Shown piece after piece: positions 1-64,000 of a stretch of DNA of 64,000 nucleotides. Source of the DNA: Candidatus Poribacteria bacterium (lineage in GTDB: Bacteria > Poribacteria > WGA-4E > JAJDTR01); assembly GCA_028820655.1 (NCBI GenBank), contig JAPPIK010000025.1, positions 1 to 64,000 of the forward strand, read 5' to 3'. The notes under the pieces were generated by a model. It ran no database searches. It saw only the letters and a program-made list of their open reading frames with translations, and was not told where the DNA came from. Numbering within the stretch: position 1 is the first letter of the stretch; every line of letters starts with the position of its first letter. A program made the position numbers and the translations under genes.

Positions 1-873
1 GCTCGTACAGATTCGGGAAGATTGGAAGGGTGGAAGGATGGAAGGGGGAGGGGATTGTCTGAATCACGGATTACGCCGATTACACGGATTTCGCGGATTA
101 GGAGGGAGGGTGGTCGGTGACGTGTGTCGGACGCGGAAACCGTGCGCATACGGCGAAGTCCTGAGCGGCCGGACGGTTGATGGTCGCGATTCGGAGATCG
201 CTCGTAAAGATGCAGCGGGGAGTCGAGACCGGGAGAAGATATCCATCGCACGGGATATACTATTTGGATTTCTATCGCGGCCACTGTTCGTTCAGTTGAT
301 TCTATTCAGTCGCTTGATCCCATCTTACGGATGTAAAAAGTCGAGCTAAGTTGAACGCTGCGCTGTCAACACCAACCGCTCGGAGATATTCCTAATCTGA
401 CAGTTGCACTGCCGCCGGGACGTTGCGATCATCATATTCAATAGCGCGGCGATTTGATGATGGAACGCTCTCTCGTTACAGGATGCGAGTGACGAACCCA
501 TAGTGCTCGTCTCGTTTCTGTAACGATGCCGTCGTGATTTACGTTGTTACCTATGCCTTGAATGCAATTAGACGGAATCAAAGCGAATAATCAACTGGAC
601 GGATAGATCAAGGAGCAAATAGTGTGCGGGATCTCTATTGCCCGCATAATTCGAGCAGTTGATCGATCGAATTCCCATAGAATTCATATTTCAGCATCAG
701 AATACGGTGAAGTTTTTCACAGATGTACGCTAATCAACGACTGGATTCTGAGTTGGTGATTTATCGGCGCCGGCGATCATCAAATTGCCGAAATACAAGG
801 CTTCCAGAGTTCAACTGCGTGAATCCAATGTTGTTCTTACAAACCCTTAAAGCATGATCGGAGACAATGAGAA
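1..873. repeat. Intergenic region with dispersed repeats
   Basis: No convincing gene is seen. Positions about 58-100 hold a GATTAC-rich direct repeat that recurs at 2418-2458. Positions about 262-322 hold a copy of the dispersed 'CTATCGCACTC...CAGTCGCTTGATC' repeat found about fifteen times in the window. The remaining sequence (about 350-850) shows no motif I can name. The 103-codon open frame at 38-349 runs across the repeats and has no protein-like character. Confidence 0.6.
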
Positions 874-2307
874 ATGTCTGAAATAATATTATGGTGTGTT
901 GCAGCCCTGTTAGCGCTGAATTTTGTGTTAATGCTTTTGGTGTTGAAGCAAAAGCTGTTTTCCCGCGGCAATATAGGAGACTTGATAGGCCAAGATGACC
1001 TGCATTCGTTCAAAAAGGAACTATCCAAAGCCCAACGCGAACTTCAAGAGGATATAGAGAAGGCGCATCAATCAACCACGAAAACCATGACGGCAAACAT
1101 AGGAGAATTCGGTAAGCTTCTCACCTCCCAATCTGAAGGAATGAGATCAGCCGTGGGGATGAGATTTCAAGACCTGCAGCAGAGCACCGAAGCTAGGCTC
1201 GACAAAATACGCGATGCTGTCGCCCATCAGCTTAGCAGCGGCGCCAAGGCAATTACCGACTTGATGCACTCGAACGAGACGAGCGTGGAACATGTCAGGA
1301 GTACGGTCGATATGCGTCTGCAAGCCATACAGACAAGCAATGAGGACAAGCTGGACCGGATGCGTGAAACGGTCGACGAAAAACTCCAATCAACCCTCGA
1401 GCAGCGATTGGGGGATTCCTTTAATAAAGTGACCCAACGACTTGAGGAAGTCCATCGCGGTCTCGGAGATATGCAGCGCTTAGCTACCGGCGTAGGCGAT
1501 CTCAAACGCGTGCTTACTAATGTAAAGTCCAGAGGCACATGGGGCGAGGTTCAGCTCGGCGCCCTACTTGAAGAAATCCTCGCGCCAGACCAATACTGCC
1601 CCAATGTACAGCCTAAACCGGGAGCGCACCACATTGTCGAGTATGCCGTTAAGCTGCCCGGAAATGACAATGAACCCAATTCCAGCGTCTGGCTTCCAAT
1701 CGATTCGACGTTTCCTCTCGAGGATTACGAGAAGCTGATTGAGGCTGCCGAAGCGGCTGACAAGGACGAAGTGGATAAAGTGCTCGCAACTTTTCTCGCC
1801 GCGGTAGAGCGGCAAGCGAAAAACATTTGCGACAAGTATATTGCGCCCCCCAACACCACAGACTTTGCAATCATGTTCCTTCCCACCGAGGGACTATACG
1901 CCGAGGTGCTGCGGGCGCCGGGGAGTTCCGCGCATCTGCTTCACCAGCACCGAATTGTGGTTGCCGGACCGACGACGCTTGCCGCTATTTTGAGCAGCCT
2001 CCGACTAGGCTTCAGAAGCCTGGCAATTCAGAAGCGCTCTAGCGAGGTGTGGGAAATCCTCGCCGCCGTGAAGTCAGAGTTCGGTAAGTTTGGCGAGGTT
2101 ATGGCGAATCTGAAGCAACAACTCTACCAAGCCTCCAGAACTATTGATCAGACGCAATCCCGCACGAAGGAAATGGAGCGTCAACTGCAAACCGTCGAGG
2201 CGTTGCCGCCCGATGAAGCGTCCGTCCGGCTTGGACTGACCAACGGAAAGCCCGGAATTCATGCACCTGAAAATGGAAAACCGGCAGAACAACGCGTTGA
2301 CGCCTAG
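874..2307 (+). CDS. rmuC: RmuC-family DNA recombination protein
   Basis: 477 residues. RmuC proteins limit inversions and rearrangements at short repeats and are thought to carry a PD-(D/E)xK-like nuclease core. An N-terminal membrane segment (about residues 4-24) is followed by a long heptad-rich coiled coil (about 45-210) and then the RmuC core, starting at 'GTWGEVQLGALLEEIL' (near 220). The usual core motif 'IDSKFPLEDY' reads 'IDSTFPLEDY' here, so the lysine of the (D/E)xK-like triad is Thr (ACG in place of AAG). The ATG at 874 is preceded by GGAGA at 860-864, which supports this start. The gene stands alone between repeat-rich spacers. The family call is firm; activity is uncertain because of the substitution. 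Confidence 0.93.
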   Translation: MSEIILWCVAALLALNFVLMLLVLKQKLFSRGNIGDLIGQDDLHSFKKELSKAQRELQEDIEKAHQSTTKTMTANIGEFGKLLTSQSEGMRSAVGMRFQDLQQSTEARLDKIRDAVAHQLSSGAKAITDLMHSNETSVEHVRSTVDMRLQAIQTSNEDKLDRMRETVDEKLQSTLEQRLGDSFNKVTQRLEEVHRGLGDMQRLATGVGDLKRVLTNVKSRGTWGEVQLGALLEEILAPDQYCPNVQPKPGAHHIVEYAVKLPGNDNEPNSSVWLPIDSTFPLEDYEKLIEAAEAADKDEVDKVLATFLAAVERQAKNICDKYIAPPNTTDFAIMFLPTEGLYAEVLRAPGSSAHLLHQHRIVVAGPTTLAAILSSLRLGFRSLAIQKRSSEVWEILAAVKSEFGKFGEVMANLKQQLYQASRTIDQTQSRTKEMERQLQTVEALPPDEASVRLGLTNGKPGIHAPENGKPAEQRVDA

Positions 2308-3015
2308 AGATCGAGTTTAGGGTTTAGTCTCGTGTTGGTGGAGTTCTTCGCCGCAAAACCGTAACCTTGGTGGTTTATTTCCCAGATGGATAGCGATTTT
2401 TAGGCGTCTGTTAAACCTCTGAATCACGGATTACACGGATTAAAGGATTTCACTGATTGTACTCGCCAAGGTGGTTTTCTTGCTGTGAGTATGATGGCGG
2501 ACACGAAGACGGCACGAGGCGATCTCTATCAGGATCTACCGCGAGATTGACTGTCGCAGTGAGATCTCGATGGGAATGCTATCGCATTGGGAACTCTATC
2601 GCGCTCGTTTGCCACGCGCTTGATCTATTCGCTCCCATGATCCCTCTCCCAATACGTTCGCTTGAATATTCTCTATGGCAGCGCGCCAGGTACCCGACCG
2701 CTCCTGCTGGATTGGCAAATCCAGCAGCCGTAGGTTGGGGTAACCGGAAACCCTTAAGAAGGCACCCACAAAATTAAGAGTTTCGTGTTTTCAACTCCTT
2801 CCCAAGTACCAAAAGCCAACACGTCATCTGACTAAAGCTACTTGAAAAATCCGCTCATTTGTAGTATTATGCCTAGGTGATTCTGATACACGGGCGAAGT
2901 TATCTTTGTGTATCGGAAGTCGCATTCTTTGGCAATAAATCACTGAACTACATGCTCTTGAGCGCTCAACCCCGTAAATCCCGCCAAAAAAAACAATTCC
3001 GGACGAGGTGCTATA
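2308..3015. repeat. Repeat-rich intergenic region
   Basis: No gene is supported. It contains a GATTAC-type direct repeat (about 2418-2458), a 'CTATCGC...TTGATC' dispersed repeat (about 2565-2645), and a perfect 10-bp hairpin CTGCTGGATT/AATCCAGCAG (2704-2713 and 2718-2727). The hairpin is followed by a 'GTAGGTTGGG' element of the kind also seen near 3881, 4331 and 35231. The hairpin is related to the one inside the MITE-like elements at 5989, 41851 and 47816. Confidence 0.55.
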
Positions 3016-3294
3016 ATGCAATCGGTTACTTGCTTGGTAAAAAAAGAGGGAAGTCAATATGTCTCCCTTTGTGTTGAATTAGATGTAGCTTCGTGCGGCC
3101 AAACGAAGAAGAAAGCGATAGAAGGGTTAAAAGGCGCCATTGAGACTTACGTTGAGTATATGTCCTCACAGAAGCGTGACAAGGAGATTTATAGGCCCGT
3201 TCCTATGAATGAGTTGCGGAATTTTCTTATTCCCGGCACAACGACTGACGAACAAGCGGTAAAAGTGATTCCGTTAGAATTTGAGTATGCCTAA
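3016..3294 (+). CDS. hicB: HicB-family antitoxin
   Basis: 92 residues with the HicB-like fold signature: an N-terminal 'LVKKEGSQYVSLCVELDVAS' strand region, then 'GQTKKKAIEGLKGAIETYVEY', which is the typical helix of partial RNase H-fold HicB proteins. HicB binds and neutralises HicA, an mRNA-cleaving toxin, and autorepresses the operon. The last codons overlap an ATG at 3287 ('ATGCCTAA'), the normal coupling to a downstream hicA. That downstream frame stops after 17 codons, and the recognisable hicA sequence resumes only near 3620. The antitoxin therefore appears intact while its toxin is broken. Confidence 0.8.
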   Translation: MQSVTCLVKKEGSQYVSLCVELDVASCGQTKKKAIEGLKGAIETYVEYMSSQKRDKEIYRPVPMNELRNFLIPGTTTDEQAVKVIPLEFEYA

Positions 3295-3852
3295 GTGGTT
3301 CATGTTCCAAAAGCATATCGATCGAGGCGGGGGCGGGTAGATCACATTGTCTGAACTGTGATTTATGTGATTTCTGTGATTACCTTGATTGCATCTGGCA
3401 GGTTGCCGGTCATGAGTCGGCTAGATCGTTATCTCGAGGTCACTAGGATTCAGGGAAGAAACCAATTTTTCGGGAAAAATCTCGGCATTCTCTTTCCAGC
3501 CAGAAATCAAGTTTTCAAGAAAAAACTTGATTTCGACACTAGGTTTCAGGGAAAAAACCAAGTTTTCGGGAAAAAACTCGGTTTCAACATGCATTAAAGA
3601 CTTAGCGAAAAGACCACTGAAAATCTATCGGGCAAGAGTGTTGCTTGGATATTGAGACGGATCGGACTCACCTTGAGGAGACGCGGCAAGGAGGACGTTA
3701 AAGTTGGAGAGACCGGAGGTCAAAATCGCGTGGTAATCCTTCCAAGGAACAAAAGAAGCATTCCCGCCGGAACACTGAGTTCAATTTGGCGGCAAGCAGG
3801 GATAACGAGTAAAATCGCGGATGAAATTTGGAACAAACGCAAAACAAAATAA
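3287..3852 (+). pseudogene. hicA: hicA toxin gene interrupted by a palindromic repeat cluster
   Basis: The ATG at 3287, overlapping the hicB stop, begins M-P-K as many HicA proteins do, but this frame hits TAG at 3338. HicA-like coding resumes in another frame from about 3619: 'LSGKSVAWILRRIGLTLRR' matches the usual 'SGKEVIRALERAGF' helix. 'VVILPRNKRSIPAGTLSSI' and 'WRQAGIT' match the C-terminal HicA strand and helix. In this frame the only start codon before the conserved part is a TTG at 3652, which would lose the first helix. About 300 bases between the two parts hold three palindromic units. I infer insertion or decay inside hicA. The His of the usual 'GSHxxF' toxin motif is not visible, so a functional toxin is unlikely. 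Confidence 0.55.
3458..3584. repeat. Three tandem palindromic repeats inside hicA
   Basis: Three A/T-rich palindromes at roughly 50-base intervals. The middle one is perfect: arms 3503-3515 (GAAATCAAGTTTT) and 3522-3534. The third has arms at 3555-3566 and 3573-3584 with one mismatch. The first, at about 3458-3485, is degenerate. Flanks between units are also alike ('TTTCAGGGA', 'TTCAGGGA'). Such AAACC...GGTTT palindromes occur as dispersed elements in several phyla. Here they sit between the two parts of hicA. Confidence 0.75.
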
Positions 3853-5200
3853 AGCGGCGGTTCCGTGAATATGAAGTCCGTAGGTCGGGTTGAACGCAAA
3901 CCCGAGAGGGATTACACGCAGAACTCACGTCTCGCTCTTTCATCCCCCATCCAAGCACCGAAATCCAAGTGAAATCCAGCGCATCTGGCGGTTTGTTGGA
4001 ACGCAATCCATTGTACCACCGATTCGCCAAACGCCGCCGATTGGTCGGGGTTAATCTGCGCGAATTGTGTAATGTGATCCAGCTAGCGAATAGCGAGAGG
4101 GATTTACAATCAGGATTAGCGATTGCGCTCGTTAATAACTCGCTTGATCCCGCACTGGGGCTTAAGTGAGAGGGACTTCGGCATCGCTATACAACTGTCG
4201 CCCCTCCGGGGCTGAAGAACGCAAAATTCACGAAGCCGAAACGGTCGGCATGGTAATTTCGAGCATGTTAGAGTGCGAAAGTTGCAGATGTGAGTTCTCT
4301 GTAATTTGCCCTTCAGCCTATTCACAGTCCGTAGGTTGGGTTGTATGCAAACCCTTAAGAAATCGCACATGGAAGCAGTGGTATCGTGCTTTAATCTCCC
4401 TTCAAAATGCCGAAATTCAATTGAAAACCGACCCACCAGCCGATTCGCGCGAGCGCAATTCATTGTACCTCTGATAAGTCACGCGCCACCGATTGACCAA
4501 AGGTAATCCGTGTAATTTGTCTAATCCGGTCAAACGAGCGGATAGCGAGAAGGATTTACTATCTGGATTAGCTATCGCGCTAATTATTCACTATTTTGAT
4601 CCTTCCTTATCCAGTCGGTTGAACGATTGAGATTCTATTCGGATAATTTGGCTCAAGTAACTCTCGTCATTGCACTCCTCTGGAGTGCAGACGCCGGGGT
4701 GAATCGTGTTCTATTTACATTGCACTCCGCTGGAGTGCGAGAGCTGGAAATTATCTCGCCAAGCCGACCAAGGCACGAAGAGCAAGTATTACTCGCTGAT
4801 AGAATAATTCCCACAGGGTTGATGGCGTACTCACATGTCAAATCTCAAATGAGATGTGATCATCCAGTTTATATGCCAGAACCCGCTTGAAACAAATTTG
4901 ATTTTATAGTACCCTTCTTGAGTCACATATTCCGCCAAACCGGGTCCCGCTTGTTAACTGTGACGCAATTTCGTTATCTATCGGATTTCGCGGTAGGAAC
5001 AGGTGTCGATTTAACGCATCACGTAAATAGACTTCATGAAGAACTATTCAAGAGAGTCTGCCCAGTATTCGGTGGGGTTATGCGGTGCAAACTCCCAACG
5101 CGGCGGTTATTTGGTGGTAAACCGGTGCGGTTGGAAACCGCACCTACCGTAGGCGTGTAAACAATTACTTGTCTGTAAGGTTTTTAAAAGTTGGCACGAA
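3853..5200. repeat. Intergenic tract with duplicated long repeat and hairpins
   Basis: Two diverged copies of a roughly 270-base block lie at about 3880-4150 and 4330-4620. Both run from 'GTAGGT(T/C)GGGTTG' through 'CGCAAT(C)CATTGTACC' and 'GATAGCGAGA(A)GGATTTAC' to a 'CTATCGC...TTGATCC'-type end. Two copies of the 50-base 'CATTGCACTCC..CTGGAGTGC' repeat follow at 4668 and 4718; the main array is at 8347. A perfect 9-bp hairpin GGTGCGGTT/AACCGCACC lies at 5124-5144. Open frames here (for example 4627-4890, 4918-5160) are not recognisable as proteins. Confidence 0.6.
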
Positions 5201-5956
5201 ATGAACCAAGAAGATTACACCTTCTTTCGAGAACACGGCTACCTGCGGCTCGGCAACATTCTGACTGACGGGGAGTTGGCGCACTACACCGCAATCTTTG
5301 ACCGCGATTGGGCGGAGGAACGTGAGCGCTGGTATTTGGCGCCCGTTCACCAGATGATAAACTGCGATGCCCTCGTCAGTTCCCCGGAGGTTGACGGCAT
5401 CATCCGGCATCCAAAGATAATCAAACCGGTGCGTGCTCTAATGGGTGAAGAGGTTTGTTTCTCGGAGATATGTATACGGCACATGGCAGCCTACGATTCC
5501 CCCGAAGTGCATCGATCTTGGCACCGGGATAAACCGCATTGGGAGGAGCATCGCTTGAGAATCGGCTATTTGCAGGCGGTCGTATATCTGACTGACGTTG
5601 ACGAGACGACGCACTGTTTTTCAATTTCGCCGGAATCGGCAAACCAGGAAGTCTTGGATGTCGAAGGGCAACTCGAGCGGGGCGGCATCCACGACCTGCA
5701 CGGGGCAGCCGGGACGGCTATGCTGTTCAATGTCTCCGTACTGCATACGGCAACCGTGCGCAAGACGGAGGCGGAGCGGAAATCGGTGCAAACCTACTAT
5801 GGACACCCGCATCGAGAGTTCTTGAGCAACGATTCATTGGTACCTGCGAGTCTGTGGCGCGATCATCCTGATGCGGAAGTCCGGTCGTTTTACGGGGTGC
5901 TCAACGACAAGACGCGTGAATACTACGAAAAACTTCCGCCGGAAGAACACTGTTGA
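5201..5956 (+). CDS. Phytanoyl-CoA dioxygenase (PhyH) family protein
   Basis: 251 residues, the usual size for PhyH-family Fe(II)/2-oxoglutarate oxygenases. The double-stranded beta-helix shows the facial triad His108-x-Asp110 ('SWHRDKPHW') and the distal His182 ('SVLHTATVRKTEAERKS'). An Arg a few residues later suits 2-oxoglutarate binding. These enzymes hydroxylate small molecules in the cytoplasm; the substrate cannot be told from sequence. There is no neighbouring biosynthetic operon. The ATG at 5201 has only a weak ribosome-binding site. An MITE-like element begins about 30 bases after the stop. Confidence 0.85.
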   Translation: MNQEDYTFFREHGYLRLGNILTDGELAHYTAIFDRDWAEERERWYLAPVHQMINCDALVSSPEVDGIIRHPKIIKPVRALMGEEVCFSEICIRHMAAYDSPEVHRSWHRDKPHWEEHRLRIGYLQAVVYLTDVDETTHCFSISPESANQEVLDVEGQLERGGIHDLHGAAGTAMLFNVSVLHTATVRKTEAERKSVQTYYGHPHREFLSNDSLVPASLWRDHPDAEVRSFYGVLNDKTREYYEKLPPEEHC

Positions 5957-5976
5957 AGCAGCCCGATTGGATCACC

Positions 5977-6176
5977 GTTAACTATGATGTAACTGATTGG
6001 TCCGGCGGTCTGGATTTGGCAATCCAGACCGAGCGGGGGGCAGGGGAGACGCGCCGAGTAAGGATTTACAGCGCTGATTGAGGCTATTTAGGGCTTACAT
6101 GCATGGTCCGGACATGTGGCGAAAGGTAATACTACGAACCGACCGATGTACCAAACAGTTACACCATGATGTTAAC
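5977..6176. mobile_element. MITE-like element, copy 1
   Basis: The element is bounded by inverted repeats GTAACTGATTGG (5989-6000) and CCAAACAGTTAC (6151-6162). Imperfect extension of the repeats reaches GTTAAC at 5977 and 6171. Inside is a perfect 10-bp hairpin GGTCTGGATT/AATCCAGACC (6007-6030), followed by 'CGAGCGGGGGG' and 'CGCCGAGTA'. Related elements lie at 41851-42017 and 47816-48018. There is no room for a transposase, so any movement would need one supplied in trans. Confidence 0.65.
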
Positions 6177-6254
6177 TTCGCGAATACGAGACTCGAAAGA
6201 CACTTTACAAACCTACACAGCGGGTGTATACTAGGGCGGAAGGAAATCGCCTCG

Positions 6255-6722
6255 ATGACACAAACCGAAACTCTCATCAAAATCCTCCTCATCCACGGAC
6301 CGAATCTCCAACTTTTGGGAAAACGACAGCCCGATATTTACGGTCATCAGACACTGGAGGACATCAATTCCCACCTGCGCGAGATCGCCTTGAAGAAAGG
6401 GGTTGAGCTCAAACCCTTCCAGTCCAACTACGAAGGCGCAATCGTCTCCGAAATTGGGGACAACATAAACTGGGCGGACGGCATTTTAATCAATCCCGGC
6501 GCATACACACACACAAGCATTGCAATTCAAGACGCCTTGTCCGCTGTTAATCTCCCCGTGATTGAGATTCATTTGTCCAATATCTATGCGCGCGACGATT
6601 TTCGACACCACTCCTACGTTTCCCCCGTTGCTACCGGTGTCATCAGCGGCTTCGGCGCTTTCAGTTACGATCTCGCGCTCGAAGCGATGGTGCGAAGGTT
6701 GAGAGAGAACTCGGGCGAGTAA
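6255..6722 (+). CDS. aroQ: Type II 3-dehydroquinate dehydratase
   Basis: 155 residues, as usual for the small dodecameric type II enzyme that converts 3-dehydroquinate to 3-dehydroshikimate in the shikimate pathway. It shows 'IHGPNLQLLGKRQPDIYG', with the flexible-loop catalytic Tyr29. Asn80 of 'INPGAYTHTS', His106 of 'EIHLSN' and Arg113 of 'YARDDFRHHSY' are also present. The frame is open further upstream (to 6078), but that part lies in the MITE-like element. The ATG at 6255 matches the family N-terminus. The usual 'REP' is 'RQP'. It is about 100 bases upstream of the aminotransferase gene and may be transcribed with it. Confidence 0.95.
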   Translation: MTQTETLIKILLIHGPNLQLLGKRQPDIYGHQTLEDINSHLREIALKKGVELKPFQSNYEGAIVSEIGDNINWADGILINPGAYTHTSIAIQDALSAVNLPVIEIHLSNIYARDDFRHHSYVSPVATGVISGFGAFSYDLALEAMVRRLRENSGE

Positions 6723-6820
6723 GTGGAAGGAGTGTTGGGGGTAGCCGTTGTTTTCGGCGTAGTTGAAGAGGCAGAATTGAACGGTGTAGAGGTTAGATTT
6801 AATCAACAAAGGAATTTTAC

Positions 6821-7972
6821 ATGACACAGAATAACTTCATACCGTTTGCGCGCCCGTGGATCGGCGACGACGAGATAGACGCCGTCAGCGAAGTATTGGC
6901 GTCCAAGTGGATTAGCACGGGACCAAAAACGGCTGAGTTCGAGAGACGATTCGCCGAGTATATCGGGGTAAAACATGCGCTAGCCGTGAGTTCCTGTACC
7001 GCCGCATTGCATCTCTCGCTCGTTGCCGCCGGGATTGGCGAGGGCGACGAAGTGATCACCACGCCGTATACGTTTACGGCAACCTCGGAGGCCATCGGTT
7101 ATACCGGTGCAAAGCCGGTTTTTGTCGACATCGATCCGAAAACGCTCAACATCGACGTTGACAAGATCTCCGAGAAACTCACTGCGCGCACCAAAGCAAT
7201 TCTGCCCGTGCACATTGCGGGGGCGCCTTGCGATATGGACGCTCTTTTAGAAATCTGCAAAGCGCGAAATCTCGTTCTCATCGACGACGCCGCACATGCG
7301 ATTCCAACGGACTACAAGGGCCGCCGCATCGGATCCATCGGGGATTTATCGGTCTTCAGTTTCTACGCGAACAAAAACCTGACAGCCGCCGAAGGCGGCA
7401 TGATTACGACCAACTGCGACGAATACGCCAAAATAATAGAGCCGATGCGTCTGCACGGACTGAATAAAGATTCGTGGGCACGCCAGTCTAACCGGAGCGT
7501 CTGGCACTATCAGGTCGATTCTCAGGGATACAAGTACAACATGACCGACATCCAAGCCGCAATGGGCTTGTGTCAACTGATGAAATTGAACAAGCAGATA
7601 GAAGTTCGCGGCAAGTATATACAGATCTATCAGGAAAGGCTCGGGAATATTCCGGAAATCGTGACGCCTCCGGGAGAAACGCACCACCGCCACTCATGGC
7701 ATCTGTATATTATTCAATTGAGGACGAATCAACTCAAAATCTCTCGCGATGAGTTCGTCGAAGCCATGCGCGATGCCAACATCGAATGCAGTGTCCATTA
7801 TATACCCCTGCACCTCTTTTCTCACTACCAGAAGCGGTACGGTTACCGTGAAGGCGACTTTCCTTACGCGGAAGAAGCATTCGAACGGGTCGTGAGTTTG
7901 CCGTTGCATATGGACTTAACGGTAGATGACGTCCACACCGTCGTAGACACAATACGCGACATCTTGAGTTGA
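6821..7972 (+). CDS. DegT/DnrJ/EryC1/StrS family PLP aminotransferase
   Basis: 383 residues. These enzymes transaminate keto sugars of nucleotide-linked or cyclitol intermediates for surface glycans or secondary metabolites. The fold-type I motifs are clear: 'VSSCTAALHLSLVAAGIGEG' for cofactor phosphate binding, Asp156 in 'LIDDAAHA', and the Schiff-base Lys185 in 'FYANKNLTAAEGG'. 'WHYQVDSQGYKYNMTDIQAA' is the family's conserved substrate-loop region. The start ATG is preceded by AAGGA. No partner sugar-nucleotide gene lies next to it, so the exact substrate is unknown. Confidence 0.93.
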   Translation: MTQNNFIPFARPWIGDDEIDAVSEVLASKWISTGPKTAEFERRFAEYIGVKHALAVSSCTAALHLSLVAAGIGEGDEVITTPYTFTATSEAIGYTGAKPVFVDIDPKTLNIDVDKISEKLTARTKAILPVHIAGAPCDMDALLEICKARNLVLIDDAAHAIPTDYKGRRIGSIGDLSVFSFYANKNLTAAEGGMITTNCDEYAKIIEPMRLHGLNKDSWARQSNRSVWHYQVDSQGYKYNMTDIQAAMGLCQLMKLNKQIEVRGKYIQIYQERLGNIPEIVTPPGETHHRHSWHLYIIQLRTNQLKISRDEFVEAMRDANIECSVHYIPLHLFSHYQKRYGYREGDFPYAEEAFERVVSLPLHMDLTVDDVHTVVDTIRDILS

Positions 7973-8876
7973 ACCCATGCGAATCTGAACAGTTATGCCG
8001 ATTATTTCCGTAAGTTACAAGAGCCGGTATTCGAATTGACGCGACTCATTGTGTGGCTCGGATTGGATGTCATATTTGGTTATTGAAGTCTCATTAACTT
8101 CGAAAGCCACATTGCACTCCGCTGGAGTACAGACACTTGTGCACGTCATGTTCTATTGAGATTCAAGATCTCTATCGCGCTCCTTATCCAGTCGCTTGAT
8201 CTCCGCTGAAGCGCGGATACATGGGTCCCATCTCAAGGTGCAGTCCATAAGTTACAACAACCGGGGTTTGAAATAGCGCAACTCATTGTGTGGCTCGGAT
8301 TGGATGTCATATTTGGTTATTGAAGTCTCATTGACTTCGAAAGCCACATTGCGCTCCTCCGGAGCGCAGACACTTATGCACATCACGTGCTATTGACATT
8401 GCACTCCGCTGGAGCAGACACTTGTGCACATCACGTTCTATTGACATTGCACTCCGCTGGAGTGCAGACACTTGTGCACATCGCGTTCTATTGACATTGC
8501 ACTCCGCTGGAGTGCAGACACTCGTGCACGTCATGTTCTATTGTCATTCAAGATCTCTATCGCGCTCCTTATCCAGTTGCTTGATCTCCGCTGGAGCGGG
8601 GAATCGCGACCGAGAGAAGATCTTAATGGGAGTTCTATCGCGGTCGCTTTGGGAATTACTATGGGACTTCAATCGCACTCCTTATTCAGTCAGTTTATTC
8701 AGTCAGTTGATCTCCCTTGGTCACTGCTTATCCAGTCGCTTGATCACCGCTAGAGCGCGAATACATAGGTCCCATCCCAAGGTGCAGTCCATAAGTTGCA
8801 ACAACCGGGGTTTGAAATAGCAACTCATTGTGTGGATCGGATTGGATGTAACAATTAGCTTGTAGAATCGAATCAT
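7973..8876. repeat. Segmentally duplicated repeat tract before comEC
   Basis: A block reading 'CTCATTGTGTGGCTCGGATT' through 'GACTTCGAAAGCCA' occurs at about 8045-8109 and about 8282-8346, and its beginning recurs at about 8823-8850. A second block ('TCAAGATCTCTATCGCGCTC...TTGATCTCCGCTG') follows the first at about 8163 and recurs at about 8548. Between them sits one 50-base unit at 8110 in the first copy and four in the second (8347-8544). The region therefore looks like a tandem segmental duplication whose second copy expanded internally. No protein is supported. Confidence 0.75.
8347..8544. repeat. Four tandem 50-base units with internal palindrome
   Basis: Units start at 8347, 8397, 8445 and 8495 and are 50, 48, 50 and 50 bases long. 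Each begins 'CATTGC(A/G)CTCC' and contains TGCACTCC-GCT-GGAGTGCA, an 8-bp hairpin with a 3-base loop (partly eroded in the first two units). Each continues 'GACACTTGTGCAC' and 'TTCTATTG'. A fifth isolated unit is at 8110 and two more are at 4668 and 4718. There are no unique spacers, so this is not a CRISPR array. Confidence 0.85.
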
Positions 8877-11441
8877 ATGTACCGCCCAGCCCTCCACGCT
8901 CTTATACCTTACGCATTCGGTATTCTCGTTGGCGGGATTTCCTCTATCCCCTTCTTTTGGATATGGCTGACCGCCCTTGCCTGTCTCGCCGGCTGCTTCG
9001 CGCTGAACAATGTAACGAAACAGAATTTCTCAATCCGACCACTGCCGCCCATCACATACCGATATGTCTTTTTGCAGTTGGCGGTTCTTGCCTGCGGCAT
9101 ACTTTATTCGCAGATACGGCTGACCTCTCCACTTCCTACTGATTTCTTTGATCAGGAGGTCAGGTTCTCGGGACAGACGTTGTACCAGCCGGAACGCGGT
9201 GAATCATGGGATTCCTGCTCCGTTGAGGGACAGATCCACACACAAAACTCTCCTGACCGTGTGGTGAAAGCGAAGCTGTTAGTCCATTTTCGTACACCTG
9301 CCCCACTACACTACGGCGACCATTTGGAACTCCGAGGCACTCTTCGTCGTCCGCAAGGGCAACGAAACCCGGGCGGATTCGACTATCGCTCCTACCTTGC
9401 ACGCCGTCAGGTTTTTGGGATCCTCAAACCGGATCGGGAGCTTGAGATTGCGGTAAGCGGTCAATCCGGTTTCCCGCCTCTGGGTTGGACGGAAAACCTG
9501 CGGCGGCGGGTCGAAAACGTGATTGATTCTGCATATCACCAACACCCGGAACATGTCGAAATCCTTAAGGGGATGCTTCTCGGGAAGCGTGGCGGAATCG
9601 AGGAGACGACCATCGCCGCTTTCCGTAACAGCGGATCGCTGCACATCCTCGCCGTATCGGGGTTGCACGTCGGGTTGATTGCCGGTGTCTTCTTCGTCTG
9701 CTTCTCGCGCCTCCCCACGAAGGCAACCTGTGTTCTGACAATCCTCGCCGTGATCCTCTACGCCTGCGTCGTAGGTTTCCGCCCATCGGTGTTTCGCGCT
9801 TCGACGATGGTGGTTCTTTTTCTGATTGGCTCAATCATCGACCGGGACGTCGATCGTTTCAACCTGCTTGCCGTTGCCGCGCTCATTCTGTTGCTTATTA
9901 ACCCTATGCAACTGTGGGATGTCGGTTTCCAACTCTCATTTGCCGCGGTGGCATCGATCCTTTTCTTCGCTCCCAAGTGGGAGAACTTCGGTAGGGATAT
10001 CCTACCGGATTGGATCCACCAACCCGAAGCACAAGAAAATGCAAGCCTCTTTCGTCACGCGGCGGCAAAAGGGATTCAGTGGCTATATCTAGCATTCGGG
10101 GTCACACTAGCCGCGCAACTTGGCACCGTACTCTTCATTGCCGGATCCTTTTACCGGCTCTATCCATTGGGGATAATTGCGGGACCGTTTGTTGTGGGAC
10201 TTGCGGCGCCAATCGTCAGTCTCACGCTCATCTCCGTGGTTCTCGGCTCAATCTGGCTTCCACTCGCAACTCCGATTGTCTACGCCAACCACGTCATCAT
10301 TTCCGCACTGCTCCAAATTATAGAGTTTTTCGGGAGCCAAGCGTGGAGTGTCGTCAAAACCGCGCCGCCTACTTTTGGTTGGGTTGTCGTCATCTTTGCC
10401 GGATGTATGGCGATGGTTTACTGGCGGTGGGTGTGGCTGGAGAGAAAAAAGGCTTTGCTGATCGGATTGACAGTAGCGGCGATTTGGGTGTGGGATGCCG
10501 CATGGCGGGAAGACGGTAGACTGCTAGAGGTTACATTTCTTGACGTTAGGCAGGGCGACGCAGCGTTCGTGAGATTTCCGGACGGGAAGACCATGCTTAT
10601 CGACGGAGGACGGAGTTTGCTGTTCGCTTACCAAGGACATTACCGGTTCGACACCAAAGACGATAGAAACATGAAATTTCTCGCATTCGACACCGGCGAA
10701 CGAATCCTATCCCCGTTCTTGTGCTACGAAAGCGTTGGAAAATTAGACCTTTTGGTCTTGAGTCATCCCGACAACGATCACGGCGGAGGACTCTACTACA
10801 TTTTGCACGAATTTGACGTGGAAAGGGTGCTCGGTGTGCCACACTTGGATCTGCCGCCGATAACCCACAGGGTGCTACATGAACTCATAGACGAGAAAGG
10901 CATACCGCATGAACTTGGCTACGCGGGGGAAATTGAACTCTCCTCAACCGCGAAACTCGAATTACTGCACCCGCTTGATGAGAGGTCGACAGACTTAAAC
11001 GATGACGACATCAACGACGATTCCCTCGTTCTCAAACTTTCTTACGGAGATGTGGATATCCTTTTCACTGGTGACATTGAACGGCGCGCGGAAGAGAGAT
11101 TGGTCGAGTCGGGAATGAATCTGGAGGCGGAGATTCTCAAGGTGCCGCATCACGGGAGCAAAACTTCTAGCAGCCCAGAATTTCTGGCTTTAGTCCGTCC
11201 GCAATTCGGCATTTTCTCGCTTGGTGCGCGCAATCCCTACAAGTTTCCGCCCAGACAGATTCTGCGGCGTTATCGAAATTTCGGGTGTGAGGTACTCCGT
11301 ACGGATGAACTCGGCGCTATCACGCTGAAAACAGACGGAAGCCGGTGCTGGATTACTCATCACGCAAACCGCAATAAACCGTTATTACTCGACGGAGCGG
11401 GCTTTACGTATTCTTCGCGTAGTATCGGACAATCTCTTTAG
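8877..11441 (+). CDS. comEC: ComEC/Rec2-family DNA internalisation protein
   Basis: 854 residues, full length. ComEC forms the inner-membrane channel for single-stranded DNA during natural transformation. An N-terminal membrane pair with a DUF4131-like periplasmic domain (about 1-190) leads to the Competence domain. That domain carries 'GSLHILAVSGLHVGLI' (about 255-270) and many membrane segments up to about residue 520. The C-terminal metallo-beta-lactamase-like domain has 'LDVRQGDAAF', 'SHPDNDHGGG' and 'KVPHHGSKTSS', the usual ComEC metal-site variants. The coding 3' end overlaps that of the convergent cobA-hemD gene by 38 bases. No other competence genes are present in the window. Confidence 0.93.
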   Translation: MYRPALHALIPYAFGILVGGISSIPFFWIWLTALACLAGCFALNNVTKQNFSIRPLPPITYRYVFLQLAVLACGILYSQIRLTSPLPTDFFDQEVRFSGQTLYQPERGESWDSCSVEGQIHTQNSPDRVVKAKLLVHFRTPAPLHYGDHLELRGTLRRPQGQRNPGGFDYRSYLARRQVFGILKPDRELEIAVSGQSGFPPLGWTENLRRRVENVIDSAYHQHPEHVEILKGMLLGKRGGIEETTIAAFRNSGSLHILAVSGLHVGLIAGVFFVCFSRLPTKATCVLTILAVILYACVVGFRPSVFRASTMVVLFLIGSIIDRDVDRFNLLAVAALILLLINPMQLWDVGFQLSFAAVASILFFAPKWENFGRDILPDWIHQPEAQENASLFRHAAAKGIQWLYLAFGVTLAAQLGTVLFIAGSFYRLYPLGIIAGPFVVGLAAPIVSLTLISVVLGSIWLPLATPIVYANHVIISALLQIIEFFGSQAWSVVKTAPPTFGWVVVIFAGCMAMVYWRWVWLERKKALLIGLTVAAIWVWDAAWREDGRLLEVTFLDVRQGDAAFVRFPDGKTMLIDGGRSLLFAYQGHYRFDTKDDRNMKFLAFDTGERILSPFLCYESVGKLDLLVLSHPDNDHGGGLYYILHEFDVERVLGVPHLDLPPITHRVLHELIDEKGIPHELGYAGEIELSSTAKLELLHPLDERSTDLNDDDINDDSLVLKLSYGDVDILFTGDIERRAEERLVESGMNLEAEILKVPHHGSKTSSSPEFLALVRPQFGIFSLGARNPYKFPPRQILRRYRNFGCEVLRTDELGAITLKTDGSRCWITHHANRNKPLLLDGAGFTYSSRSIGQSL

Positions 11442-12936
11442 CAAGCGCCTCTACCGAGGCTTCGCTTGGCATCACATCAATCTTCAAACCGCATCGTTTG
11501 GCGGCCTCCGCGGTTGACGGCCCAATGACGGCGATTCTTACCTCGGCTAGAAAATCTTTGGGACGATGCCGGTCGAACATTCCAACGAAATTGTCCACCG
11601 TTGACGAGCTTGTGAACGTCACCGCGTCAATCTCGCCGTCGAGGATTTTCTTTTCAAGCGCTTTACGTCCTTTGCCTTCAGTTTTGACGGTATTGTAAAT
11701 CGGAATAGTGTGGACAACCGCTCCCTTTTCACGCAACCCGTTGGGAAAATCTTCCGGAGCAATTTTGGCGCATGGCAACAGGACGTTTTTTCCTACGAGG
11801 TTCTGCATCTCATCCGCGATTGCCACCGCCCGCGATTGTGACGGGACAAAATCCGGGAGGATTCCAATTCCATTCAAGGCTTCGATCGTCTTGGGACCCA
11901 CCGCACAAATCTGCGCTTTCCCGAAAGAACGAACATCCGCGCCATTTTCTCGCAATCGAGAGTAAAATATCTCGACCGCGTTGACACTGGTGAAGATGAT
12001 CCAATGGTATTCACTCAGGCATGTGATAGCCTTGTCTATATCAGGCTTGTCCAATATAGGTTGGATTTCGATGGTGGGAAACTGAATGGTGTGGGCGCCG
12101 TACGATTCGAGAAGTTCCGCGAACCCGCTTGATTGAGCACGTGCCCGTGTGACCACGATGCGCTTCCCGAAGAGCGGTTTCGAATCGTACCAGCGCAACT
12201 GTTCGCGCAGCCGGTTCACCTCGCCGACGACAACGACCGCCGGGTTCCGAAAGTTGGCTTCCTTTGCCTTCTCGGATATGTCGGTAAGCGTCCCTTCGAG
12301 GGTTTTCTGCTGCGGTGTCGTGCCCCAATGGACGAGTGTCACCGGCGTATCGGGGGAGCGTCCGTGCTGCGTCAGTTGGGCAGCAATCTGGTCGAGGTGT
12401 CCGATGCCCATGTAGACCACGAGCGTATCGACAGCCGTCGCCAATCGCTCCCATCCGATCGGTGAATCGGGTGCGAATGATGCCGAATGCCCGGTAACAA
12501 ATGCGACTGACGATGCATGGTCCCGATGGGTGAGCGGAATTCCTGCATATGCCGGCGCCGCGATCGCGGAGGTAATGCCGGGCACAATCTCGAAGTCTAT
12601 CCCCGCCCCGACGAGGGTGAGGACCTCCTCACCGCCGCGCCCAAAAATGAAAGGGTCGCCGCCTTTAAGCCGAACGACTGTCTTTCCCTCCTTGGCTTTT
12701 CGGAGCATGAGAGCGTTAATCTCATCCTGGCGTTTTCGCTGTTCTCCCGGCCGTTTTCCACCGTAGATTCTCTCGCAGTGCGGGGGACAGTGATCCAACA
12801 GAGCATCACTGATGAGCAAGTCATAAATTACGACATCGGCGCATTGGAGGCACTCAACCCCTTTGAGCGTTATTAACTTTGGATCCCCCGGTCCGCCGCC
12901 GACCAGGTAGACCCTTCCGGTTCTCTTTTCACTCAT
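11404..12936 (-). CDS. cobA-hemD: Fused uroporphyrinogen-III C-methyltransferase / uroporphyrinogen-III synthase
   Basis: 510 residues in two domains. Residues about 1-250 are SUMT (CobA), which makes precorrin-2 from uroporphyrinogen III with two SAM. Motifs are 'VYLVGGGPGDPKLITLKG', 'VVRLKGGDPFIFGRGGEE' and 'YAGIPLTHRD'. Residues about 258-505 are HemD, which cyclises hydroxymethylbilane with ring-D inversion. Motifs are 'GKRIVVTRARAQ', 'FTSVNAVEIFYSRL' and 'VTFTSSSTVDNF'. The fusion is common in Firmicutes and other phyla. Its start overlaps the hemC stop by 8 bases, so the two are translationally coupled. The enzyme sits at the branch between haem and sirohaem. Confidence 0.95.
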   Translation of the reverse strand: MSEKRTGRVYLVGGGPGDPKLITLKGVECLQCADVVIYDLLISDALLDHCPPHCERIYGGKRPGEQRKRQDEINALMLRKAKEGKTVVRLKGGDPFIFGRGGEEVLTLVGAGIDFEIVPGITSAIAAPAYAGIPLTHRDHASSVAFVTGHSASFAPDSPIGWERLATAVDTLVVYMGIGHLDQIAAQLTQHGRSPDTPVTLVHWGTTPQQKTLEGTLTDISEKAKEANFRNPAVVVVGEVNRLREQLRWYDSKPLFGKRIVVTRARAQSSGFAELLESYGAHTIQFPTIEIQPILDKPDIDKAITCLSEYHWIIFTSVNAVEIFYSRLRENGADVRSFGKAQICAVGPKTIEALNGIGILPDFVPSQSRAVAIADEMQNLVGKNVLLPCAKIAPEDFPNGLREKGAVVHTIPIYNTVKTEGKGRKALEKKILDGEIDAVTFTSSSTVDNFVGMFDRHRPKDFLAEVRIAVIGPSTAEAAKRCGLKIDVMPSEASVEALAKEIVRYYAKNT

Positions 12937-13852
12937 TATCCCCCTCGCTAAGGAGTTCCCGAGCTCCCTGTGACAAGAGGCTTGCCGTCAAACGCTCGGC
13001 AATATGAGCGGCTTGCTTGGGAGCACCGCGTTCTTCTGCAACAACCCGCCGCTTCCCATTGTAATCCGCAACCATTGCGACAATCGCCAAGTCACCATCC
13101 TTGATTAACGCATACACACCGATGGGAACTTGGCACCCTCCACCCAATCCGCTCAGCACGGCTCGCTCCGCCGCTACAGCAAGTTCGGTGTCGCCATCGT
13201 TTATTGGGCGCAAGAATTTGCGCATTTCACGGTCATTTTCACGAATTTCTATTCCCAAAGCTCCCTGTCCAGGCGCGGGCACCATCTTGTCGACCTCGAA
13301 ATATTCGGTGATTGTTTCTTCTCCCACTAGCCTCTTGATTCCGGCGGCAGCGAGAATCAACCCGTCAAGATCCGTCTCGCGAAGTTTACGGAGCCGCGTG
13401 TCGAGATTGCCACGAGTTTCCACGACGGTCAAATCGGGGCGCAAGAAGCTGAGTTGAGCGCGACGCCGCGGGCTTGTCGTCCCAATTTGCGCTCTTTCCG
13501 GCAACTCCTCAAGAGTCGATCCCGACGCGGAGACAAGCACATCACGCGGGTCCCCGCGACTCGGAAGCGCACCGATACACAAGCCGTCGGGTAGTTTGGT
13601 TGGCAAATCCTTCATGCTGTGGACGGCGAGATCAACCGTCCCATCTAGGAGTGCGAGTTCAATTTCTCTCGTAAAAACTCCCTTGCCAAGACCAATCAGA
13701 GATCTGTTTTGGATTTTGTCTCCGGTGGTTTTGATGATTTGGAGCGAAATCTCTAGGTGGGGAAAGCGTGAGTGCAAGCACTTTTTGACATACTCCGCTT
13801 GCCAAAGTGCAAGTTGGCTACCGCGAGTGCCGATTTTGATGGTTTGCGTCAT
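12929..13852 (-). CDS. hemC: Hydroxymethylbilane synthase (porphobilinogen deaminase)
   Basis: 307 residues. It polymerises four porphobilinogens into hydroxymethylbilane. It shows the N-terminal 'IGTRGSQLALWQAEYV', the 'AVHSMKDLPTKLP' substrate loop, the arginine-rich 'GTTSPRRRAQL', and 'GLGGGCQVPIGVYA', whose Cys anchors the dipyrromethane cofactor. It lies in the minus-strand haem operon, directly upstream of cobA-hemD and 29 bases downstream of the restriction-modification pair that separates it from hemA. Confidence 0.97.
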   Translation of the reverse strand: MTQTIKIGTRGSQLALWQAEYVKKCLHSRFPHLEISLQIIKTTGDKIQNRSLIGLGKGVFTREIELALLDGTVDLAVHSMKDLPTKLPDGLCIGALPSRGDPRDVLVSASGSTLEELPERAQIGTTSPRRRAQLSFLRPDLTVVETRGNLDTRLRKLRETDLDGLILAAAGIKRLVGEETITEYFEVDKMVPAPGQGALGIEIRENDREMRKFLRPINDGDTELAVAAERAVLSGLGGGCQVPIGVYALIKDGDLAIVAMVADYNGKRRVVAEERGAPKQAAHIAERLTASLLSQGARELLSEGDNE

Positions 13853-13881
13853 GTACCCTTCAGGAAATCATAGCCACTCAA

Positions 13882-14805
13882 TCAATCTGAATCCGACTCG
13901 TGTAAAAATCGCAACTGTCTTGTTTCAGTTTCCAATCGTTGGACTGCATCTTCATAGTAGGACGCATTTATCTCGAAACCGATAAATCTTCGATTCAAGT
14001 TTTGGCATGCGATTGCCGTCGTGCCACTTCCTATGAAAGGATCTAACACAACCTGATTCTCAATCGTGGTAAGCCTAATTAGGTATTCCATGAGTGCAAT
14101 AGGTTTTTGCGCCTCATGTAATCGGTTTTCATCGGAGCGAAAATCAAGCTCTAAAACGTTAGTAGGGCTTTTTCCATCAATGAGGCATTCTGAGACGTTC
14201 ATTCCTCCAACCTCGTTTTCGACGATATTGTCGGTAATGGTGCGCTCATACGGCTTAAACAACCATGCAATCGGTTCGTAGATTGGTGCAAGATTGCCAA
14301 TTCGCCAGCCTTTCCATTTTTCAGCGAGCGCTTTTTCGTCTCTTCTGGCCAAGACGATTTCCAATCGCTGACTTCGATGGTGTGCCGAATCTTTTTTCCA
14401 AATGAGAATATCACGCAGCAAAAAACCTGTGTCTTCAAGTGCAACAATTGCTCTGTGAATCGTTCGACGTCCGCCGAACACGAATAAGCTCGCCCCCTTT
14501 ATCATCAGAGGGTAAACCAGCTTTGCCCAGTTTCCACACCACTCTTGATAATCTTTAACAATATTTCTATCGGCAGCGTTCCACCCTTGAATTGGTTTTC
14601 CTCTCCTCTTGAAACCACTCTTTCCCCTTTGTGCCGGAGACTGTCCCAGATAGGCAGAATTTGTGTTCTTGTGAAAAACATCCCAATCATCTAATCCTAT
14701 GCCGTAAGGTATATCGGACAGAAAGAGATGCACAGACTCCGGTGGGATTTTGGGGAGCCAATCAATACAATCGCCTTGGATGATTCTATCAAGAATAGTA
14801 TCCAT
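13882..14805 (-). CDS. DNA adenine methyltransferase of a HindIII-like restriction-modification system
   Basis: 307 residues from the ATG at 14805; a TTG one codon earlier is also possible. It is a beta-class amino methyltransferase: catalytic motif IV comes first ('SDIPYG', near residue 31; the family more often has DPPY) and the SAM-binding motif 'DPFIGSGTTAIA' lies near the C-terminus. It probably makes N6-methyladenine at the site cut by its neighbour. Its start lies within 10 bases of the upstream restriction gene's stop. The pair is inserted in the haem operon between hemA and hemC. Specificity for AAGCTT is inferred from the partner, not from this sequence. Confidence 0.85.
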   Translation of the reverse strand: MDTILDRIIQGDCIDWLPKIPPESVHLFLSDIPYGIGLDDWDVFHKNTNSAYLGQSPAQRGKSGFKRRGKPIQGWNAADRNIVKDYQEWCGNWAKLVYPLMIKGASLFVFGGRRTIHRAIVALEDTGFLLRDILIWKKDSAHHRSQRLEIVLARRDEKALAEKWKGWRIGNLAPIYEPIAWLFKPYERTITDNIVENEVGGMNVSECLIDGKSPTNVLELDFRSDENRLHEAQKPIALMEYLIRLTTIENQVVLDPFIGSGTTAIACQNLNRRFIGFEINASYYEDAVQRLETETRQLRFLHESDSD

Positions 14806-14811
14806 CAAATT

Positions 14812-15651
14812 TTATGGTTGAACAATGTCAATCGCTTTTTTAATAGTCAGGATTTTATTTTCAACCTTTTCGGCTTTAATAAGCCTGGCTACAGCCTCTT
14901 TTTGAGATAATTTTCTATATTCCGCGATTCGTGCTTCCCAGTAATCAATGCCTTCTTTGCCGAGTTGCTTGACTGTACCTACAGCCTTCTGTTTATAACC
15001 GCTGAGTGTCTCCTCGTTTTTCCCTGCAATTTGGCATACTGTTTTGTCAATAGCTTCCCAATACTGTTGGGCGCTTTTGCTAGTTGGCAACCCATTGCCT
15101 ATACGCCAAAGGGGATCGAGATTCTGTCCATTAATATAGTCAAGTAGGAATTTTAAGTGGATGTAGGAAAACAGTGTGACATTTCGTCCAATTGCTTGCT
15201 CGTAGATTTGGCTACCTCGCCGAGGATATTGATAAAGTGGTGACACAAGACAGGCGAATGTATTACTTTTACGCCAATCATCTAGTGCCTGCACTTTGAA
15301 ATCCTTTTGATTTTTCGCCGACCGACTCAGACGGAATGCTTTAGCGTCACCAACAATACTGTAATTGCGAGTCCTCCCGAAAACATCAGCAGAATCACCT
15401 CTTGCTCTTAAAACCTCCGCGGGAATAGACAAGTGTGTAAATGTCAGTGCCAACAGAATGTCACAATATTTGGCCCATAGCTTTTCCTCAGATGAGTCGT
15501 GTCCAAATAACTCCGGTATGATTCCACATTCCAAAAGATTTGAACTCAATTCGTCCTTTGTGATTCTTGCGAATTCCCTCTCTAAAATATCGAAAGCGTC
15601 TTCCAATCTAGCAATTTCGAAAACCAAGGCAATCACGTCCGTTCGCTTCAT
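14812..15651 (-). CDS. HindIII-family type II restriction endonuclease
   Basis: 279 residues, near the length of HindIII (about 300). The middle part closely resembles HindIII as I remember it: 'VGDAKAFRLSRSAKNQKDF' corresponds to its catalytic core. The PD-(D/E)xK residues would be Asp89, Asp102 and Lys104. 'YQYPRRGSQIYEQA' also matches the family. It probably cuts AAGCTT. At least eight AAGCTT sites can be read in the window (for example 1114, 19102, 22059, 33826), so the host would need the adjacent methylase. The stop of hemA is 5 bases upstream of this start, so it is likely transcribed from the haem operon. Confidence 0.85.
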   Translation of the reverse strand: MKRTDVIALVFEIARLEDAFDILEREFARITKDELSSNLLECGIIPELFGHDSSEEKLWAKYCDILLALTFTHLSIPAEVLRARGDSADVFGRTRNYSIVGDAKAFRLSRSAKNQKDFKVQALDDWRKSNTFACLVSPLYQYPRRGSQIYEQAIGRNVTLFSYIHLKFLLDYINGQNLDPLWRIGNGLPTSKSAQQYWEAIDKTVCQIAGKNEETLSGYKQKAVGTVKQLGKEGIDYWEARIAEYRKLSQKEAVARLIKAEKVENKILTIKKAIDIVQP

Positions 15652-15656
15652 ATTGT

Positions 15657-16952
15657 CTAATCTTCCGTCTCCGTCCTATTTTCCACATCTTTCAATGCAA
15701 ATAACTCCTGCAATGCCTGAATATACCGGACGCGCCCGCCGTCAATGTCATTGGTCTTCTGACGCAGGTTCTTGACCGGTTGATGCAGCAGCTTCTTCAC
15801 AATGGCTTGGGTCATTGATTGAACATGCGCCCGCTGCTCTGGTGACAACTCCGCCTTCTTGATACACGCTTGCAGTTCTCTTTCAACAACGCCTTGGAAC
15901 TGCCGGTTTAGCGCTTTGATGGTCGGTGTGACTTTAAGGAGTTGTAACTGCGAGTAAAAACCGATAGCCTCCTCCTCCACGATACGTCCGGCAATCTCCG
16001 CCTCACGCTGGCGATCTTTTATGTTGGAAGCTACGACCGCGTCGAGGTCGTCAATGTTGTACAGGAAGGCATTCTCTATCTTGCCGACTTCAGGATCGAT
16101 ATCTCTCGGTACGGCAATATCAATCAGAAACATGTGGCGATTCTTGCGTTTCCTCATTACTTCCGCAAGGGGTTTGCGCTGAATGAGATAGTGAGGTGCA
16201 TCGGTCGAGCTAATCACAATGTCGGCGTCCACGAGGAAAGACAAACTCTCATCGTAAGGGAGCGGAATTCCATCAAATTTCTCGGCAATTTCCACGGCAC
16301 GTTCAAACGTCCTATTCGCAACAATCACTTTAGACGCACCGTTTTCCACAAGATGTTGAGCCGTCAACTCGCTCATCTCTCCCGCCCCGACAATAGCTAC
16401 GGTTTTGTTCTTAAGCGATTGGAAAATTTTCTTCGCAAGTTCAACCGCCGCGAATCCGATGGAAACCGCACCGGAGGCAATATTCGTTTCTGTGCGCACG
16501 CGCTTTCCGACACTTATCGCTTTCGAAAAAAGGCGATTCAGTGTTTGTCCACTGGCTCCGGCAGCTAACGCCGTATCATACGCGTCCTTAACCTGACCAA
16601 GGATTTGCGGCTCGCCGACGACCATCGAGTCAAGGCTTGCGGAAACATCAAACAGATGACGAACAGCGTCCTCGTCTTGATGAGCGTATGTAAACTTCTT
16701 GAGCGTCTGCGAATCGATATGATGGTAAGCGGAAAGAAAATCTAAAAGAGGGGCACCCCCACCCGCGACTTCGGATGCGGCGTAAACTTCAACACGATTG
16801 CACGTGGAAAGAATCACTGCCTCTTGAAAGTGATACTGTTCCCTCAAGAGTGGAAATGCCTGCAAAATCTGGGTCTGGGAGAATGCAAGTTTCTCCCTGA
16901 AATCAAGCGGAGCCGTATGATGACTGGTGCCTACACTATGAATTTGGTTCAT
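15657..16952 (-). CDS. hemA: Glutamyl-tRNA reductase
   Basis: 431 residues from the ATG at 16952; a TTG 15 bases earlier is in frame but unlike the family N-terminus. It reduces glutamyl-tRNA(Glu) to glutamate-1-semialdehyde with NADPH, the first committed step of C5 haem synthesis. It shows 'VGTSHHTAPLDFREKLAF', catalytic Cys51 in 'ILSTCNRVEVYA', 'VGEPQILGQVKDAY', and the NADPH-binding 'IVGAGEMSELTAQHL'. A C-terminal dimerisation helix region follows. It sits 7 to 22 bases downstream of ccsA and directly upstream of the HindIII-like gene. Confidence 0.96.
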   Translation of the reverse strand: MNQIHSVGTSHHTAPLDFREKLAFSQTQILQAFPLLREQYHFQEAVILSTCNRVEVYAASEVAGGGAPLLDFLSAYHHIDSQTLKKFTYAHQDEDAVRHLFDVSASLDSMVVGEPQILGQVKDAYDTALAAGASGQTLNRLFSKAISVGKRVRTETNIASGAVSIGFAAVELAKKIFQSLKNKTVAIVGAGEMSELTAQHLVENGASKVIVANRTFERAVEIAEKFDGIPLPYDESLSFLVDADIVISSTDAPHYLIQRKPLAEVMRKRKNRHMFLIDIAVPRDIDPEVGKIENAFLYNIDDLDAVVASNIKDRQREAEIAGRIVEEEAIGFYSQLQLLKVTPTIKALNRQFQGVVERELQACIKKAELSPEQRAHVQSMTQAIVKKLLHQPVKNLRQKTNDIDGGRVRYIQALQELFALKDVENRTETED

Positions 16953-16974
16953 TTGAGTTTCGTTCAAGACGGGC

Positions 16975-17787
16975 TCAGAAAGCGTGTATACTGGGCAGAA
17001 ACAGATTGACTCCGGCGTAGGTGCACAAGATCGCCGCGAAACCGATAATTGCCGAATAAGCGGCTTTACGACCGCGCCAACCCAAAGCTTGACGGATGCC
17101 TATCTGTATGACATATATCAACCATGTGGCGAGGGTGAATATGATTTTCGAATCGAGCCATCTCCATTCGAGTTCCCGTGCGTATTTCGTCCATACCGCG
17201 CCTATGATGATCCCCAGTGTTAGCAGTATGACTCCCACCACCATACATCTGTGCCCGATTTCGTCCGATGAGCCAAGCGAAGGAAAGTGATCATGGATTA
17301 GCGTTTGCGCTTTCCGGCGAATCTTCTTCTCCTCGATCAGATACATGACTCCAAAACCGAACGCAGCGATGAATGCCGCGTAGGACAGGAAAATCAATGT
17401 AGTATGCGAAAGCAGCCAGTAATTCTGCAAATTCGCGGGCAGTCCCGGTGCATCTTGCGGAAGTGCATAGGCAATCAGGATAGCGGCGAATGCGGCCGGA
17501 ACAACGAATACACCCAACGCGCGCATGCGCGTCATGTAGGCTATGCCCAGATAGATAAGGATTATCGCCCACGCGAGGAAGGAGATGGAGTCGAGCCAGT
17601 GCGCCATTGGAAACCGACCTTGGCCAATCCAACGGAGGGCGATTAAAATCGTGTGCAGTGCAAACCCCATCGTAGTCGCCCAAAAAGCTCCCTCGGAGAT
17701 TCTACTAATCCCCGTGGTGAGAAACAGGGCGTGAAGTATGCTCGCCGCCAGATATATCAAGAGGGTCAATAAGAACAAAAATTCCAT
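16975..17787 (-). CDS. ccsA: Cytochrome c assembly (CcsA/HemX-like) membrane protein
   Basis: 270 residues from the ATG at 17787. About eight hydrophobic segments are seen, starting with 'FLFLLTLLIYLAASILHALF'. Family features include 'HWLDSISFLAWAIILIY' and 'WLLSHTTLIFLSYAAF', whose His is a likely haem ligand. 'WTKYARELEWRWLDSKIIFT' replaces the full WWD tryptophan-rich motif, as in HemX-type members. CcsA handles haem for cytochrome c maturation, while HemX beside hemA lowers GluTR levels in Bacillus. The position next to hemA favours HemX, but the sequence does not separate the two. Confidence 0.85.
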   Translation of the reverse strand: MEFLFLLTLLIYLAASILHALFLTTGISRISEGAFWATTMGFALHTILIALRWIGQGRFPMAHWLDSISFLAWAIILIYLGIAYMTRMRALGVFVVPAAFAAILIAYALPQDAPGLPANLQNYWLLSHTTLIFLSYAAFIAAFGFGVMYLIEEKKIRRKAQTLIHDHFPSLGSSDEIGHRCMVVGVILLTLGIIIGAVWTKYARELEWRWLDSKIIFTLATWLIYVIQIGIRQALGWRGRKAAYSAIIGFAAILCTYAGVNLFLPSIHAF

Positions 17788-17805
17788 CACAAGGCCATTC
17801 CTGAT

Positions 17806-19035
17806 TCATGATACATGCCTGTACATCCCAGGCGCTTCCGTTACGGATGAATCATGTGATTTCTCGTTTTCAATTCGTTCAAGTGCGTATTTTCGAGCAC
17901 GTTGAATCCGACCATGTCGAATCATGTTGAATACACATTCAGTCGAACAATCGGAGTTCACAAAGCCGAGACAACATTTTTCCGGTTTTTCCGCCGTTGT
18001 ACTCGATTCAGCACCCGGTATATCGTCAATCAACGCCTCGAAAAATCTTTGCCGCCCGCGTTGTGTAGGGATTTCTTCAAGTACGACCGGGCGTAAAGAT
18101 CCCAGAAAACCGATAAACGCTCCGTATCCGGAGTTTTCAAATTGGGCGAGAAGTTCCGCATGGATATTCCCGGCCGCATTTTGTTCAACCGGATTTTCGC
18201 TTTGAGTCGAGACACCGATAATCAAGTCCTCATCCACTACCAACTCCGGCGTAACGAACTCTCCGGTTTGCGGGTCGTCAAGGAATTCGCGAGGCTGTAA
18301 CGCATCTTTCGCGAAAACCGCAGCTTCACAACCCGTCTCCGCGAATAGGAGAAATGCATCGGATACCCTTGCCGAATCGACCTGCGAGGCCGTCAACGGT
18401 GTGATAGAAGAGCCGCATCCTTCCAACAGTGACACGCGGCGTTTCATCTCTTGGCTCGTCTGTGCAGAAGTGCAAATTAGACCACATTCCCGATCCTGCA
18501 GTAGCAGATAGGCCGGATACGGCAATTGCCGATTTTCGACGGGAACCGGTCGTGTCTCTGCGGATTCATCCGCGTATAGAGACGATGCGCCGAATCGTGA
18601 TTCAAGATACTCCCGAATCCGTCTCGACATGGCGGGGCTTAGCCCGCTTGTCGAGACACTTATGCTCACACCTCCGCATACCACCACCGACGCAGCAGCA
18701 AAGGTGCACTCGGGAATCACATCTACGACATTGACCAGACGAATACCGTTCTTTTCATAGGCATCCTCAAACACGGATGAATTTATCTCTGGCAAATCAG
18801 TCGCGGCGCATGCAAGAAACATCCCATCCGTGTCACCTGATTGAAATTGACGGTTGTGCCAGACGATTTGACCTACCTGCGCCAAGAATTCCAGATACGT
18901 CGTCGTATGAGGACTGATTAGCGTTACTATCCCTCCGCTCAACAGAAGAGAAACTACCTTACGCTCGGCGACCGCGCCACCGCCGACAACAAGGCATTTT
19001 CGATTTTGAAGGTTAAAATGGGCGGGGTAGAACAT
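17806..19035 (-). CDS. Precorrin-2 dehydrogenase / sirohydrochlorin ferrochelatase with tandem degenerate second domain
   Basis: 409 residues from the ATG at 19035; the frame is open to a GTG at 19086. Residues 1-150 are a typical SirC/CysG-N half: 'VVGGGAVAERKVVSLL' for NAD+, catalytic Asp105 in 'NVVDVIPECTFAAASV', then 'ISVSTSGLSPAMSRRIREYL'. Residues about 173-340 repeat the pattern. 'YPAYLLLQDRECGLICTS' parallels 'YPAHFNLQNRKCLVVGGG', and 'FLDDPQTGEFVTPELV' parallels the Asp105 region. 'LIIGVSTQSENP' and the C-terminal helices 'YGAFIGFLGSLRP' follow. The glycine motif is lost in the second half and the helical domain is present only once. Family enzymes are homodimers, so this may be a single-chain dimer. 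It supplies sirohaem for NirA. Confidence 0.85.
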   Translation of the reverse strand: MFYPAHFNLQNRKCLVVGGGAVAERKVVSLLLSGGIVTLISPHTTTYLEFLAQVGQIVWHNRQFQSGDTDGMFLACAATDLPEINSSVFEDAYEKNGIRLVNVVDVIPECTFAAASVVVCGGVSISVSTSGLSPAMSRRIREYLESRFGASSLYADESAETRPVPVENRQLPYPAYLLLQDRECGLICTSAQTSQEMKRRVSLLEGCGSSITPLTASQVDSARVSDAFLLFAETGCEAAVFAKDALQPREFLDDPQTGEFVTPELVVDEDLIIGVSTQSENPVEQNAAGNIHAELLAQFENSGYGAFIGFLGSLRPVVLEEIPTQRGRQRFFEALIDDIPGAESSTTAEKPEKCCLGFVNSDCSTECVFNMIRHGRIQRARKYALERIENEKSHDSSVTEAPGMYRHVS

Positions 19036-19140
19036 GACATGGCACACGATGGGCAAGTTGCGACGAGTTTGAAAATCCGACAACACTTAACCGTATTTAA
19101 GAAGCTTGAGCATCCCCTGGCGTGAATGCGGCTTGAAACT

Positions 19141-20127
19141 TTACCACTCTCTTGATGCTCCAAAATCGGCAAGATGCCCCAGTGCCTCCTTGGCGGGAGA
19201 CTCAGGAAGCGCCGTCAATGCAGACTTTGCGCGATCAGCGTATTCCCGCGCAATACAACGGCAGTGAGGCTGTATTTCATATCGAAGAAGCAGGGATTCA
19301 ATCCACTCAATTGATTCTTCCTCGTCGACTTTGGAATTAAAGATTAGCTCTAACTGTCTACTTTCCTCCGTTGTACACACGCCTCGCAGGTGGATTATGG
19401 GATACGTCAACTTGCCCTCGCGAAGATCATTAAAGGGTTCCTTCCCAAATTTTTCCTCGTCAGCCTCAAAATCGAGCAAATCGTCAATAATTTGAAATGC
19501 CGCGCCGACGGCTTTTCCGTATTCCGTCACGCCTTGGATAATCTTCTCCTCACGCGTTCCTATGATCGCACCCATAGCGCACGACGCGGTAATCAATTCT
19601 CCAGTCTTCAGGTTTATGATTTTTAGGTAGTCGTCCGTCGAGATGTCGAAATCCCCGCTTTTATAGGCGTGAATGACTTCTCCTTCACACATGGCCTGCG
19701 TCGTCCGAGCAAGTATTGCCATGGCGGGATCTTCGGCATGCCGATCCACCAACATTGAGAGCACACGAGCATGCAAGTAATCGCCTACAAGCACCGCGAC
19801 TTTGTTTCCCCATTTTGAATGCAGAGTTTCTCGTCCACGACGGCGGGGTGCCTCATCAAGAACATCATCATGCACAAGGGAGGCAACGTGAATCAATTCA
19901 ACAACCGCCGCAAGTGTATGCGCGTCCTCGCCTTCGTGACCGCAAGCCTTGGCAGAGAGCAACAGCAGGATCGGGCGTAACCGTTTGCCGCCTCCTTGCA
20001 CAACGTGTTGAACAGCGCTGTCCACAAAATCGTATTGACTCGCACTCTTTTCACTTAGTTTTTTCTCGACCGCTGCAAGGTCTACGGAGATGGGTTCACA
20101 AATACTATCAAGGCTAGGGGCTGACAT
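19141..20127 (-). CDS. ispB: Trans-polyprenyl diphosphate synthase (octaprenyl/heptaprenyl type)
   Basis: 328 residues, all-alpha prenyltransferase. It condenses isopentenyl diphosphate with an allylic diphosphate to make the quinone side chain. Both aspartate-rich motifs are present: 'LVHDDVLDEAPRRRG' (near 88-102) and 'QIIDDLLDFEADEEKFGK' (near 215-232). 'GGGKRLRPILLLLSAKA' binds diphosphate. The residues that set chain length cannot be judged by eye, so the exact product (C35-C45) is open. Its place between hemL and the precorrin-2 dehydrogenase links quinone and haem supply in one respiratory operon under Rex. Confidence 0.92.
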   Translation of the reverse strand: MSAPSLDSICEPISVDLAAVEKKLSEKSASQYDFVDSAVQHVVQGGGKRLRPILLLLSAKACGHEGEDAHTLAAVVELIHVASLVHDDVLDEAPRRRGRETLHSKWGNKVAVLVGDYLHARVLSMLVDRHAEDPAMAILARTTQAMCEGEVIHAYKSGDFDISTDDYLKIINLKTGELITASCAMGAIIGTREEKIIQGVTEYGKAVGAAFQIIDDLLDFEADEEKFGKEPFNDLREGKLTYPIIHLRGVCTTEESRQLELIFNSKVDEEESIEWIESLLLRYEIQPHCRCIAREYADRAKSALTALPESPAKEALGHLADFGASREW

Positions 20128-20233
20128 CAGGTTTCTTCCCGTGTCCGGAGGGGCATCTTCCCTCCTTCGGATCCTATTCGGTCTAGGGGCTTCGGTGCTT
20201 CAACTTGGATACCGAAATTAGCGACCTTTTCGG

Positions 20234-21517
20234 CTATAGCGCAGATAACGCTTCATTCGCGGCTCGCACGGTAGCATCTATGTCCGCCTCGGAGTGCGCC
20301 AGTGACACAAAGCCCGCCTCAAATTGGGATGGAGCAACGTAGATCCCTCTCTTCAGCAACTCCCCAAAATATCGGCTATACAGTTCTGTATCCGATGCGC
20401 GTGCGCCAGCGGCATCGGTAACCTCGGAGTCAGTAAAGAACAACATAAGCATTGAACCGATTCGACTATGGAATGCATCAATGCCGTGACGATTTGTTGC
20501 ATCTCGAAGTCCGTCCGCCAGTAGGCTTGCCCTGCTTTCAAGTTGCTCGTACACACCCGGTTCGGCGAGGGCATTAAGTGCCGCAAGCCCAGCCGCCATC
20601 GCCAGCGGATTTCCGGATAACGTGCCAGCTTGGTAGACCCCGCCTTCCGGGGCGATGTGCCGCATAATCTCCGCTTTTCCACCATACGCTCCGACAGGCA
20701 TACCACCGCCGATGATCTTGCCCAAGCAGGTCATATCAGGGATAACGCCGTATAGTGACTGTACGCCCCCATAGGCTACTCGGAAACCGGTAATCACCTC
20801 GTCAAAGATGAGCACGATTCCGTGTTCGGAGGTAATTTCCCGAAGTTCACTCAAGTATCCATCCCGCGGAGGAATGATCCCCATATTCCCCATAATGGGT
20901 TCAAGAATGAGGCACGCAATCTGATCCGGGTGAGCTTCAATCGCCTGGCGTACCGCATTCGCATCATTAAACGGCACAACTAAGGTGTGTCTTGTAAAGT
21001 CAGCCGGAATCCCTTCGCACTCCGGGAGACCGAACGTTGCGACGCCCGATCCGGCCTCCGCGAGGAGCGAATCAACGTGGCCATGATAGCACCCTTCGAT
21101 TTTGATTACCTTGTCGCGTCCCGTATATCCCCGAGCCAATCGAATAGCACTCATCGTCGCCTCTGTTCCGGAGCTGACCATTCGCACCTTCTCTATGGAC
21201 GGAACGGCATCAACAATGATTTCAGCCAGTTCCGTCTCCCGCGTCGTAGGGGCACCGAAACTGGTACCATTGACCATCGCCGCGTTGATGGCTTCTATGA
21301 CACGTGAATCAGCATGACCCAAAATGAGGGGGCCCCACGATGCGACATAATCAATATATTGGTTCCCGTCAATATCGAGGAGCTTCGAGCCCGACCCGCG
21401 CTGAATAAAGCGGGGGTTGCCGCCGACCTTGCTGAAATTGCGTACCGGACTATTCACTCCACCAGGAATGAATTGTTGCGATTTGCCCCACGCTTCAAGT
21501 GAATTGGCGTTGTTCAA
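20234..21517 (-). CDS. hemL: Glutamate-1-semialdehyde 2,1-aminomutase
   Basis: About 427 residues. It isomerises glutamate-1-semialdehyde to 5-aminolevulinate with PLP, following HemA. It shows 'FIPGGVNSPVRNF', 'MVSSGTEATMSAIRLARG', 'LIFDEVITGFRVA' and 'CLGKIIGGGMPVGAYGG', whose Lys binds PLP. No ATG lies before the conserved start. The TTG at 21517 has GAGG eight bases upstream and is preferred; another TTG is at 21532. It is followed by about 100 bases and then ispB. Confidence 0.95.
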   Translation of the reverse strand: MNNANSLEAWGKSQQFIPGGVNSPVRNFSKVGGNPRFIQRGSGSKLLDIDGNQYIDYVASWGPLILGHADSRVIEAINAAMVNGTSFGAPTTRETELAEIIVDAVPSIEKVRMVSSGTEATMSAIRLARGYTGRDKVIKIEGCYHGHVDSLLAEAGSGVATFGLPECEGIPADFTRHTLVVPFNDANAVRQAIEAHPDQIACLILEPIMGNMGIIPPRDGYLSELREITSEHGIVLIFDEVITGFRVAYGGVQSLYGVIPDMTCLGKIIGGGMPVGAYGGKAEIMRHIAPEGGVYQAGTLSGNPLAMAAGLAALNALAEPGVYEQLESRASLLADGLRDATNRHGIDAFHSRIGSMLMLFFTDSEVTDAAGARASDTELYSRYFGELLKRGIYVAPSQFEAGFVSLAHSEADIDATVRAANEALSAL

Positions 21518-21774
21518 AATATCTTTCCTCAATTGATCTGCTATACTCTACACTGTTGAAGGTTCGTTTCTTTTAAAGTCAAGAAATGGAGCGTGAATTT
21601 TGCAGGGAGTAGGAGGGAATTTCGATTCCCGACCATGGCGATTCGGAGAAGATCTCTATCGCACTCACTCTTCATTCGCTTGATCTCCTACAAACCTTTG
21701 GTGCGCAATTGCGCAATATTAGCCGATGCCGAGTATAGGTATGTCGAACTGTTTCAGTAATACTGCGACACTCG
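21518..21774. repeat. Spacer between hemL and hemB with a dispersed repeat copy
   Basis: 257 bases between two genes of the haem operon. Positions about 21640-21690 carry a copy of the 'CTATCGCACTCACTCTTCATTCGCTTGATC' family. No terminator hairpin with a T-run is seen, so transcription may continue through it. Confidence 0.5.
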
Positions 21775-22752
21775 TCATTCTTCAAGCCATTCAACAACCG
21801 ATTTGGCGAAGTATGTCAGAATCATATCCGCTCCCGCGCGTTTTATGCTCGTGAGCACCTCAAGAGCGACGCTTTTCTCGTCTATCCACCCCTGTTGGGC
21901 AGCGGCTTTAATCATTGCATATTCTCCGCTGACATTGTACGCCGCTACCGGCATCTCAAATTTTTGCTTCACGCGTCGAATTATGTCAAGATAGGAGAGC
22001 GCCGGTTTAACCATCACGATATCGGCTCCCTCCTCAATATCCAATGCAACTTCTCGTAAAGCTTCTTCCGCGTTAGGCGGATCCATTTGATAAGACCGGC
22101 GGTCACCGAATTGCGGCGTTGATTCCGCCGCTTCCCGAAACGGTCCGTAGAAAGCGGAGGCGTATTTCGCAGAGTACGCCATGATGGGAATACTTTCGAA
22201 ACCGTTTTCGTCCAGAGTTGCTCGAATTGTCCCCACACGTCCGTCCATCATGTCGGAAGGGGCAATGACATCCGCGCCTGCGCGGGCATGGGACAAGCTT
22301 TCTTTGGCCAGTAGCTCCAAGGTTCGATCGTTCAGTACCTCCCCGTCACGGATCACCCCGCAATGTCCATGGTCGGTATATTCGCACAGACATACGTCGG
22401 TAATGACAAGCAACTCGGGAACCACATCCTTGAGCGCCTTGACCGCCTGTTGTATAATTCCATCGTCTGCATATGCCTCCGACCCTACGGCGTCTTTGAA
22501 TTCGGGTATGCCAAAGAGAATTGTCGCCGGTATGCCGTGCGCCACCAAATCCCTAGCGGCTACGATGAGGCGATCCACCGAATACTGATAGCACCCGGGC
22601 ATGGATGAAATCTCAATAGCGACATCGTGCCCGTGCACGACGAACATCGGATAGATAAAGTCGCTTGCCGAAATCGTCGTTTCCCGAATGAGCCGACGCA
22701 GGTTTTCACCGGCGCGGAGCCGTCTGGGGCGAGAATTGGGGAAATGACCCAT
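21775..22752 (-). CDS. hemB: Delta-aminolevulinic acid dehydratase (porphobilinogen synthase)
   Basis: 325 residues. It condenses two 5-aminolevulinates to porphobilinogen. It has the three-cysteine zinc site of Zn-dependent enzymes: Cys121, Cys123 and Cys131 in '[14 protein letters not shown]'. Two Schiff-base lysines lie in '[16 protein letters not shown]' and '[12 protein letters not shown]'. '[16 protein letters not shown]' is also diagnostic. It is the second gene of the rex-led operon. Confidence 0.97.
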
Positions 22753-22869
22753 GGCTACTCCCGAACGAGGTTTGACTATGTTTTTAAAACCGACGGCCTC
22801 GAACGCAAACTTTCCGGTACGGTTCGCGAATCTTCGAATTGAGAATACGACTTCCGATTAAAGAAATGC

Positions 22870-23520
22870 TCAAACTTCGTGTTCCAAAAAATAAGAAAGC
22901 CCTTCAAGCTCTATGGATAAATCAACATTCCGCAATTGAACGTTGCGAGGAGTGGCAAGACGGGCAGGGGCGAAATTGAGTACAGCGCGAATACCGGACG
23001 AAACAAGCAGATTCAGTGCCTTCTGTGCGCCCTGGACAGGAACCGCGATAATCCCGATTTCTATCTGTTGTGCCTTTACGGTTTCGGTAAGTTCCTCAGG
23101 CTTTTGAATCAGGACATTGTTTATCTCTTGGGACCATTTCTGCGGGTCGCTGTCGAACGCCGCCACGATTTCAAAATTGTGGTCGCGCAATACACGATAA
23201 CCGAGCAATGCACTGCCCAAATTTCCCACACCGACGAGGGCAACTTTACGGCGAAGATGGACACCGAGAATCTTGTCGATGGCACGTTTCAAGTCGGAGA
23301 TTTGGTAACCGATGCCGCGTTTTCCGAACTGACCGAAACAGGCGAGGTCTCTCCGAATTTGGGTCGCGGTAAACTGCATCCGGTCCGATAGCTCTTTTGA
23401 GGAAGTAACGGTTAAACCTTCCGCTTCCAACAGTGCGAGGAGTCGAGAATATAAGGAGAGACGGTTAACTGTTCCTTCAGAGACCGCTTCAGGATTGTTG
23501 GTTAGCCCGCGTGCTTGCAT
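22870..23520 (-). CDS. rex: Redox-sensing transcriptional repressor Rex
   Basis: 216 residues. Rex senses the NADH/NAD+ ratio: NADH binding releases it from DNA and derepresses respiratory genes. An N-terminal winged helix (about 15-85, with 'VTSSKELSDRMQFTATQIRR') is followed by 'FGQFGKRGIGYQI' and a Rossmann domain with 'VALVGVGNLGSALLGY' (near 94-109). A C-terminal domain-swap helix completes it. It heads the minus-strand haem operon, about 120 bases upstream of hemB. In Streptomyces, rex also lies with hem genes, so control of haem supply is plausible. No perfect TTGTGAA-type Rex operator was found immediately upstream. Confidence 0.95.
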   Translation of the reverse strand: MQARGLTNNPEAVSEGTVNRLSLYSRLLALLEAEGLTVTSSKELSDRMQFTATQIRRDLACFGQFGKRGIGYQISDLKRAIDKILGVHLRRKVALVGVGNLGSALLGYRVLRDHNFEIVAAFDSDPQKWSQEINNVLIQKPEELTETVKAQQIEIGIIAVPVQGAQKALNLLVSSGIRAVLNFAPARLATPRNVQLRNVDLSIELEGLSYFLEHEV

Positions 23521-24732
23521 CTTGACCTACCGCAGAAACCTCAAAGATGAATTACATTATAACGAATCCGAGGACAATCCGCAAGAAAAACAGGTGTGAG
23601 GTACAAGGGAAACGCATCTAACTATAGAAGATGTCTTATGCCAGTAGAACCTGCGATTCATGTTGGGTTTCACTCAAATCTTGGCGCGTTCACGGGTAAT
23701 AGGCACCCGAAAACAGTTACAAGATTAGAGAAGCCTAATCGGGAATTGGAATTCCCTCCTACAACGGATTTCCGTTCAACCTAACCTATGACGCTTCACT
23801 AGATTTGATTCGGAGTTTTAGATTTTTATGTCGGATAACATCGAAAATAGCAAGAATCGCCTTGAAAACCTGTAATGACGCGGGTTGGAACGGATTTTCC
23901 CGGACTGCGAAAAACTGCGATTTTATGCGAGTATGTTTTCGCCCACCCGGTCCGCTTGACGCAAAATGAGTAGATTAAAGAAATGAATTCCGACGAATCT
24001 CATTTGCGTGTCATCCTTGGCATTATTGGAAATACGCCTTGTGCGTATTTTGATCGCAACCACTGTAGAGCATTTCGCTGAGTGTGTTCTGTATGAGGTA
24101 TCTATGCTCGCGATAGGAAGTCGCGAATTGGAGATCGCTCCTACAGAGTGAACTGTTATCGCAGTGAGATCTTTATCAGGATTTACTATCGCCATCGCTA
24201 TTCGCTCACTCGATCTACTGACTCGCTTGATCTCAGTTGATTGGTCGACAAGGTGAACAAACTGTGGAACCGCCACCTTTTTGGGGTAGGTTCGGCTGGA
24301 TTTGTAGGTAGTGTTTCGCAAAAAATAGCCACAAAATAATAGGTACAAGAATGTGAACAGAGGCTTGATTTTAACCGGATGTTCACATGGTTCGATTCAA
24401 CCCTTTCCTTTGATAGTGCGGGTTTGTCCTCGGGCAAATGTGAACAAGATGTTAACGGAAAAAAAATTGGTCACGAAGGTTACTCGTGAGTTAGTGAGAA
24501 TTCAGAGCGTCATTTGTTTGGGGAATATTATACTATACGTGTGTATAGTTGTCAATTGAAAATTAGATGTGATTTCGCTGTTCAGGAGCCAAGGGACAAG
24601 CTAGAAACGGGGTTTGGGGGCAAATATGGGAGGACTCATGAGACACGTTATCTCCGAGTTCTTGCTGAACATACAGCACACTTTGTATCTATGCCACAGA
24701 GTTGCTAGAGCGACACTGGTAGATACACAGTC
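23521..24732. promoter_or_regulatory. Intergenic region between rex and the Argonaute operon, with operator-like repeats
   Basis: No gene is supported. It should hold the rex promoter near 23521-23620. A repeat 'GGGAAACGCATCTAACT...GTTGGGTTTCACTC' lies at about 23608-23680, with an inverted relative near 35430-35505. A 'CTATCGC...TTGATC' cluster lies at about 24155-24235. The word ATGTGAACA occurs at 24351-24359 and 24438-24446, and inverted as TGTTCACAT at 24380-24388. A palindrome ACTATAC/GTATAGT lies at 24532-24549. These could be operators of an unknown regulator; no terminator with a T-run is evident. Confidence 0.4.
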
Positions 24733-26163
24733 CTACATGAAGAATCGGAACTGATACGGTCTTCGTCGGAGGCTAGGCATTCGCTTGAACACGCGTGCGA
24801 GTACCTTTGCATAACTCATGGTGACGGGCAAGGAGTCATAAACTGAATCATTATTCCAGTTCATCTTGGAGAGTCCTAGTACGGCTCGTGCTGTATCGTC
24901 CCATGAACCGTGGCCGGCATGACGTACCAAACGTAGTGGGTGTGGAGTGCTCCTTGAACCCTTAAAATAAGAACCTTTTTCACTAATGTCGCGTACGTCA
25001 CCGTGCGTCCAAAGTAGGGCGTCTCGTGGCCCAAGTGGAAGGACGGTGCCACGTGAAACGGGGAACGCCGCGGGATTTCCCCTTTTGGCCTTACCAAGGG
25101 GCCGATCAATTCGTACCCCTCTCCATCCCACATCTTCAACTATTTGCACTAGGTCGACAGCTTCGCACAAATGAAATGCCTCCATACAACCTTCGATTTC
25201 GTTGCGTTTAAACTCCGTGTTTTTATGCACCATCACACGACTGGGTGACTGCCCGGCATGGCGACGACGATAGAGGTCGATAGACCGAGTCATCACGCGA
25301 AACATGTCAACTCGTGACAGAAAGGGATTGTCTCGCTGCACTTCAACATCATGGGCATCATATGCAACGAACTCTAAGCCGGCTCCCTCCGCGTCAAACA
25401 CCTGGCTACAGCATGTGACGAAACGCGGTTTATCGGAGTCCGTCGTACGAACGGCATATGAAATTCCGATGTACGCCATTTCTGGGTCGGTCGCCGCCAA
25501 TTTCCACGGGATCCCGCCAGCCTTGACATAGAGTGCTAAGCCGAAACGCCACATAACGCTCGCCTGACAACGATATGACAGGGCACCATCTTCCCGCACC
25601 ATTTGAATAGGTAATCCCATCGCGGCAGTTGTAGCCTTCAGGTGATCGTGAAGATCGAAGTCTTCATCAGGCGCGCCGGTGTAGGCGTAAGCCCATCGCC
25701 TAGGAATGTATACGACTACGAGATCGAACTCGCTCCGGTGAGCTTGTAAACGGTTGATAGCTCGCACAAGTTCCTCAGCGAGCACCAAATGCGGGGTTGA
25801 CGATCCCCTTACCTTAGTTTCTACCTCTGAGCTTAGCTTGATGTGGCAGTAATGACTTGCTTCTCGCACATACACACCAAACACACTGTGAAAACCGGGC
25901 CATTCTGGCAAATAGTCGCTGCGTTCCTTAGGGCTGTATTTGGCTTCAAGGCGATCCGTAAATGCGCGAAGGTCATTACTATTTCCTGCGGGAGCGACGG
26001 TAGCCACTCGAATCGGATCGAGCACCAAACTGGTAGAGTGCGGACCGAAGTTTATCAACCCACGAAGCGGGTGAATGTCCGAATCTGCTGCACGATCCGG
26101 GTGAAACGCAAGTTTCGGTTCGTGTAAGCTTTGGTGCATGGCGATCTGATTTGGATTGTTCAT
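24733..26163 (-). CDS. Short prokaryotic Argonaute (MID-PIWI)
   Basis: 476 residues, the size of short pAgos that lack N and PAZ domains. MID-like sequence near 145-200 includes 'DLHDHLKATTAAMGLPIQMV', suited to 5'-phosphate binding. It is followed by the family hallmark 'WRFGLALYVKAGGIPWKL' (about 205-222) and a PIWI-like C-terminus starting 'YIGISYAVRT'. The first catalytic Asp of nicking Argonautes is replaced (GIS), as expected for short pAgos, which do not cut. It overlaps the SIR2-APAZ stop by ATGA, so the two are coupled. In characterised SPARSA systems this protein uses guide RNA to detect invader DNA and activate its partner. Confidence 0.88.
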   Translation of the reverse strand: MNNPNQIAMHQSLHEPKLAFHPDRAADSDIHPLRGLINFGPHSTSLVLDPIRVATVAPAGNSNDLRAFTDRLEAKYSPKERSDYLPEWPGFHSVFGVYVREASHYCHIKLSSEVETKVRGSSTPHLVLAEELVRAINRLQAHRSEFDLVVVYIPRRWAYAYTGAPDEDFDLHDHLKATTAAMGLPIQMVREDGALSYRCQASVMWRFGLALYVKAGGIPWKLAATDPEMAYIGISYAVRTTDSDKPRFVTCCSQVFDAEGAGLEFVAYDAHDVEVQRDNPFLSRVDMFRVMTRSIDLYRRRHAGQSPSRVMVHKNTEFKRNEIEGCMEAFHLCEAVDLVQIVEDVGWRGVRIDRPLGKAKRGNPAAFPVSRGTVLPLGPRDALLWTHGDVRDISEKGSYFKGSRSTPHPLRLVRHAGHGSWDDTARAVLGLSKMNWNNDSVYDSLPVTMSYAKVLARVFKRMPSLRRRPYQFRFFM

Positions 26164-27914
26164 GATTTTGTTCTCCGAGAAAAGGCCGTAGGGAGTAAAA
26201 GACGAAAGACCGCGTCAAGTCCGTCATCTATCCCTAACGCACAAATATCGCCTTCGTCCCCTGCCAAGTGTTGAGTCCAGAAGTGTATCAGGGCATTAAG
26301 TTCTCTATTGTAACGTTTGACAGTGCGCTCGCGGGAAAAGTCAGCGGCGACAGTTTTAAGTTCATCAGTGATCCCATCAAACACAATTCGAGGATCGATC
26401 AAAACCCACAAACGATCATCTGCCCAATCAAGACGGATGCTGACTCCTTCTCTCCACGTTAGTTGTTGATGTTTACCGACTTTCCCCATAATCGCTCCAG
26501 TAAGTTGCCTCAAGGGTTGCCAAATGTGCGCTCCTGGATTGGCGGGCGCCAGCAAGTCTGTGTTGCGTCGGTGACCTACAAGTTCCAATCTGCATTCACG
26601 AACAATCGCAGAGGTCAACGCCTCTCGTAGAAGACCTCTCTCAACAGAGTCATATCTATGCCGCTTGGTCTCGAGTGTATGAACGCCGAAATCCTTGATT
26701 CCATACTTGAGAAAGGCGTTTTCTATATCGTCGTCAGACCCGAAAGCCAATACACCAGCACGGGTGCGGGTAGCAATTATATTAGCGTCAGCTTCCGTGA
26801 TTGCGGCGCGTACGTCAGCAATTCCACCAACTTCACATACAATGCGCCTGCAAACAGGCGGCACGGAGGCAACACGTAAAGCATTAAGACGCACAACGGG
26901 CCATCCGGGGTTACCGGTTAGCGGAGGTACATCACTCCGCCATCGTCGTTCCTTAGCGAACTCATCGAGCTCTTTAGCATCAATGTCCTTGGCAAGTCGC
27001 ATTAGGTCGCGCAGTATTTCGTCAAAGTTGTCGATTGGCACGAGTGCCGCGTCAATATTATACTCTCGCGCTTTATGCAACAATTCACAGACACGAGGTA
27101 TTGGTAGAGTGTCGCCACAATACAACCAGAAAAGCCCATGGGGGAAGGCATCCGGGAGTTTCGCTGCATCTTCAAGAGCATTCATCACTGAGTTATCACG
27201 ACCGCTATAGCCAACCACGACAAGTCCAGATTGCGTACATGAATCAATGAGCGCCTTTCGGAGGGTCTCATCCTGCCGACGCAGTTCCTCAGAGGTGTTT
27301 TTGAGTCTTCGCGAACGAAAGTCACCGTGCAGCTTAACTTCAATAGGCCATTGCTCATTAGCAATAGCTGGTGTTGCTAAATGTGATGAATCGAGGTCCA
27401 CAGTCGTCAAAGAGCCGGTAGTATCGTAAATGCGCACACAAGCATCGGCCAACAGCGGGTCGAAGTTTGTTGTCCACACAATGCGGACAAGCGCTGCGCG
27501 CATAAGAGTAGCCAACGCCAAGTGCCCGTACGATGGCTTCCCACCAGCAATCGTGGCGTTGATATACGTACCACGATCTGCTTCAGATGGATACACTTTT
27601 TCAAATAGCGCCGCATACTCATCAGTTGCGCCAAATTCGGGCATGTTTTGCAAAGAATCGATATGAGTTTGTAGTTTAGCCTGAACAGCTGGATTCGACA
27701 GGTCTGCCAAGGATTTACGTGATACCTTTTGCTGGCTCACGTACAGCTCCCGCTTGAACTCCCATACCATATCAGCGGCAGTAGGTAGACCAGCGGAGGC
27801 TGATGCACCAGCGCCAAGAAACCACATAAGTTGTGGCGCGCGTAACGAAAAGCGACGTGCGAAATCGTCCGGTTCTATTCGGGGCGGATTGTTCTCGCGA
27901 TTATGTTCTTCCAT
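26160..27914 (-). CDS. SIR2-APAZ effector of a short-Argonaute (SPARSA-type) defence system
   Basis: 584 residues from the ATG at 27914; a longer frame opens with TTG at 28001. The N-terminal SIR2 domain has 'MWFLGAGASASAGLPTAADM' (NAD+ binding, about 30-49), Asn150 in 'WTTNFD' and His196 in 'VKLHGDF' as likely catalytic residues, and 'LVVVGYSGRDNSVM'. The C-terminal ~230 residues match in position the APAZ region that stands in for the missing N-PAZ half of Argonaute. In known SPARSA systems, target recognition by the complex triggers NAD+ depletion and cell death, which limits phage or plasmid. It lies 150 bases downstream of hsdR on the same strand. The function is assigned by family and gene order. 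Confidence 0.87.
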   Translation of the reverse strand: MEEHNRENNPPRIEPDDFARRFSLRAPQLMWFLGAGASASAGLPTAADMVWEFKRELYVSQQKVSRKSLADLSNPAVQAKLQTHIDSLQNMPEFGATDEYAALFEKVYPSEADRGTYINATIAGGKPSYGHLALATLMRAALVRIVWTTNFDPLLADACVRIYDTTGSLTTVDLDSSHLATPAIANEQWPIEVKLHGDFRSRRLKNTSEELRRQDETLRKALIDSCTQSGLVVVGYSGRDNSVMNALEDAAKLPDAFPHGLFWLYCGDTLPIPRVCELLHKAREYNIDAALVPIDNFDEILRDLMRLAKDIDAKELDEFAKERRWRSDVPPLTGNPGWPVVRLNALRVASVPPVCRRIVCEVGGIADVRAAITEADANIIATRTRAGVLAFGSDDDIENAFLKYGIKDFGVHTLETKRHRYDSVERGLLREALTSAIVRECRLELVGHRRNTDLLAPANPGAHIWQPLRQLTGAIMGKVGKHQQLTWREGVSIRLDWADDRLWVLIDPRIVFDGITDELKTVAADFSRERTVKRYNRELNALIHFWTQHLAGDEGDICALGIDDGLDAVFRLLLPTAFSRRTKS

Positions 27915-28065
27915 GAAATGTTTTGTTGGATTTTGTTTCACATGAACGCTAACGAAATTCCGTTCAGTTTTGTTCCGATGCTCTAAACCATGATTCGCCA
28001 AAATACAATCTCATTGATGAATGTTTCATTTCTGATTTGGTTTTATTAGTAAATCATGCAGGCGT

Positions 28066-31000
28066 TCACCTTGCAGCAAGCGCTGCTCTATGCTGGTATT
28101 GGTGGAGAATATGGACATAGACCATGTCCGACTTTTGCTCAATCTCATCGTTGGAATAGGAATCCGGCAGCCCCGTCGTTTCGTCATAGAGATAGTCGTA
28201 GATATTTTGCTTCATGGCATCTCGGGTAGCGTACTTGCTCTCCCAGTCTCGGATGCGCTCCATTTCTGCATTGATTTTCGCGTGCAGATCAACCGCCACC
28301 GCTTTGATGCGCTTAATGTCATCGGGCGTCAAATTGTCTTTCTTTAGGAGATCGAACAGTGCCAGCGTTTCCTCGTCTAAGCCTTCACGGATGGCACGAT
28401 CCTGCTCATCGTCTAAATCTGCGACGAGTTTCAGCAATGCCTCAAATGTCTGCTGTATTATAATCTCGTCCTTCTCCTCATTGTATCGGGCAACCAATTG
28501 CTCGTAATGCTGTTGAAAATTTGTCCTCAGAGGGTTCTGCGCCAGCATCACAGCAAGACGTTTCTCAATGGCAGTTTTCAAATTTTGCAGGTGCGTGTTT
28601 TTTTTCGGGCTAGCTGCAAATTCCTGACGTAGTCGTTCAAAGTCAATCGCTGATATGTCATAAAGCCTCTGCGTTTCTGCTAGACCACCGGGATCGGTGA
28701 CTTCAATAATCTCGCCGACAACAGCGTGTAGTTCCATTATAATGTGCGAGATGTCAGCTTGTTCACGGTCCTCGGCAAGGCTCTTGTAGATGATATTGAT
28801 TGCCCCGTATGTGATACGATAATCGTTGATGTCCGGAAGGGTCAAGCATGCTTTATACTTGCGAAACATCCCGCGCGCCATAATCTCGAAGCGTTTCCGG
28901 GTTTCATCGTTTTCATTGATGACTTCCTTGGCAGCCATGATTGCCGCATTGCGCTCGAATCCTCTCTTCTCATAGATGTCCTCAAGTCGAAAGCCCTCCG
29001 CGGCGAGGAAATCGCGCACCATACCTGTTGCTTCGTGAAGTTCTTCGAACAATTCTTCTTGCGGTTTGGCAGGTAGGTTGGGCGTATCGTCATCTTCAAT
29101 ACCGGTATGTCCTGCGAACGTCGCCAATGCACTGCGGAGGTTTTTCAGGATACCGCAATAGTCAACTATGAGACCGTTGTTTTTTCCCTTATGAACGCGG
29201 TTTGCTCGCGCTATGGCTTGCATCAACGTGTGCGATTTGAGGGGTTTGTCCAGATAGAGTGTCGCAAGACTCTTCACGTCAAAACCGGTGAGCCACATTG
29301 CACAAACAATGGCAACGCGGAAGGGATGGTCGTCCCTTTTGAAGGCGGATTCAACGTCAATCCGCTGACCGTCGTCCGTTTCAAAGCCTTCCTTGATGAG
29401 TTTCCGATGCTGCCGGATATCAAGATCCCATCTGCGGAACTTACCGACCTCGCCCTGTTCCTCACTAACGACGACAGCAATTTGTGTCGTTTTCATCCAA
29501 TTACATTGTTGCTCTAACGCCAAACGATCGTCCTCGTCCGAGAGCGCAGTGAGTTCTGATTCAAGTACACTGATGCGCTCCTCCCAATATTTGGTGATTA
29601 ACGCGTGCATTTTCACAGCGGTGATTTTATCAATGGCGACGAACATCGCCTTTCCGTTTTCCCAAGCTGTTGAGTAATGACGGACGAAATCCTTCGCGAT
29701 GGCGTCTAGCCTTTCCGGGGCGGTGATGATATGGTATTCGTGTCGGAGTTCCCGTTCTAGACGCTGCTCGACATCAACATCAGTAATCTCAAGTTCCTCT
29801 AATTTCTCGGCGATCTTCTCATTGAGTTCGTTTGTGGCGACCCCGAGCTCCTCGCCCCGGGCGTCGTAGTAGAGAGGCACCGTTGCGCCATCCTCGACTG
29901 CCCGTTGAAATCCGTATCGAGATACGTAGTCACCGAACACCTTACGGGTTATTTCATCATCTTTCATCAGTGGCGTGCCGGTAAATGCAATGTAAAGGGC
30001 TTTCGGGAGCGCGTTGCGAAGATTCACTGCCAAGCTGCCGTATTGCGTACGGTGAGCCTCGTCAACAATGACAATGATATCTTTCCGGTCGGAGTATGGC
30101 TTGCCGGGAATTACCTCCTGATTGAATTTCTGAATGAGTGAGAACACATAAGCTTTGTGCTCTCCGAGTAGTCGCTTCAGGTGTTTGCCATCTTTGGGTC
30201 GTACATCTTCATGTTCGCCAACAATCCGGCAGCCGGCATAGGTACGATAAATCTGAGTGTCGAGGTCATCACGGTCACACAGCACGAGGAAAGTGAAGTT
30301 GCCGCCCAGTTTACGGTGCACCTTCTGGCTGAAGAACACCATCGAATAGGATTTGCCCGCGCCTTGGGTGTGCCAAAAGACACCAAGTTTGCCACCAAAA
30401 CCTCGTCGGTCTTCCAATGAACGAATTGCCCGATTGACGCCGAGATATTGCTGGTTCTGGGCAACAATCTTTGACATCGGACCGCCGCTTTCATCAAATA
30501 GAATGAAATTTTCAAAGAGATCCAGGAAGTTAGACTTAGTGCAAACACCCTTTAGAAGTGTTTCCATCTCAACTATTCCTACTTCGTCTTCATCAAGGCG
30601 TTTCCATTCGCGGAATAACTCAAACGGCGCAGAGAAACTACCAATCCTCGCGTCAACACCATTGCCCAAAACGACGAAAGCGTTGTGGTGAAAGATGTGG
30701 GGTACCGTATCCTTGTAGTCTGCGAGATTCTCGTCACATGCGCGACGGATATTGAGATGGATGTTTTTGAGTTCCATAAATAACAGCGGAATACCGTTGA
30801 CAAAACCAACGATGTCGGCACGACGGCGGTACGGCAATCTCTTAATCCAGAGCTCACGCACGGCGAGGAAGTGATTGTTTTCTACATCGTCGAAATCAAA
30901 GACGCGCAGCGTCCGGGTTTCCATGAGTGTGTTGGGATCACGATAAGACACCTTTACGCCGTTACGCAGGAGATTATACTTTTCAAGATTAGTCTGTAGA

Positions 31001-31266
31001 GTTGACTCCGCCGCGCTTACTTGACTGATTTCACGAATAGCGTTTTCGTAGGCTTCGGACGGCAGGTCGGGATTGTAGGTTTCAAGTGCATCGTGGAGAT
31101 AACGAGTTAGAATGACCTCACTGTCGTCCGCGCGCCCGAGCATTCCATCTGGCCCAAAGGTCTCGTTGTTGTGGGCGTAGACTGATTCCCAACCGAGGTC
31201 ATGTTCCAGATAGTCAGCAGTGGTTTGTTGAACGAGGTTGTCTTCTGTGTAAGATGAATCGTTCAT
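28066..31266 (-). CDS. hsdR: Type I restriction enzyme, R subunit
   Basis: 1066 residues, full length. The N-terminal endonuclease domain carries 'DIVGFVNGIPLLFMELKN' (about residues 155-175), the PD-(D/E)xK-type core. The two RecA-like translocase domains follow, with Walker A 'GAGKSYSMVFF', 'DEAHRTQYG' and 'AFTGTPLMKD'. A C-terminal helical domain binds the MTase core. With HsdM and HsdS it translocates and cuts unmodified DNA far from the recognition site. It is the last of the three hsd genes, 136 bases after hsdS. No frameshift is seen. Confidence 0.96.
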   Translation of the reverse strand: MNDSSYTEDNLVQQTTADYLEHDLGWESVYAHNNETFGPDGMLGRADDSEVILTRYLHDALETYNPDLPSEAYENAIREISQVSAAESTLQTNLEKYNLLRNGVKVSYRDPNTLMETRTLRVFDFDDVENNHFLAVRELWIKRLPYRRRADIVGFVNGIPLLFMELKNIHLNIRRACDENLADYKDTVPHIFHHNAFVVLGNGVDARIGSFSAPFELFREWKRLDEDEVGIVEMETLLKGVCTKSNFLDLFENFILFDESGGPMSKIVAQNQQYLGVNRAIRSLEDRRGFGGKLGVFWHTQGAGKSYSMVFFSQKVHRKLGGNFTFLVLCDRDDLDTQIYRTYAGCRIVGEHEDVRPKDGKHLKRLLGEHKAYVFSLIQKFNQEVIPGKPYSDRKDIIVIVDEAHRTQYGSLAVNLRNALPKALYIAFTGTPLMKDDEITRKVFGDYVSRYGFQRAVEDGATVPLYYDARGEELGVATNELNEKIAEKLEELEITDVDVEQRLERELRHEYHIITAPERLDAIAKDFVRHYSTAWENGKAMFVAIDKITAVKMHALITKYWEERISVLESELTALSDEDDRLALEQQCNWMKTTQIAVVVSEEQGEVGKFRRWDLDIRQHRKLIKEGFETDDGQRIDVESAFKRDDHPFRVAIVCAMWLTGFDVKSLATLYLDKPLKSHTLMQAIARANRVHKGKNNGLIVDYCGILKNLRSALATFAGHTGIEDDDTPNLPAKPQEELFEELHEATGMVRDFLAAEGFRLEDIYEKRGFERNAAIMAAKEVINENDETRKRFEIMARGMFRKYKACLTLPDINDYRITYGAINIIYKSLAEDREQADISHIIMELHAVVGEIIEVTDPGGLAETQRLYDISAIDFERLRQEFAASPKKNTHLQNLKTAIEKRLAVMLAQNPLRTNFQQHYEQLVARYNEEKDEIIIQQTFEALLKLVADLDDEQDRAIREGLDEETLALFDLLKKDNLTPDDIKRIKAVAVDLHAKINAEMERIRDWESKYATRDAMKQNIYDYLYDETTGLPDSYSNDEIEQKSDMVYVHILHQYQHRAALAAR

Positions 31267-31402
31267 GGGTCAACGTAAATCTTCCCTACGGTAATGATTC
31301 CAAAACTGTACAGTGTGGGTCGGAGCCGCAAAGTGCCGGGGCACGTGATGTTATTCCGAAGGCCCTGGCCGTGGGCGCGAAGATTAGAAGCAAGTTGCAG
31401 AG

Positions 31403-32539
31403 TCATATCTCAAGTTTCCCAGACATCAGGCGCGGAAGAAGCAAATCACGAGCTTGATTGAGTTTGATTATTGCTAAATTCAGCGTTGCAATTTGCCAGA
31501 AAACTGGGTTGGCGATTTTCCCGAATAATCTTAAGATTTCTGATGCAGGTTTAATAAATTCTCTATTGCCGAGTTTGACAGGACTGAGATTACTTTGGGC
31601 TGCGCCGTGGGCAAGATTTTCCAACTCCTTTCGGGTTCGCTCATTGCTAAAGGTCCAATAGGCGAAACTTGTAGGAATGTCGGTGTATCCAACCACTTTA
31701 GCGACACGCTGATTCAATAAGTAGCTTTCTCCAAATACCATGCAGCATCGTCCCACTTCGCCCGTAAGCGACAACAGGATATCACCGGTACCAAGTACAC
31801 AATGCTCTTTTATTTTCTCTGGTACATCATCAGTCTTTGATGCACATTCAGGAATAAACTGTGCATTGTGAACATTCTTGATGGTGACAATTCCAAACCT
31901 GCCATCCGGTTGGTAGGTTTTGCTCTTGAACGCGAAACCACCGAGGAATTTGAAAACATCAGAGTATGTCTTACGTTCCCAACCTTCTGGTATCCCAGCG
32001 ACAATCTTCGTGGATTCATGTCCGGGGAATCGCAGACGAACAAACCACTCGCGGTATATCTCCCGTACTGCCTGTTCCAGCAAAGCAATCCGTCGCTGGT
32101 TGATTTCAATCAACTCGTCGAAGGCGGAGAGGATGTCGGAAATTTTACGTTGAGTTGGGAGGTCATGGATTGTTAATTTGAGATTATCAAGATGGTTTCG
32201 ATTCAATGTTGGAACGCCAGTTCCAGCGTTAAAACGTCCCAAATCAAGGGTTTGTAGCAAATAGTAGACATATCTTGGAAAGTTTCCCTTGAAATCCTTG
32301 ACCCACAGTGAGGTATTGTGAGGCCAGAATTTAACTGGCACATATTGTGGAATTCCCAATGACCCACTTCGCCCCATTACAACTCCTGGCGGTTCGACTT
32401 TGAACTCGTCATGATGACCGATAATTGAGGTCGATCCCACGACTGGATATGTACCAGGATTGATATTTTCCTTCGGCAAATCAAATCCTCTTTGTAGGGA
32501 AATAAAATCCTTAAATTTCAATATTCTTAATTTGTCCAC
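31403..32539 (-). CDS. hsdS: Type I restriction enzyme, specificity subunit
   Basis: 378 residues. Two target-recognition domains are separated by a conserved helix with 'LPTQRKISDILSAFDELIEINQRRI' character near residues 130-155. The second conserved helix at the end ('KLNQARDLLLPRLMSGKL') is typical of HsdS. The first TRD starts 'FKDFISLQRGFDLPKENI' and the second 'VFKFLGGFAFKSKTYQPDG'. HsdS sets the bipartite DNA target for both HsdM and HsdR, but the target cannot be read from sequence. It begins with GTG. A 273-base gap separates it from hsdM, longer than the usual overlap. Confidence 0.93.
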   Translation of the reverse strand: MDKLRILKFKDFISLQRGFDLPKENINPGTYPVVGSTSIIGHHDEFKVEPPGVVMGRSGSLGIPQYVPVKFWPHNTSLWVKDFKGNFPRYVYYLLQTLDLGRFNAGTGVPTLNRNHLDNLKLTIHDLPTQRKISDILSAFDELIEINQRRIALLEQAVREIYREWFVRLRFPGHESTKIVAGIPEGWERKTYSDVFKFLGGFAFKSKTYQPDGRFGIVTIKNVHNAQFIPECASKTDDVPEKIKEHCVLGTGDILLSLTGEVGRCCMVFGESYLLNQRVAKVVGYTDIPTSFAYWTFSNERTRKELENLAHGAAQSNLSPVKLGNREFIKPASEILRLFGKIANPVFWQIATLNLAIIKLNQARDLLLPRLMSGKLEI

Positions 32540-32812
32540 CGCATAACCGCCGAAATAATTAGTGAATTAATCGTGTTTGAACAAGAACTCTACAGAAAGC
32601 TTCTTACGCCGAGGCTTGGAACACACGCGTAGTTGGCCTTGTTGGTATTTGCTATTGGTTTGCTAATATGGACGCTATTCTGAAGCCGCTGAGAATACCA
32701 TGCTCGCTGTTTACTAATACTTCTTATCAATCCGAATAAACTGTCTTTTCAAAGAAGTGCGTAATGACATGTTGCGACTCGTCTGCCAGGTTCTTTGGAT
32801 GACAAGGCAAAG

Positions 32813-34837
32813 TCACTGATACAATTCCTCGAGGTTTCTAGCGATCTTCGCTGCTCGTTTTGATGCTTCGACATCAAGAGTTTTGAGCTCGTGTTGTATG
32901 TCTCGAATTGTCTTTTTAAAGTCAAAATCGTCGTCCTCTAGTTCTGGTACAACGCCAACGTAGCGGCCTGGGGTTAGGCTCCAGTCGTTTGCGTTCAAAT
33001 CGCTCCGGTCGACTACCTTCACGAGGCCTTCAACATCGCAAATTTCCGCATCTGGAAAGCGTTCCTGTAACCAGCGTGCTTGTCGCCAATAATATTGAGG
33101 GAGTTTTAGATGTTCGACTGTATCGTTACGAATTTCATCAAGTGACTTGGGTAACCTCCGGCGCCCGTTATGTAACAAGACGACAAAGGACGACAACCGT
33201 TCATGTAGCTGATTGGTTTGATGAATTAGTAATTGGGAATTTTCAATTAGCGGCTGAGCGCTCTCTGCAAACTTTCTCAGGTCGTCATTTTCACAACTTA
33301 AGGATTTCCAATCATTTGAATTCTGCTTTGCCTTTTCCTCGACAACGTCCACGTGTTCACCAAACGCGGCCTCCAGGATGTTGAGTTCCTCAAAATGCTC
33401 AGCCAGATCATCTGAGAGATTGCCATCTTCATAGGTTACGGTTGTCTTGTGAAGTTCCGCAGCATAGCAGTTGATGGCGCCTAGTGCAGTGACTGTTGCC
33501 TCAACCATGTGCTCAAGATGTTCAGCAACGAGTTCGAGGAAGCGATCGGATTGACCTCGATAAAGCCAAACAATCGCTGAGAGGTTCTTCTGTTGTTCAG
33601 GCGTGAAATCGAAAATCTTGCGTGTTACCTGTCGGCACACGCTACGCGCATCGATCATCAATGTCTTGCCTCGCCGTGCGGACGGTTTTGCCTTATCAAG
33701 AAACCAAAGTTCACACGGCACTGTACGCGTGTAGAAGAAATTGGAACGGATTGCCATCATGACATCCACATGGTCCGCCTCAATCAATTTCTTGCGGACT
33801 TTTGCCTCCTCGCCGCCAGCCGACGAAGCTTGTGAAGACATAACGAATCCGGCGCGCCCCTTCTCATTCAAGTAGCTGTCAAAATACGAAATCCAGAGGT
33901 AGTTGCCGTTTGGGACCTTGCCCTGCTTGTTCACACCGGGAAGACCGTAGGGGAGGCGGGAATCGCTTTTCACTTTCTCGGCGTCGACTTCATCGACATT
34001 GAACGGTGGATTAGCCATCACGAAGTCGCATTTACCGAACAGTTCGTGAGGGTCTTCGTAGTACGTGATGGCTTTCTTTATATTGCCTTCCAGGCCGTGC
34101 ACCGCGAGGTTCATGTTGGCGAGTCGTATCGTCGTCGCGTTCTTCTCCATACCGTAGAATGTGACACGTTCTGTAGGATTGTGATGCATACGTTCGATGA
34201 AGTGTGCGCTTTGTACGAACATGCCACCTGAGCCACACGCAGGGTCGAGAACTGTACCGTCGTCCGGTTCAATGATATTGACAATCATTTGGACAAGGGA
34301 TGCCGGCGTAAAAAACTCCCCATCGTCGTGCGCTTTTAGACCTGCAAATTGCGTAAGAAAGTATTCGTAAATCCGTCCGAAAACATCACCGTTGGCATGA
34401 TTTAGCCCCGGGTTGTTAAAAATCCGAAGGATTTGACCAAGAACATCGTTATCGAGTTCCTGATATTCTGACTTGGGCAAGGCGCCGCGTAGGGATTCGT
34501 AATCGCTTTCAATCCCCTCCATAGCACTGATGATTGCTTGAGCCCGGTCGGCGCTGTCGGGCAAATCAACGAAATAGTGAAACTGTGCTTCCGGGTGCAG
34601 AAAGATTGCCCCCTTTTGGGAAAAGTCCTCTTTCGTAAGTGGGCGGGTTCTTCCCCCTCGCCGTGGCAGTGTCACTTCGATTTCTTCCTTGACTTTGAGG
34701 AAACGACTGGTGGCATGTCGAAGGAAGATCAGCCCCATTACAGGAAGGAAATATTCGTTACTCGCAAAATTGGAATTAGCACGTAGGCTGTCCGCGCTGG
34801 CAAATAAGCGTTTTTCGATCTCTCCAATATTATCCAA
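32813..34837 (-). CDS. hsdM: Type I restriction enzyme, M subunit
   Basis: 674 residues, N6-adenine methyltransferase. The N-terminal HsdM helical domain (about 1-130) is followed by SAM-binding motif I 'DPACGSGGMFVQSAHF' (about 197-212) and catalytic motif IV 'MANPPFNVDEVD' (about 275-286). The long C-terminal part, about 250 residues beyond the MTase core, is helical and may aid HsdS binding. It starts with TTG at 34837, with GAGGT just upstream. It is the first gene of the hsd operon and is divergent from the SIR2-DUF4020 gene. Confidence 0.95.
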   Translation of the reverse strand: MDNIGEIEKRLFASADSLRANSNFASNEYFLPVMGLIFLRHATSRFLKVKEEIEVTLPRRGGRTRPLTKEDFSQKGAIFLHPEAQFHYFVDLPDSADRAQAIISAMEGIESDYESLRGALPKSEYQELDNDVLGQILRIFNNPGLNHANGDVFGRIYEYFLTQFAGLKAHDDGEFFTPASLVQMIVNIIEPDDGTVLDPACGSGGMFVQSAHFIERMHHNPTERVTFYGMEKNATTIRLANMNLAVHGLEGNIKKAITYYEDPHELFGKCDFVMANPPFNVDEVDAEKVKSDSRLPYGLPGVNKQGKVPNGNYLWISYFDSYLNEKGRAGFVMSSQASSAGGEEAKVRKKLIEADHVDVMMAIRSNFFYTRTVPCELWFLDKAKPSARRGKTLMIDARSVCRQVTRKIFDFTPEQQKNLSAIVWLYRGQSDRFLELVAEHLEHMVEATVTALGAINCYAAELHKTTVTYEDGNLSDDLAEHFEELNILEAAFGEHVDVVEEKAKQNSNDWKSLSCENDDLRKFAESAQPLIENSQLLIHQTNQLHERLSSFVVLLHNGRRRLPKSLDEIRNDTVEHLKLPQYYWRQARWLQERFPDAEICDVEGLVKVVDRSDLNANDWSLTPGRYVGVVPELEDDDFDFKKTIRDIQHELKTLDVEASKRAAKIARNLEELYQ

Positions 34838-35749
34838 TGTACAGTCTACCTCATCAATTTTTCGAATTTACTATCCAGCTAACTATCGTCTGCGGGAACT
34901 AGGGCCTCGGTTAGTATTATAGCTATTGCGGTGGTTCCGTGTAATCCCTAGCATTCGTATCAATCTGTTCCGCGTTATCGCCCTAGCATAGCAGAGTGAT
35001 ACCTACAGTTGCATCCGTTTGGGCACTGCAATATATTGCATGTGGAATCCGGGTGAAAGGACGACCATAGGCAGGAGGTTGTGCTTCAGCGCACGGTAGA
35101 ATAGCATTATACCTTTTAATGACGAGAATGTCAACCTTCGCTGATTGCGGTACCAGGGGAAGCGCATCTAAATTTTCTGCATCACAGAAAAGAAAATCGA
35201 GCTAAGTTTGTGACAACAATTTTGGGAGTCGTAGGTTGGGCTGAACGGAAATCCGTTAATACTCGCTACTCTTGTAGGATCAAGCGAATGGATAATGAGC
35301 GCGATAGAAAATCCCCCAAGCGAGTGGATAACGAGTGATCAACTGACTGGATAAGGAAGGCGATAGCAAATCCTGATACAAGATCCCTCAAACGAGTGCC
35401 TACTTCGCTTGAACATGCCAGAATTTGAGTGCAATCCAATATTTATCCTGCGCTCTACGACCATGAGACCTGCTCTGCAATTAGATGCGTTTCCGCTGCA
35501 CTGCAACCCACAAAATCTTGACATATTTTCATGTTTCTGCTACAATATCTAGTGGTGCTTTGGTAAAATGTCTCGCGGTTGGAAATCTCCGCCAACTGTT
35601 CTTGTCTCTCTAGGAGACAGAGATTAAGCGATTCCCAAACCCTACAACTGAATAACAAACAACGGGAGTTTAGAGGCTCTCAAGTTATGATGGCCTTCAA
35701 GATTCTTGTAGCCACAATATGCACCATCTGACCGCTATGGAGGATTCAC
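34838..35749. repeat. Divergent intergenic region between hsdM and the SIR2-DUF4020 gene
   Basis: It should contain both divergent promoters, but none is clear. Inverted copies of the 'GATCAAGCGA.TGGATAA.GAGCGCGATAG' family lie at about 35278-35400. A relative of the 'GGGAAACGCATCTAA' element is at about 35430-35505 (inverted), and a 'TCGAGCTAAG' word near 35200 is shared with 342-351. GGAGG at about 35739-35743 is the ribosome-binding site for the gene at 35750. No tRNA or integrase-type attachment repeat was found. Confidence 0.45.
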
Positions 35750-38700
35750 ATGCGACTAGCCAATGTTGACTTTCCCGCCCGACTTTTAGACGCCTTGCGT
35801 GATAACAAGCTCGTAGTGTTTGCCGGTGCCGGAGTCTCAATGGGTGAACCTGCTAATTTACCAGATTTTGAGACTTTAACCCAAAAGATTGCGAGTGGCA
35901 CGGGCAAAACCCGAGGCAAAGATGAAAGTCCTGATGAGTTTCTCGGACGTCTGGTCAAATGTGGAGTCGACGTGTACCAACTCGCAAAAAACGAGCTTTC
36001 TCGCGAAGGCTTAAAATTCACCCCACTTCATCGGGATCTTCTGAGACTATTTCGCGAAGATCAGTCAATCCGTCTAGTTACCACCAATTTTGACCTTCTG
36101 TTTGAGCAGGCCGCAAAGGAATTGTTCGGCAATACCCCAGAAGTATTTACCCCCCGTGCTTTGCCTTTCGGGGAGTCGTTAAACGGCATCGTTCATATTC
36201 ACGGCTCTATCTCTGACATCACCAACATGGTGTTGACGGACAGCGATTTTGGACGCGCATATCTATACGAGAGGGTAACAACCAATTTTCTGCTTGAGTT
36301 GTACGAAGAGTATATGGTTCTCTTTGTAGGCTACAGCCATAGTGATACAATTATGAACTATTTGATAAAATCTCTACCGCGAAACGCACAGTCATTGCAT
36401 TACGCGCTGATTGGAAACAAAAGAGACGCGGACAACCAACACGTGGTCAGCCTTGAAATTGAAATGATTCCGTATCCGCAACATGAAAGAGACCATAGCG
36501 AACTTGATAAAGCGATTAACGAACTTGCGGATCACGCGCGACGCAGAATGGCTGATTGGCACCGTGATATTTCTGCGATTGCCGAAAAACGCACTTGTGA
36601 ACTAAATGAAAAAGAAGAAGGACTTATAAATCTTGCGTTTGAAGATGATCTCGCGTTTGAAGATAAGGCTAGAACCACTTTTTTTACGAAAAAAGCGTTA
36701 CATCCCGAATGGATTGAGTGGCTTGACGCACGTGGTCACTTGTGCCGGTTGTTTGAGAGCGGAGAGTTGAGAGAAAGCGATAAGATTCTATCGCAGTGGT
36801 TGACAACTTTCGTATTCGCACACGCTTCCTCGCTTTTTCTTCTCGTCGCCAAACACCACACGCGCATTCATCAGACCTTATGGGAGAATATTGCATGGAA
36901 GATTGGACATCACAGTGAATTACCTTCAGATAAAACAATACTATCTCGCTGGGTTTCATTGTTGCTATCGACGGCTCCAGATGAGGATAACGTAATGGCA
37001 GGTAGTCGCCTAGCTTTAATCGCACAGCGCTGCATAGCACAGCAGATGACAAAAGAGTTGGTGTTGATATTCGACGCGATGATGCAGGATCGTATGCTAG
37101 TTCGAATGAATCAGTATCGCCCTCCGGGTGGAACTGAAGTAGAACTTTACACTCGCTTAGATCTATCGCTGGTTGGAGATGAGGACCTAAAAGAGTTGTG
37201 GGAGAAAGGGCTAGAGCCACATATATCTGAGGTCGCAGTGCGCTTATTAGAGCGAGTAACCTGGTGTCTAGAGAGTCGGTATTTCCTTCGACACACGTGG
37301 GAGGGTGCTACTCGCTTGTTGGAACATGACAGTGAAATGCGCTCTGCTATTGAACCCCACGAACAAAATGTAGGCGATTTTGGTATCAATGTCGTGATTG
37401 ATGTCGCACGTGATTGCTTGGAGCATCTTGTGGTACATGAACCGGAAGTTGCCGCACAATGGTGCAATCGTCATACGAATGCCGATGCGCCATTGTTGCG
37501 CCGGTTAACAGTACATAGTATGTCTAAACGCGGAGACCTAACGCCAGACGAAAAGATCCATTGGCTGCTAGAGCATATTGATTTGCACGAATATTCAATT
37601 CACCACGAAATACATCAGGCAATGCGAGACTCGTATCCCGGAGCTAGTTCGGATTGCCGAGGTACTGTCATTGAAGCTGTGAGGTCTTACCGTTTTCCAC
37701 ACGAAGAACATGCAGACAAAGAGATCATTACCGCGAGAGAACATTTTGACTGGTTTGAGTGGCTACACAGAGCAAAGACCGATTGTCCGCTTACTCGAAA
37801 GGCTATGGATGAAGTTTTGGCGAAGTATCCGCACTTCGCGGCTAAAGATCATCCGGATTTTACGTCCTATATTCAATCAGGCGGTATAGACGTACCGACT
37901 CCCTTGACATTTGAAGACGTTCTGGAAAACCCAACTCATGATAGGATAATCCAGTTTTCCTCAATGGAAGCACCGGTTATCAGGGAAGAAATTGAACGCA
38001 TCAAGAAAGCCATAAGAGACGATTTTGGTAAGGGTATAAACTTAGCGTACACGTTAGCTCAAACCCGCAGGTGGGATAACAATCTCTGGCGAGTTTTATT
38101 TGACTCGTGGTCAAAGATGGAATTGGACATAAATAAGCACACGCAGGTGCTGGAGTATTTTGCAAAGGCTGAGTTGTATAAAAAATATCGTTACGAAATT
38201 TCCGACGGACTTTACGCGCTAGTGAAGAATGGAGGACCTTCCTATGCCATTGAATTACTCCCAGAAGCCTTACGAATCGCTGCGGGATTATGGAAAAGCC
38301 TTGACCGAGACATCTCTGTAGACTTGAAGCACGGTTGGTTTAATCAAAGTGCTAGTTATCCGGTATGGGGGCTTGCCAACTTCTGGCTCTCGGCAGCTTC
38401 GCTATGGCGGAAACAGCAGGATCCACCGCCGGCAATCCTTAGTGAGGATTATCGTCGCCCCTTGATGGAAATCATTAAAGATTCGTCACAGATCGGTGGC
38501 TTAGGAAAGTCTATCCTAACGAGTCAATTAACTTTTCTGTTGGCAGTCGACGAAGAATTTACGCGAGAATACCTCCTCCCGCTTTTTAAGCCAGACAACG
38601 TGGACTTTCAGACAGCGTGGGATGGCTTTGTAGCAACGGGACGCCTTTCACCCCCGGTCGGTGAGGCACTGAAAAGCTCGTTTCTCAAAGCGGTTACTCG

Positions 38701-39325
38701 TGTTAGCACCGACCTACGCCCTCAGCGTCATGGATTTGTTGAATGCTACACAGTCATGCTCATCTATGTCGTGGATGACGTTCTCGACACTTGGATTCCC
38801 AAACTGTTCGAGCACGGACATCAACAAAGCGAACCTGAAAATCGTGAACCTACGTTATTGCGCGACGACAATAGAACGATTCCGGAGATTTTTACTCTGA
38901 AGGTCGGGAGATGTCTAGAACACATGAATGACACCGATAAGCGAGAATTGTGGCAAGATTGGCTAAAGGATTATTGGCAAAATCGATTATATGGCAAACC
39001 TGCTCCCCTCACGTCTAACGAAGCTGGATTCATGCTTGACTGGTTGCCGGAGTTGGATACCGCGTTTCCTGAAGCCGTAACTCTTGCTGTCCAAATGCCA
39101 ATACCTTCGTTGGAACGTACGAGGATTCTGGCTTGTCTTTTCACATATAAAACATGGGAGAATTACCCCGAAGCCGTGGCGAAGCTATTGATTTATCTGT
39201 GGCAATGTGATATGCAGTATTATGACCGTGATACCATGTCAAAGATTATTGAGCCGCTTTTAGAATCGGACATTTCATCAGAACTTAAACAACAATTGGA
39301 GGAGATACGCATTCTCTTTCAATAA
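35750..39325 (+). CDS. SIR2-DUF4020 defence protein (DSR1-like)
   Basis: 1191 residues. The N-terminal SIR2 domain (about 10-260) has 'VVFAGAGVSMGEPANLPDF' for NAD+, Asn113 in 'VTTNFDLLFEQA', the 'HIHGS' histidines at 149/151, and 'LFVGYSHSDTIMNYL'. A long helical middle (about 280-1030) without motifs probably senses the invader. The C-terminus (about 1040-1190) resembles DUF4020: 'WLKDYWQNRLYGKPAPL', 'FMLDWLPELDTAFPEAV'. Defence-associated sirtuins of this kind degrade NAD+ when a phage protein is bound and abort infection. The ATG at 35750 follows GGAGG. A small gene lies 16 bases downstream. The function is inferred from domain order and the defence-island setting. Confidence 0.82.
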   Translation: MRLANVDFPARLLDALRDNKLVVFAGAGVSMGEPANLPDFETLTQKIASGTGKTRGKDESPDEFLGRLVKCGVDVYQLAKNELSREGLKFTPLHRDLLRLFREDQSIRLVTTNFDLLFEQAAKELFGNTPEVFTPRALPFGESLNGIVHIHGSISDITNMVLTDSDFGRAYLYERVTTNFLLELYEEYMVLFVGYSHSDTIMNYLIKSLPRNAQSLHYALIGNKRDADNQHVVSLEIEMIPYPQHERDHSELDKAINELADHARRRMADWHRDISAIAEKRTCELNEKEEGLINLAFEDDLAFEDKARTTFFTKKALHPEWIEWLDARGHLCRLFESGELRESDKILSQWLTTFVFAHASSLFLLVAKHHTRIHQTLWENIAWKIGHHSELPSDKTILSRWVSLLLSTAPDEDNVMAGSRLALIAQRCIAQQMTKELVLIFDAMMQDRMLVRMNQYRPPGGTEVELYTRLDLSLVGDEDLKELWEKGLEPHISEVAVRLLERVTWCLESRYFLRHTWEGATRLLEHDSEMRSAIEPHEQNVGDFGINVVIDVARDCLEHLVVHEPEVAAQWCNRHTNADAPLLRRLTVHSMSKRGDLTPDEKIHWLLEHIDLHEYSIHHEIHQAMRDSYPGASSDCRGTVIEAVRSYRFPHEEHADKEIITAREHFDWFEWLHRAKTDCPLTRKAMDEVLAKYPHFAAKDHPDFTSYIQSGGIDVPTPLTFEDVLENPTHDRIIQFSSMEAPVIREEIERIKKAIRDDFGKGINLAYTLAQTRRWDNNLWRVLFDSWSKMELDINKHTQVLEYFAKAELYKKYRYEISDGLYALVKNGGPSYAIELLPEALRIAAGLWKSLDRDISVDLKHGWFNQSASYPVWGLANFWLSAASLWRKQQDPPPAILSEDYRRPLMEIIKDSSQIGGLGKSILTSQLTFLLAVDEEFTREYLLPLFKPDNVDFQTAWDGFVATGRLSPPVGEALKSSFLKAVTRVSTDLRPQRHGFVECYTVMLIYVVDDVLDTWIPKLFEHGHQQSEPENREPTLLRDDNRTIPEIFTLKVGRCLEHMNDTDKRELWQDWLKDYWQNRLYGKPAPLTSNEAGFMLDWLPELDTAFPEAVTLAVQMPIPSLERTRILACLFTYKTWENYPEAVAKLLIYLWQCDMQYYDRDTMSKIIEPLLESDISSELKQQLEEIRILFQ

Positions 39326-39341
39326 ACAAGGGAGAGTTATT

Positions 39342-39635
39342 GTGCAACAAAAAGGGATTTTAGATAGAAATGAACTTAGAAACGCTGATTTGGACGATCC
39401 GCTGTTTATAGACGAAAAAATTGTGTTCCCAAATGACATCGGGACTATTGGAATACGCGAGCGCGAGTGGGACTGGTGGGAAGTGATTGTTTTTCTTAAA
39501 GATAATCCGGAACGTGCCGTCGCGATTGAAAGTGGAACAAGGCAAGACTGTGTAAAATACTTTCACGACCTTAAATGTAATATGGAGCGCATTGGTGTGA
39601 AAGTTAAGTATACTTCCTGGAATCTAGGGATTTAA
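39342..39635 (+). CDS. Small protein of unknown function downstream of the SIR2-DUF4020 gene
   Basis: 97 residues, start GTG at 39342 with GGGAG upstream, 16 bases after the sirtuin stop, so probably co-transcribed. It is soluble with no signal or membrane segment, acidic in the first half and basic near the end. The middle reads 'EREWDWWEVIVFLKDNP', and it ends 'VKVKYTSWNLGI'. I recognise no family. Its close linkage suggests an accessory, regulator or antitoxin-like partner of the SIR2-DUF4020 protein, but nothing in the sequence proves that. Confidence 0.6.
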   Translation: MQQKGILDRNELRNADLDDPLFIDEKIVFPNDIGTIGIREREWDWWEVIVFLKDNPERAVAIESGTRQDCVKYFHDLKCNMERIGVKVKYTSWNLGI

Positions 39636-39761
39636 CAAACGCCTGCGGGCAATTCCAACGTCTTCATTTGCGTTGTTTTCTGAGTTCGTTTCGTATTTTC
39701 CGGACATAACCCACTTCTGACTCCGACTTTAGCCGTAATATTGTGGATATACTGCCAATAA

Positions 39762-40001
39762 TGGCTCTACGACCACCCTTACCACGCCGCGCTCGAGACC
39801 GAAGGATTTCTTCGGCAGGAACTCGATGCACTTTCCGTGTTGACTCCCAACCGTGTGTAATCTACGCTACAAGCATCGACTTACCCTGAAAGAAATTGCC
39901 ACCGACTCGAACGATCCGTCGGCATGGTCAAAGCTCATCTCTTTCATGCCCATCACAAGTTACGCCACGAACTCCTTCCCTATTTCGAGTGCACGCTCTG
40001 A
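39762..40001 (+). pseudogene. Decayed C-terminus of an RNA polymerase sigma factor (sigma-70 region 4)
   Basis: Two frames together read like ECF sigma region 4. Frame A (39762-39854) gives 'FLRQELDALSVLTPNR'. Frame B (about 39853-39903) gives 'VCNLRYKHRLTLKEIAT', the helix-turn-helix entry. Frame A again (about 39904-40001) gives 'RLERSVGMVKAHLFHAHHK' and ends after 'LLPYFECTL' at TGA 39999. Two compensating single-base indels near 39855 and 39904 explain this. Region 2 is missing upstream. It is a remnant, not a gene. Confidence 0.6.
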
Positions 40002-40020
40002 ATCTTCAAGTACGACACGC

Positions 40021-40053
40021 AAAAAAGCCCGCAAGCCGTTAAGACTTGCGGGC
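40021..40053 (-). terminator. Rho-independent terminator after the STAS gene
   Basis: On the minus strand the stem GCCCGCAAG (40053-40045) pairs with CTTGCGGGC (40035-40027), with a 9-base loop. It is followed by six T (40026-40021). It lies 39 bases beyond the stop of the minus-strand STAS gene. Confidence 0.85.
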
Positions 40054-40091
40054 GTAAAATATAGGGTACATCGCTCAATCGATGAGACCTT

Positions 40092-40445
40092 TCACGTTCC
40101 CTGGGCAGTCAACCCCGTAACCGCCTGATGTTCACCATTGAAATGTTCAAACGTACCAATTAACTTACTCCTGACAATAAGGCTTTTGATATTCGAGCCA
40201 ACATGACACACGCCGACTCGCCCTCCTCTTTTCAGCATATCCACGTGAACACCCATCAGCATCCCAAGCCCGGAACTATCCATCAGTGAAACATTGTCAA
40301 AATCAATCAACAGCTTTGGATTATCACCGCTCTTGGGCAATTCTCCATAAATGGTTTGACTCAGTTCATTAACGGCGTTTCCAATCAGTTTGCCGTTAGG
40401 TTTCAAAATGACCACGCCGTTTCTTTTTGCGATACGAGTTGACAT
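40092..40445 (-). CDS. STAS-domain protein (anti-sigma factor antagonist type)
   Basis: 117 residues from the ATG at 40445, which follows a strong AGGAGGTGT ribosome-binding site; the longer frame to 40538 is not needed. The STAS fold shows 'VVILKPNGKLIGNAVNEL' and 'LLIDFDNVSLMDSSGLGML', whose central serine is the phosphorylation site in SpoIIAA/RsbV-type antagonists. It ends with 'KSLIVRSKLIGTFEHF'. Such proteins release sigma factors from a partner kinase or act in other partner-switching pathways. No kinase or phosphatase gene is next to it, so the partner is unknown. Confidence 0.85.
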   Translation of the reverse strand: MSTRIAKRNGVVILKPNGKLIGNAVNELSQTIYGELPKSGDNPKLLIDFDNVSLMDSSGLGMLMGVHVDMLKRGGRVGVCHVGSNIKSLIVRSKLIGTFEHFNGEHQAVTGLTAQGT

Positions 40446-41203
40446 TTCTACACCTCCTGAATTTGGTATGTCCCATAATCCTGAAGCAAGATAAAACGTC
40501 AACATATCACGCTGCAATGCCGGCGTTCTATCACTCATGAACTAGTGGGGCAATTAACACCGAAGTGACAGCATTGTCCCCGCCCGACGGTGAATTGCTT
40601 CCTACCATGTTGAAGCGGGTACGACTGGTAGAGCAATTATAATGCCAAGACCGGCTAGGCTTTCCAGTATTGCTCATTGCAAGTTTGCCAGCTCTTGGTA
40701 CAACAACGGAGCAGTTGGCATTCACGAGCGGAAGTGGTGGATAAAGTCAACAGACATGTGGCGAAAAGGTTACGATACATCTTACAACCGGAACGGCTTC
40801 AATCCGGCACTGCAAAGATGTCGACCTTCGTGATAACGCCTAGTGCATTGGTCTTGGGAATCACCCGCACCGAGTCTCAGGTTGCTGTTACCTTGACACG
40901 AGTTGCGCCCTCAATGTACCTATCAAATAACACTTGACACTGCATAGGATTTACGATCGCGCTCCTTATTCAGTCGCTTGATCTATTCGCTCAGTTGATC
41001 CTATTCGGTTACTAGAACCTTATTCTGCCATTTGATTACTCCTTCAGTATTATTATTGAAACTTATTTCAAATTAAAGACGCTAATTTCCAACGTCAAAA
41101 TACATGAAAATATGAACGAAGACGACTGTAGATTTTGCATTTAACGAGTAGTCGTAGAACTCGAAAGAGGATTGTGGTATTGCTCGGACTTGCATAGCGT
41201 CTA
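40446..41203. repeat. Intergenic region with repeat traces and a broken reading frame
   Basis: Positions about 40755-40785 resemble the internal part of the MITE-like elements ('ACATGTGGCGAAAAGGT'). On the minus strand, about 40830-40940, a protein-like stretch 'RYIEGATRVKVTAT', stop, then 'DSVRVIPKTNALGVITKVD' can be read; it is interrupted by one stop codon and has no start. A 'TTTACGATCGCGCTCC...TTGATC' repeat lies at about 40950-41010. I see nothing else. Confidence 0.4.
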
Positions 41204-41788
41204 TCACAGAAACGACCGGGCTGCGATCAGGAGGAGGACGCATGCAATCGCGGTAAGGGTTCGCTTCTCACTCTTCAGGGCACGTCGGAGCAAAAAATCG
41301 TGATCGGAAGGTTCTGCATACGGGCGAGGATGCGGTAAGAAGCGAGGTACAGCCGCGCAATAGGCGCGGTAGCGGCCGCCGCACATCTCCAGCAGGTAGG
41401 TTTCTTCGGAACGGATAATCGGTGTGTATTGGATGAGGAAACCGATGACGAGAACGGCAATCATCCAGTACACGTTGGCTAAAACGCAGACACCGAGGCT
41501 AAGGACAAGATTACCGAGGTACAGCGGGTTGCGGACATGTGCGTAAGGACCTGTCGTGACGAGATCTCGCGCGGCGCCCAATGTCCGAGTCCTGGTTGAA
41601 CCGCCAGCATAACCCACCGCCCAGATGCGAAGCCATTCGCCAAGCACAATCAACAGGCCTCCGAGGACAATCGAAAATGGGTTAGGTTTTGAAAAGAGTA
41701 TCAGAAGGAGGATAAGGGGGATGGGAGTCAGGCTACGCAGCCGAAAGAAGAGCTGTCCAATTCCCGAGGCGTGAGTGCGGTGTGTCAT
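41204..41788 (-). CDS. Isoprenylcysteine carboxyl methyltransferase-like integral membrane protein
   Basis: 194 residues with about five hydrophobic segments. It has the signature of the ICMT/phospholipid methyltransferase superfamily: 'LVTTGPYAHVRNPLYLGN' (SAM binding, about residues 76-93) and, near 130-155, 'RSEETYLLEMCGGRYRAY' followed by 'VPRFLP'. Bacterial members methylate lipids or other small molecules at the membrane; the substrate is unknown. It lies downstream of lptF-lptG on the same strand but is separated from them by an MITE-like element of 167 bases. Confidence 0.82.
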   Translation of the reverse strand: MTHRTHASGIGQLFFRLRSLTPIPLILLLILFSKPNPFSIVLGGLLIVLGEWLRIWAVGYAGGSTRTRTLGAARDLVTTGPYAHVRNPLYLGNLVLSLGVCVLANVYWMIAVLVIGFLIQYTPIIRSEETYLLEMCGGRYRAYCAAVPRFLPHPRPYAEPSDHDFLLRRALKSEKRTLTAIACVLLLIAARSFL

Positions 41789-41850
41789 TAACCATATACT
41801 GCGAAACGAGAAAATTCTGAAAGCCGCTTATCGCTGTGAAAGCAGTTTTC

Positions 41851-42017
41851 GTAACTGTTTGGCCCACCGGTCTGGATTTGCCAATCCAGACCGAGCGGGA
41901 GGCAGGGAACTCGCCGAGTAGGGAAGCACCATAATAAACCCGACTAATCGGGGCCTCACATGCCCAGGCCGGACGGAATCGTAATACTACGCACCAAACG
42001 ATGCATCTAACAGTTAC
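41851..42017. mobile_element. MITE-like element, copy 2
   Basis: It starts GTAACTGTTTGG (41851) and ends '(T)AACAGTTAC' (42017). The internal hairpin GGTCTGGATT/AATCCAGACC is at 41869-41892, followed by 'CGAGCGGGAGGCAGGGAAC' and 'CGCCGAGTAG'. With copy 1 it shares 'GTAATACTACG' before the right end. It fills the gap between lptG and the methyltransferase gene. Confidence 0.65.
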
Positions 42018-42025
42018 CACATTTC

Positions 42026-43087
42026 TTACTTCGGAGTTTTCCAGAGTAGTATTGTACCGACAATCGCATATAAGAAATTCGCGCCCCAGCATGCCACAAA
42101 GGGTGGGAGTTTTCCACTTTCGCTCAATCCTTCAAGGGTCGCAAATGATAGTCCCCAATACATAAAACTGAGAAAAAATGCAATAACCAGTCCGGCAAAG
42201 AAGCCCGCTTTGCCAAAACGGATAGCGATTGGCGCACCGATTAGAACAACCACAAACGCAGCATAAGGATACGCCATCTTGTGGTGCATACGCACCTGCT
42301 CGAGCCGAGTTGTTTGTCCTACCATCTCTTTGTACGCAATTTGGTTTCGTAAATCTTTTATCGTCATTGCGCGCGGATCTCTGTTGTTTTCCGCGAAGAG
42401 TTTGGGGTCTTCCAGCCGCGTAATCTGTTTTTGTACGAACGGTTCGAACTCGGTCTCTCCATCAGGATTAAATCGACGCACAAACCCTTTCACGAGATGC
42501 CATTCCTCCGGTTCCCAAGTGGCGGTTTCCGCGAAAGTAATCTTGGCAAGATTGTCCGAATCATCAAGCTGATAAATCGTCATTCGACTGATGCTCTCGC
42601 GCTCCAAATCCAGATTCTGAACATAAAACAACCGATTTTCCTGTCCCTTAAACAGCATGTTCCTGTTTCCACGGAATCGCGGCTTCTTCTTCAACTCATT
42701 TGCCCGGTGATAAGCCGGTGCCGCGACCCGGTCATAAAAAACAGAAAAAACACCACAAATAAGGAGCGTCGAAATCAAAATGGGGGCTACGATGCGGTAG
42801 ACGCTAATTCCCGCCGCTTTCATTGAGGAGAATTCGTTACTGCGCACCATTCTGCCCAAGACAAAGAAGGCGGCGATGAAACCGGCGAGCGGCACAATCT
42901 CCATAATTCGTCTAGGCGCTTGGTACAACACAATTTGCACTGCCGTGAGGTATGCAATATCGTCGTCAAACTTTTTTATGTCTTTGTCCAGCAGACGGAC
43001 AATTATCACCAGCGCGATGAAAAAAAACAGTCCGCTCAAAAACGCCTTTAAGTATTCCGCCAAGATGTAGCGGTCCAGAATTCTCAA
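42026..43087 (-). CDS. lptG: LPS export ABC transporter permease LptG
   Basis: 353 residues, YjgP/YjgQ family. Six membrane segments, three at each end, flank a periplasmic beta-jellyroll. It starts with the typical 'MRILDRYILAEYLKAFLSGL'. The cytoplasmic coupling region reads 'FVLGRMVRSNEFSSMKAAG', with the EFSSMKAAGIS motif that contacts LptB. LptB2FG extracts lipopolysaccharide from the inner membrane. It overlaps the lptF stop by 4 bases. Which permease is F and which is G is assigned by order and length. Confidence 0.92.
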   Translation of the reverse strand: MRILDRYILAEYLKAFLSGLFFFIALVIIVRLLDKDIKKFDDDIAYLTAVQIVLYQAPRRIMEIVPLAGFIAAFFVLGRMVRSNEFSSMKAAGISVYRIVAPILISTLLICGVFSVFYDRVAAPAYHRANELKKKPRFRGNRNMLFKGQENRLFYVQNLDLERESISRMTIYQLDDSDNLAKITFAETATWEPEEWHLVKGFVRRFNPDGETEFEPFVQKQITRLEDPKLFAENNRDPRAMTIKDLRNQIAYKEMVGQTTRLEQVRMHHKMAYPYAAFVVVLIGAPIAIRFGKAGFFAGLVIAFFLSFMYWGLSFATLEGLSESGKLPPFVACWGANFLYAIVGTILLWKTPK

Positions 43088-44310
43088 TTCGATTCTCCCA
43101 CTCTCTTACCGTCTGCACCGAGTTGCTCCGAAGTTACAGTCTCTTGGCGATAAAACTTCGCTCGCAGCCGTTCTTCCAGCATCGCGTGCAGACTGAATCC
43201 GACTCCCAGCGCTCCAATCACGATGTTGGGGATCCACATGGCGAGCGCCGGCGAGATGACGCTGTTTCGTTTCACCGAGCCTTGGCCAAACTGAAGCAAC
43301 AGATAATATACGAGAATCAGTCCCAATCCGATGCCAAAACCTACCATCTTGCCGCTGCGTTTGACTATCAAACCGAGTGGAACGCCAATTAGACCGAATG
43401 CCAAACATGCGAACGGAATAGAGAATCTCTTGTGGTACTCCGCCTGCGCGTCCCGCAACTGCTTGATCACGAAGGATTTCTCTCTTGCGTCGATTGCTTC
43501 GCTCCGTTTTTTCTCTATATAGCTTTTAAGCCCGGCGATTGACATTCCCTTCGGTCTTTGGGCTTTATATTCGTTGCGCTCCAATGCTTCGGTAAAATCC
43601 AATGCAACTCGCTGTCTATCGAACGCGGTGACGCGAAACTCCTGAAGATCATCGGAAGCCGTTTCATAGGTTGTGCCGTCAAAGAGCGCCAACCATGCCT
43701 GTCCATCCTCTTCAAACCCGATTGTAGCTTCCTTGGCATGGATGAATCGAGGTTTCCCGCCCCATATCGAATCCCAAACTCTGACATTCTGCAGTCGTTT
43801 GGTGACGGGATCCATTGATTCATACATCCAGAGTTTTTGTTCGCGTTCCAGCTCCCTCATGACGACACCCTCTTCAAGGACAAACGCCGGATTTCTCATA
43901 CTGATATCGCGCTTCCTGGCGGAGTACGCCGCATTGCCGCGCGGCAGGGAATAATCCATGAATACAAAATCGAAGATGCTGAGAAAGGCGGCGGTCAATA
44001 TCAGCGGATATAATATTTGATGAAACCCGATACCGTGCGCTTTCATGGCGGTGACTTCGTTATCGGTGGATAGCCGTCCAAGAGCAAGCAGGATACCTAC
44101 GAGCGTTGCCATGGGAATTGTCAAGACTACGACGACTGGCAGAAGATATATCAGGAGTTCAATGAGATAGTATGGACTAATGCCTTTCTTGACAAAGTGC
44201 TTGGTGAGGCGAAATACTTCGTCAAACAGGAGGATTGAAGTGAAACAGAGCAGCGCTAAGAGAAAGGGTGGGAAAAACTCTTTGAGCGTATATTTGGTTA
44301 AAATTTTCAA
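43084..44310 (-). CDS. lptF: LPS export ABC transporter permease LptF
   Basis: 408 residues from the TTG at 44310, which has GGAG at a good distance; another TTG three codons earlier is possible. It has the same architecture as LptG: membrane segments near both ends and a periplasmic jellyroll. The coupling region reads 'LGRLSTDNEVTAMKAHGIG' and the C-terminal segment starts 'SIPFACLAFGLIGVPLGL'. With LptG it forms the transmembrane channel for lipopolysaccharide, which shows that the organism is diderm. lptB, lptC and lptA are not in the window. Confidence 0.92.
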   Translation of the reverse strand: MKILTKYTLKEFFPPFLLALLCFTSILLFDEVFRLTKHFVKKGISPYYLIELLIYLLPVVVVLTIPMATLVGILLALGRLSTDNEVTAMKAHGIGFHQILYPLILTAAFLSIFDFVFMDYSLPRGNAAYSARKRDISMRNPAFVLEEGVVMRELEREQKLWMYESMDPVTKRLQNVRVWDSIWGGKPRFIHAKEATIGFEEDGQAWLALFDGTTYETASDDLQEFRVTAFDRQRVALDFTEALERNEYKAQRPKGMSIAGLKSYIEKKRSEAIDAREKSFVIKQLRDAQAEYHKRFSIPFACLAFGLIGVPLGLIVKRSGKMVGFGIGLGLILVYYLLLQFGQGSVKRNSVISPALAMWIPNIVIGALGVGFSLHAMLEERLRAKFYRQETVTSEQLGADGKRVGESN

Positions 44311-45049
44311 ACCGGGCAAAACTCCAACTGCCTACAATTACGGGTATGATTTTGGATATATTTTACCTCATACGGTTACCCGTTAGCAATATCGTTTCGT
44401 TACGGTCTGGCTAGTGAATCTTCAGTTTCTGTGTGCACACTTGGCGCGCAATTCGCCGAGGCAAAGACGGAGTTGATCCACACATCGAGGGGCGTCGAAA
44501 ATATGTTATATGATATCAAAATCTAAACGTAACAATCGTTCCGAGACGCGCAATGAAGGGATCTCTATGGGAGCTCTATGGGATTTCTATCGCACTCACT
44601 ATTCGTTCGCTTGATCCTTCCTTGTCCAGTCAGTTGATCCCTCACTATCCGCTCGGTTGATTGCTACTACGAACCCCCGGATTTTGTAACTTACGGATTA
44701 CGAATTGGTATTAGGTGTAACTCTGAGGGACACAGCCTCCCATGTCCGGGCTTGCCGAATCCGATGAACTTGACGTCGGCAACGCGAGAATAATCCGGTT
44801 GAAAAAATCCGCTAAATCACTCCGTCCGCTAGGAAAACCCTCGTTTTTCTGCTTAATAATTAGGCACATCTTGACTCCCCCATGCACGTTTCGTAGGGTT
44901 ACTGTTATGTAGAAGCCTTATGAACCCTAAGGAAATAAGGAATTCATACTTTTGGCAAGTTTTTTGCTAATCCCCAATGTGTTATGCAGGTTAATATGCC
45001 TCGTTAATCTAGCATTTTTGCGCGGAATTAACTTGGGAAAGGGCAAAGG
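44311..45049. repeat. Intergenic region between lptF and the ANTAR regulator
   Basis: About 740 bases with divergent genes at its ends. A 'GGGATCTCTATGGGAGCTC...CAGTCAGTTGATCC' cluster of the dispersed repeat lies at about 44560-44665. No gene or clear promoter consensus is recognised upstream of 45050; the last 150 bases are A/T-rich and may hold the regulator's promoter. Confidence 0.45.
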
Positions 45050-45679
45050 ATGGAAACGGTCACCCCAACACCGGAGTCCCAACCCGCTACCGGGAAGGGA
45101 CGAATCCTAATCATTGATAATGATCCGGAGAGGGCGAATTCGTTGATATGTATCCTAGAAAAAAGTCGTTACAAAGTCGCCGCGCCCGTGCGTCTACAGG
45201 ATGGTGTGGCTAAGCAGGTTGCGCTGGTTAAGCCAGATATCATACTAATTGGTGTTGATTTTCCCGGGCACGCGGTGCTTAGTTGGGTCGCGTCCCTCCA
45301 TGAAAGTTATCCATGCCCGATAGTAATGTTTTCGAGAGATGAGCGATCAGGGACGATTCAGGCAGCAACGCGCGCCGGTGTGTCCGCGTATGCTGTCGGT
45401 GAACTTACCGGTGTCCGGGTTAAAACCATCATCGAATCAGCTGTTGCCCGATTTCAAGAATTCCAAGCGTTGCAGCAGGAACTTAAACAGACAAAGACGA
45501 ACCTTGCCGAACGTAAAATCATTGAACGCGCAAAGGAATTGATCGCACAACAACGCGGCTGTAGCGAATCACAAGCGTATCAAATATTGCGTAAGATGGC
45601 GATGAATCGCAGAAAACGGCTCGCGGAAGTCTCAAAAGACGTGCTATCCGTTGCAGATATATTGACGAGCGATTTATAG
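45050..45679 (+). CDS. nasT: ANTAR-domain response regulator (NasT-like antiterminator)
   Basis: 209 residues. A receiver-like domain (about 17-140) carries 'RILIIDNDPERANSL' and the probable phospho-acceptor Asp in 'DIILIGVDFPGH'. A coiled linker ('FQALQQELKQTKTNLAERK') leads to a C-terminal ANTAR RNA-binding domain: 'IIERAKELIAQQRGCSESQA' and then 'LRKMAMNRRKRLAEVSKDV'. ANTAR proteins bind paired hexaloop hairpins and prevent formation of a terminator. It lies 260 bases upstream of nirA with such a leader between. The nitrate sensor NasS that usually partners NasT is not seen nearby. Confidence 0.88.
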   Translation: METVTPTPESQPATGKGRILIIDNDPERANSLICILEKSRYKVAAPVRLQDGVAKQVALVKPDIILIGVDFPGHAVLSWVASLHESYPCPIVMFSRDERSGTIQAATRAGVSAYAVGELTGVRVKTIIESAVARFQEFQALQQELKQTKTNLAERKIIERAKELIAQQRGCSESQAYQILRKMAMNRRKRLAEVSKDVLSVADILTSDL

Positions 45680-45705
45680 AGAAAATATTCGTCTCCACTA
45701 CAAAA

Positions 45706-45736
45706 GTGCGTTTGTTCAAGGGTGAACAGGGCGCAC
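45706..45736 (+). ncRNA. ANTAR-type hexaloop hairpin in the nirA leader
   Basis: A hairpin with inner stem TGTTC (45713-45717) / GAACA (45724-45728) closes a six-base loop AAGGGT (45718-45723). Position 1 is A and position 4 is G, the known ANTAR hexaloop requirement. An outer stem GTGCG (45706-45710) / CGCAC (45732-45736) extends it. A second stem ATCAG/CTGAT with a five-base loop AATTG follows at 45739-45753. It is the best candidate for the second hairpin but does not fit the hexaloop rule exactly. Confidence 0.6.
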
Positions 45737-45844
45737 ACATCAGAATTGCTGATTTTGCTCGGTAGGACTGGAGGAATCTATGCCACTGGGCACACGATGT
45801 AGATAAAAACAACACCCAACCAACGGTGGTTTGGGACCGGACAT

Positions 45845-45891
45845 AGGCGTCTATCTGGCTGAGTTTATACTCGCCGGTAGACGCCTTTTTT
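45845..45891 (+). terminator. Intrinsic terminator (attenuator) upstream of nirA
   Basis: A 9-bp stem AGGCGTCTA (45845-45853) / TAGACGCCT (45878-45886) with an inner extension is followed by six T, about 50 bases before the nirA start. Its place between an ANTAR regulator and nitrate genes suggests conditional readthrough rather than gene-end termination. Confidence 0.85.
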
Positions 45892-45939
45892 ATTGCCGCC
45901 TAACCCGATAATCTGCCTGATTCCGAAGGAGATTCAAAA

Positions 45940-47529
45940 GTGAACCAATCAAAAAAGAAAGCCATATCTACAAGCCGAATTATGCGTTCAACGCCGAATC
46001 TGAAAAGCGCAACGGTTGCCAAAGAAAGGAAACCAAAGATAAATGCCGCGGAGCTCCTAAAGCGCGAAAAAAATGGGCTGGAGGTAATCAACGACATTCC
46101 AAACTATATTCGGGACGGTTGGGAATCCATTCCACCGAACGAGCGTGACCGGCTGAAGTGGGTAGGTGTCTTTTATCGAAAGCAAACCCCCGGAGCATTT
46201 ATGATGCGTCTCCGCATGTCCAGCGGTTTTAGCAACGCCGAGCAGTTCCGCGCTATTGCCGAAATCAGTGACGCACACGGACCGGGATTCGTGGATCTTA
46301 CGACGCGTCAGCAGGTTCAGTTCCGAGGTTTCGCAATCGAGAATGTCCAACACATTTGGAACCGGCTTGAACGGGTCGACTTAAGCTCACTCCAAACCGG
46401 TTTTGACAACATTCGCGGTGTGATTGGATGTCCGGTTGCCGGATTGACGCCGAACGAACTCTTTGATGCTTCTCATGTTGGCAGGGAATTCACAAAACTC
46501 GTCGTCGGCAACAAGGAATTTACCGATATACCGCGCAAGTTTAATGTCGGCATCACGGGGTGTATGGATAACTGTACCCATACAGCCTCACAGGACATTG
46601 CACTCACGCCTGCGGTAAAAGAGATTGACGGTCAAGATACAAGCGGCTTTAACGTCGCGGTCGGCGGAAAGATGGGTTCCGGCGGCTATACCGTCGCGCA
46701 ACCACTTGATGTGTTTGTTATCCCCGAAGAGGCTGCGGTCTTGTGCGCGGACATTACGCGAATCTTTCGGGATCACGGACCTCGGACAGCTCGGAATAAA
46801 TCACGTCTCGCTTTTCTGATTGCCGATTGGGGTATAGAGAAATTCCGAAGAGAATTAGAAAGGCGTCGGCATAGCAAACAGCCGCTCCTGACTGCCGGGA
46901 AAGATATGCGCGGTAAGAACAAGACCGACCACACCGGTATCTTCTCTCAGAAAGAGCCACAGCTCAACTACGTTGGTCTTGTTGTGCCTGTCGGACGTAT
47001 CACGACCGCGCAACTTTTGGAAGTGGCCCGACTCGCGGATGAATACGGGAACGGCGATATTCGCCTCACTCAAGGACAGAATCTGATTATCACTAACGTG
47101 CCGGACAAAAAGATTGGCGACATAACCGCCGAACCGCTCCTGCAGGAACTCCGCTATGATCCTTCGGAGATCATGCGCGGGACGGTGAGCTGCACCGGGA
47201 TCGACTACTGCCACTTCTCGCTTATTGAAACGAAAGAGCGCGCGATGGAAGCAATACGGCATTTGGAAGCGAAACTCGGCAATACCAAACCGCTGACGGT
47301 GCATTGGTCTGGATGTCCGAATGGGTGCGGCAACCATGCCGCCGCAGATATTGGACTCCTTGGCAAGAAGATCAAGATTGATGGCGTCGTTACCGATGCG
47401 GTGGACGTATTTTTCAAGGGAAATGCCGGGGCAAACCCTAAAATCGCCCCAAAGTTATTGGAAAACGTACCTTGCGATGATTTGCCGCTAGTGCTTGAGG
47501 GACTCGTACCATATCTCTCACGGAGGTAG
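45940..47529 (+). CDS. nirA: Ferredoxin-nitrite reductase (sirohaem, [4Fe-4S])
   Basis: 529 residues from a GTG with GGAGA upstream. It has two nitrite/sulfite reductase ferredoxin-like half domains ('MMRLRMSSGF' near 87 and 'YVGLVVPVGRITTAQL' near 346). The cofactor cysteines lie in 'SCTGIDYCHFS' and 'HWSGCPNGCGNHAAADIG'. It reduces nitrite to ammonium with six electrons from ferredoxin, in the cytoplasm. Sulfite reductase is the main alternative, but linkage to a nitrate transporter and nitrate reductase favours nitrite. Sirohaem would come from cobA-hemD and the precorrin-2 dehydrogenase at 11.4-19 kb. Confidence 0.93.
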   Translation: MNQSKKKAISTSRIMRSTPNLKSATVAKERKPKINAAELLKREKNGLEVINDIPNYIRDGWESIPPNERDRLKWVGVFYRKQTPGAFMMRLRMSSGFSNAEQFRAIAEISDAHGPGFVDLTTRQQVQFRGFAIENVQHIWNRLERVDLSSLQTGFDNIRGVIGCPVAGLTPNELFDASHVGREFTKLVVGNKEFTDIPRKFNVGITGCMDNCTHTASQDIALTPAVKEIDGQDTSGFNVAVGGKMGSGGYTVAQPLDVFVIPEEAAVLCADITRIFRDHGPRTARNKSRLAFLIADWGIEKFRRELERRRHSKQPLLTAGKDMRGKNKTDHTGIFSQKEPQLNYVGLVVPVGRITTAQLLEVARLADEYGNGDIRLTQGQNLIITNVPDKKIGDITAEPLLQELRYDPSEIMRGTVSCTGIDYCHFSLIETKERAMEAIRHLEAKLGNTKPLTVHWSGCPNGCGNHAAADIGLLGKKIKIDGVVTDAVDVFFKGNAGANPKIAPKLLENVPCDDLPLVLEGLVPYLSRR

Positions 47530-48098
47530 GGCGGTTTTCCCTCTCCCGGTGAAGCGTGTCTTAGCTCGACTTTGTACATTTAAACGGTTTATCAGACAGT
47601 GGCAATCAATCGTTGGAGAAAAGTGTAAGAGATTTTAACCATCTGGTCTTTTCGGTTGACCAGTGAAAAAGTCGTTGGCGGTTTCCAGTACGATCACAGC
47701 GGGGCAAGATGCCCCGCCTACGGGTTTGGCGTTGTACGGCTTTCCGTACAGTCCATCCGTTGTACTTTTGTACAAAGTCGAGCTTAGTCGTCCTTACGTC
47801 TACAAAAAAATTAACGTAACTGTTTAGTCCATCGGTCTGGATTTGTCAATCCAGACCGAGTGGCCAAGGAACGCGCCGAGTAAAGAAGCGCAATGCTAAT
47901 CCCGATGATTCGGGGCTTACAAACGCACGCCGGACGTGCAATGAATAGGATTTCTATCGCACTCCCTATTCAGTCGCTTGATTACTACTACAAACTTGAG
48001 AGTGAACTAAACAGTTACAAATTAGCATTCATTATCGGAAAGGGAGGTTTCGACTTGAGAATAGACACAAACGGCTATTCAAAAAGTCGGAGAAGATT
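47530..48098. repeat. Intergenic region between nirA and the nitrate transporter
   Basis: It contains a 'GGGGCAAGATGCCCCGCC' hairpin at about 47701-47719, two 'TCGAGCT(T/A)AG' words in opposite orientation (about 47565 and 47780), and MITE-like copy 3 (47816-48018). GGAGAAG at about 48088 is the ribosome-binding site of the transporter. No terminator with a T-run is seen. Confidence 0.5.
47816..48018. mobile_element. MITE-like element, copy 3
   Basis: It is bounded by perfect 12-bp inverted repeats GTAACTGTTTAG (47816-47827) and CTAAACAGTTAC (48007-48018). The internal hairpin GGTCTGGATT/AATCCAGACC is at 47834-47857, followed by 'CGAGTGG' and 'CGCCGAGTAAAGAAGC'. A copy of the 'TTCTATCGCACTCCC...CGCTTGATT' repeat lies inside at about 47951-47982, which makes this copy longer (203 bases). 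Confidence 0.7.
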
Positions 48099-49448
48099 AT
48101 GGACATCAAAAATAAAGCAACACGGATTAGGTTATTTAGCTCAAAAACGATCCAGATGCGAACTTTTCATACCACATGGTTTGCGTTCTTTTTAGCCTTT
48201 TTCGGGTGGTTCGGCATAGCCCCGCTTATGGCAATTGTCCGCGAAGACCTGATGTTAACAAAAGCGCAGATTGGTAATACGATTATCGCTTCCGTCGCGA
48301 TTACGGTGTTGGTTCGCATCTTAATCGGACCGCTCTGCGACAAAATCGGTTCCCGAAAGGCGTATACGTGGCTTCTGATTCTCGGTTCACTTCCGGTCAT
48401 GGGTATCGGGCTTGCCCAAAATTATGAGACATTTCTGCTTTTTCGATTGGCGATTGGTGCAATCGGCGCCTCGTTCGTTATCACGCAATATCATACGTCG
48501 GTGATGTTCGCACCCAATTGTGTCGGTACAGCGAATGCGACAACGGCAGGATGGGGCAATCTCGGCGGCGGTGTTACGCAGATGGTGATGCCTCTCATCT
48601 TTACCGTCATTCTCAGCTTCGGTGTAGACAAATTTGTCGGATGGCGGCTGGCAATGATTGTTCCCGGAATTGCCTTATTTATCACCGGTTTTGCGTATTA
48701 CTTCCTTACGCAAGATGCACCGGATGGAAACTATAAAGAACTTCGAGAACGAGGGGAGCTTGAACCTGCGAAAGGTAAGGGTATGGAGTCTTTTATGCTG
48801 GCGATTAAAGACTACCGCGTCTGGGTGCTTTTCGTCATTTACGCCGCCTGTTTCGGGGTGGAATTGACCATTAACAATGTCGCTGCGCTCTACTATCATG
48901 ACCAATTCCAGTTGGATGTCAAGACCGCAGGTCTAATCGCCGGATTATTCGGTCTGATGAATATCTTTGCGCGCACCGTCGGTGGCTTTTTCTCCGATTT
49001 CTTTGCGAAAAAGATGGGGCTCCGTGGGCGCGTCATGTTCCTTTTCATCGTCCTGTTCGGTGAGGGTATCATGCTGATGCTATTCTCGCAGATGGCAGTG
49101 CTCGCGCTTGCTGTTGGAACGATGATTGTCTTCAGTCTCTTTGTGCAGATGTCCGAAGGCGCGACGTATGGAATTGTTCCGTTTATCAATAGAAAAGCGT
49201 TGGGGGCTGTCGCCGGTATCGTCGGTGCGGGTGGAAACGCTGGCGCTGTTGCAGCCGGTTTCCTGTTCCGGTCCGAAAGTATCTCAATACAGCAAGGTTT
49301 GCTGTATCTCGGCGTAATGGTTGCGGTTGCCTCGGTTGCCACGGCGTTGGTGCGATTCTCGCCGGCAGTCCAAGTCGCGGAGAAGAAGGCGTTTGATGCG
49401 GCACTCGCGGAGAGACAGCGCCTGAAAGTCGAAGGAGCTTTGTCCTAA
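48099..49448 (+). CDS. narK: NarK/NasA-type nitrate/nitrite transporter (MFS)
   Basis: 449 residues, twelve predicted membrane segments. It carries nitrate/nitrite porter features: 'TTWFAFFLAFFGWFGIAPLM' in helix 1, 'RILIGPLCDKIGSRKAYTW', and the glycine-rich nitrate signatures 'GNLGGGVTQMVMP' and 'GIVGAGGNAGAVAAGFLF'. It imports nitrate, perhaps with nitrite exchange, for the assimilatory enzymes encoded on either side. It is on the same strand as nirA and the nitrate reductase gene. Confidence 0.93.
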   Translation: MDIKNKATRIRLFSSKTIQMRTFHTTWFAFFLAFFGWFGIAPLMAIVREDLMLTKAQIGNTIIASVAITVLVRILIGPLCDKIGSRKAYTWLLILGSLPVMGIGLAQNYETFLLFRLAIGAIGASFVITQYHTSVMFAPNCVGTANATTAGWGNLGGGVTQMVMPLIFTVILSFGVDKFVGWRLAMIVPGIALFITGFAYYFLTQDAPDGNYKELRERGELEPAKGKGMESFMLAIKDYRVWVLFVIYAACFGVELTINNVAALYYHDQFQLDVKTAGLIAGLFGLMNIFARTVGGFFSDFFAKKMGLRGRVMFLFIVLFGEGIMLMLFSQMAVLALAVGTMIVFSLFVQMSEGATYGIVPFINRKALGAVAGIVGAGGNAGAVAAGFLFRSESISIQQGLLYLGVMVAVASVATALVRFSPAVQVAEKKAFDAALAERQRLKVEGALS

Positions 49449-49573
49449 TTGTAACATACACCCCTGTCTGGCCGGCGCGATCCGGCGATTGGATAGTGAA
49501 TACGATTAGCTATCGCCTTAAAATGTCTGACGCAGTCGTTATTCGCTCCTTTGATCGCTCGCTTGATCGCATA

Positions 49574-49635
49574 TGGGGCTTTTAAAGGCTGGTGCGCAGT
49601 GCACACCCTACAACTGTACTTTTCGAACAAGCTCT
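49574..49635. repeat. Repeat pair member (also at 54764-54825)
   Basis: 'TGGGGCTTTTAAA' followed by a GGTGCGCAGTGC(A/G)CACC hairpin, 'CTACAA.TGTACTTTTC' and 'AACAAGCTCT'. The two copies are 62 bases and differ at a handful of positions. Both are preceded by a 'CTCGCTTGATC' repeat, so the two families form a compound element. Confidence 0.75.
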
Positions 49636-49708
49636 GAACGAGGCAGTTTCCTTGTTCCGGTCCTACAAATGATTTATAAGATAAATTGTATTAGACACGG
49701 AGTAGCCA

Positions 49709-51823
49709 GTGGAGAATTCAACAGGTAAAGCGGTGTGCCCTTATTGCGGGGTCGGTTGCGTGGTTCGTGCGACCGTCCGCGATAACAAAATTACAAGGAT
49801 CTCGACGGACGACGATGTCGCTCCAAATTACGGAATGCTCTGTCCAAAAGGCGCACATCTCAAACAGGTTTTTCAAAACCATGACGGAAGGCTTGCATAT
49901 CCCATGATTCGCGACCGTCGGGGTGAACCCCCTCGCGAAGTCTCGTGGGACGAGGCTGTCGCTTTCACAGCGAATCGGCTTCTCGAGATTCAATTGGAGC
50001 ACGGTAAAGATTCTATTGCCTTCTACGGCTCCGGACAGTTGGATACGGAGGCTTCCTACGTGTTCAATAAATTATTCAAAGGCTTCCTCCGTACAAATAA
50101 TGTGGACACGAATAGCCGGCTCTGTATGTCCTCTGCCGTGGCTGGTTACATGCAGGCGTTCGGTTCAGACGGACCACCGACTTGCTATGACGATATCCAG
50201 CACGCCGATATCTTTCTAATTATCGGTGCAAATATGGCGGAAAACCACCCTGTCCTCTTTCAGATGATTCGGAAACAGCGAATACTTGCGCCAAATACAC
50301 GGATTATCACCGTAGATCCACGCCGCACGAAAACGGCAGATTTCTCGGATATCCATGTACCGCTCGCGCCCGGAAGCGATGTTGCTTTTCTACAGCTCAT
50401 TGCGAAACGCCTCCTGGCGGTAGGACGGATTGATAGACGTTTCGTAAAGAGGAACACCGAAAACTTTAGTGCCTACGAGAACCATTTGAATAGCCTGGGC
50501 GAAGATGCACTCCTCACTGCCAGTGATATTCACCCGGCGCGTATCGACGAGATTGTTGAATACCTTTCCGAGCCGAGTCGCTTGCTCAGTTTTTACTGCC
50601 AAGGCACCAATCAGAGCACGAGCGGCGTTGACAAAAATGCCGCGCTCATCAACCTGCATCTTCAATTGGGAGAGGTTGGCATAAGAGGTGCCGGTCCGTT
50701 TTCGCTGACAGGGCAACCGAATGCGATGGGCGGCAGAGAAGTCGGTTATTTGTCACACCAGTTGCCCGGTTACCGCGTCGTCACCAATGATACGCATCGT
50801 GCTTATCTGGAGGGTGCGTGGCGTATCCCGCCGGACAGCATCGACCCGGAACCCGGTTTAACGGCGGTGCCGATGTTCGAGGCGGCAGCCGAGAGGGCAG
50901 TTCGTGCGCTCTGGATCGCCTGCACGAACCCCGCGGTTAGCATGCCCGATGTAAAGGTATCGCAAGAAGGTTTGCGCCGCGCCGATTTGGTGATTGTGCA
51001 AGATTGCTACTACCCGACGGAAACCACCGAATACGCGGACGTGTTGCTTCCCGCGGCGCAGTGGGGTGAAAAGCAAGGCACCATGACAAATAGCGAACGA
51101 CTCGTTGTCCGAAGCGATCGGTTCCTCGTCCCTCCCGGCGATGCGAAACCGGATTGGTGGATATTCACACAGGTCGCGAGAGCGATGGGTTTCAAACTGA
51201 ATTTTGATTTCTATACTGCCGAGGAGGTATGGGATGAATATCGACTTTTGACAGCGGGCACACGGTGCGATCAGATGGGGATGACGAATGAGCGTCTCGC
51301 GAAAACATCACTGCGTTGGCCCTGCCCTCACCCGCGGCATCCCGGTACCGATCGGCGGTACACACGCAGGAAGTTTTTCACCGAATCGGGGAAAGCACAA
51401 TTCAACACCCCAGTTTATCGACCACCCGATGAAGACACTAATGAGGAATTCCCGCTCGGTTTGACAACAGGACGTATCGCGAGTCAGTGGCATACCCGCA
51501 CCCGGACAGGTAAGGTGCCACAGCTTGTCCGTAAAGATCCGGATCCGTTTGTGGAAATCCATCCGGATGATGCGGTAGAAAACGACGTTCAAGACGGGGA
51601 GTGGATCTATCTTGTCGGGCGGCGTGGACGGTGCTATGCGCGGGCGCGTGTCACAGAAACGATTCGACGCGGATTGCTCTTTACACCGTTCCATTGGGGC
51701 GATCTCTTTCACGCCGAGACGAACGCGAATTATGTAACGAATCCGGCATTCGATCCGCTGTCTAAGCAGCCGGAGTTGAAATTCTGCGCCGTGCGGATTG
51801 AATCTGGTAATTCAGAGGTTTGA
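49709..51823 (+). CDS. narB: Assimilatory nitrate reductase catalytic subunit (molybdopterin)
   Basis: 704 residues, GTG start. The N-terminal [4Fe-4S] ligands are Cys10-x2-Cys13-x3-Cys17-x27-Cys45 ('CPYCGVGC', 'MLCPKGAH'). 'TNSRLCMSSAVAGYMQAFG' holds the molybdenum-ligand cysteine of the Nas/Nap clade. 'TGQPNAMGGREVGYL' and 'SQWHTRTRTGKVPQL' bind the bis-MGD cofactor. It reduces nitrate to nitrite in the cytoplasm; there is no Tat signal, so it is not NapA. The length fits the ferredoxin-dependent NarB type without extra C-terminal domains. Formate dehydrogenase is the main alternative, made unlikely by the neighbours. Confidence 0.92.
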   Translation: MENSTGKAVCPYCGVGCVVRATVRDNKITRISTDDDVAPNYGMLCPKGAHLKQVFQNHDGRLAYPMIRDRRGEPPREVSWDEAVAFTANRLLEIQLEHGKDSIAFYGSGQLDTEASYVFNKLFKGFLRTNNVDTNSRLCMSSAVAGYMQAFGSDGPPTCYDDIQHADIFLIIGANMAENHPVLFQMIRKQRILAPNTRIITVDPRRTKTADFSDIHVPLAPGSDVAFLQLIAKRLLAVGRIDRRFVKRNTENFSAYENHLNSLGEDALLTASDIHPARIDEIVEYLSEPSRLLSFYCQGTNQSTSGVDKNAALINLHLQLGEVGIRGAGPFSLTGQPNAMGGREVGYLSHQLPGYRVVTNDTHRAYLEGAWRIPPDSIDPEPGLTAVPMFEAAAERAVRALWIACTNPAVSMPDVKVSQEGLRRADLVIVQDCYYPTETTEYADVLLPAAQWGEKQGTMTNSERLVVRSDRFLVPPGDAKPDWWIFTQVARAMGFKLNFDFYTAEEVWDEYRLLTAGTRCDQMGMTNERLAKTSLRWPCPHPRHPGTDRRYTRRKFFTESGKAQFNTPVYRPPDEDTNEEFPLGLTTGRIASQWHTRTRTGKVPQLVRKDPDPFVEIHPDDAVENDVQDGEWIYLVGRRGRCYARARVTETIRRGLLFTPFHWGDLFHAETNANYVTNPAFDPLSKQPELKFCAVRIESGNSEV

Positions 51824-52327
51824 CGCAATTCCGGCGAGACTGAATAAATACCGGTTCGGTTAGGAAAACGAACCTACCACAGTATATAAATAATCGGATT
51901 CAGTAGTTAATTCCCTCCCGATCTTCTAGGTTCCTTCATTGAATCTCGCATCAACGCGCGCTCCTCGCAACTCCGGTTTGCCAGGATGAACGCCTTGTAT
52001 TGGGCGTTCGCAGCTTCGTGTCGATCTCGATAGAACGCGCCAAGATGGAGCGTATGTCTGGATTGTTCAGACGGCGTGTTGCAACTTCCCACCTCAAACC
52101 CGCTTCCAATAATCAGCACCATACTTCGGGCACAGTCCCTTCAGTTTCAAGCGCAGCCGCCGGAACACAGATGAAATAGCCATAATGCCTGTCCGCCCAA
52201 TCCTACGTGGGATGTAGAGGCTTCGCTGCATAGCGATTTCCCTGTTTGATCGGCTCTTGGGTTATGTTATAATAAAGTTTTGCATTCTAGGATTTTTGGT
52301 ACAGTCAATTAGGCTTTTGGAGCCCGC
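51824..52327. other. Intergenic region with a possible short minus-strand remnant
   Basis: A hairpin-like 'GGTTCGGTTAGGAAAACGAACC' element lies at about 51855-51876, the same style as GGTGCGGTT..AACCGCACC at 5124. A minus-strand frame at 51907-52122 reads 'LHLGAFYRDRHEAANAQY' and 'EERALMRDSM', which is protein-like but matches nothing I recognise. It may be a gene remnant. Nothing else is visible. Confidence 0.3.
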
Positions 52328-53239
52328 ATGTACGAAAAACTGGGCATCGTCACAAACATCTGGGCGAAGCGCATGGAGAGCGGCGATTCCTTCGAAGATC
52401 TCGCCTCGAAATTCGGCGAAAACGGGTTTCGTGAGATGGAGGTGCGCGACCACAACTATCTCCGCAACTCGAAATTTGGGGACATGATGCGGGAGATCGA
52501 GGCGGCGATGGACGCTTACACGGACGAAGGTTGGAAAGCAATCTGTGAAGCGTTGAGGCGGGGAACCAGTTGGAACGGACTCATAAAGGCGCACCACAAA
52601 TCACTGTTCGACAAGGCGAGCGAATTCGTGGGAAAGATGTCAGGTCTAACTCTGAGTTTCGCGGCGTCACACGTCTGGCTCGCAGAACCCGACGACCTCC
52701 ACGCCGATAACGCGAAAATCATCCGGGCGAAGAAATTCGCCTATCTACTCTGTCCGCACGCCGCTCGATTTCGTATTGTCGATGTCGAAACCGACGGTGA
52801 AATCGACACGGGGGTCGCAATAGCTAACGCGAAGCGGTACAAGTCGCTGCTGCCTTCGTATCCCATGGTTTTCGCCCTCGAGCATGGGCGTCAGTCAGCT
52901 ACGTGGACCTTGGAATTGGCACGGCACGGCGGTTGTCCGCTGATCTACGATCAGGCGAACACGTTCCGCTCTGATGGCACTGCCAGTAATCGACCGGAGG
53001 ATTTCTGGAGCACCGTGAGAAACGAAGATCTTGCCTCCGTTCACATTAAGCAAAGAACGGCGGACGGATTCTCAACACAGATAGCCGACGGATTTGTAGA
53101 CTTTAAATCAATCTCACAACACCTAACTAGACTCAGCTACAAGGGCGACCTCCTGATTGAAAATACCGCAACGGATCAGCCATTGGAGGATGCGCTTGTG
53201 AGTAGAGAATACCTTCTGAAATGCGAGATTGGTGCGTAA
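52328..53239 (+). CDS. Sugar phosphate isomerase/epimerase-like TIM-barrel protein
   Basis: 303 residues, AP-endonuclease-2/xylose-isomerase-like barrel. Visible features are an early 'KLGIVTNIWAKRM', Glu in 'VFALEHGRQS', 'LIYDQANTF', 'LASVHIKQRT' and a terminal 'LLIENTA'. The Glu/Asp/His/Glu order at strand ends suits divalent-metal binding. These enzymes act on sugars, inosose or related polyols, and the substrate is unknown. A lone gene: the M20 deacylase gene starts 100 bases downstream and could be co-transcribed. Confidence 0.75.
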   Translation: MYEKLGIVTNIWAKRMESGDSFEDLASKFGENGFREMEVRDHNYLRNSKFGDMMREIEAAMDAYTDEGWKAICEALRRGTSWNGLIKAHHKSLFDKASEFVGKMSGLTLSFAASHVWLAEPDDLHADNAKIIRAKKFAYLLCPHAARFRIVDVETDGEIDTGVAIANAKRYKSLLPSYPMVFALEHGRQSATWTLELARHGGCPLIYDQANTFRSDGTASNRPEDFWSTVRNEDLASVHIKQRTADGFSTQIADGFVDFKSISQHLTRLSYKGDLLIENTATDQPLEDALVSREYLLKCEIGA

Positions 53240-53339
53240 GGGGCCATGTTCGGAAGGAAGATTTTAGAATCAAATACGACGAGATTATGGAATTGTCAAC
53301 AGCGAATCGTATTCGATAAATGCAACTCGTGGACGGGTG

Positions 53340-54584
53340 ATGACAGAAAAAACCCTTAACTTTATTGAGCGAAACAGGAAGGCGCTTTGCACGTCGCTCC
53401 AAGAACTGGTGCGAATTCCGACCGTCAATCCACCGGGAGACAACTACGCGGAGATTGTCGATCTTCTCGACGAAAGATGCCGCGCGTTGGGAATGCAGAC
53501 CCGCATTGTCCCCGTCCCCGAGACTGAAGCCGTAAAGGTTGTACCGCACGCCGATGCATATCCCCGTATGAACCTTATTGCTCGCTGGGATGTCGGTGCG
53601 AAAAAAACCGTCCACTTCAACGCGCACTTTGACGTTGTCCCCGTTTCCGGAAAGTGGCGCTCGCACCCATTCGACCCTCAAATTAAAGGGGATTGGCTGT
53701 ATGGACGCGGCTCCGACGATATGAAGGATTCGATTGCGTCTGTGCTTTTTGCCGTTTCGGCGCTCCGAGAAACAGGGGTGCAACCGAATTTCAACATTGA
53801 ATGCTCATTCACCTGCGACGAGGAGATTGGCGGCGATCTCGGTGCGGGCGAAGTGGTTCGCAAGGGGTTGGTCAACGCAGACTACGCCGTGAATTGCGAA
53901 GGCAGCACCGGTTTAACCATCTGTAATGGGCATCACGGTGTGTTGTGGCTAGAGGTCACGGTTCATGGCAAATCGGCGCACGCGGCACATCCCGACAGTG
54001 GACTCAACGCTTTTGAAAAAACAGCGGAGTTGGTCACCGCCCTTCAATCACTGAAGGAGGAATTTGGCAAACCTCATCGAACCTTCAAAATGCCCCCTGA
54101 CATTGAAAGACAACCAACCATCAACATTGGCGGGGTGTTCAGCGGCACCTCCGGCGACAAAATCAACACGGTTCCCGCGCAATTGACCTTCTCCATCGAT
54201 CGACGGATACCGCCCAATGAACGGTTAGGTCAAGCGGAAGCAGAATTGCGCGGGGCAATCAAGGAGGCTTGCAAGAACATACCAGATCTCAAAGTAGACA
54301 TGAAATCCGCTTTGCGTATCGAGCCGTGCCTTGTTGATTCGGACGAACCTCTGGTTCAGGAGTTCTCCAGATCTGTACGCGCGATTCGGCGCAATCCTGT
54401 GAAATGGGCGCCGGCTGGCGGGTTCACCGATCTGCATTTTTTCGTGGAAGACGGAAAGCTGCCGGGGATGGGCTACGGTCCGCGGGGTGAAGGCGCGCAC
54501 GGAGTCAACGAACGGGTCAGCATCTCGGATCTAGTGAAGACGACGAAAATCTATGCCACCTTCATGACCCAAGCTCAGTTGTGA
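53340..54584 (+). CDS. M20-family metallopeptidase (ArgE/DapE type)
   Basis: 414 residues from the ATG at 53340; a GTG directly precedes it. The di-zinc motifs are 'VHFNAHFDVVPVSG' (His and bridging Asp), 'GRGSDDMKDSIAS' and 'SFTCDEEIGGDLG' (catalytic and metal Glu). 'AVNCEGS' and, at the end, 'GPRGEGAHGVNERV' complete the set. The dimerisation lid is present ('VTVHGKSAHAAHPDSG'). The family includes acetylornithine deacetylase, succinyl-diaminopimelate desuccinylase and peptidases. There is no arginine or lysine gene nearby to choose among them. Confidence 0.9.
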   Translation: MTEKTLNFIERNRKALCTSLQELVRIPTVNPPGDNYAEIVDLLDERCRALGMQTRIVPVPETEAVKVVPHADAYPRMNLIARWDVGAKKTVHFNAHFDVVPVSGKWRSHPFDPQIKGDWLYGRGSDDMKDSIASVLFAVSALRETGVQPNFNIECSFTCDEEIGGDLGAGEVVRKGLVNADYAVNCEGSTGLTICNGHHGVLWLEVTVHGKSAHAAHPDSGLNAFEKTAELVTALQSLKEEFGKPHRTFKMPPDIERQPTINIGGVFSGTSGDKINTVPAQLTFSIDRRIPPNERLGQAEAELRGAIKEACKNIPDLKVDMKSALRIEPCLVDSDEPLVQEFSRSVRAIRRNPVKWAPAGGFTDLHFFVEDGKLPGMGYGPRGEGAHGVNERVSISDLVKTTKIYATFMTQAQL

Positions 54585-54763
54585 AAGAACATACGCCCCG
54601 CGGATTTTCGGAATACGTTTTGCATCCTTCAGAGCCTATTTGAATAATCGGCAGTGAAGCCATTTTTGGTCATTCGTAGGAAGTTCTTTCATATTTTTGA
54701 TGTTGTCTGCTACGTACCTGTGGGATCTCTATCGCACTCGTTATCCACTCGCTTGATCCCCTC

Positions 54764-54825
54764 TGGGGCTTTTAAATGCCGGTGCGCAGTGCGCACCCTA
54801 CAAATGTACTTTTCAAACAAGCTCT
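54764..54825. repeat. Repeat pair member (also at 49574-49635)
   Basis: Second copy of the 62-base 'TGGGGCTTTTAAA' repeat, with a GGTGCGCAGTGCGCACC palindrome. It is again directly preceded by a 'CTCTATCGCACTCG...CGCTTGATCC' unit (about 54725-54760). Confidence 0.75.
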
Positions 54826-54844
54826 TAGAACAAAATTAGGTTAA

Positions 54845-55639
54845 ATGACCAAACGACAGACCTATATGATTGGCGGAGGCGCGGCCCTTGCACTCGTGAT
54901 TCTCGTCACTTTCATTGCATATTACCGAGCAAAGTTTAAGCAAACGGAAGATGCACTCGCGGCAGAGCAGGCAAATCGGATTAGGTTCGAAGAGGAATCA
55001 CATCGTCTGGGGCGCGAGTTGAACCAATCCCAAGAGGAAGTCGCGGCGAAGATTATCAAAATCGAAATCTTGGAAGAGACAATCGGCGAAATACAGCAGG
55101 AGGCAGTCGATATCAGCAAAGCCAAAGCAAAAATTGAAGATGAGAAACGGAAACTTGAAGAGGAACGAAGGAAGCGAGAAGCAGAGTATCAGGATTTGGT
55201 CAGCAGCTTGGAACAGGAAATCAATAACAGGGAGATTAAAATCACCGAGCTTCAAGGAATGTTAACAGTCAACTTGATGGACAAGATTCTCTTCGACTCG
55301 GGGAAATCGGTGATCAAACCGGCGGGCAAACGCGTCTTGGATAAAATTGCGACGACGTTCTTGAATCGCTACCCGAACCGCGAGATTCGAGTTGAAGGGC
55401 ACACGGATAATGTGCCGTTCCGAGGTTCAGTGCTGAACAATTGGGACTTGTCGACGGAACGTGCAATCTCCGCCGTGAGATATCTGCAAGAACATGCGAA
55501 GGTGGCGCCAACCCGTCTGGCGGCAGTCGGCTACGCTTATCATCGCCCGATTGACACGAACGGTACGCGCGAAGGACGGGCGCGAAATAGACGAATCGAG
55601 ATTGTGGTTATGCCGCCGAAGAAAACCGATGCGGACTAG
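54845..55639 (+). CDS. OmpA-family peptidoglycan-binding protein with coiled coil
   Basis: 264 residues. One N-terminal membrane segment (about 7-26) is followed by a charged coiled coil (about 32-140) and an OmpA-like C-terminal domain (about 148-262). The domain carries 'ILFDSGKSVIKPAGKRVLDK', 'EVRVEGHTDNVPF'-type sequence (here 'IRVEGHTDNVPFRGS') and 'NRRIEIVVMP', where Asp and Arg bind diaminopimelate. The layout is like MotB/Pal-type anchors held in the inner membrane rather than a beta-barrel OmpA. No motA-like gene is next to it, so a flagellar role is not supported. Confidence 0.88.
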   Translation: MTKRQTYMIGGGAALALVILVTFIAYYRAKFKQTEDALAAEQANRIRFEEESHRLGRELNQSQEEVAAKIIKIEILEETIGEIQQEAVDISKAKAKIEDEKRKLEEERRKREAEYQDLVSSLEQEINNREIKITELQGMLTVNLMDKILFDSGKSVIKPAGKRVLDKIATTFLNRYPNREIRVEGHTDNVPFRGSVLNNWDLSTERAISAVRYLQEHAKVAPTRLAAVGYAYHRPIDTNGTREGRARNRRIEIVVMPPKKTDAD

Positions 55640-55680
55640 GGACAAAACATAGGCATTTACACGACCGAAGGGTTCAGTGA

Positions 55681-55724
55681 TTCGTAATGCGTAATACGTA
55701 ATACGTAATGCGTATTGCGTAAAC
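55681..55724. repeat. Short tandem repeat, CGTAATRCGTAATACG type
   Basis: Four to five tandem copies of a 9-base word, 'CGTAATGCG'/'CGTAATACG', ending in the near-inverted 'CGTATTGCG'. It lies between the OmpA-family gene and the TIM-barrel gene. Confidence 0.7.
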
Positions 55725-55829
55725 AATTCTCTTGTGTGTTGCGCATTGATCTCTCTCTGATCTCAATCTTGATGGAATGATCTCGACTGAGCAAGAATAA
55801 AATATCGAAGCCTACATGGAGGTTAAACT

Positions 55830-56660
55830 ATGCAGTTTAAACGAGAAGATATATTGACACGATTGCGGTCAAACGTTGAGGCCGGCAAACCGATAATCGG
55901 CGCTGGCGCCGGCACCGGCATTTCTGCAAAATGCGAAGAGGCAGGCGGTGTCGACCTGATTGTCATCTATAATTCGGGGCGGTTTCGAATGGCCGGTCGC
56001 GGATCGCTTGCCGGTATGATGCCTTACGGCGATGCCAATCAGATTGTCGTTGAAATGGCAAGTGAAGTGCTACCTGTCGTTGAAAACATTCCGGTGCTTG
56101 CCGGCGTCTGCGGAACAGATCCGTTCCGCTTGATGGACGTGTTCTTGAAACAGATTCGGGACATCGGATTTTCCGGTGTACAGAATTTTCCAACCGTCGG
56201 ATTGATCGATGGAACGCTTCGGCAGAATCTGGAGGAAACGGGAATGGGCTACGGTCCGGAGGTGGAGATGATTCGCATCGCCCACGAAATGAATCTGCTG
56301 ACAACACCGTACTCCTTTGACGAATCTGAAGCCGAACAGATGGCAGATGCCGGGGCGGACATCCTCGTGGCACACATGGGCCTTACAACAAAGGGGTCCA
56401 TTGGCGCGAAAACGGCGCTAACGCTCGAAGAGTCGGCGGAACGGGTGCAGGCGATACACGACGCCGCGAAAGGCGTAAACTCGGAGATTCTTGTGATTTG
56501 CCACGGAGGGCCGATTGCCGAGCCGGAGGACGCACAGTATATTTTGGACAATACCGATGGCGTCGTCGGATTTTACGGTGCGTCAAGCGCCGAGCGTCTT
56601 CCCACGGAACGCGCGATCACGGAACAAATTGAGACTTTTAAGTCGATTCGATTGACTTAG
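55830..56660 (+). CDS. Phosphoenolpyruvate hydrolase-family (TIM-barrel, Tm-1-like) protein
   Basis: 276 residues with GGAGG before the ATG. It belongs to the PEP mutase-like TIM-barrel family annotated as phosphoenolpyruvate hydrolase or TIM-barrel signal transduction protein, which also forms part of plant Tm-1. Features are '[19 protein letters not shown]', '[20 protein letters not shown]', '[15 protein letters not shown]', '[13 protein letters not shown]' and '[12 protein letters not shown]'. The biochemical role is poorly established. The start of a cox-type cluster 150 bases downstream may reflect joint transcription. Confidence 0.85.
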
Positions 56661-56807
56661 AGTAATGCCGGACACCAGCAATAAAGGCGATTGACGTTGA
56701 CAAACCCCATCCCTTTTATTGTTGCAGGGAAAACGCAATCTTGATATAATGCGGCCAAATAGCGATGTATTTTGTGGTCACAATCTACGGCACAGGAGGT
56801 TAAGACA

Positions 56808-57281
56808 GTGGCGACAACGCAGATTAACACAACGATTAACGGTGAAGATTACACACACGAAGTCGAACCTCGACTACTTCTGGTTCACTACCTTCGAGAA
56901 GTTGCCGGACTTACGGGCACACATGTTGGTTGTGAAACCAGCCTCTGCGGTGCTTGCACGGCGATTGTAGATGGGCAAGCAGTCAAGACCTGCACGATGT
57001 TGGCAGTTCAGGCAGATGGTGCAGACATCACAACGATCGAAGGGCTTGCGCAGGATGGCGAACTCCACCCGATTCAAGAGGGATTCTGGGAACGTCACGG
57101 TCTGCAATGCGGCTTCTGTACACCGGGGATGATCGTAGCGGCACACCAACTCCTAGAACGAAATCCAAGCCCGACGGAAGAGGAGATCCGGCACGGATTG
57201 GAAGGAAATTTCTGTCGCTGCACCGGCTATCAACATATCGTGGACGCCGTGCAATACGCGGCTGAGAAGATGCAAGGTTAG
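56808..57281 (+). CDS. coxS: CO/xanthine dehydrogenase-family small (2Fe-2S) subunit
   Basis: 157 residues from a GTG with AGGAGG upstream; the frame opens further upstream but the family N-terminus fits 56808. It has a plant-type [2Fe-2S] site ('[16 protein letters not shown]') and a second helical [2Fe-2S] site ('CGFCTPGM', 'CRCTGYQHI'). The subunit passes electrons from the molybdenum centre of CoxL to the FAD of CoxM. Gene order is S-L-M-G. Confidence 0.93.
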
Positions 57282-57419
57282 ATCTTGAGATACGTACCTT
57301 CAATAATGGATACTTGATTATACAGGATCTTATCTGGAAGGTACACCGGCACATGCAGGTTTATATGCGGTGTACCGTGCGCATTCTTTATCTGACGTAG
57401 ACAGGAGGAGGGACTTATA

Positions 57420-59756
57420 ATGGCAACTATGGCAGGACCATCGCGGCTAATCGGTGCGCCGATTAAGCGGCGGGAAGATCCGCGGCTAGTCCAAGGATTA
57501 TCCCATTATGTAGACGACATAAAGTTGGTCAATATGCATCACTGTACGTTCTTGCGCAGCGATTACGCGCACGCGGATATCAAGAGCATCGACACCGAAG
57601 CAGCAGAAAACCTATCGGGCGTAGTCAAGGTGATAACGGGGGTAGACATCCAAGGCAAGGTTGGTTCAATCCCATGCGCTGCGGAAATCGAAGGTCTCAA
57701 GGTTCCCGATCACCCCGCTCTTGCCGTAGACCGTGTACGGTTTGTCGGCGAACCGATTGCCGCTGTGGTAGCAACGGATCCCTACGTAGCGAGAGATGCG
57801 CTGGATCTGATTGAAGTCGAGTACGATGAATTGCCGACCGTCGTCGATTTGGACGACGCGATTGAATCGGATTCGACCGTCATCTATGATGAGTTCGGCG
57901 ACAATATCGCTTTTACGATGCCGCTTGACGCGGGAGATGTGGACGCGGCGTTTGCCGAAGCGGACCATGTAGTCTCGCAACGATTCGTGAATCAGCGTCT
58001 GATACCCAACTCAATCGAACCGCGCGGAGTATTAGCGGAATATCTGCCTGGAGAGGGAACGCTCACTGTTTGGTCCTCGACCCAAGTTCCTCATCATCTA
58101 AAGACCATTCTTTCACTGCTCCTTGACCTTCCCGAGCAACTCGTTCGTGTCATAGCGCCGGAAGTGGGGGGCGGATTCGGCAGCAAGTTGAACGTGTATC
58201 CCGAAGAAGCTGTGGTCGCTTACTTGGCAACGGAGTTGCGGAAACCCGTGAAATGGATTGAGAAACGGAGCGAGGGCTTCACCACAACCATTCATGGACG
58301 CGACCAAGTTGACTATGTTGACATGGCGGTCAAGAATGATGGAACAATTACGGCGCTCCGCGCGAAACTGCTTGCCAATATGGGAGCGTATCACCAGTTG
58401 CTCACCCCAATTATCCCCGTGTTGACCTATCTCATGATGCCGGGAGCTTATAAGATTTCGAACATCAAATTGGAGCTAATCGGCGTCTTCACGAATAAGA
58501 TGGCGACAGACGCGTACCGTGGGGCCGGACGTCCCGAGGCAACTCACATTATTGAGCGCATGGTCGATCTGGCGGCGCAGAAGTTGGGAATGGATCCCAA
58601 AGAGATTCGGTTCAAGAACTTCCCGCAACCGGATGAATTTCCGCTCGAAATGGCTACAGGGGTCACCTATGATAGCGGCAACTACCAGATGAGTTTCAAC
58701 AAGGCGCTGGATACGGTGGATTATGCCAATCTCCGAACACGACAGGCGGAGCTTCGATCACAGGGGAGATATCTGGGAATAGGCGTGGCGACTTACGCCG
58801 AAATCTGCGGTATGGGTCCCTCTGTCGGCGTTGCCGGCGGCGGATGGGAAAGCAGCACCGTCCGTATTGAGCGTACTGGCAAAGTGACTGTTCTGACCGG
58901 AGTGTCTCCTCACGGGCAGGGGCAAGAAACCAGCTTCGCTCAAATCGTGGCCGATGAATACGGGATAAGCATTGACGACATAGTGGTTATCCACGGTGAT
59001 ACCGGGCGCCAGCCTCAAGGTATCGGTACATTCGGTAGTCGTGCCACGGCGGTAGGTGGAGCGGCGCTGATCATTGCTACTCAGCAGGTGAAGGAGAAGA
59101 TGGCGCAAATCGCGGCGCACATGTTGGAGGCGAATGTCGACGATCTCGTATTTGAAGATGGCAACATCTTTGTGCAGGGATCGCCCGATTCCGCCGTCAC
59201 ATTCGCGGATGTCGCCGCCACGGCGCACGTCGCTGTGAACCTGCCCCCGGACGTTGAACCAGGGCTTGAGGCGACACATTTCTTTGAACCGTCGAACTTC
59301 ACGTACCCATTCGGCGCTCACATCTCGATCGTCGAAGTCGATCCCGAGACGGGAGAGATCGATCTGCAGCGCTATGTTGCCGTTGATGACTGCGGAAATA
59401 TCATCAATCCCTTGTTGGTCGATGGACAGGTGCACGGCGGTATCGCGCAGGGACTGGGCCAAGCGATGTACGAAGGCGCCGTTTACGATGAAAACGGGCA
59501 GCTCTTAACCGGTTCATTTATGGACTACGCCATTCCAAAGGCGACCCAAGTGCCGCGCTTTGAAACCGAGCATACGACAACGCCGTCTCCCGTTAATCCC
59601 TTGGGCGTCAAGGGTGTGGGTGAAGCCGGAACAATCGCGTCCTCGCCGTGTCTAGTCAATGCGGTGGTCGATGCGCTCTCACCGTTCGGGGTTACCGATA
59701 TCGATATGCCAATGACGCCGAATCGCGTATGGCAGGCGATCCAAGACGCACAGTAA
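57420..59756 (+). CDS. coxL: Molybdenum hydroxylase large subunit, form II CO dehydrogenase-like
   Basis: 778 residues, GGAGG upstream. It opens 'IGAPIKRREDPRLVQGLSHY'. The active-site loop near residue 365 reads 'AYRGAGRPEA', the form II signature. Form I CO dehydrogenases have AYRCSFR, whose Cys binds copper. Other cofactor motifs are 'GGGFGSKLNVYPEEA', 'QGIGTFGSRATAVGG' and 'GVKGVGEAGTIASSP', the last with the catalytic Glu. Form II enzymes often have unknown or non-CO substrates (aromatic or purine-like), so CO oxidation should not be assumed. Confidence 0.92.
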   Translation: MATMAGPSRLIGAPIKRREDPRLVQGLSHYVDDIKLVNMHHCTFLRSDYAHADIKSIDTEAAENLSGVVKVITGVDIQGKVGSIPCAAEIEGLKVPDHPALAVDRVRFVGEPIAAVVATDPYVARDALDLIEVEYDELPTVVDLDDAIESDSTVIYDEFGDNIAFTMPLDAGDVDAAFAEADHVVSQRFVNQRLIPNSIEPRGVLAEYLPGEGTLTVWSSTQVPHHLKTILSLLLDLPEQLVRVIAPEVGGGFGSKLNVYPEEAVVAYLATELRKPVKWIEKRSEGFTTTIHGRDQVDYVDMAVKNDGTITALRAKLLANMGAYHQLLTPIIPVLTYLMMPGAYKISNIKLELIGVFTNKMATDAYRGAGRPEATHIIERMVDLAAQKLGMDPKEIRFKNFPQPDEFPLEMATGVTYDSGNYQMSFNKALDTVDYANLRTRQAELRSQGRYLGIGVATYAEICGMGPSVGVAGGGWESSTVRIERTGKVTVLTGVSPHGQGQETSFAQIVADEYGISIDDIVVIHGDTGRQPQGIGTFGSRATAVGGAALIIATQQVKEKMAQIAAHMLEANVDDLVFEDGNIFVQGSPDSAVTFADVAATAHVAVNLPPDVEPGLEATHFFEPSNFTYPFGAHISIVEVDPETGEIDLQRYVAVDDCGNIINPLLVDGQVHGGIAQGLGQAMYEGAVYDENGQLLTGSFMDYAIPKATQVPRFETEHTTTPSPVNPLGVKGVGEAGTIASSPCLVNAVVDALSPFGVTDIDMPMTPNRVWQAIQDAQ

Positions 59757-59787
59757 AGCCGGCTCTAGCCGAAAGGAGGAATTGACG

Positions 59788-60642
59788 ATGATTGCGAGCA
59801 GTTTTGAATACTTCGCACCAACTTCAGTCGATGAAGCATTGTCGCTTTTGAGTGAACATGGAGATGACGCGAAAATCCTTGCCGGTGGACACAGCCTAAT
59901 TCCGGCGATGAAGCTGCGGCTTGCCGAGCCGGCGGTACTGATAGACATTCAACGTGTTGAAGGATTAAAGGGGATCTCCGAGTCCGATGGCAAGCTGGTG
60001 ATTGGCGCTTTAGCCACTCATCATGAACTGGAAAGCTCGGACCTCGTAAACCGAACGCTGCCGATTCTGGCTCAGACCGCGGGGGAGATTGGAGATGTCC
60101 AAGTTCGCAACAAAGGGACAATCGGAGGAAGTTTGTCACATGCCGACCCGGCTGCGGACTGGCCCGCTACGATTTTGGCACTTGATGCCGACCTAAAGAT
60201 TGTCGGCTCTGGCGGAGAACGCGTCGTGAAAGCGACAGATTTCTTTGAAGAACTCTATACTACTGCTTTGGAAGCGGATGAGATTCTTACAGAGATTCAC
60301 GTCAGTATTCCCGATGGGAACACAACGGGAACCTATCTCAAACTCCATCAGGTGGCGTCCGGCTTTGCGCTCACCGGCGTAGCCGCCGTTTTATCGAAAT
60401 CCGGTGACGTTTGCGAGAATATCGCGGTTGGCATCACCGGTGTTTCGGATGTGCCCTATCGCGCCTCCGAGGTCGAGTCTGCGTTGGCGGGGAGAGCCCT
60501 GACTGCGGACAACATCGCGGCGGCGGCGGAGAAAGCGGCTGATGGAGTGGATATTCTGGAAGACATTCACGCCAGCGAGGCGTACCGATCAAACCTTGCG
60601 AAGGTCTACACGCGCCGGGCGATTGAAGGTGCAGCATCGTAG
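59788..60642 (+). CDS. coxM: CO/xanthine dehydrogenase-family FAD-binding subunit
   Basis: 284 residues from the ATG at 59788, with AAAGGAGG upstream. The N-terminal half has the FAD pyrophosphate motif 'AKILAGGHSLIPAMKLRLA' and 'TIGGSLSHADPAADWPA'. The C-terminal CO-dehydrogenase flavoprotein domain follows. It takes electrons from CoxS and passes them to quinone or NAD. It begins 31 bases after coxL. Confidence 0.93.
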   Translation: MIASSFEYFAPTSVDEALSLLSEHGDDAKILAGGHSLIPAMKLRLAEPAVLIDIQRVEGLKGISESDGKLVIGALATHHELESSDLVNRTLPILAQTAGEIGDVQVRNKGTIGGSLSHADPAADWPATILALDADLKIVGSGGERVVKATDFFEELYTTALEADEILTEIHVSIPDGNTTGTYLKLHQVASGFALTGVAAVLSKSGDVCENIAVGITGVSDVPYRASEVESALAGRALTADNIAAAAEKAADGVDILEDIHASEAYRSNLAKVYTRRAIEGAAS

Positions 60643-60739
60643 AATATGAGAATAGGGTTGAGCGCAATATGGAAATCATCCGCCGAGCGTGCGCTAATAT
60701 CGCGTGCCAATGTCGCTTGAAATCTCGTAGATTGTAGCG

Positions 60740-60788
60740 AAACCCAACACTTCATAACACACCAGTTGGCCGTATGAGTGTTGGGTTT
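60740..60788. repeat. Hairpin with GTTGGGTTT arms
   Basis: Arms AAACCCAACACTTCAT (60740-60754 region) and ATGAGTGTTGGGTTT (60774-60788) pair with one mismatch. A 'TTCAACCCAACCTAC' word follows at about 60878-60892. These belong to the 'GTAGGTTGGGTT' family seen at 2731, 3881, 4331 and 35231. Confidence 0.6.
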
Positions 60789-60919
60789 CACTCACTATAG
60801 GTAGCTCATAGGACAATCGACTTGAAATGCCGCCGTGCTATTGGCGTTGATGAACGTTGGTTCGTACCGTTCAACCCAACCTACATCCTAACGCCTAATT
60901 TCGTCAGGAATGCTCCGTA

Positions 60920-61372
60920 ATGCAAATCAAATCCGATCATACCGTATCCGCAAACCGAGAGAGGGTCTGGGAGCATTTGACCGATGCCGAACTTTTGAGC
61001 CAATGTATCCCCGGTTGCGAAGAACTCAAGGCTACCGGCGGCGGCACCTATGAAGCAACAATCAAGGTGGGAGTTGCCGGGATCAAAGGGACGTATAAAG
61101 GCACGGTTAGGTTGGAGAACATGCAACCGCCTTCCGCATATCGACTCATGGTTGAAGGAAAGAGCACAATCGGCTTCTTGAAAGGCGCTTGCGATTTTCG
61201 ACTGGAGGAAGCCAAGCCCGATGAAACGAAAGTCGGACTTAATGGTGAATTAGCGGTGGGCGGAAAACTTGCCCGAGTCGGTCAACGCATCATCGGAAGC
61301 GCCGCAAAAATGACGATTGGTCAATTTTTCAAACAGATTAACAAACTCGCGGCAACCGATACTGATTCCTAA
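60920..61372 (+). CDS. coxG: CoxG-family (SRPBCC) protein
   Basis: 150 residues. A START/SRPBCC-fold protein: 'VWEHLTDAELLSQCIPGCEE', 'YEATIKVGVAGIKGTYKGTV' and 'GELAVGGKLARVGQRIIGSA' are the common CoxG motifs. CoxG helps recruit the CO dehydrogenase to the membrane in Oligotropha, but family members occur in many molybdenum-hydroxylase clusters. It closes the cox cluster and is followed by a strong terminator. Confidence 0.9.
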   Translation: MQIKSDHTVSANRERVWEHLTDAELLSQCIPGCEELKATGGGTYEATIKVGVAGIKGTYKGTVRLENMQPPSAYRLMVEGKSTIGFLKGACDFRLEEAKPDETKVGLNGELAVGGKLARVGQRIIGSAAKMTIGQFFKQINKLAATDTDS

Positions 61373-61425
61373 GCCCTTGTGCGGAGTGTTCTTCACTAAA
61401 ATTCTGTGTCGAACGGAAATAGACC

Positions 61426-61459
61426 AGCCCTGCGAACTGTCAATCCGCAGGGCTTTTTT
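61426..61459 (+). terminator. Rho-independent terminator of the cox cluster
   Basis: A perfect 9-bp stem AGCCCTGCG (61426-61434) / CGCAGGGCT (61446-61454) with an 11-base loop, followed by six T, 54 bases after the coxG stop. Confidence 0.92.
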
Positions 61460-61642
61460 ATATCTGTTATCCAGATTGACAGTGCTATACTAAATCCAAT
61501 TAACATTCATACTGTGCGGTAGTTTCGGTTTCCCTACCGAACAGGCATTTTTCCAGTCCCGTGGGTACAACGAAATCCGCACCTACCGATAAGTGTGTTA
61601 ATACAACTAGAATTGACAATTGTAACCGGACGCTTCTAAGAA

Positions 61643-62713
61643 ATGCGGCTAAATAGCATTACAACACAGGATAAATGCAACAATTTACCGTCCGCAACTG
61701 GGATTCTACCAAAGCGGTTTGATCATCGGTTTGCCATTACGCTTTTGCTCTTGGCAGCCGTGATTGGGTGCAACAATGAGGCACCTGTCATCAGCATCGG
61801 TGTCAGCGTGCCGCAGACGACGGCTCCGGTTTACACTCTCATGAAACAAGCGATGCTGGATCACGAAAAGGAGTATGGCGTCAAAATCACATGGAACGGC
61901 GTACTCGACAAGGGACCAACCCAAGACAACGTCTTGACCGAAAGGCAGGTGGTTCAGCGGATGTTGGAATCGAAAATCCGGGCGCTAATTATCAAACCCG
62001 TCGACCCGAAAGCCGCATACCCAATCCTGAGAGAAGCGCGCCGTTGGAACGTACCGGTGATTTCTTTGGACCAGATGTTCCCCAGTATGCCGGTGCACGG
62101 ACACGTCACGGTCGACGAATCTCGTCTCGGGGCAAAAGCCGCGCAGTATGCACTAGAACAGATCGGATATAAGGGAAATGTCCTGGTCTTGGAAGCCCCG
62201 GTTAGAGTGGAATCAATGCGCAAGATCGCGATTGGCGTTCATAGTGTTTTAGACCGGTATGTAGACACAATCCAAGTAATTTCACGGACGTCAGCGCTTG
62301 ACGCAAACGCCGCTTTTGATGTCACGGGTCGGATGCTGAAGGACTACGCAGGCAACATTCAAGCTGTCATTGCGGCGGATAGTACCCTTGCTTTAGGAGC
62401 GGTTCAAGGGGTACAATTACATGGACTCGCTGACAAGATTGTTACCGTCGGCGTGGGCGCCGGAGAGAAGGCATGCCGTCAGATAATCCTAAAACAACAC
62501 GACGCGGAGGTCGATTTGATGCCCTACGAACGCGGGTTGGAAGCGCTAAAAGCCGTGGTGTCCGCGCTGAACGAGGACGACTTTTCCTATGACGCTCAGT
62601 TGCCAAGCGGCGAAATCCTAACGAAAACCAAATTTGGCCCCACCCGTCTAATTACCGCTGCGAACCATCTTCTGCTTGAACGCATGTGGCCGAGTCTGTT
62701 TGTTTCAAATTAA
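61643..62713 (+). CDS. Periplasmic sugar-binding lipoprotein (LacI/ribose-binding type)
   Basis: 356 residues. A long N-region precedes a hydrophobic stretch and a lipobox ending in Cys43 ('LLLLAAVIGCNNE'). The mature part is a type I periplasmic-binding-protein fold: 'ISIGVSVPQTTAPVYTLMKQ', 'RALIIKPVDPKAAYPILRE', 'VPVISLDQMF' and 'AVIAADSTLALGAVQ'. It probably presents a sugar to an ABC importer, but no permease or ATPase gene follows within the window; the next gene is a redoxin. The unusually long leader could mean a later true start. Confidence 0.85.
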   Translation: MRLNSITTQDKCNNLPSATGILPKRFDHRFAITLLLLAAVIGCNNEAPVISIGVSVPQTTAPVYTLMKQAMLDHEKEYGVKITWNGVLDKGPTQDNVLTERQVVQRMLESKIRALIIKPVDPKAAYPILREARRWNVPVISLDQMFPSMPVHGHVTVDESRLGAKAAQYALEQIGYKGNVLVLEAPVRVESMRKIAIGVHSVLDRYVDTIQVISRTSALDANAAFDVTGRMLKDYAGNIQAVIAADSTLALGAVQGVQLHGLADKIVTVGVGAGEKACRQIILKQHDAEVDLMPYERGLEALKAVVSALNEDDFSYDAQLPSGEILTKTKFGPTRLITAANHLLLERMWPSLFVSN

Positions 62714-62744
62714 CCTTATGATTGGGAACAGGGCGGGTTGTACG

Positions 62745-63290
62745 ATGCGGTTCAGTACATACTTTCTGGCGATAGCGATTTTGACATGTCCTGTTGGCGC
62801 GTCAAGAGACGAGGCGCCTCCGAAAGTGGGTGATATCGCTCCCGACTTCACCTTGAAAGACGCCGAAGACCAATCTCACCCCTTAAAGAAGCTACGTGGT
62901 AAGGTTGTATTTCTTATCTTGGGCAACAGAAAAATTCGGAAAGAGGACGACAAGTGGGCGGAGGCATTTCAGAAAGATTATGGCGGTCGTGAAGGTATTG
63001 TCGCCTACATCATCGCAGACATGCGGAGCGTCCCCGGATTTGTGCCCAAGAGATTTATCAAGAGGCAACTTAGGAAGAATAAACCACCGGTGACGTTACT
63101 GCTCGATTGGAAAGGCGAAATTCATAATGCCTATCACACCGACATAAAGAAACCGAATCTTTTTCTGATCGCTCCAAATGGATCAATCGTGTTCCATGCG
63201 AAGTCAGACTTTGACGAGAAGACATACGAGAAACTCAAAGCGGCAATCAGCAAGATAAAGCCGCCGGCTAAAGACGCATTGCCGGAATGA
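62745..63290 (+). CDS. Exported redoxin-fold protein without catalytic cysteine
   Basis: 181 residues from the ATG at 62745. A signal peptide (about 1-19, 'FSTYFLAIAILTCPVGAS') is followed by an AhpC/TSA-type start 'PKVGDIAPDFTLKDAED' and 'KKLRGKVVFLILGNRKIRKE'. In redoxins the latter stretch holds the catalytic CxxC or Cys; here no Cys exists in the mature protein. 'LFLIAPNGSIVFHAKSDF' ends the fold. A YtfJ-like or non-catalytic thioredoxin-fold role is possible. The frame opens earlier (62676) and overlaps the lipoprotein gene, but the signal peptide supports 62745. Confidence 0.75.
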   Translation: MRFSTYFLAIAILTCPVGASRDEAPPKVGDIAPDFTLKDAEDQSHPLKKLRGKVVFLILGNRKIRKEDDKWAEAFQKDYGGREGIVAYIIADMRSVPGFVPKRFIKRQLRKNKPPVTLLLDWKGEIHNAYHTDIKKPNLFLIAPNGSIVFHAKSDFDEKTYEKLKAAISKIKPPAKDALPE

Positions 63291-63674
63291 GTTACACCTT
63301 ATATCCTACCGGAACAGTCAATACTTCGGTCAAAGTACTGGCAGTGCTCAATCGAATTCATGGTATTTTCGATTTTGAAAATAGCGCAAGGCTAAGCAAG
63401 TTTCAATAAGAATGCTTGCCTTCTACATGGACTAGAAACAGTGGAAGTAGTGCCCGATTTATACACATGCAGCTCCTCGGGAGCAGAAGAATGAATCTAT
63501 GGGTAATTCTATCAACATACCGCTCTTCCGGAGCGAAAGACTCAAAGCCAACAGGGTGATAGAGAACTGCTGGATTTGTCAATCCAGCAGGAGCGGTCGG
63601 GACTCCACGACGCCCTTGTGTTTGTAAAATTGTAAGAATTATCTTTGCAAATTGCTTAATCTGGAAAATTGTGC
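63291..63674. repeat. Intergenic region with hairpin repeats
   Basis: A perfect hairpin CTGCTGGATT/AATCCAGCAG lies at about 63570-63595, of the same style as 2704-2727 and the MITE-like elements, with 'GGAGCGGTCGGGACTCC' after it. 'CAGCTCCTCGGGAGCAGAAG' (about 63469-63488) and 'GCTCTTCCGGAGCGAAAGAC' (about 63521-63541) resemble decayed 'CTCC..GGAG' units of the 50-base family. No gene is seen. Confidence 0.5.
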
Positions 63675-64000
63675 ATGGTATACTTCGTCACTGGCTGCGC
63701 CGGATTCATCGGAAGCAAAGTCACCGAGTTGCTGCTCAAGGATGGGCACACCGTAGTCGGTGTTGATAATCTCAACGATGCTTATGATGTGCGATTGAAA
63801 AGCTGGCGGCTTCAACAATTTGAGGGGGAGTCCGGTTTTCAGTTTCATGAACTGGACATTTGCAATCAATCTGGATTACGCGAGGTGTTCAACGCAAACA
63901 CTCCGGATGCGGTCATCAATCTGGCTGCCCGCGCCGGTGTCCGCTACTCAGTCGAAAACCCGTGGGTATATTATGAAACGAATGTCACCGGTACACTGAA
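63675..64000 (+). CDS. NAD-dependent sugar-nucleotide epimerase/dehydratase (partial, runs off the window)
   Basis: The first 108 codons of an extended short-chain dehydrogenase are visible. 'FVTGCAGFIGSKVTELLL' is the Rossmann GxxGxxG motif, followed by 'VVGVDNLNDAYDVRLKSWRL' as in UDP-glucuronate 4-epimerases and dTDP-glucose 4,6-dehydratases. 'ELDICNQSGLREVF' and 'INLAARAGVRYSVENPWVYY' are also typical. The frame is open to the end of the window. 'DNLNDAYDVRLK' favours the UDP-glucuronate epimerase side, but catalytic YxxxK is outside the window. Confidence 0.88.
   Translation, partial: MVYFVTGCAGFIGSKVTELLLKDGHTVVGVDNLNDAYDVRLKSWRLQQFEGESGFQFHELDICNQSGLREVFNANTPDAVINLAARAGVRYSVENPWVYYETNVTGTL

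Follow-up and report, generated by a model that had tools for sequence, protein, structure and literature searches.

The window analysed here is a 64,000 bp stretch from a member of the Poribacteria, a sponge-associated bacterial phylum, and it includes a haem operon in which a gene for a tandem SirC protein is found. The features relevant to this gene are as follows.

16975–23520, minus strand: conserved operon context made up of a ccsA-like gene, the tandem SirC gene, an ispA-like prenyl synthase gene, hemL, hemB and rex
17806–19035, minus strand: whole gene for the tandem SirC-SirC protein (P0001), 409 aa, stop codon included
18586–19035, minus strand: half 1, residues 1–150, intact NAD-binding Rossmann fold with dimerisation strands and helix
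18958–18984, minus strand: GGGAVAERK, residues 18–26, dinucleotide loop; K26 corresponds to CysG K27 and is Lys in 45/45 proteins
18721–18723, minus strand: D105, corresponding to CysG D104, Asp in 45/45
18523–18585, minus strand: linker between the halves, residues 151–171, with no invariant residue
18136–18522, minus strand: half 2, residues 172–300, NAD-less Rossmann-like fold with dimerisation strands and helix
18016–18135, minus strand: helical domain of half 2, residues 301–340, CysG_dimeriser
17860–17976, minus strand: cysteine module and last helices, residues 354–392 (C354 C355 x7 C363 x3 C367 xFN)
11404–12936, minus strand: cobA-hemD fusion, assigned by sequence and operon context, in the same operon as the tandem SirC gene
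45940–47529, plus strand: NirA-type nitrite/sulfite reductase gene (NIR_SIR)

The tandem SirC reading frame is intact, with 409 codons running from an ATG at 19035 on the minus strand to a stop codon at 17806–17808, and the protein begins MFYPAH. The names of the operon genes are based on sequence recognition, and the gene order is conserved in relatives, with hemB-hemL-ispA-SirC-ccsA-hemA-hemC-cobA/hemD retained in most of the Poribacteria order that carries the tandem form (hereafter the tandem order). The product of cobA-hemD, which we take to be a uroporphyrinogen methyltransferase, would supply precorrin-2, the substrate of the tandem SirC, and the NirA-type reductase is a likely user of sirohaem. 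In two sister genomes, a single SirC is flanked by the same hemL-ispA neighbours and, hence, the change from single to tandem form most likely occurred in place.

Inside the hem operon, between hemA and hemC, lies a Type II restriction-modification pair at 13882–15651 (MTase_II, 7e-117, and REase_II, 2e-62, in PADLOC); among the relatives checked a pair in this position was seen only at locus L058, and it is not in G001 (locus L054) from the same genus. Directly behind rex, at 24733–28001, a short prokaryotic Argonaute (pAgo_I, 7e-194) beside a SIR2-type partner (Aga_SIR2, 1e-180) makes up a SPARSA-like pair. Genes recognised from their sequences as resembling those for subunits of Type I restriction systems and then a gene for a 1191 aa protein, the N-terminal part of which matches Dsr1, occupy 28066–39325 and, together with the Argonaute pair, constitute a defence island of approximately 15 kb.

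The initial annotation of this gene had noted the SirC/CysG-N pattern repeated in order over residues of about 1–150 and 173–340, and the 409-residue protein is confirmed to consist of two SirC/CysG-N folds in tandem. Residues 1–150 match NAD_binding_7 (PF13241, 4e-25), Sirohm_synth_M and TIGR01470 cysG_Nterm, the last with a score above the curated cut-off. When residues 173–409 were scanned alone, matches to NF007922 CysG from NCBIfam (E=1.7e-8), TIGR01470 (3.7e-5) and Pfam CysG_dimeriser (PF10414; 6.9e-5 and 23.0 bits, the curated cut-off being 23) were obtained. Profile comparison aligned the two halves in register (probability 97.5 %, E=6e-12), and an end-to-end alignment of half 2, first strand through last helix, was obtained with the sister-order single SirCs (99.2 %, E=2e-19). 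When the half-2 profile was compared to all PDB sequences, CysG was found at 1e-6 and the sole other match (E=0.85) was at chance level. AlphaFold modelling of the whole protein as one chain, using 45 sequences in the alignment, gave pLDDT 85 and pTM 0.82. The strands and helices follow in the same order in both halves, though half 2 is one strand shorter, and both the model and the alignment of 45 proteins place the helical domain only after half 2, as first noted for the C-terminal helices. Half 2 modelled alone gave pLDDT 75 and pTM 0.51, and every one of the 28 PDB matches of the half-2 model at E≤0.001 is a CysG or a SirC. The self-alignment is significant, residues 173–409 are not something unrelated, and half 2 is clearly homologous to CysG/SirC; an unrelated fold for half 2 is ruled out by the profile comparisons, the PDB profile search and the PDB matches of its model. 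Half 2 evolves faster, with a mean pairwise identity of 0.48–0.64 compared to 0.75 for half 1.

Of the 73 genomes of one Poribacteria order, 70 encode both halves, across four families and including single-contig chromosomes, and the same architecture thus recurs in other genomes with haem operons. Outside this order, but in the same class, a single SirC of 205–241 aa was found in six genomes and a SirC-HemA fusion in one. As the tandem form is found in so many genomes and at the operon position of the single SirC of sister orders, it is old and conserved, and not the product of decay in one strain. The GTDB scan was made with a pattern specific to the tandem-order clade, so its result applies to that clade. 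A search of plasmids did not find the tandem form, and a search of the open-access literature found no paper on sirohaem synthesis in Poribacteria or on a tandem SirC. In the 15 tandem-order genomes tested, there is no second SirC elsewhere in the genome; other weak TIGR01470 matches in genomes of the order were either half 2 itself or neighbouring frames of 433–476 aa, which were taken as HemA. In a tree, the half-1 sequences and the half-2 sequences each form one clade (support 99/99 and 100/100, respectively), the latter on a very long branch of 2.5 changes per site. This topology is consistent with a single origin of the tandem form followed by a long half-2 branch, and the source of half 2 may have been either half 1 itself or a related SirC.

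The most divergent tandem protein (L039:6501-7769 in G009) shares only about 37–39 % identity. No NIR_SIR enzyme was found in G009, which is 80 % complete, and selection is possibly relaxed there. In G062, from a sister order, SirC is fused to the glutamyl-tRNA reductase HemA (L046:4921-6600).

CysG and Met8p are domain-swapped dimers. The residues of the tandem protein were examined with columns mapped to CysG and counts taken over 45 tandem proteins. The glycines of the GGGxVAERK motif are retained in half 1 (45/45, 38/45 with Ala in the other seven, and 45/45) and have gone from half 2 (2/45, 0/45 and 0/45), as the initial annotation had observed for the GGGxVAxRK glycines of the second copy. 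Half 1 also includes the equivalents of CysG K27, N101, D104, P133 and R140 in all 45 proteins (K26, N102, D105, P134 and R141 in its own numbering), R137 in 43/45, and S128 as Thr in 45/45. The K27, N101, D104 and P133 columns of half 2 contain R, E, D/N/other and D/G/other, with Asp in only 27/45 at D104 and Pro in 2/45 at P133, and the remaining substrate columns on the Rossmann side contain H/Q/other and K/E/other. The Glu at the N101 column (residue 250; 18286–18288) is present in 45/45 half-2 sequences, an invariant replacement at a dead site. Conservation in half 2 is highest in the helical domain, where the hinge glycine G312 and also R315 and R328, corresponding to CysG G159, R162 and R175, are each found in 45/45, with Phe in 44/45 at the W179 column. 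None of these four columns exists in half 1, which ends earlier.

In CysG, a site combines the Rossmann domain of one subunit with the helical domain of its partner, and tetrapyrrole has been seen in only one site per dimer in any structure (PMC7018833). Each tandem chain has a single complete set of site residues and, hence, the plan of a homodimer with two equivalent sites is not found here. From the residue pattern, the losses in the two halves appear to correspond to both components of one second site, with the other composite site complete. This is what would be expected if the fused chain folds like the old dimer and needs only one site.

The tandem protein is, in our view, likely to be a CysG-B/Met8p/SirC family member that has become a single-chain pseudo-dimer with one remaining composite site. 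The ancestor of this Poribacteria order would have had a SirC gene in its haem operon, and duplication of that gene with fusion of the copies would have given rise to the tandem form. In the ancestral domain-swapped homodimer, every site would have paired the Rossmann fold of one chain with a helical domain donated by its partner. After fusion, one such site would have stayed complete, with its Rossmann fold in half 1 and its helical domain in half 2, and the second would have lost its two components, namely the NAD site in half 2 and, in half 1, the helical domain. The anatomy and the model confidence suggest that the halves pair within one chain as the chains of CysG pair in its dimer. Judging from the residues kept, the remaining site would rely on D105 for the NAD+-dependent oxidation of precorrin-2 to sirohydrochlorin, and it probably also inserts iron, producing sirohaem for the nitrite and sulfite reductases. 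The duplication and fusion originally proposed, with one NAD site kept and a degenerate second half nevertheless retained, is thus supported and is fixed across the order. The suggestion that the second half was retained for structure or for substrate channelling fares less well. It is indeed retained, but a merely structural part does not fit, since half 2 carries the sole helical domain with its invariant equivalents of R162 and R175, a domain that in CysG comes from the partner chain and walls the tetrapyrrole site on its other side. No evidence was found for channelling, and one composite site for dehydrogenation and probable iron insertion explains more, because the order is without a separate sirohydrochlorin chelatase.

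Single-SirC bacteria rely on SirB/CbiX as a separate chelatase. A search for CbiX covered 85 genomes of the phylum Poribacteria, and none was found in the 73 tandem-order genomes once a weak match in G023 (23 bits), located at the HemH gene, had been set aside. CbiX is present in 8/10 genomes from other orders of the class, though the link between the tandem form and CbiX loss represents one evolutionary event rather than many independent ones. No CbiK was detected in the 15 tandem-order genomes tested, and 14 of 15 include sirohaem-type reductases. Because no separate chelatase was found, iron insertion by the tandem protein is on balance probable.

HemH is found in 14/15 tandem-order genomes and was not found in the tested genomes of a sister group (f7). 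AhbA/B genes are absent from the tandem order and AhbA/B-type genes are present in the f7 genomes. The Ahb route is a sirohaem-dependent haem route, and the stand-alone CbiX together with the AhbA/B-type genes point to such a route in f7. CobD/CbiB, a B12 gene, was not found in the f7 genomes, and this, with the AhbA/B-type genes there, makes a sirohaem role for their CbiX likelier than one in vitamin B12 synthesis; the CbiX of G062, G063 and G070, which do include CobD/CbiB, may serve B12. Short stand-alone CbiX genes were seen in three f7 genomes, L103 (G069), L101 (G067) and L102 (G066), and the AhbA/B-type pairs of f7 are apparently fused in one frame of 307–387 aa. In the tandem order, production of haem by another route may have lowered the demand for sirohaem, in keeping with the disappearance of CbiX and of one active site.

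A less probable reading, though one to be taken seriously, is that the tandem protein is a dehydrogenase only and stops at sirohydrochlorin, with iron inserted by HemH or an undescribed chelatase. The distribution of HemH would suit this, and a monofunctional SirC is likely to be ancestral, as in the sister orders with CbiX. In addition, P106 and K166 of CysG are not conserved: the column of the flip-loop proline P106 is I in 43/45 (overall I/V/A) in half 1, the DAPK-type loop being DVIP or similar with an invariant P108 one place further on, and the K166 column is L/M. However, HemH is the classical haem enzyme and, with no AhbA/B in the order, has its own job. D105, N102, K26, R141 and P134 are also invariant, and CysG D104 is required for both dehydrogenation and chelation, its mutation abolishing both activities (PMC7018833). 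Some single SirCs from genomes with CbiX likewise have Asp at the D104 position and, hence, D105 alone is no proof of chelatase activity.

A feature not noted initially is an insert in the second copy with four cysteines, C354, C355, C363 and C367, each in 45/45 proteins, located after the dimeriser helices and before the last helix. This CC-x7-C-x3-C module is an insert relative to the single SirCs, which have none there, and the spacing suits a predicted metal or Fe-S site, so it may bind iron or an Fe-S cluster. We suggest, tentatively and as a rather speculative extension, that the one-site chain absorbed the ferrochelatase step and gained this iron or Fe-S module, combining oxidation, iron receipt and sirohaem formation, and that such an enzyme arose in a HemH lineage beside sister orders with the Ahb haem route.

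It is unlikely that intermolecular dimers persist, with half 1 paired with half 2 of another chain or with another half 1, and the fusion structurally neutral. The single-chain model is compatible with such dimers, but the pTM of the whole chain compared to that of half 2 alone suggests intrachain packing of half 2 on half 1, and a pair of half 1s would be without a helical domain to close the site. Still less probable is a half 2 that lies outside catalysis as a regulatory or iron-sensing domain, with the cysteine module controlling the enzyme via an Fe-S cluster or metal. The four invariant cysteines in an insert absent from single SirCs, and the faster evolution of half 2, would be in keeping with this, but the helical domain is its best conserved part, two residues that bind sirohydrochlorin from the other-chain side in CysG are invariant, and half 1 alone would have no wall for the tetrapyrrole site. 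An assembly artefact or recent decay, with one genome carrying a pseudogene-like duplicate, would explain the missing NAD motif but is ruled out: the architecture is encoded in an uninterrupted frame in 70/73 genomes, including single-contig chromosomes such as G012, G015, G041 and G048, and half 2 has invariant residues.

As a single-chain pseudo-dimer, the tandem protein would be a variation on a known family, with its fold and catalytic residues but not its quaternary plan. CysG-B of Salmonella and E. coli (PDB 1PJQ, 6P5X) has the fold common to both halves and shares the equivalents of K27, N101, D104, P133, R137, R140, R162 and R175, a domain-swapped site built from two copies and, as proposed here, class III (dehydrogenase/chelatase) chemistry. 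However, CysG has two separate identical chains and two sites, has no cysteine module, retains the P106 and K166 that the tandem protein does not, and has its CysG-B part fused to a methyltransferase, whereas half 1 is fused to a second CysG-B-like half. Yeast Met8p (PDB 1KYQ) likewise has no methyltransferase domain, has an acidic residue at the D104 position and is a dehydrogenase/ferrochelatase, as proposed for the tandem protein, but is a homodimer of single-length chains. SirC of Bacillus megaterium (PDB 3DFZ), a precorrin-2 dehydrogenase, and the sister-order SirCs represent the ancestor by operon position and fold; they are of single length with a separate SirB/CbiX chelatase, and the sister SirCs are without the cysteine insert. 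In the SirC-HemA protein of G062, which is likewise encoded in a haem operon, a SirC-type domain also has a fusion partner, but this is glutamyl-tRNA reductase and not a second SirC.

The tandem protein would represent a clear case of complementary degeneration after the fusion of a domain-swapped dimer, and would fill an apparent gap, as the order has sirohaem enzymes without any known chelatase for sirohydrochlorin. As evolution has apparently kept one composite site, each half could be mutated singly in one chain without hybrid dimers, and it becomes testable whether one site is enough for both reactions and what the helical domain contributes from the other half.
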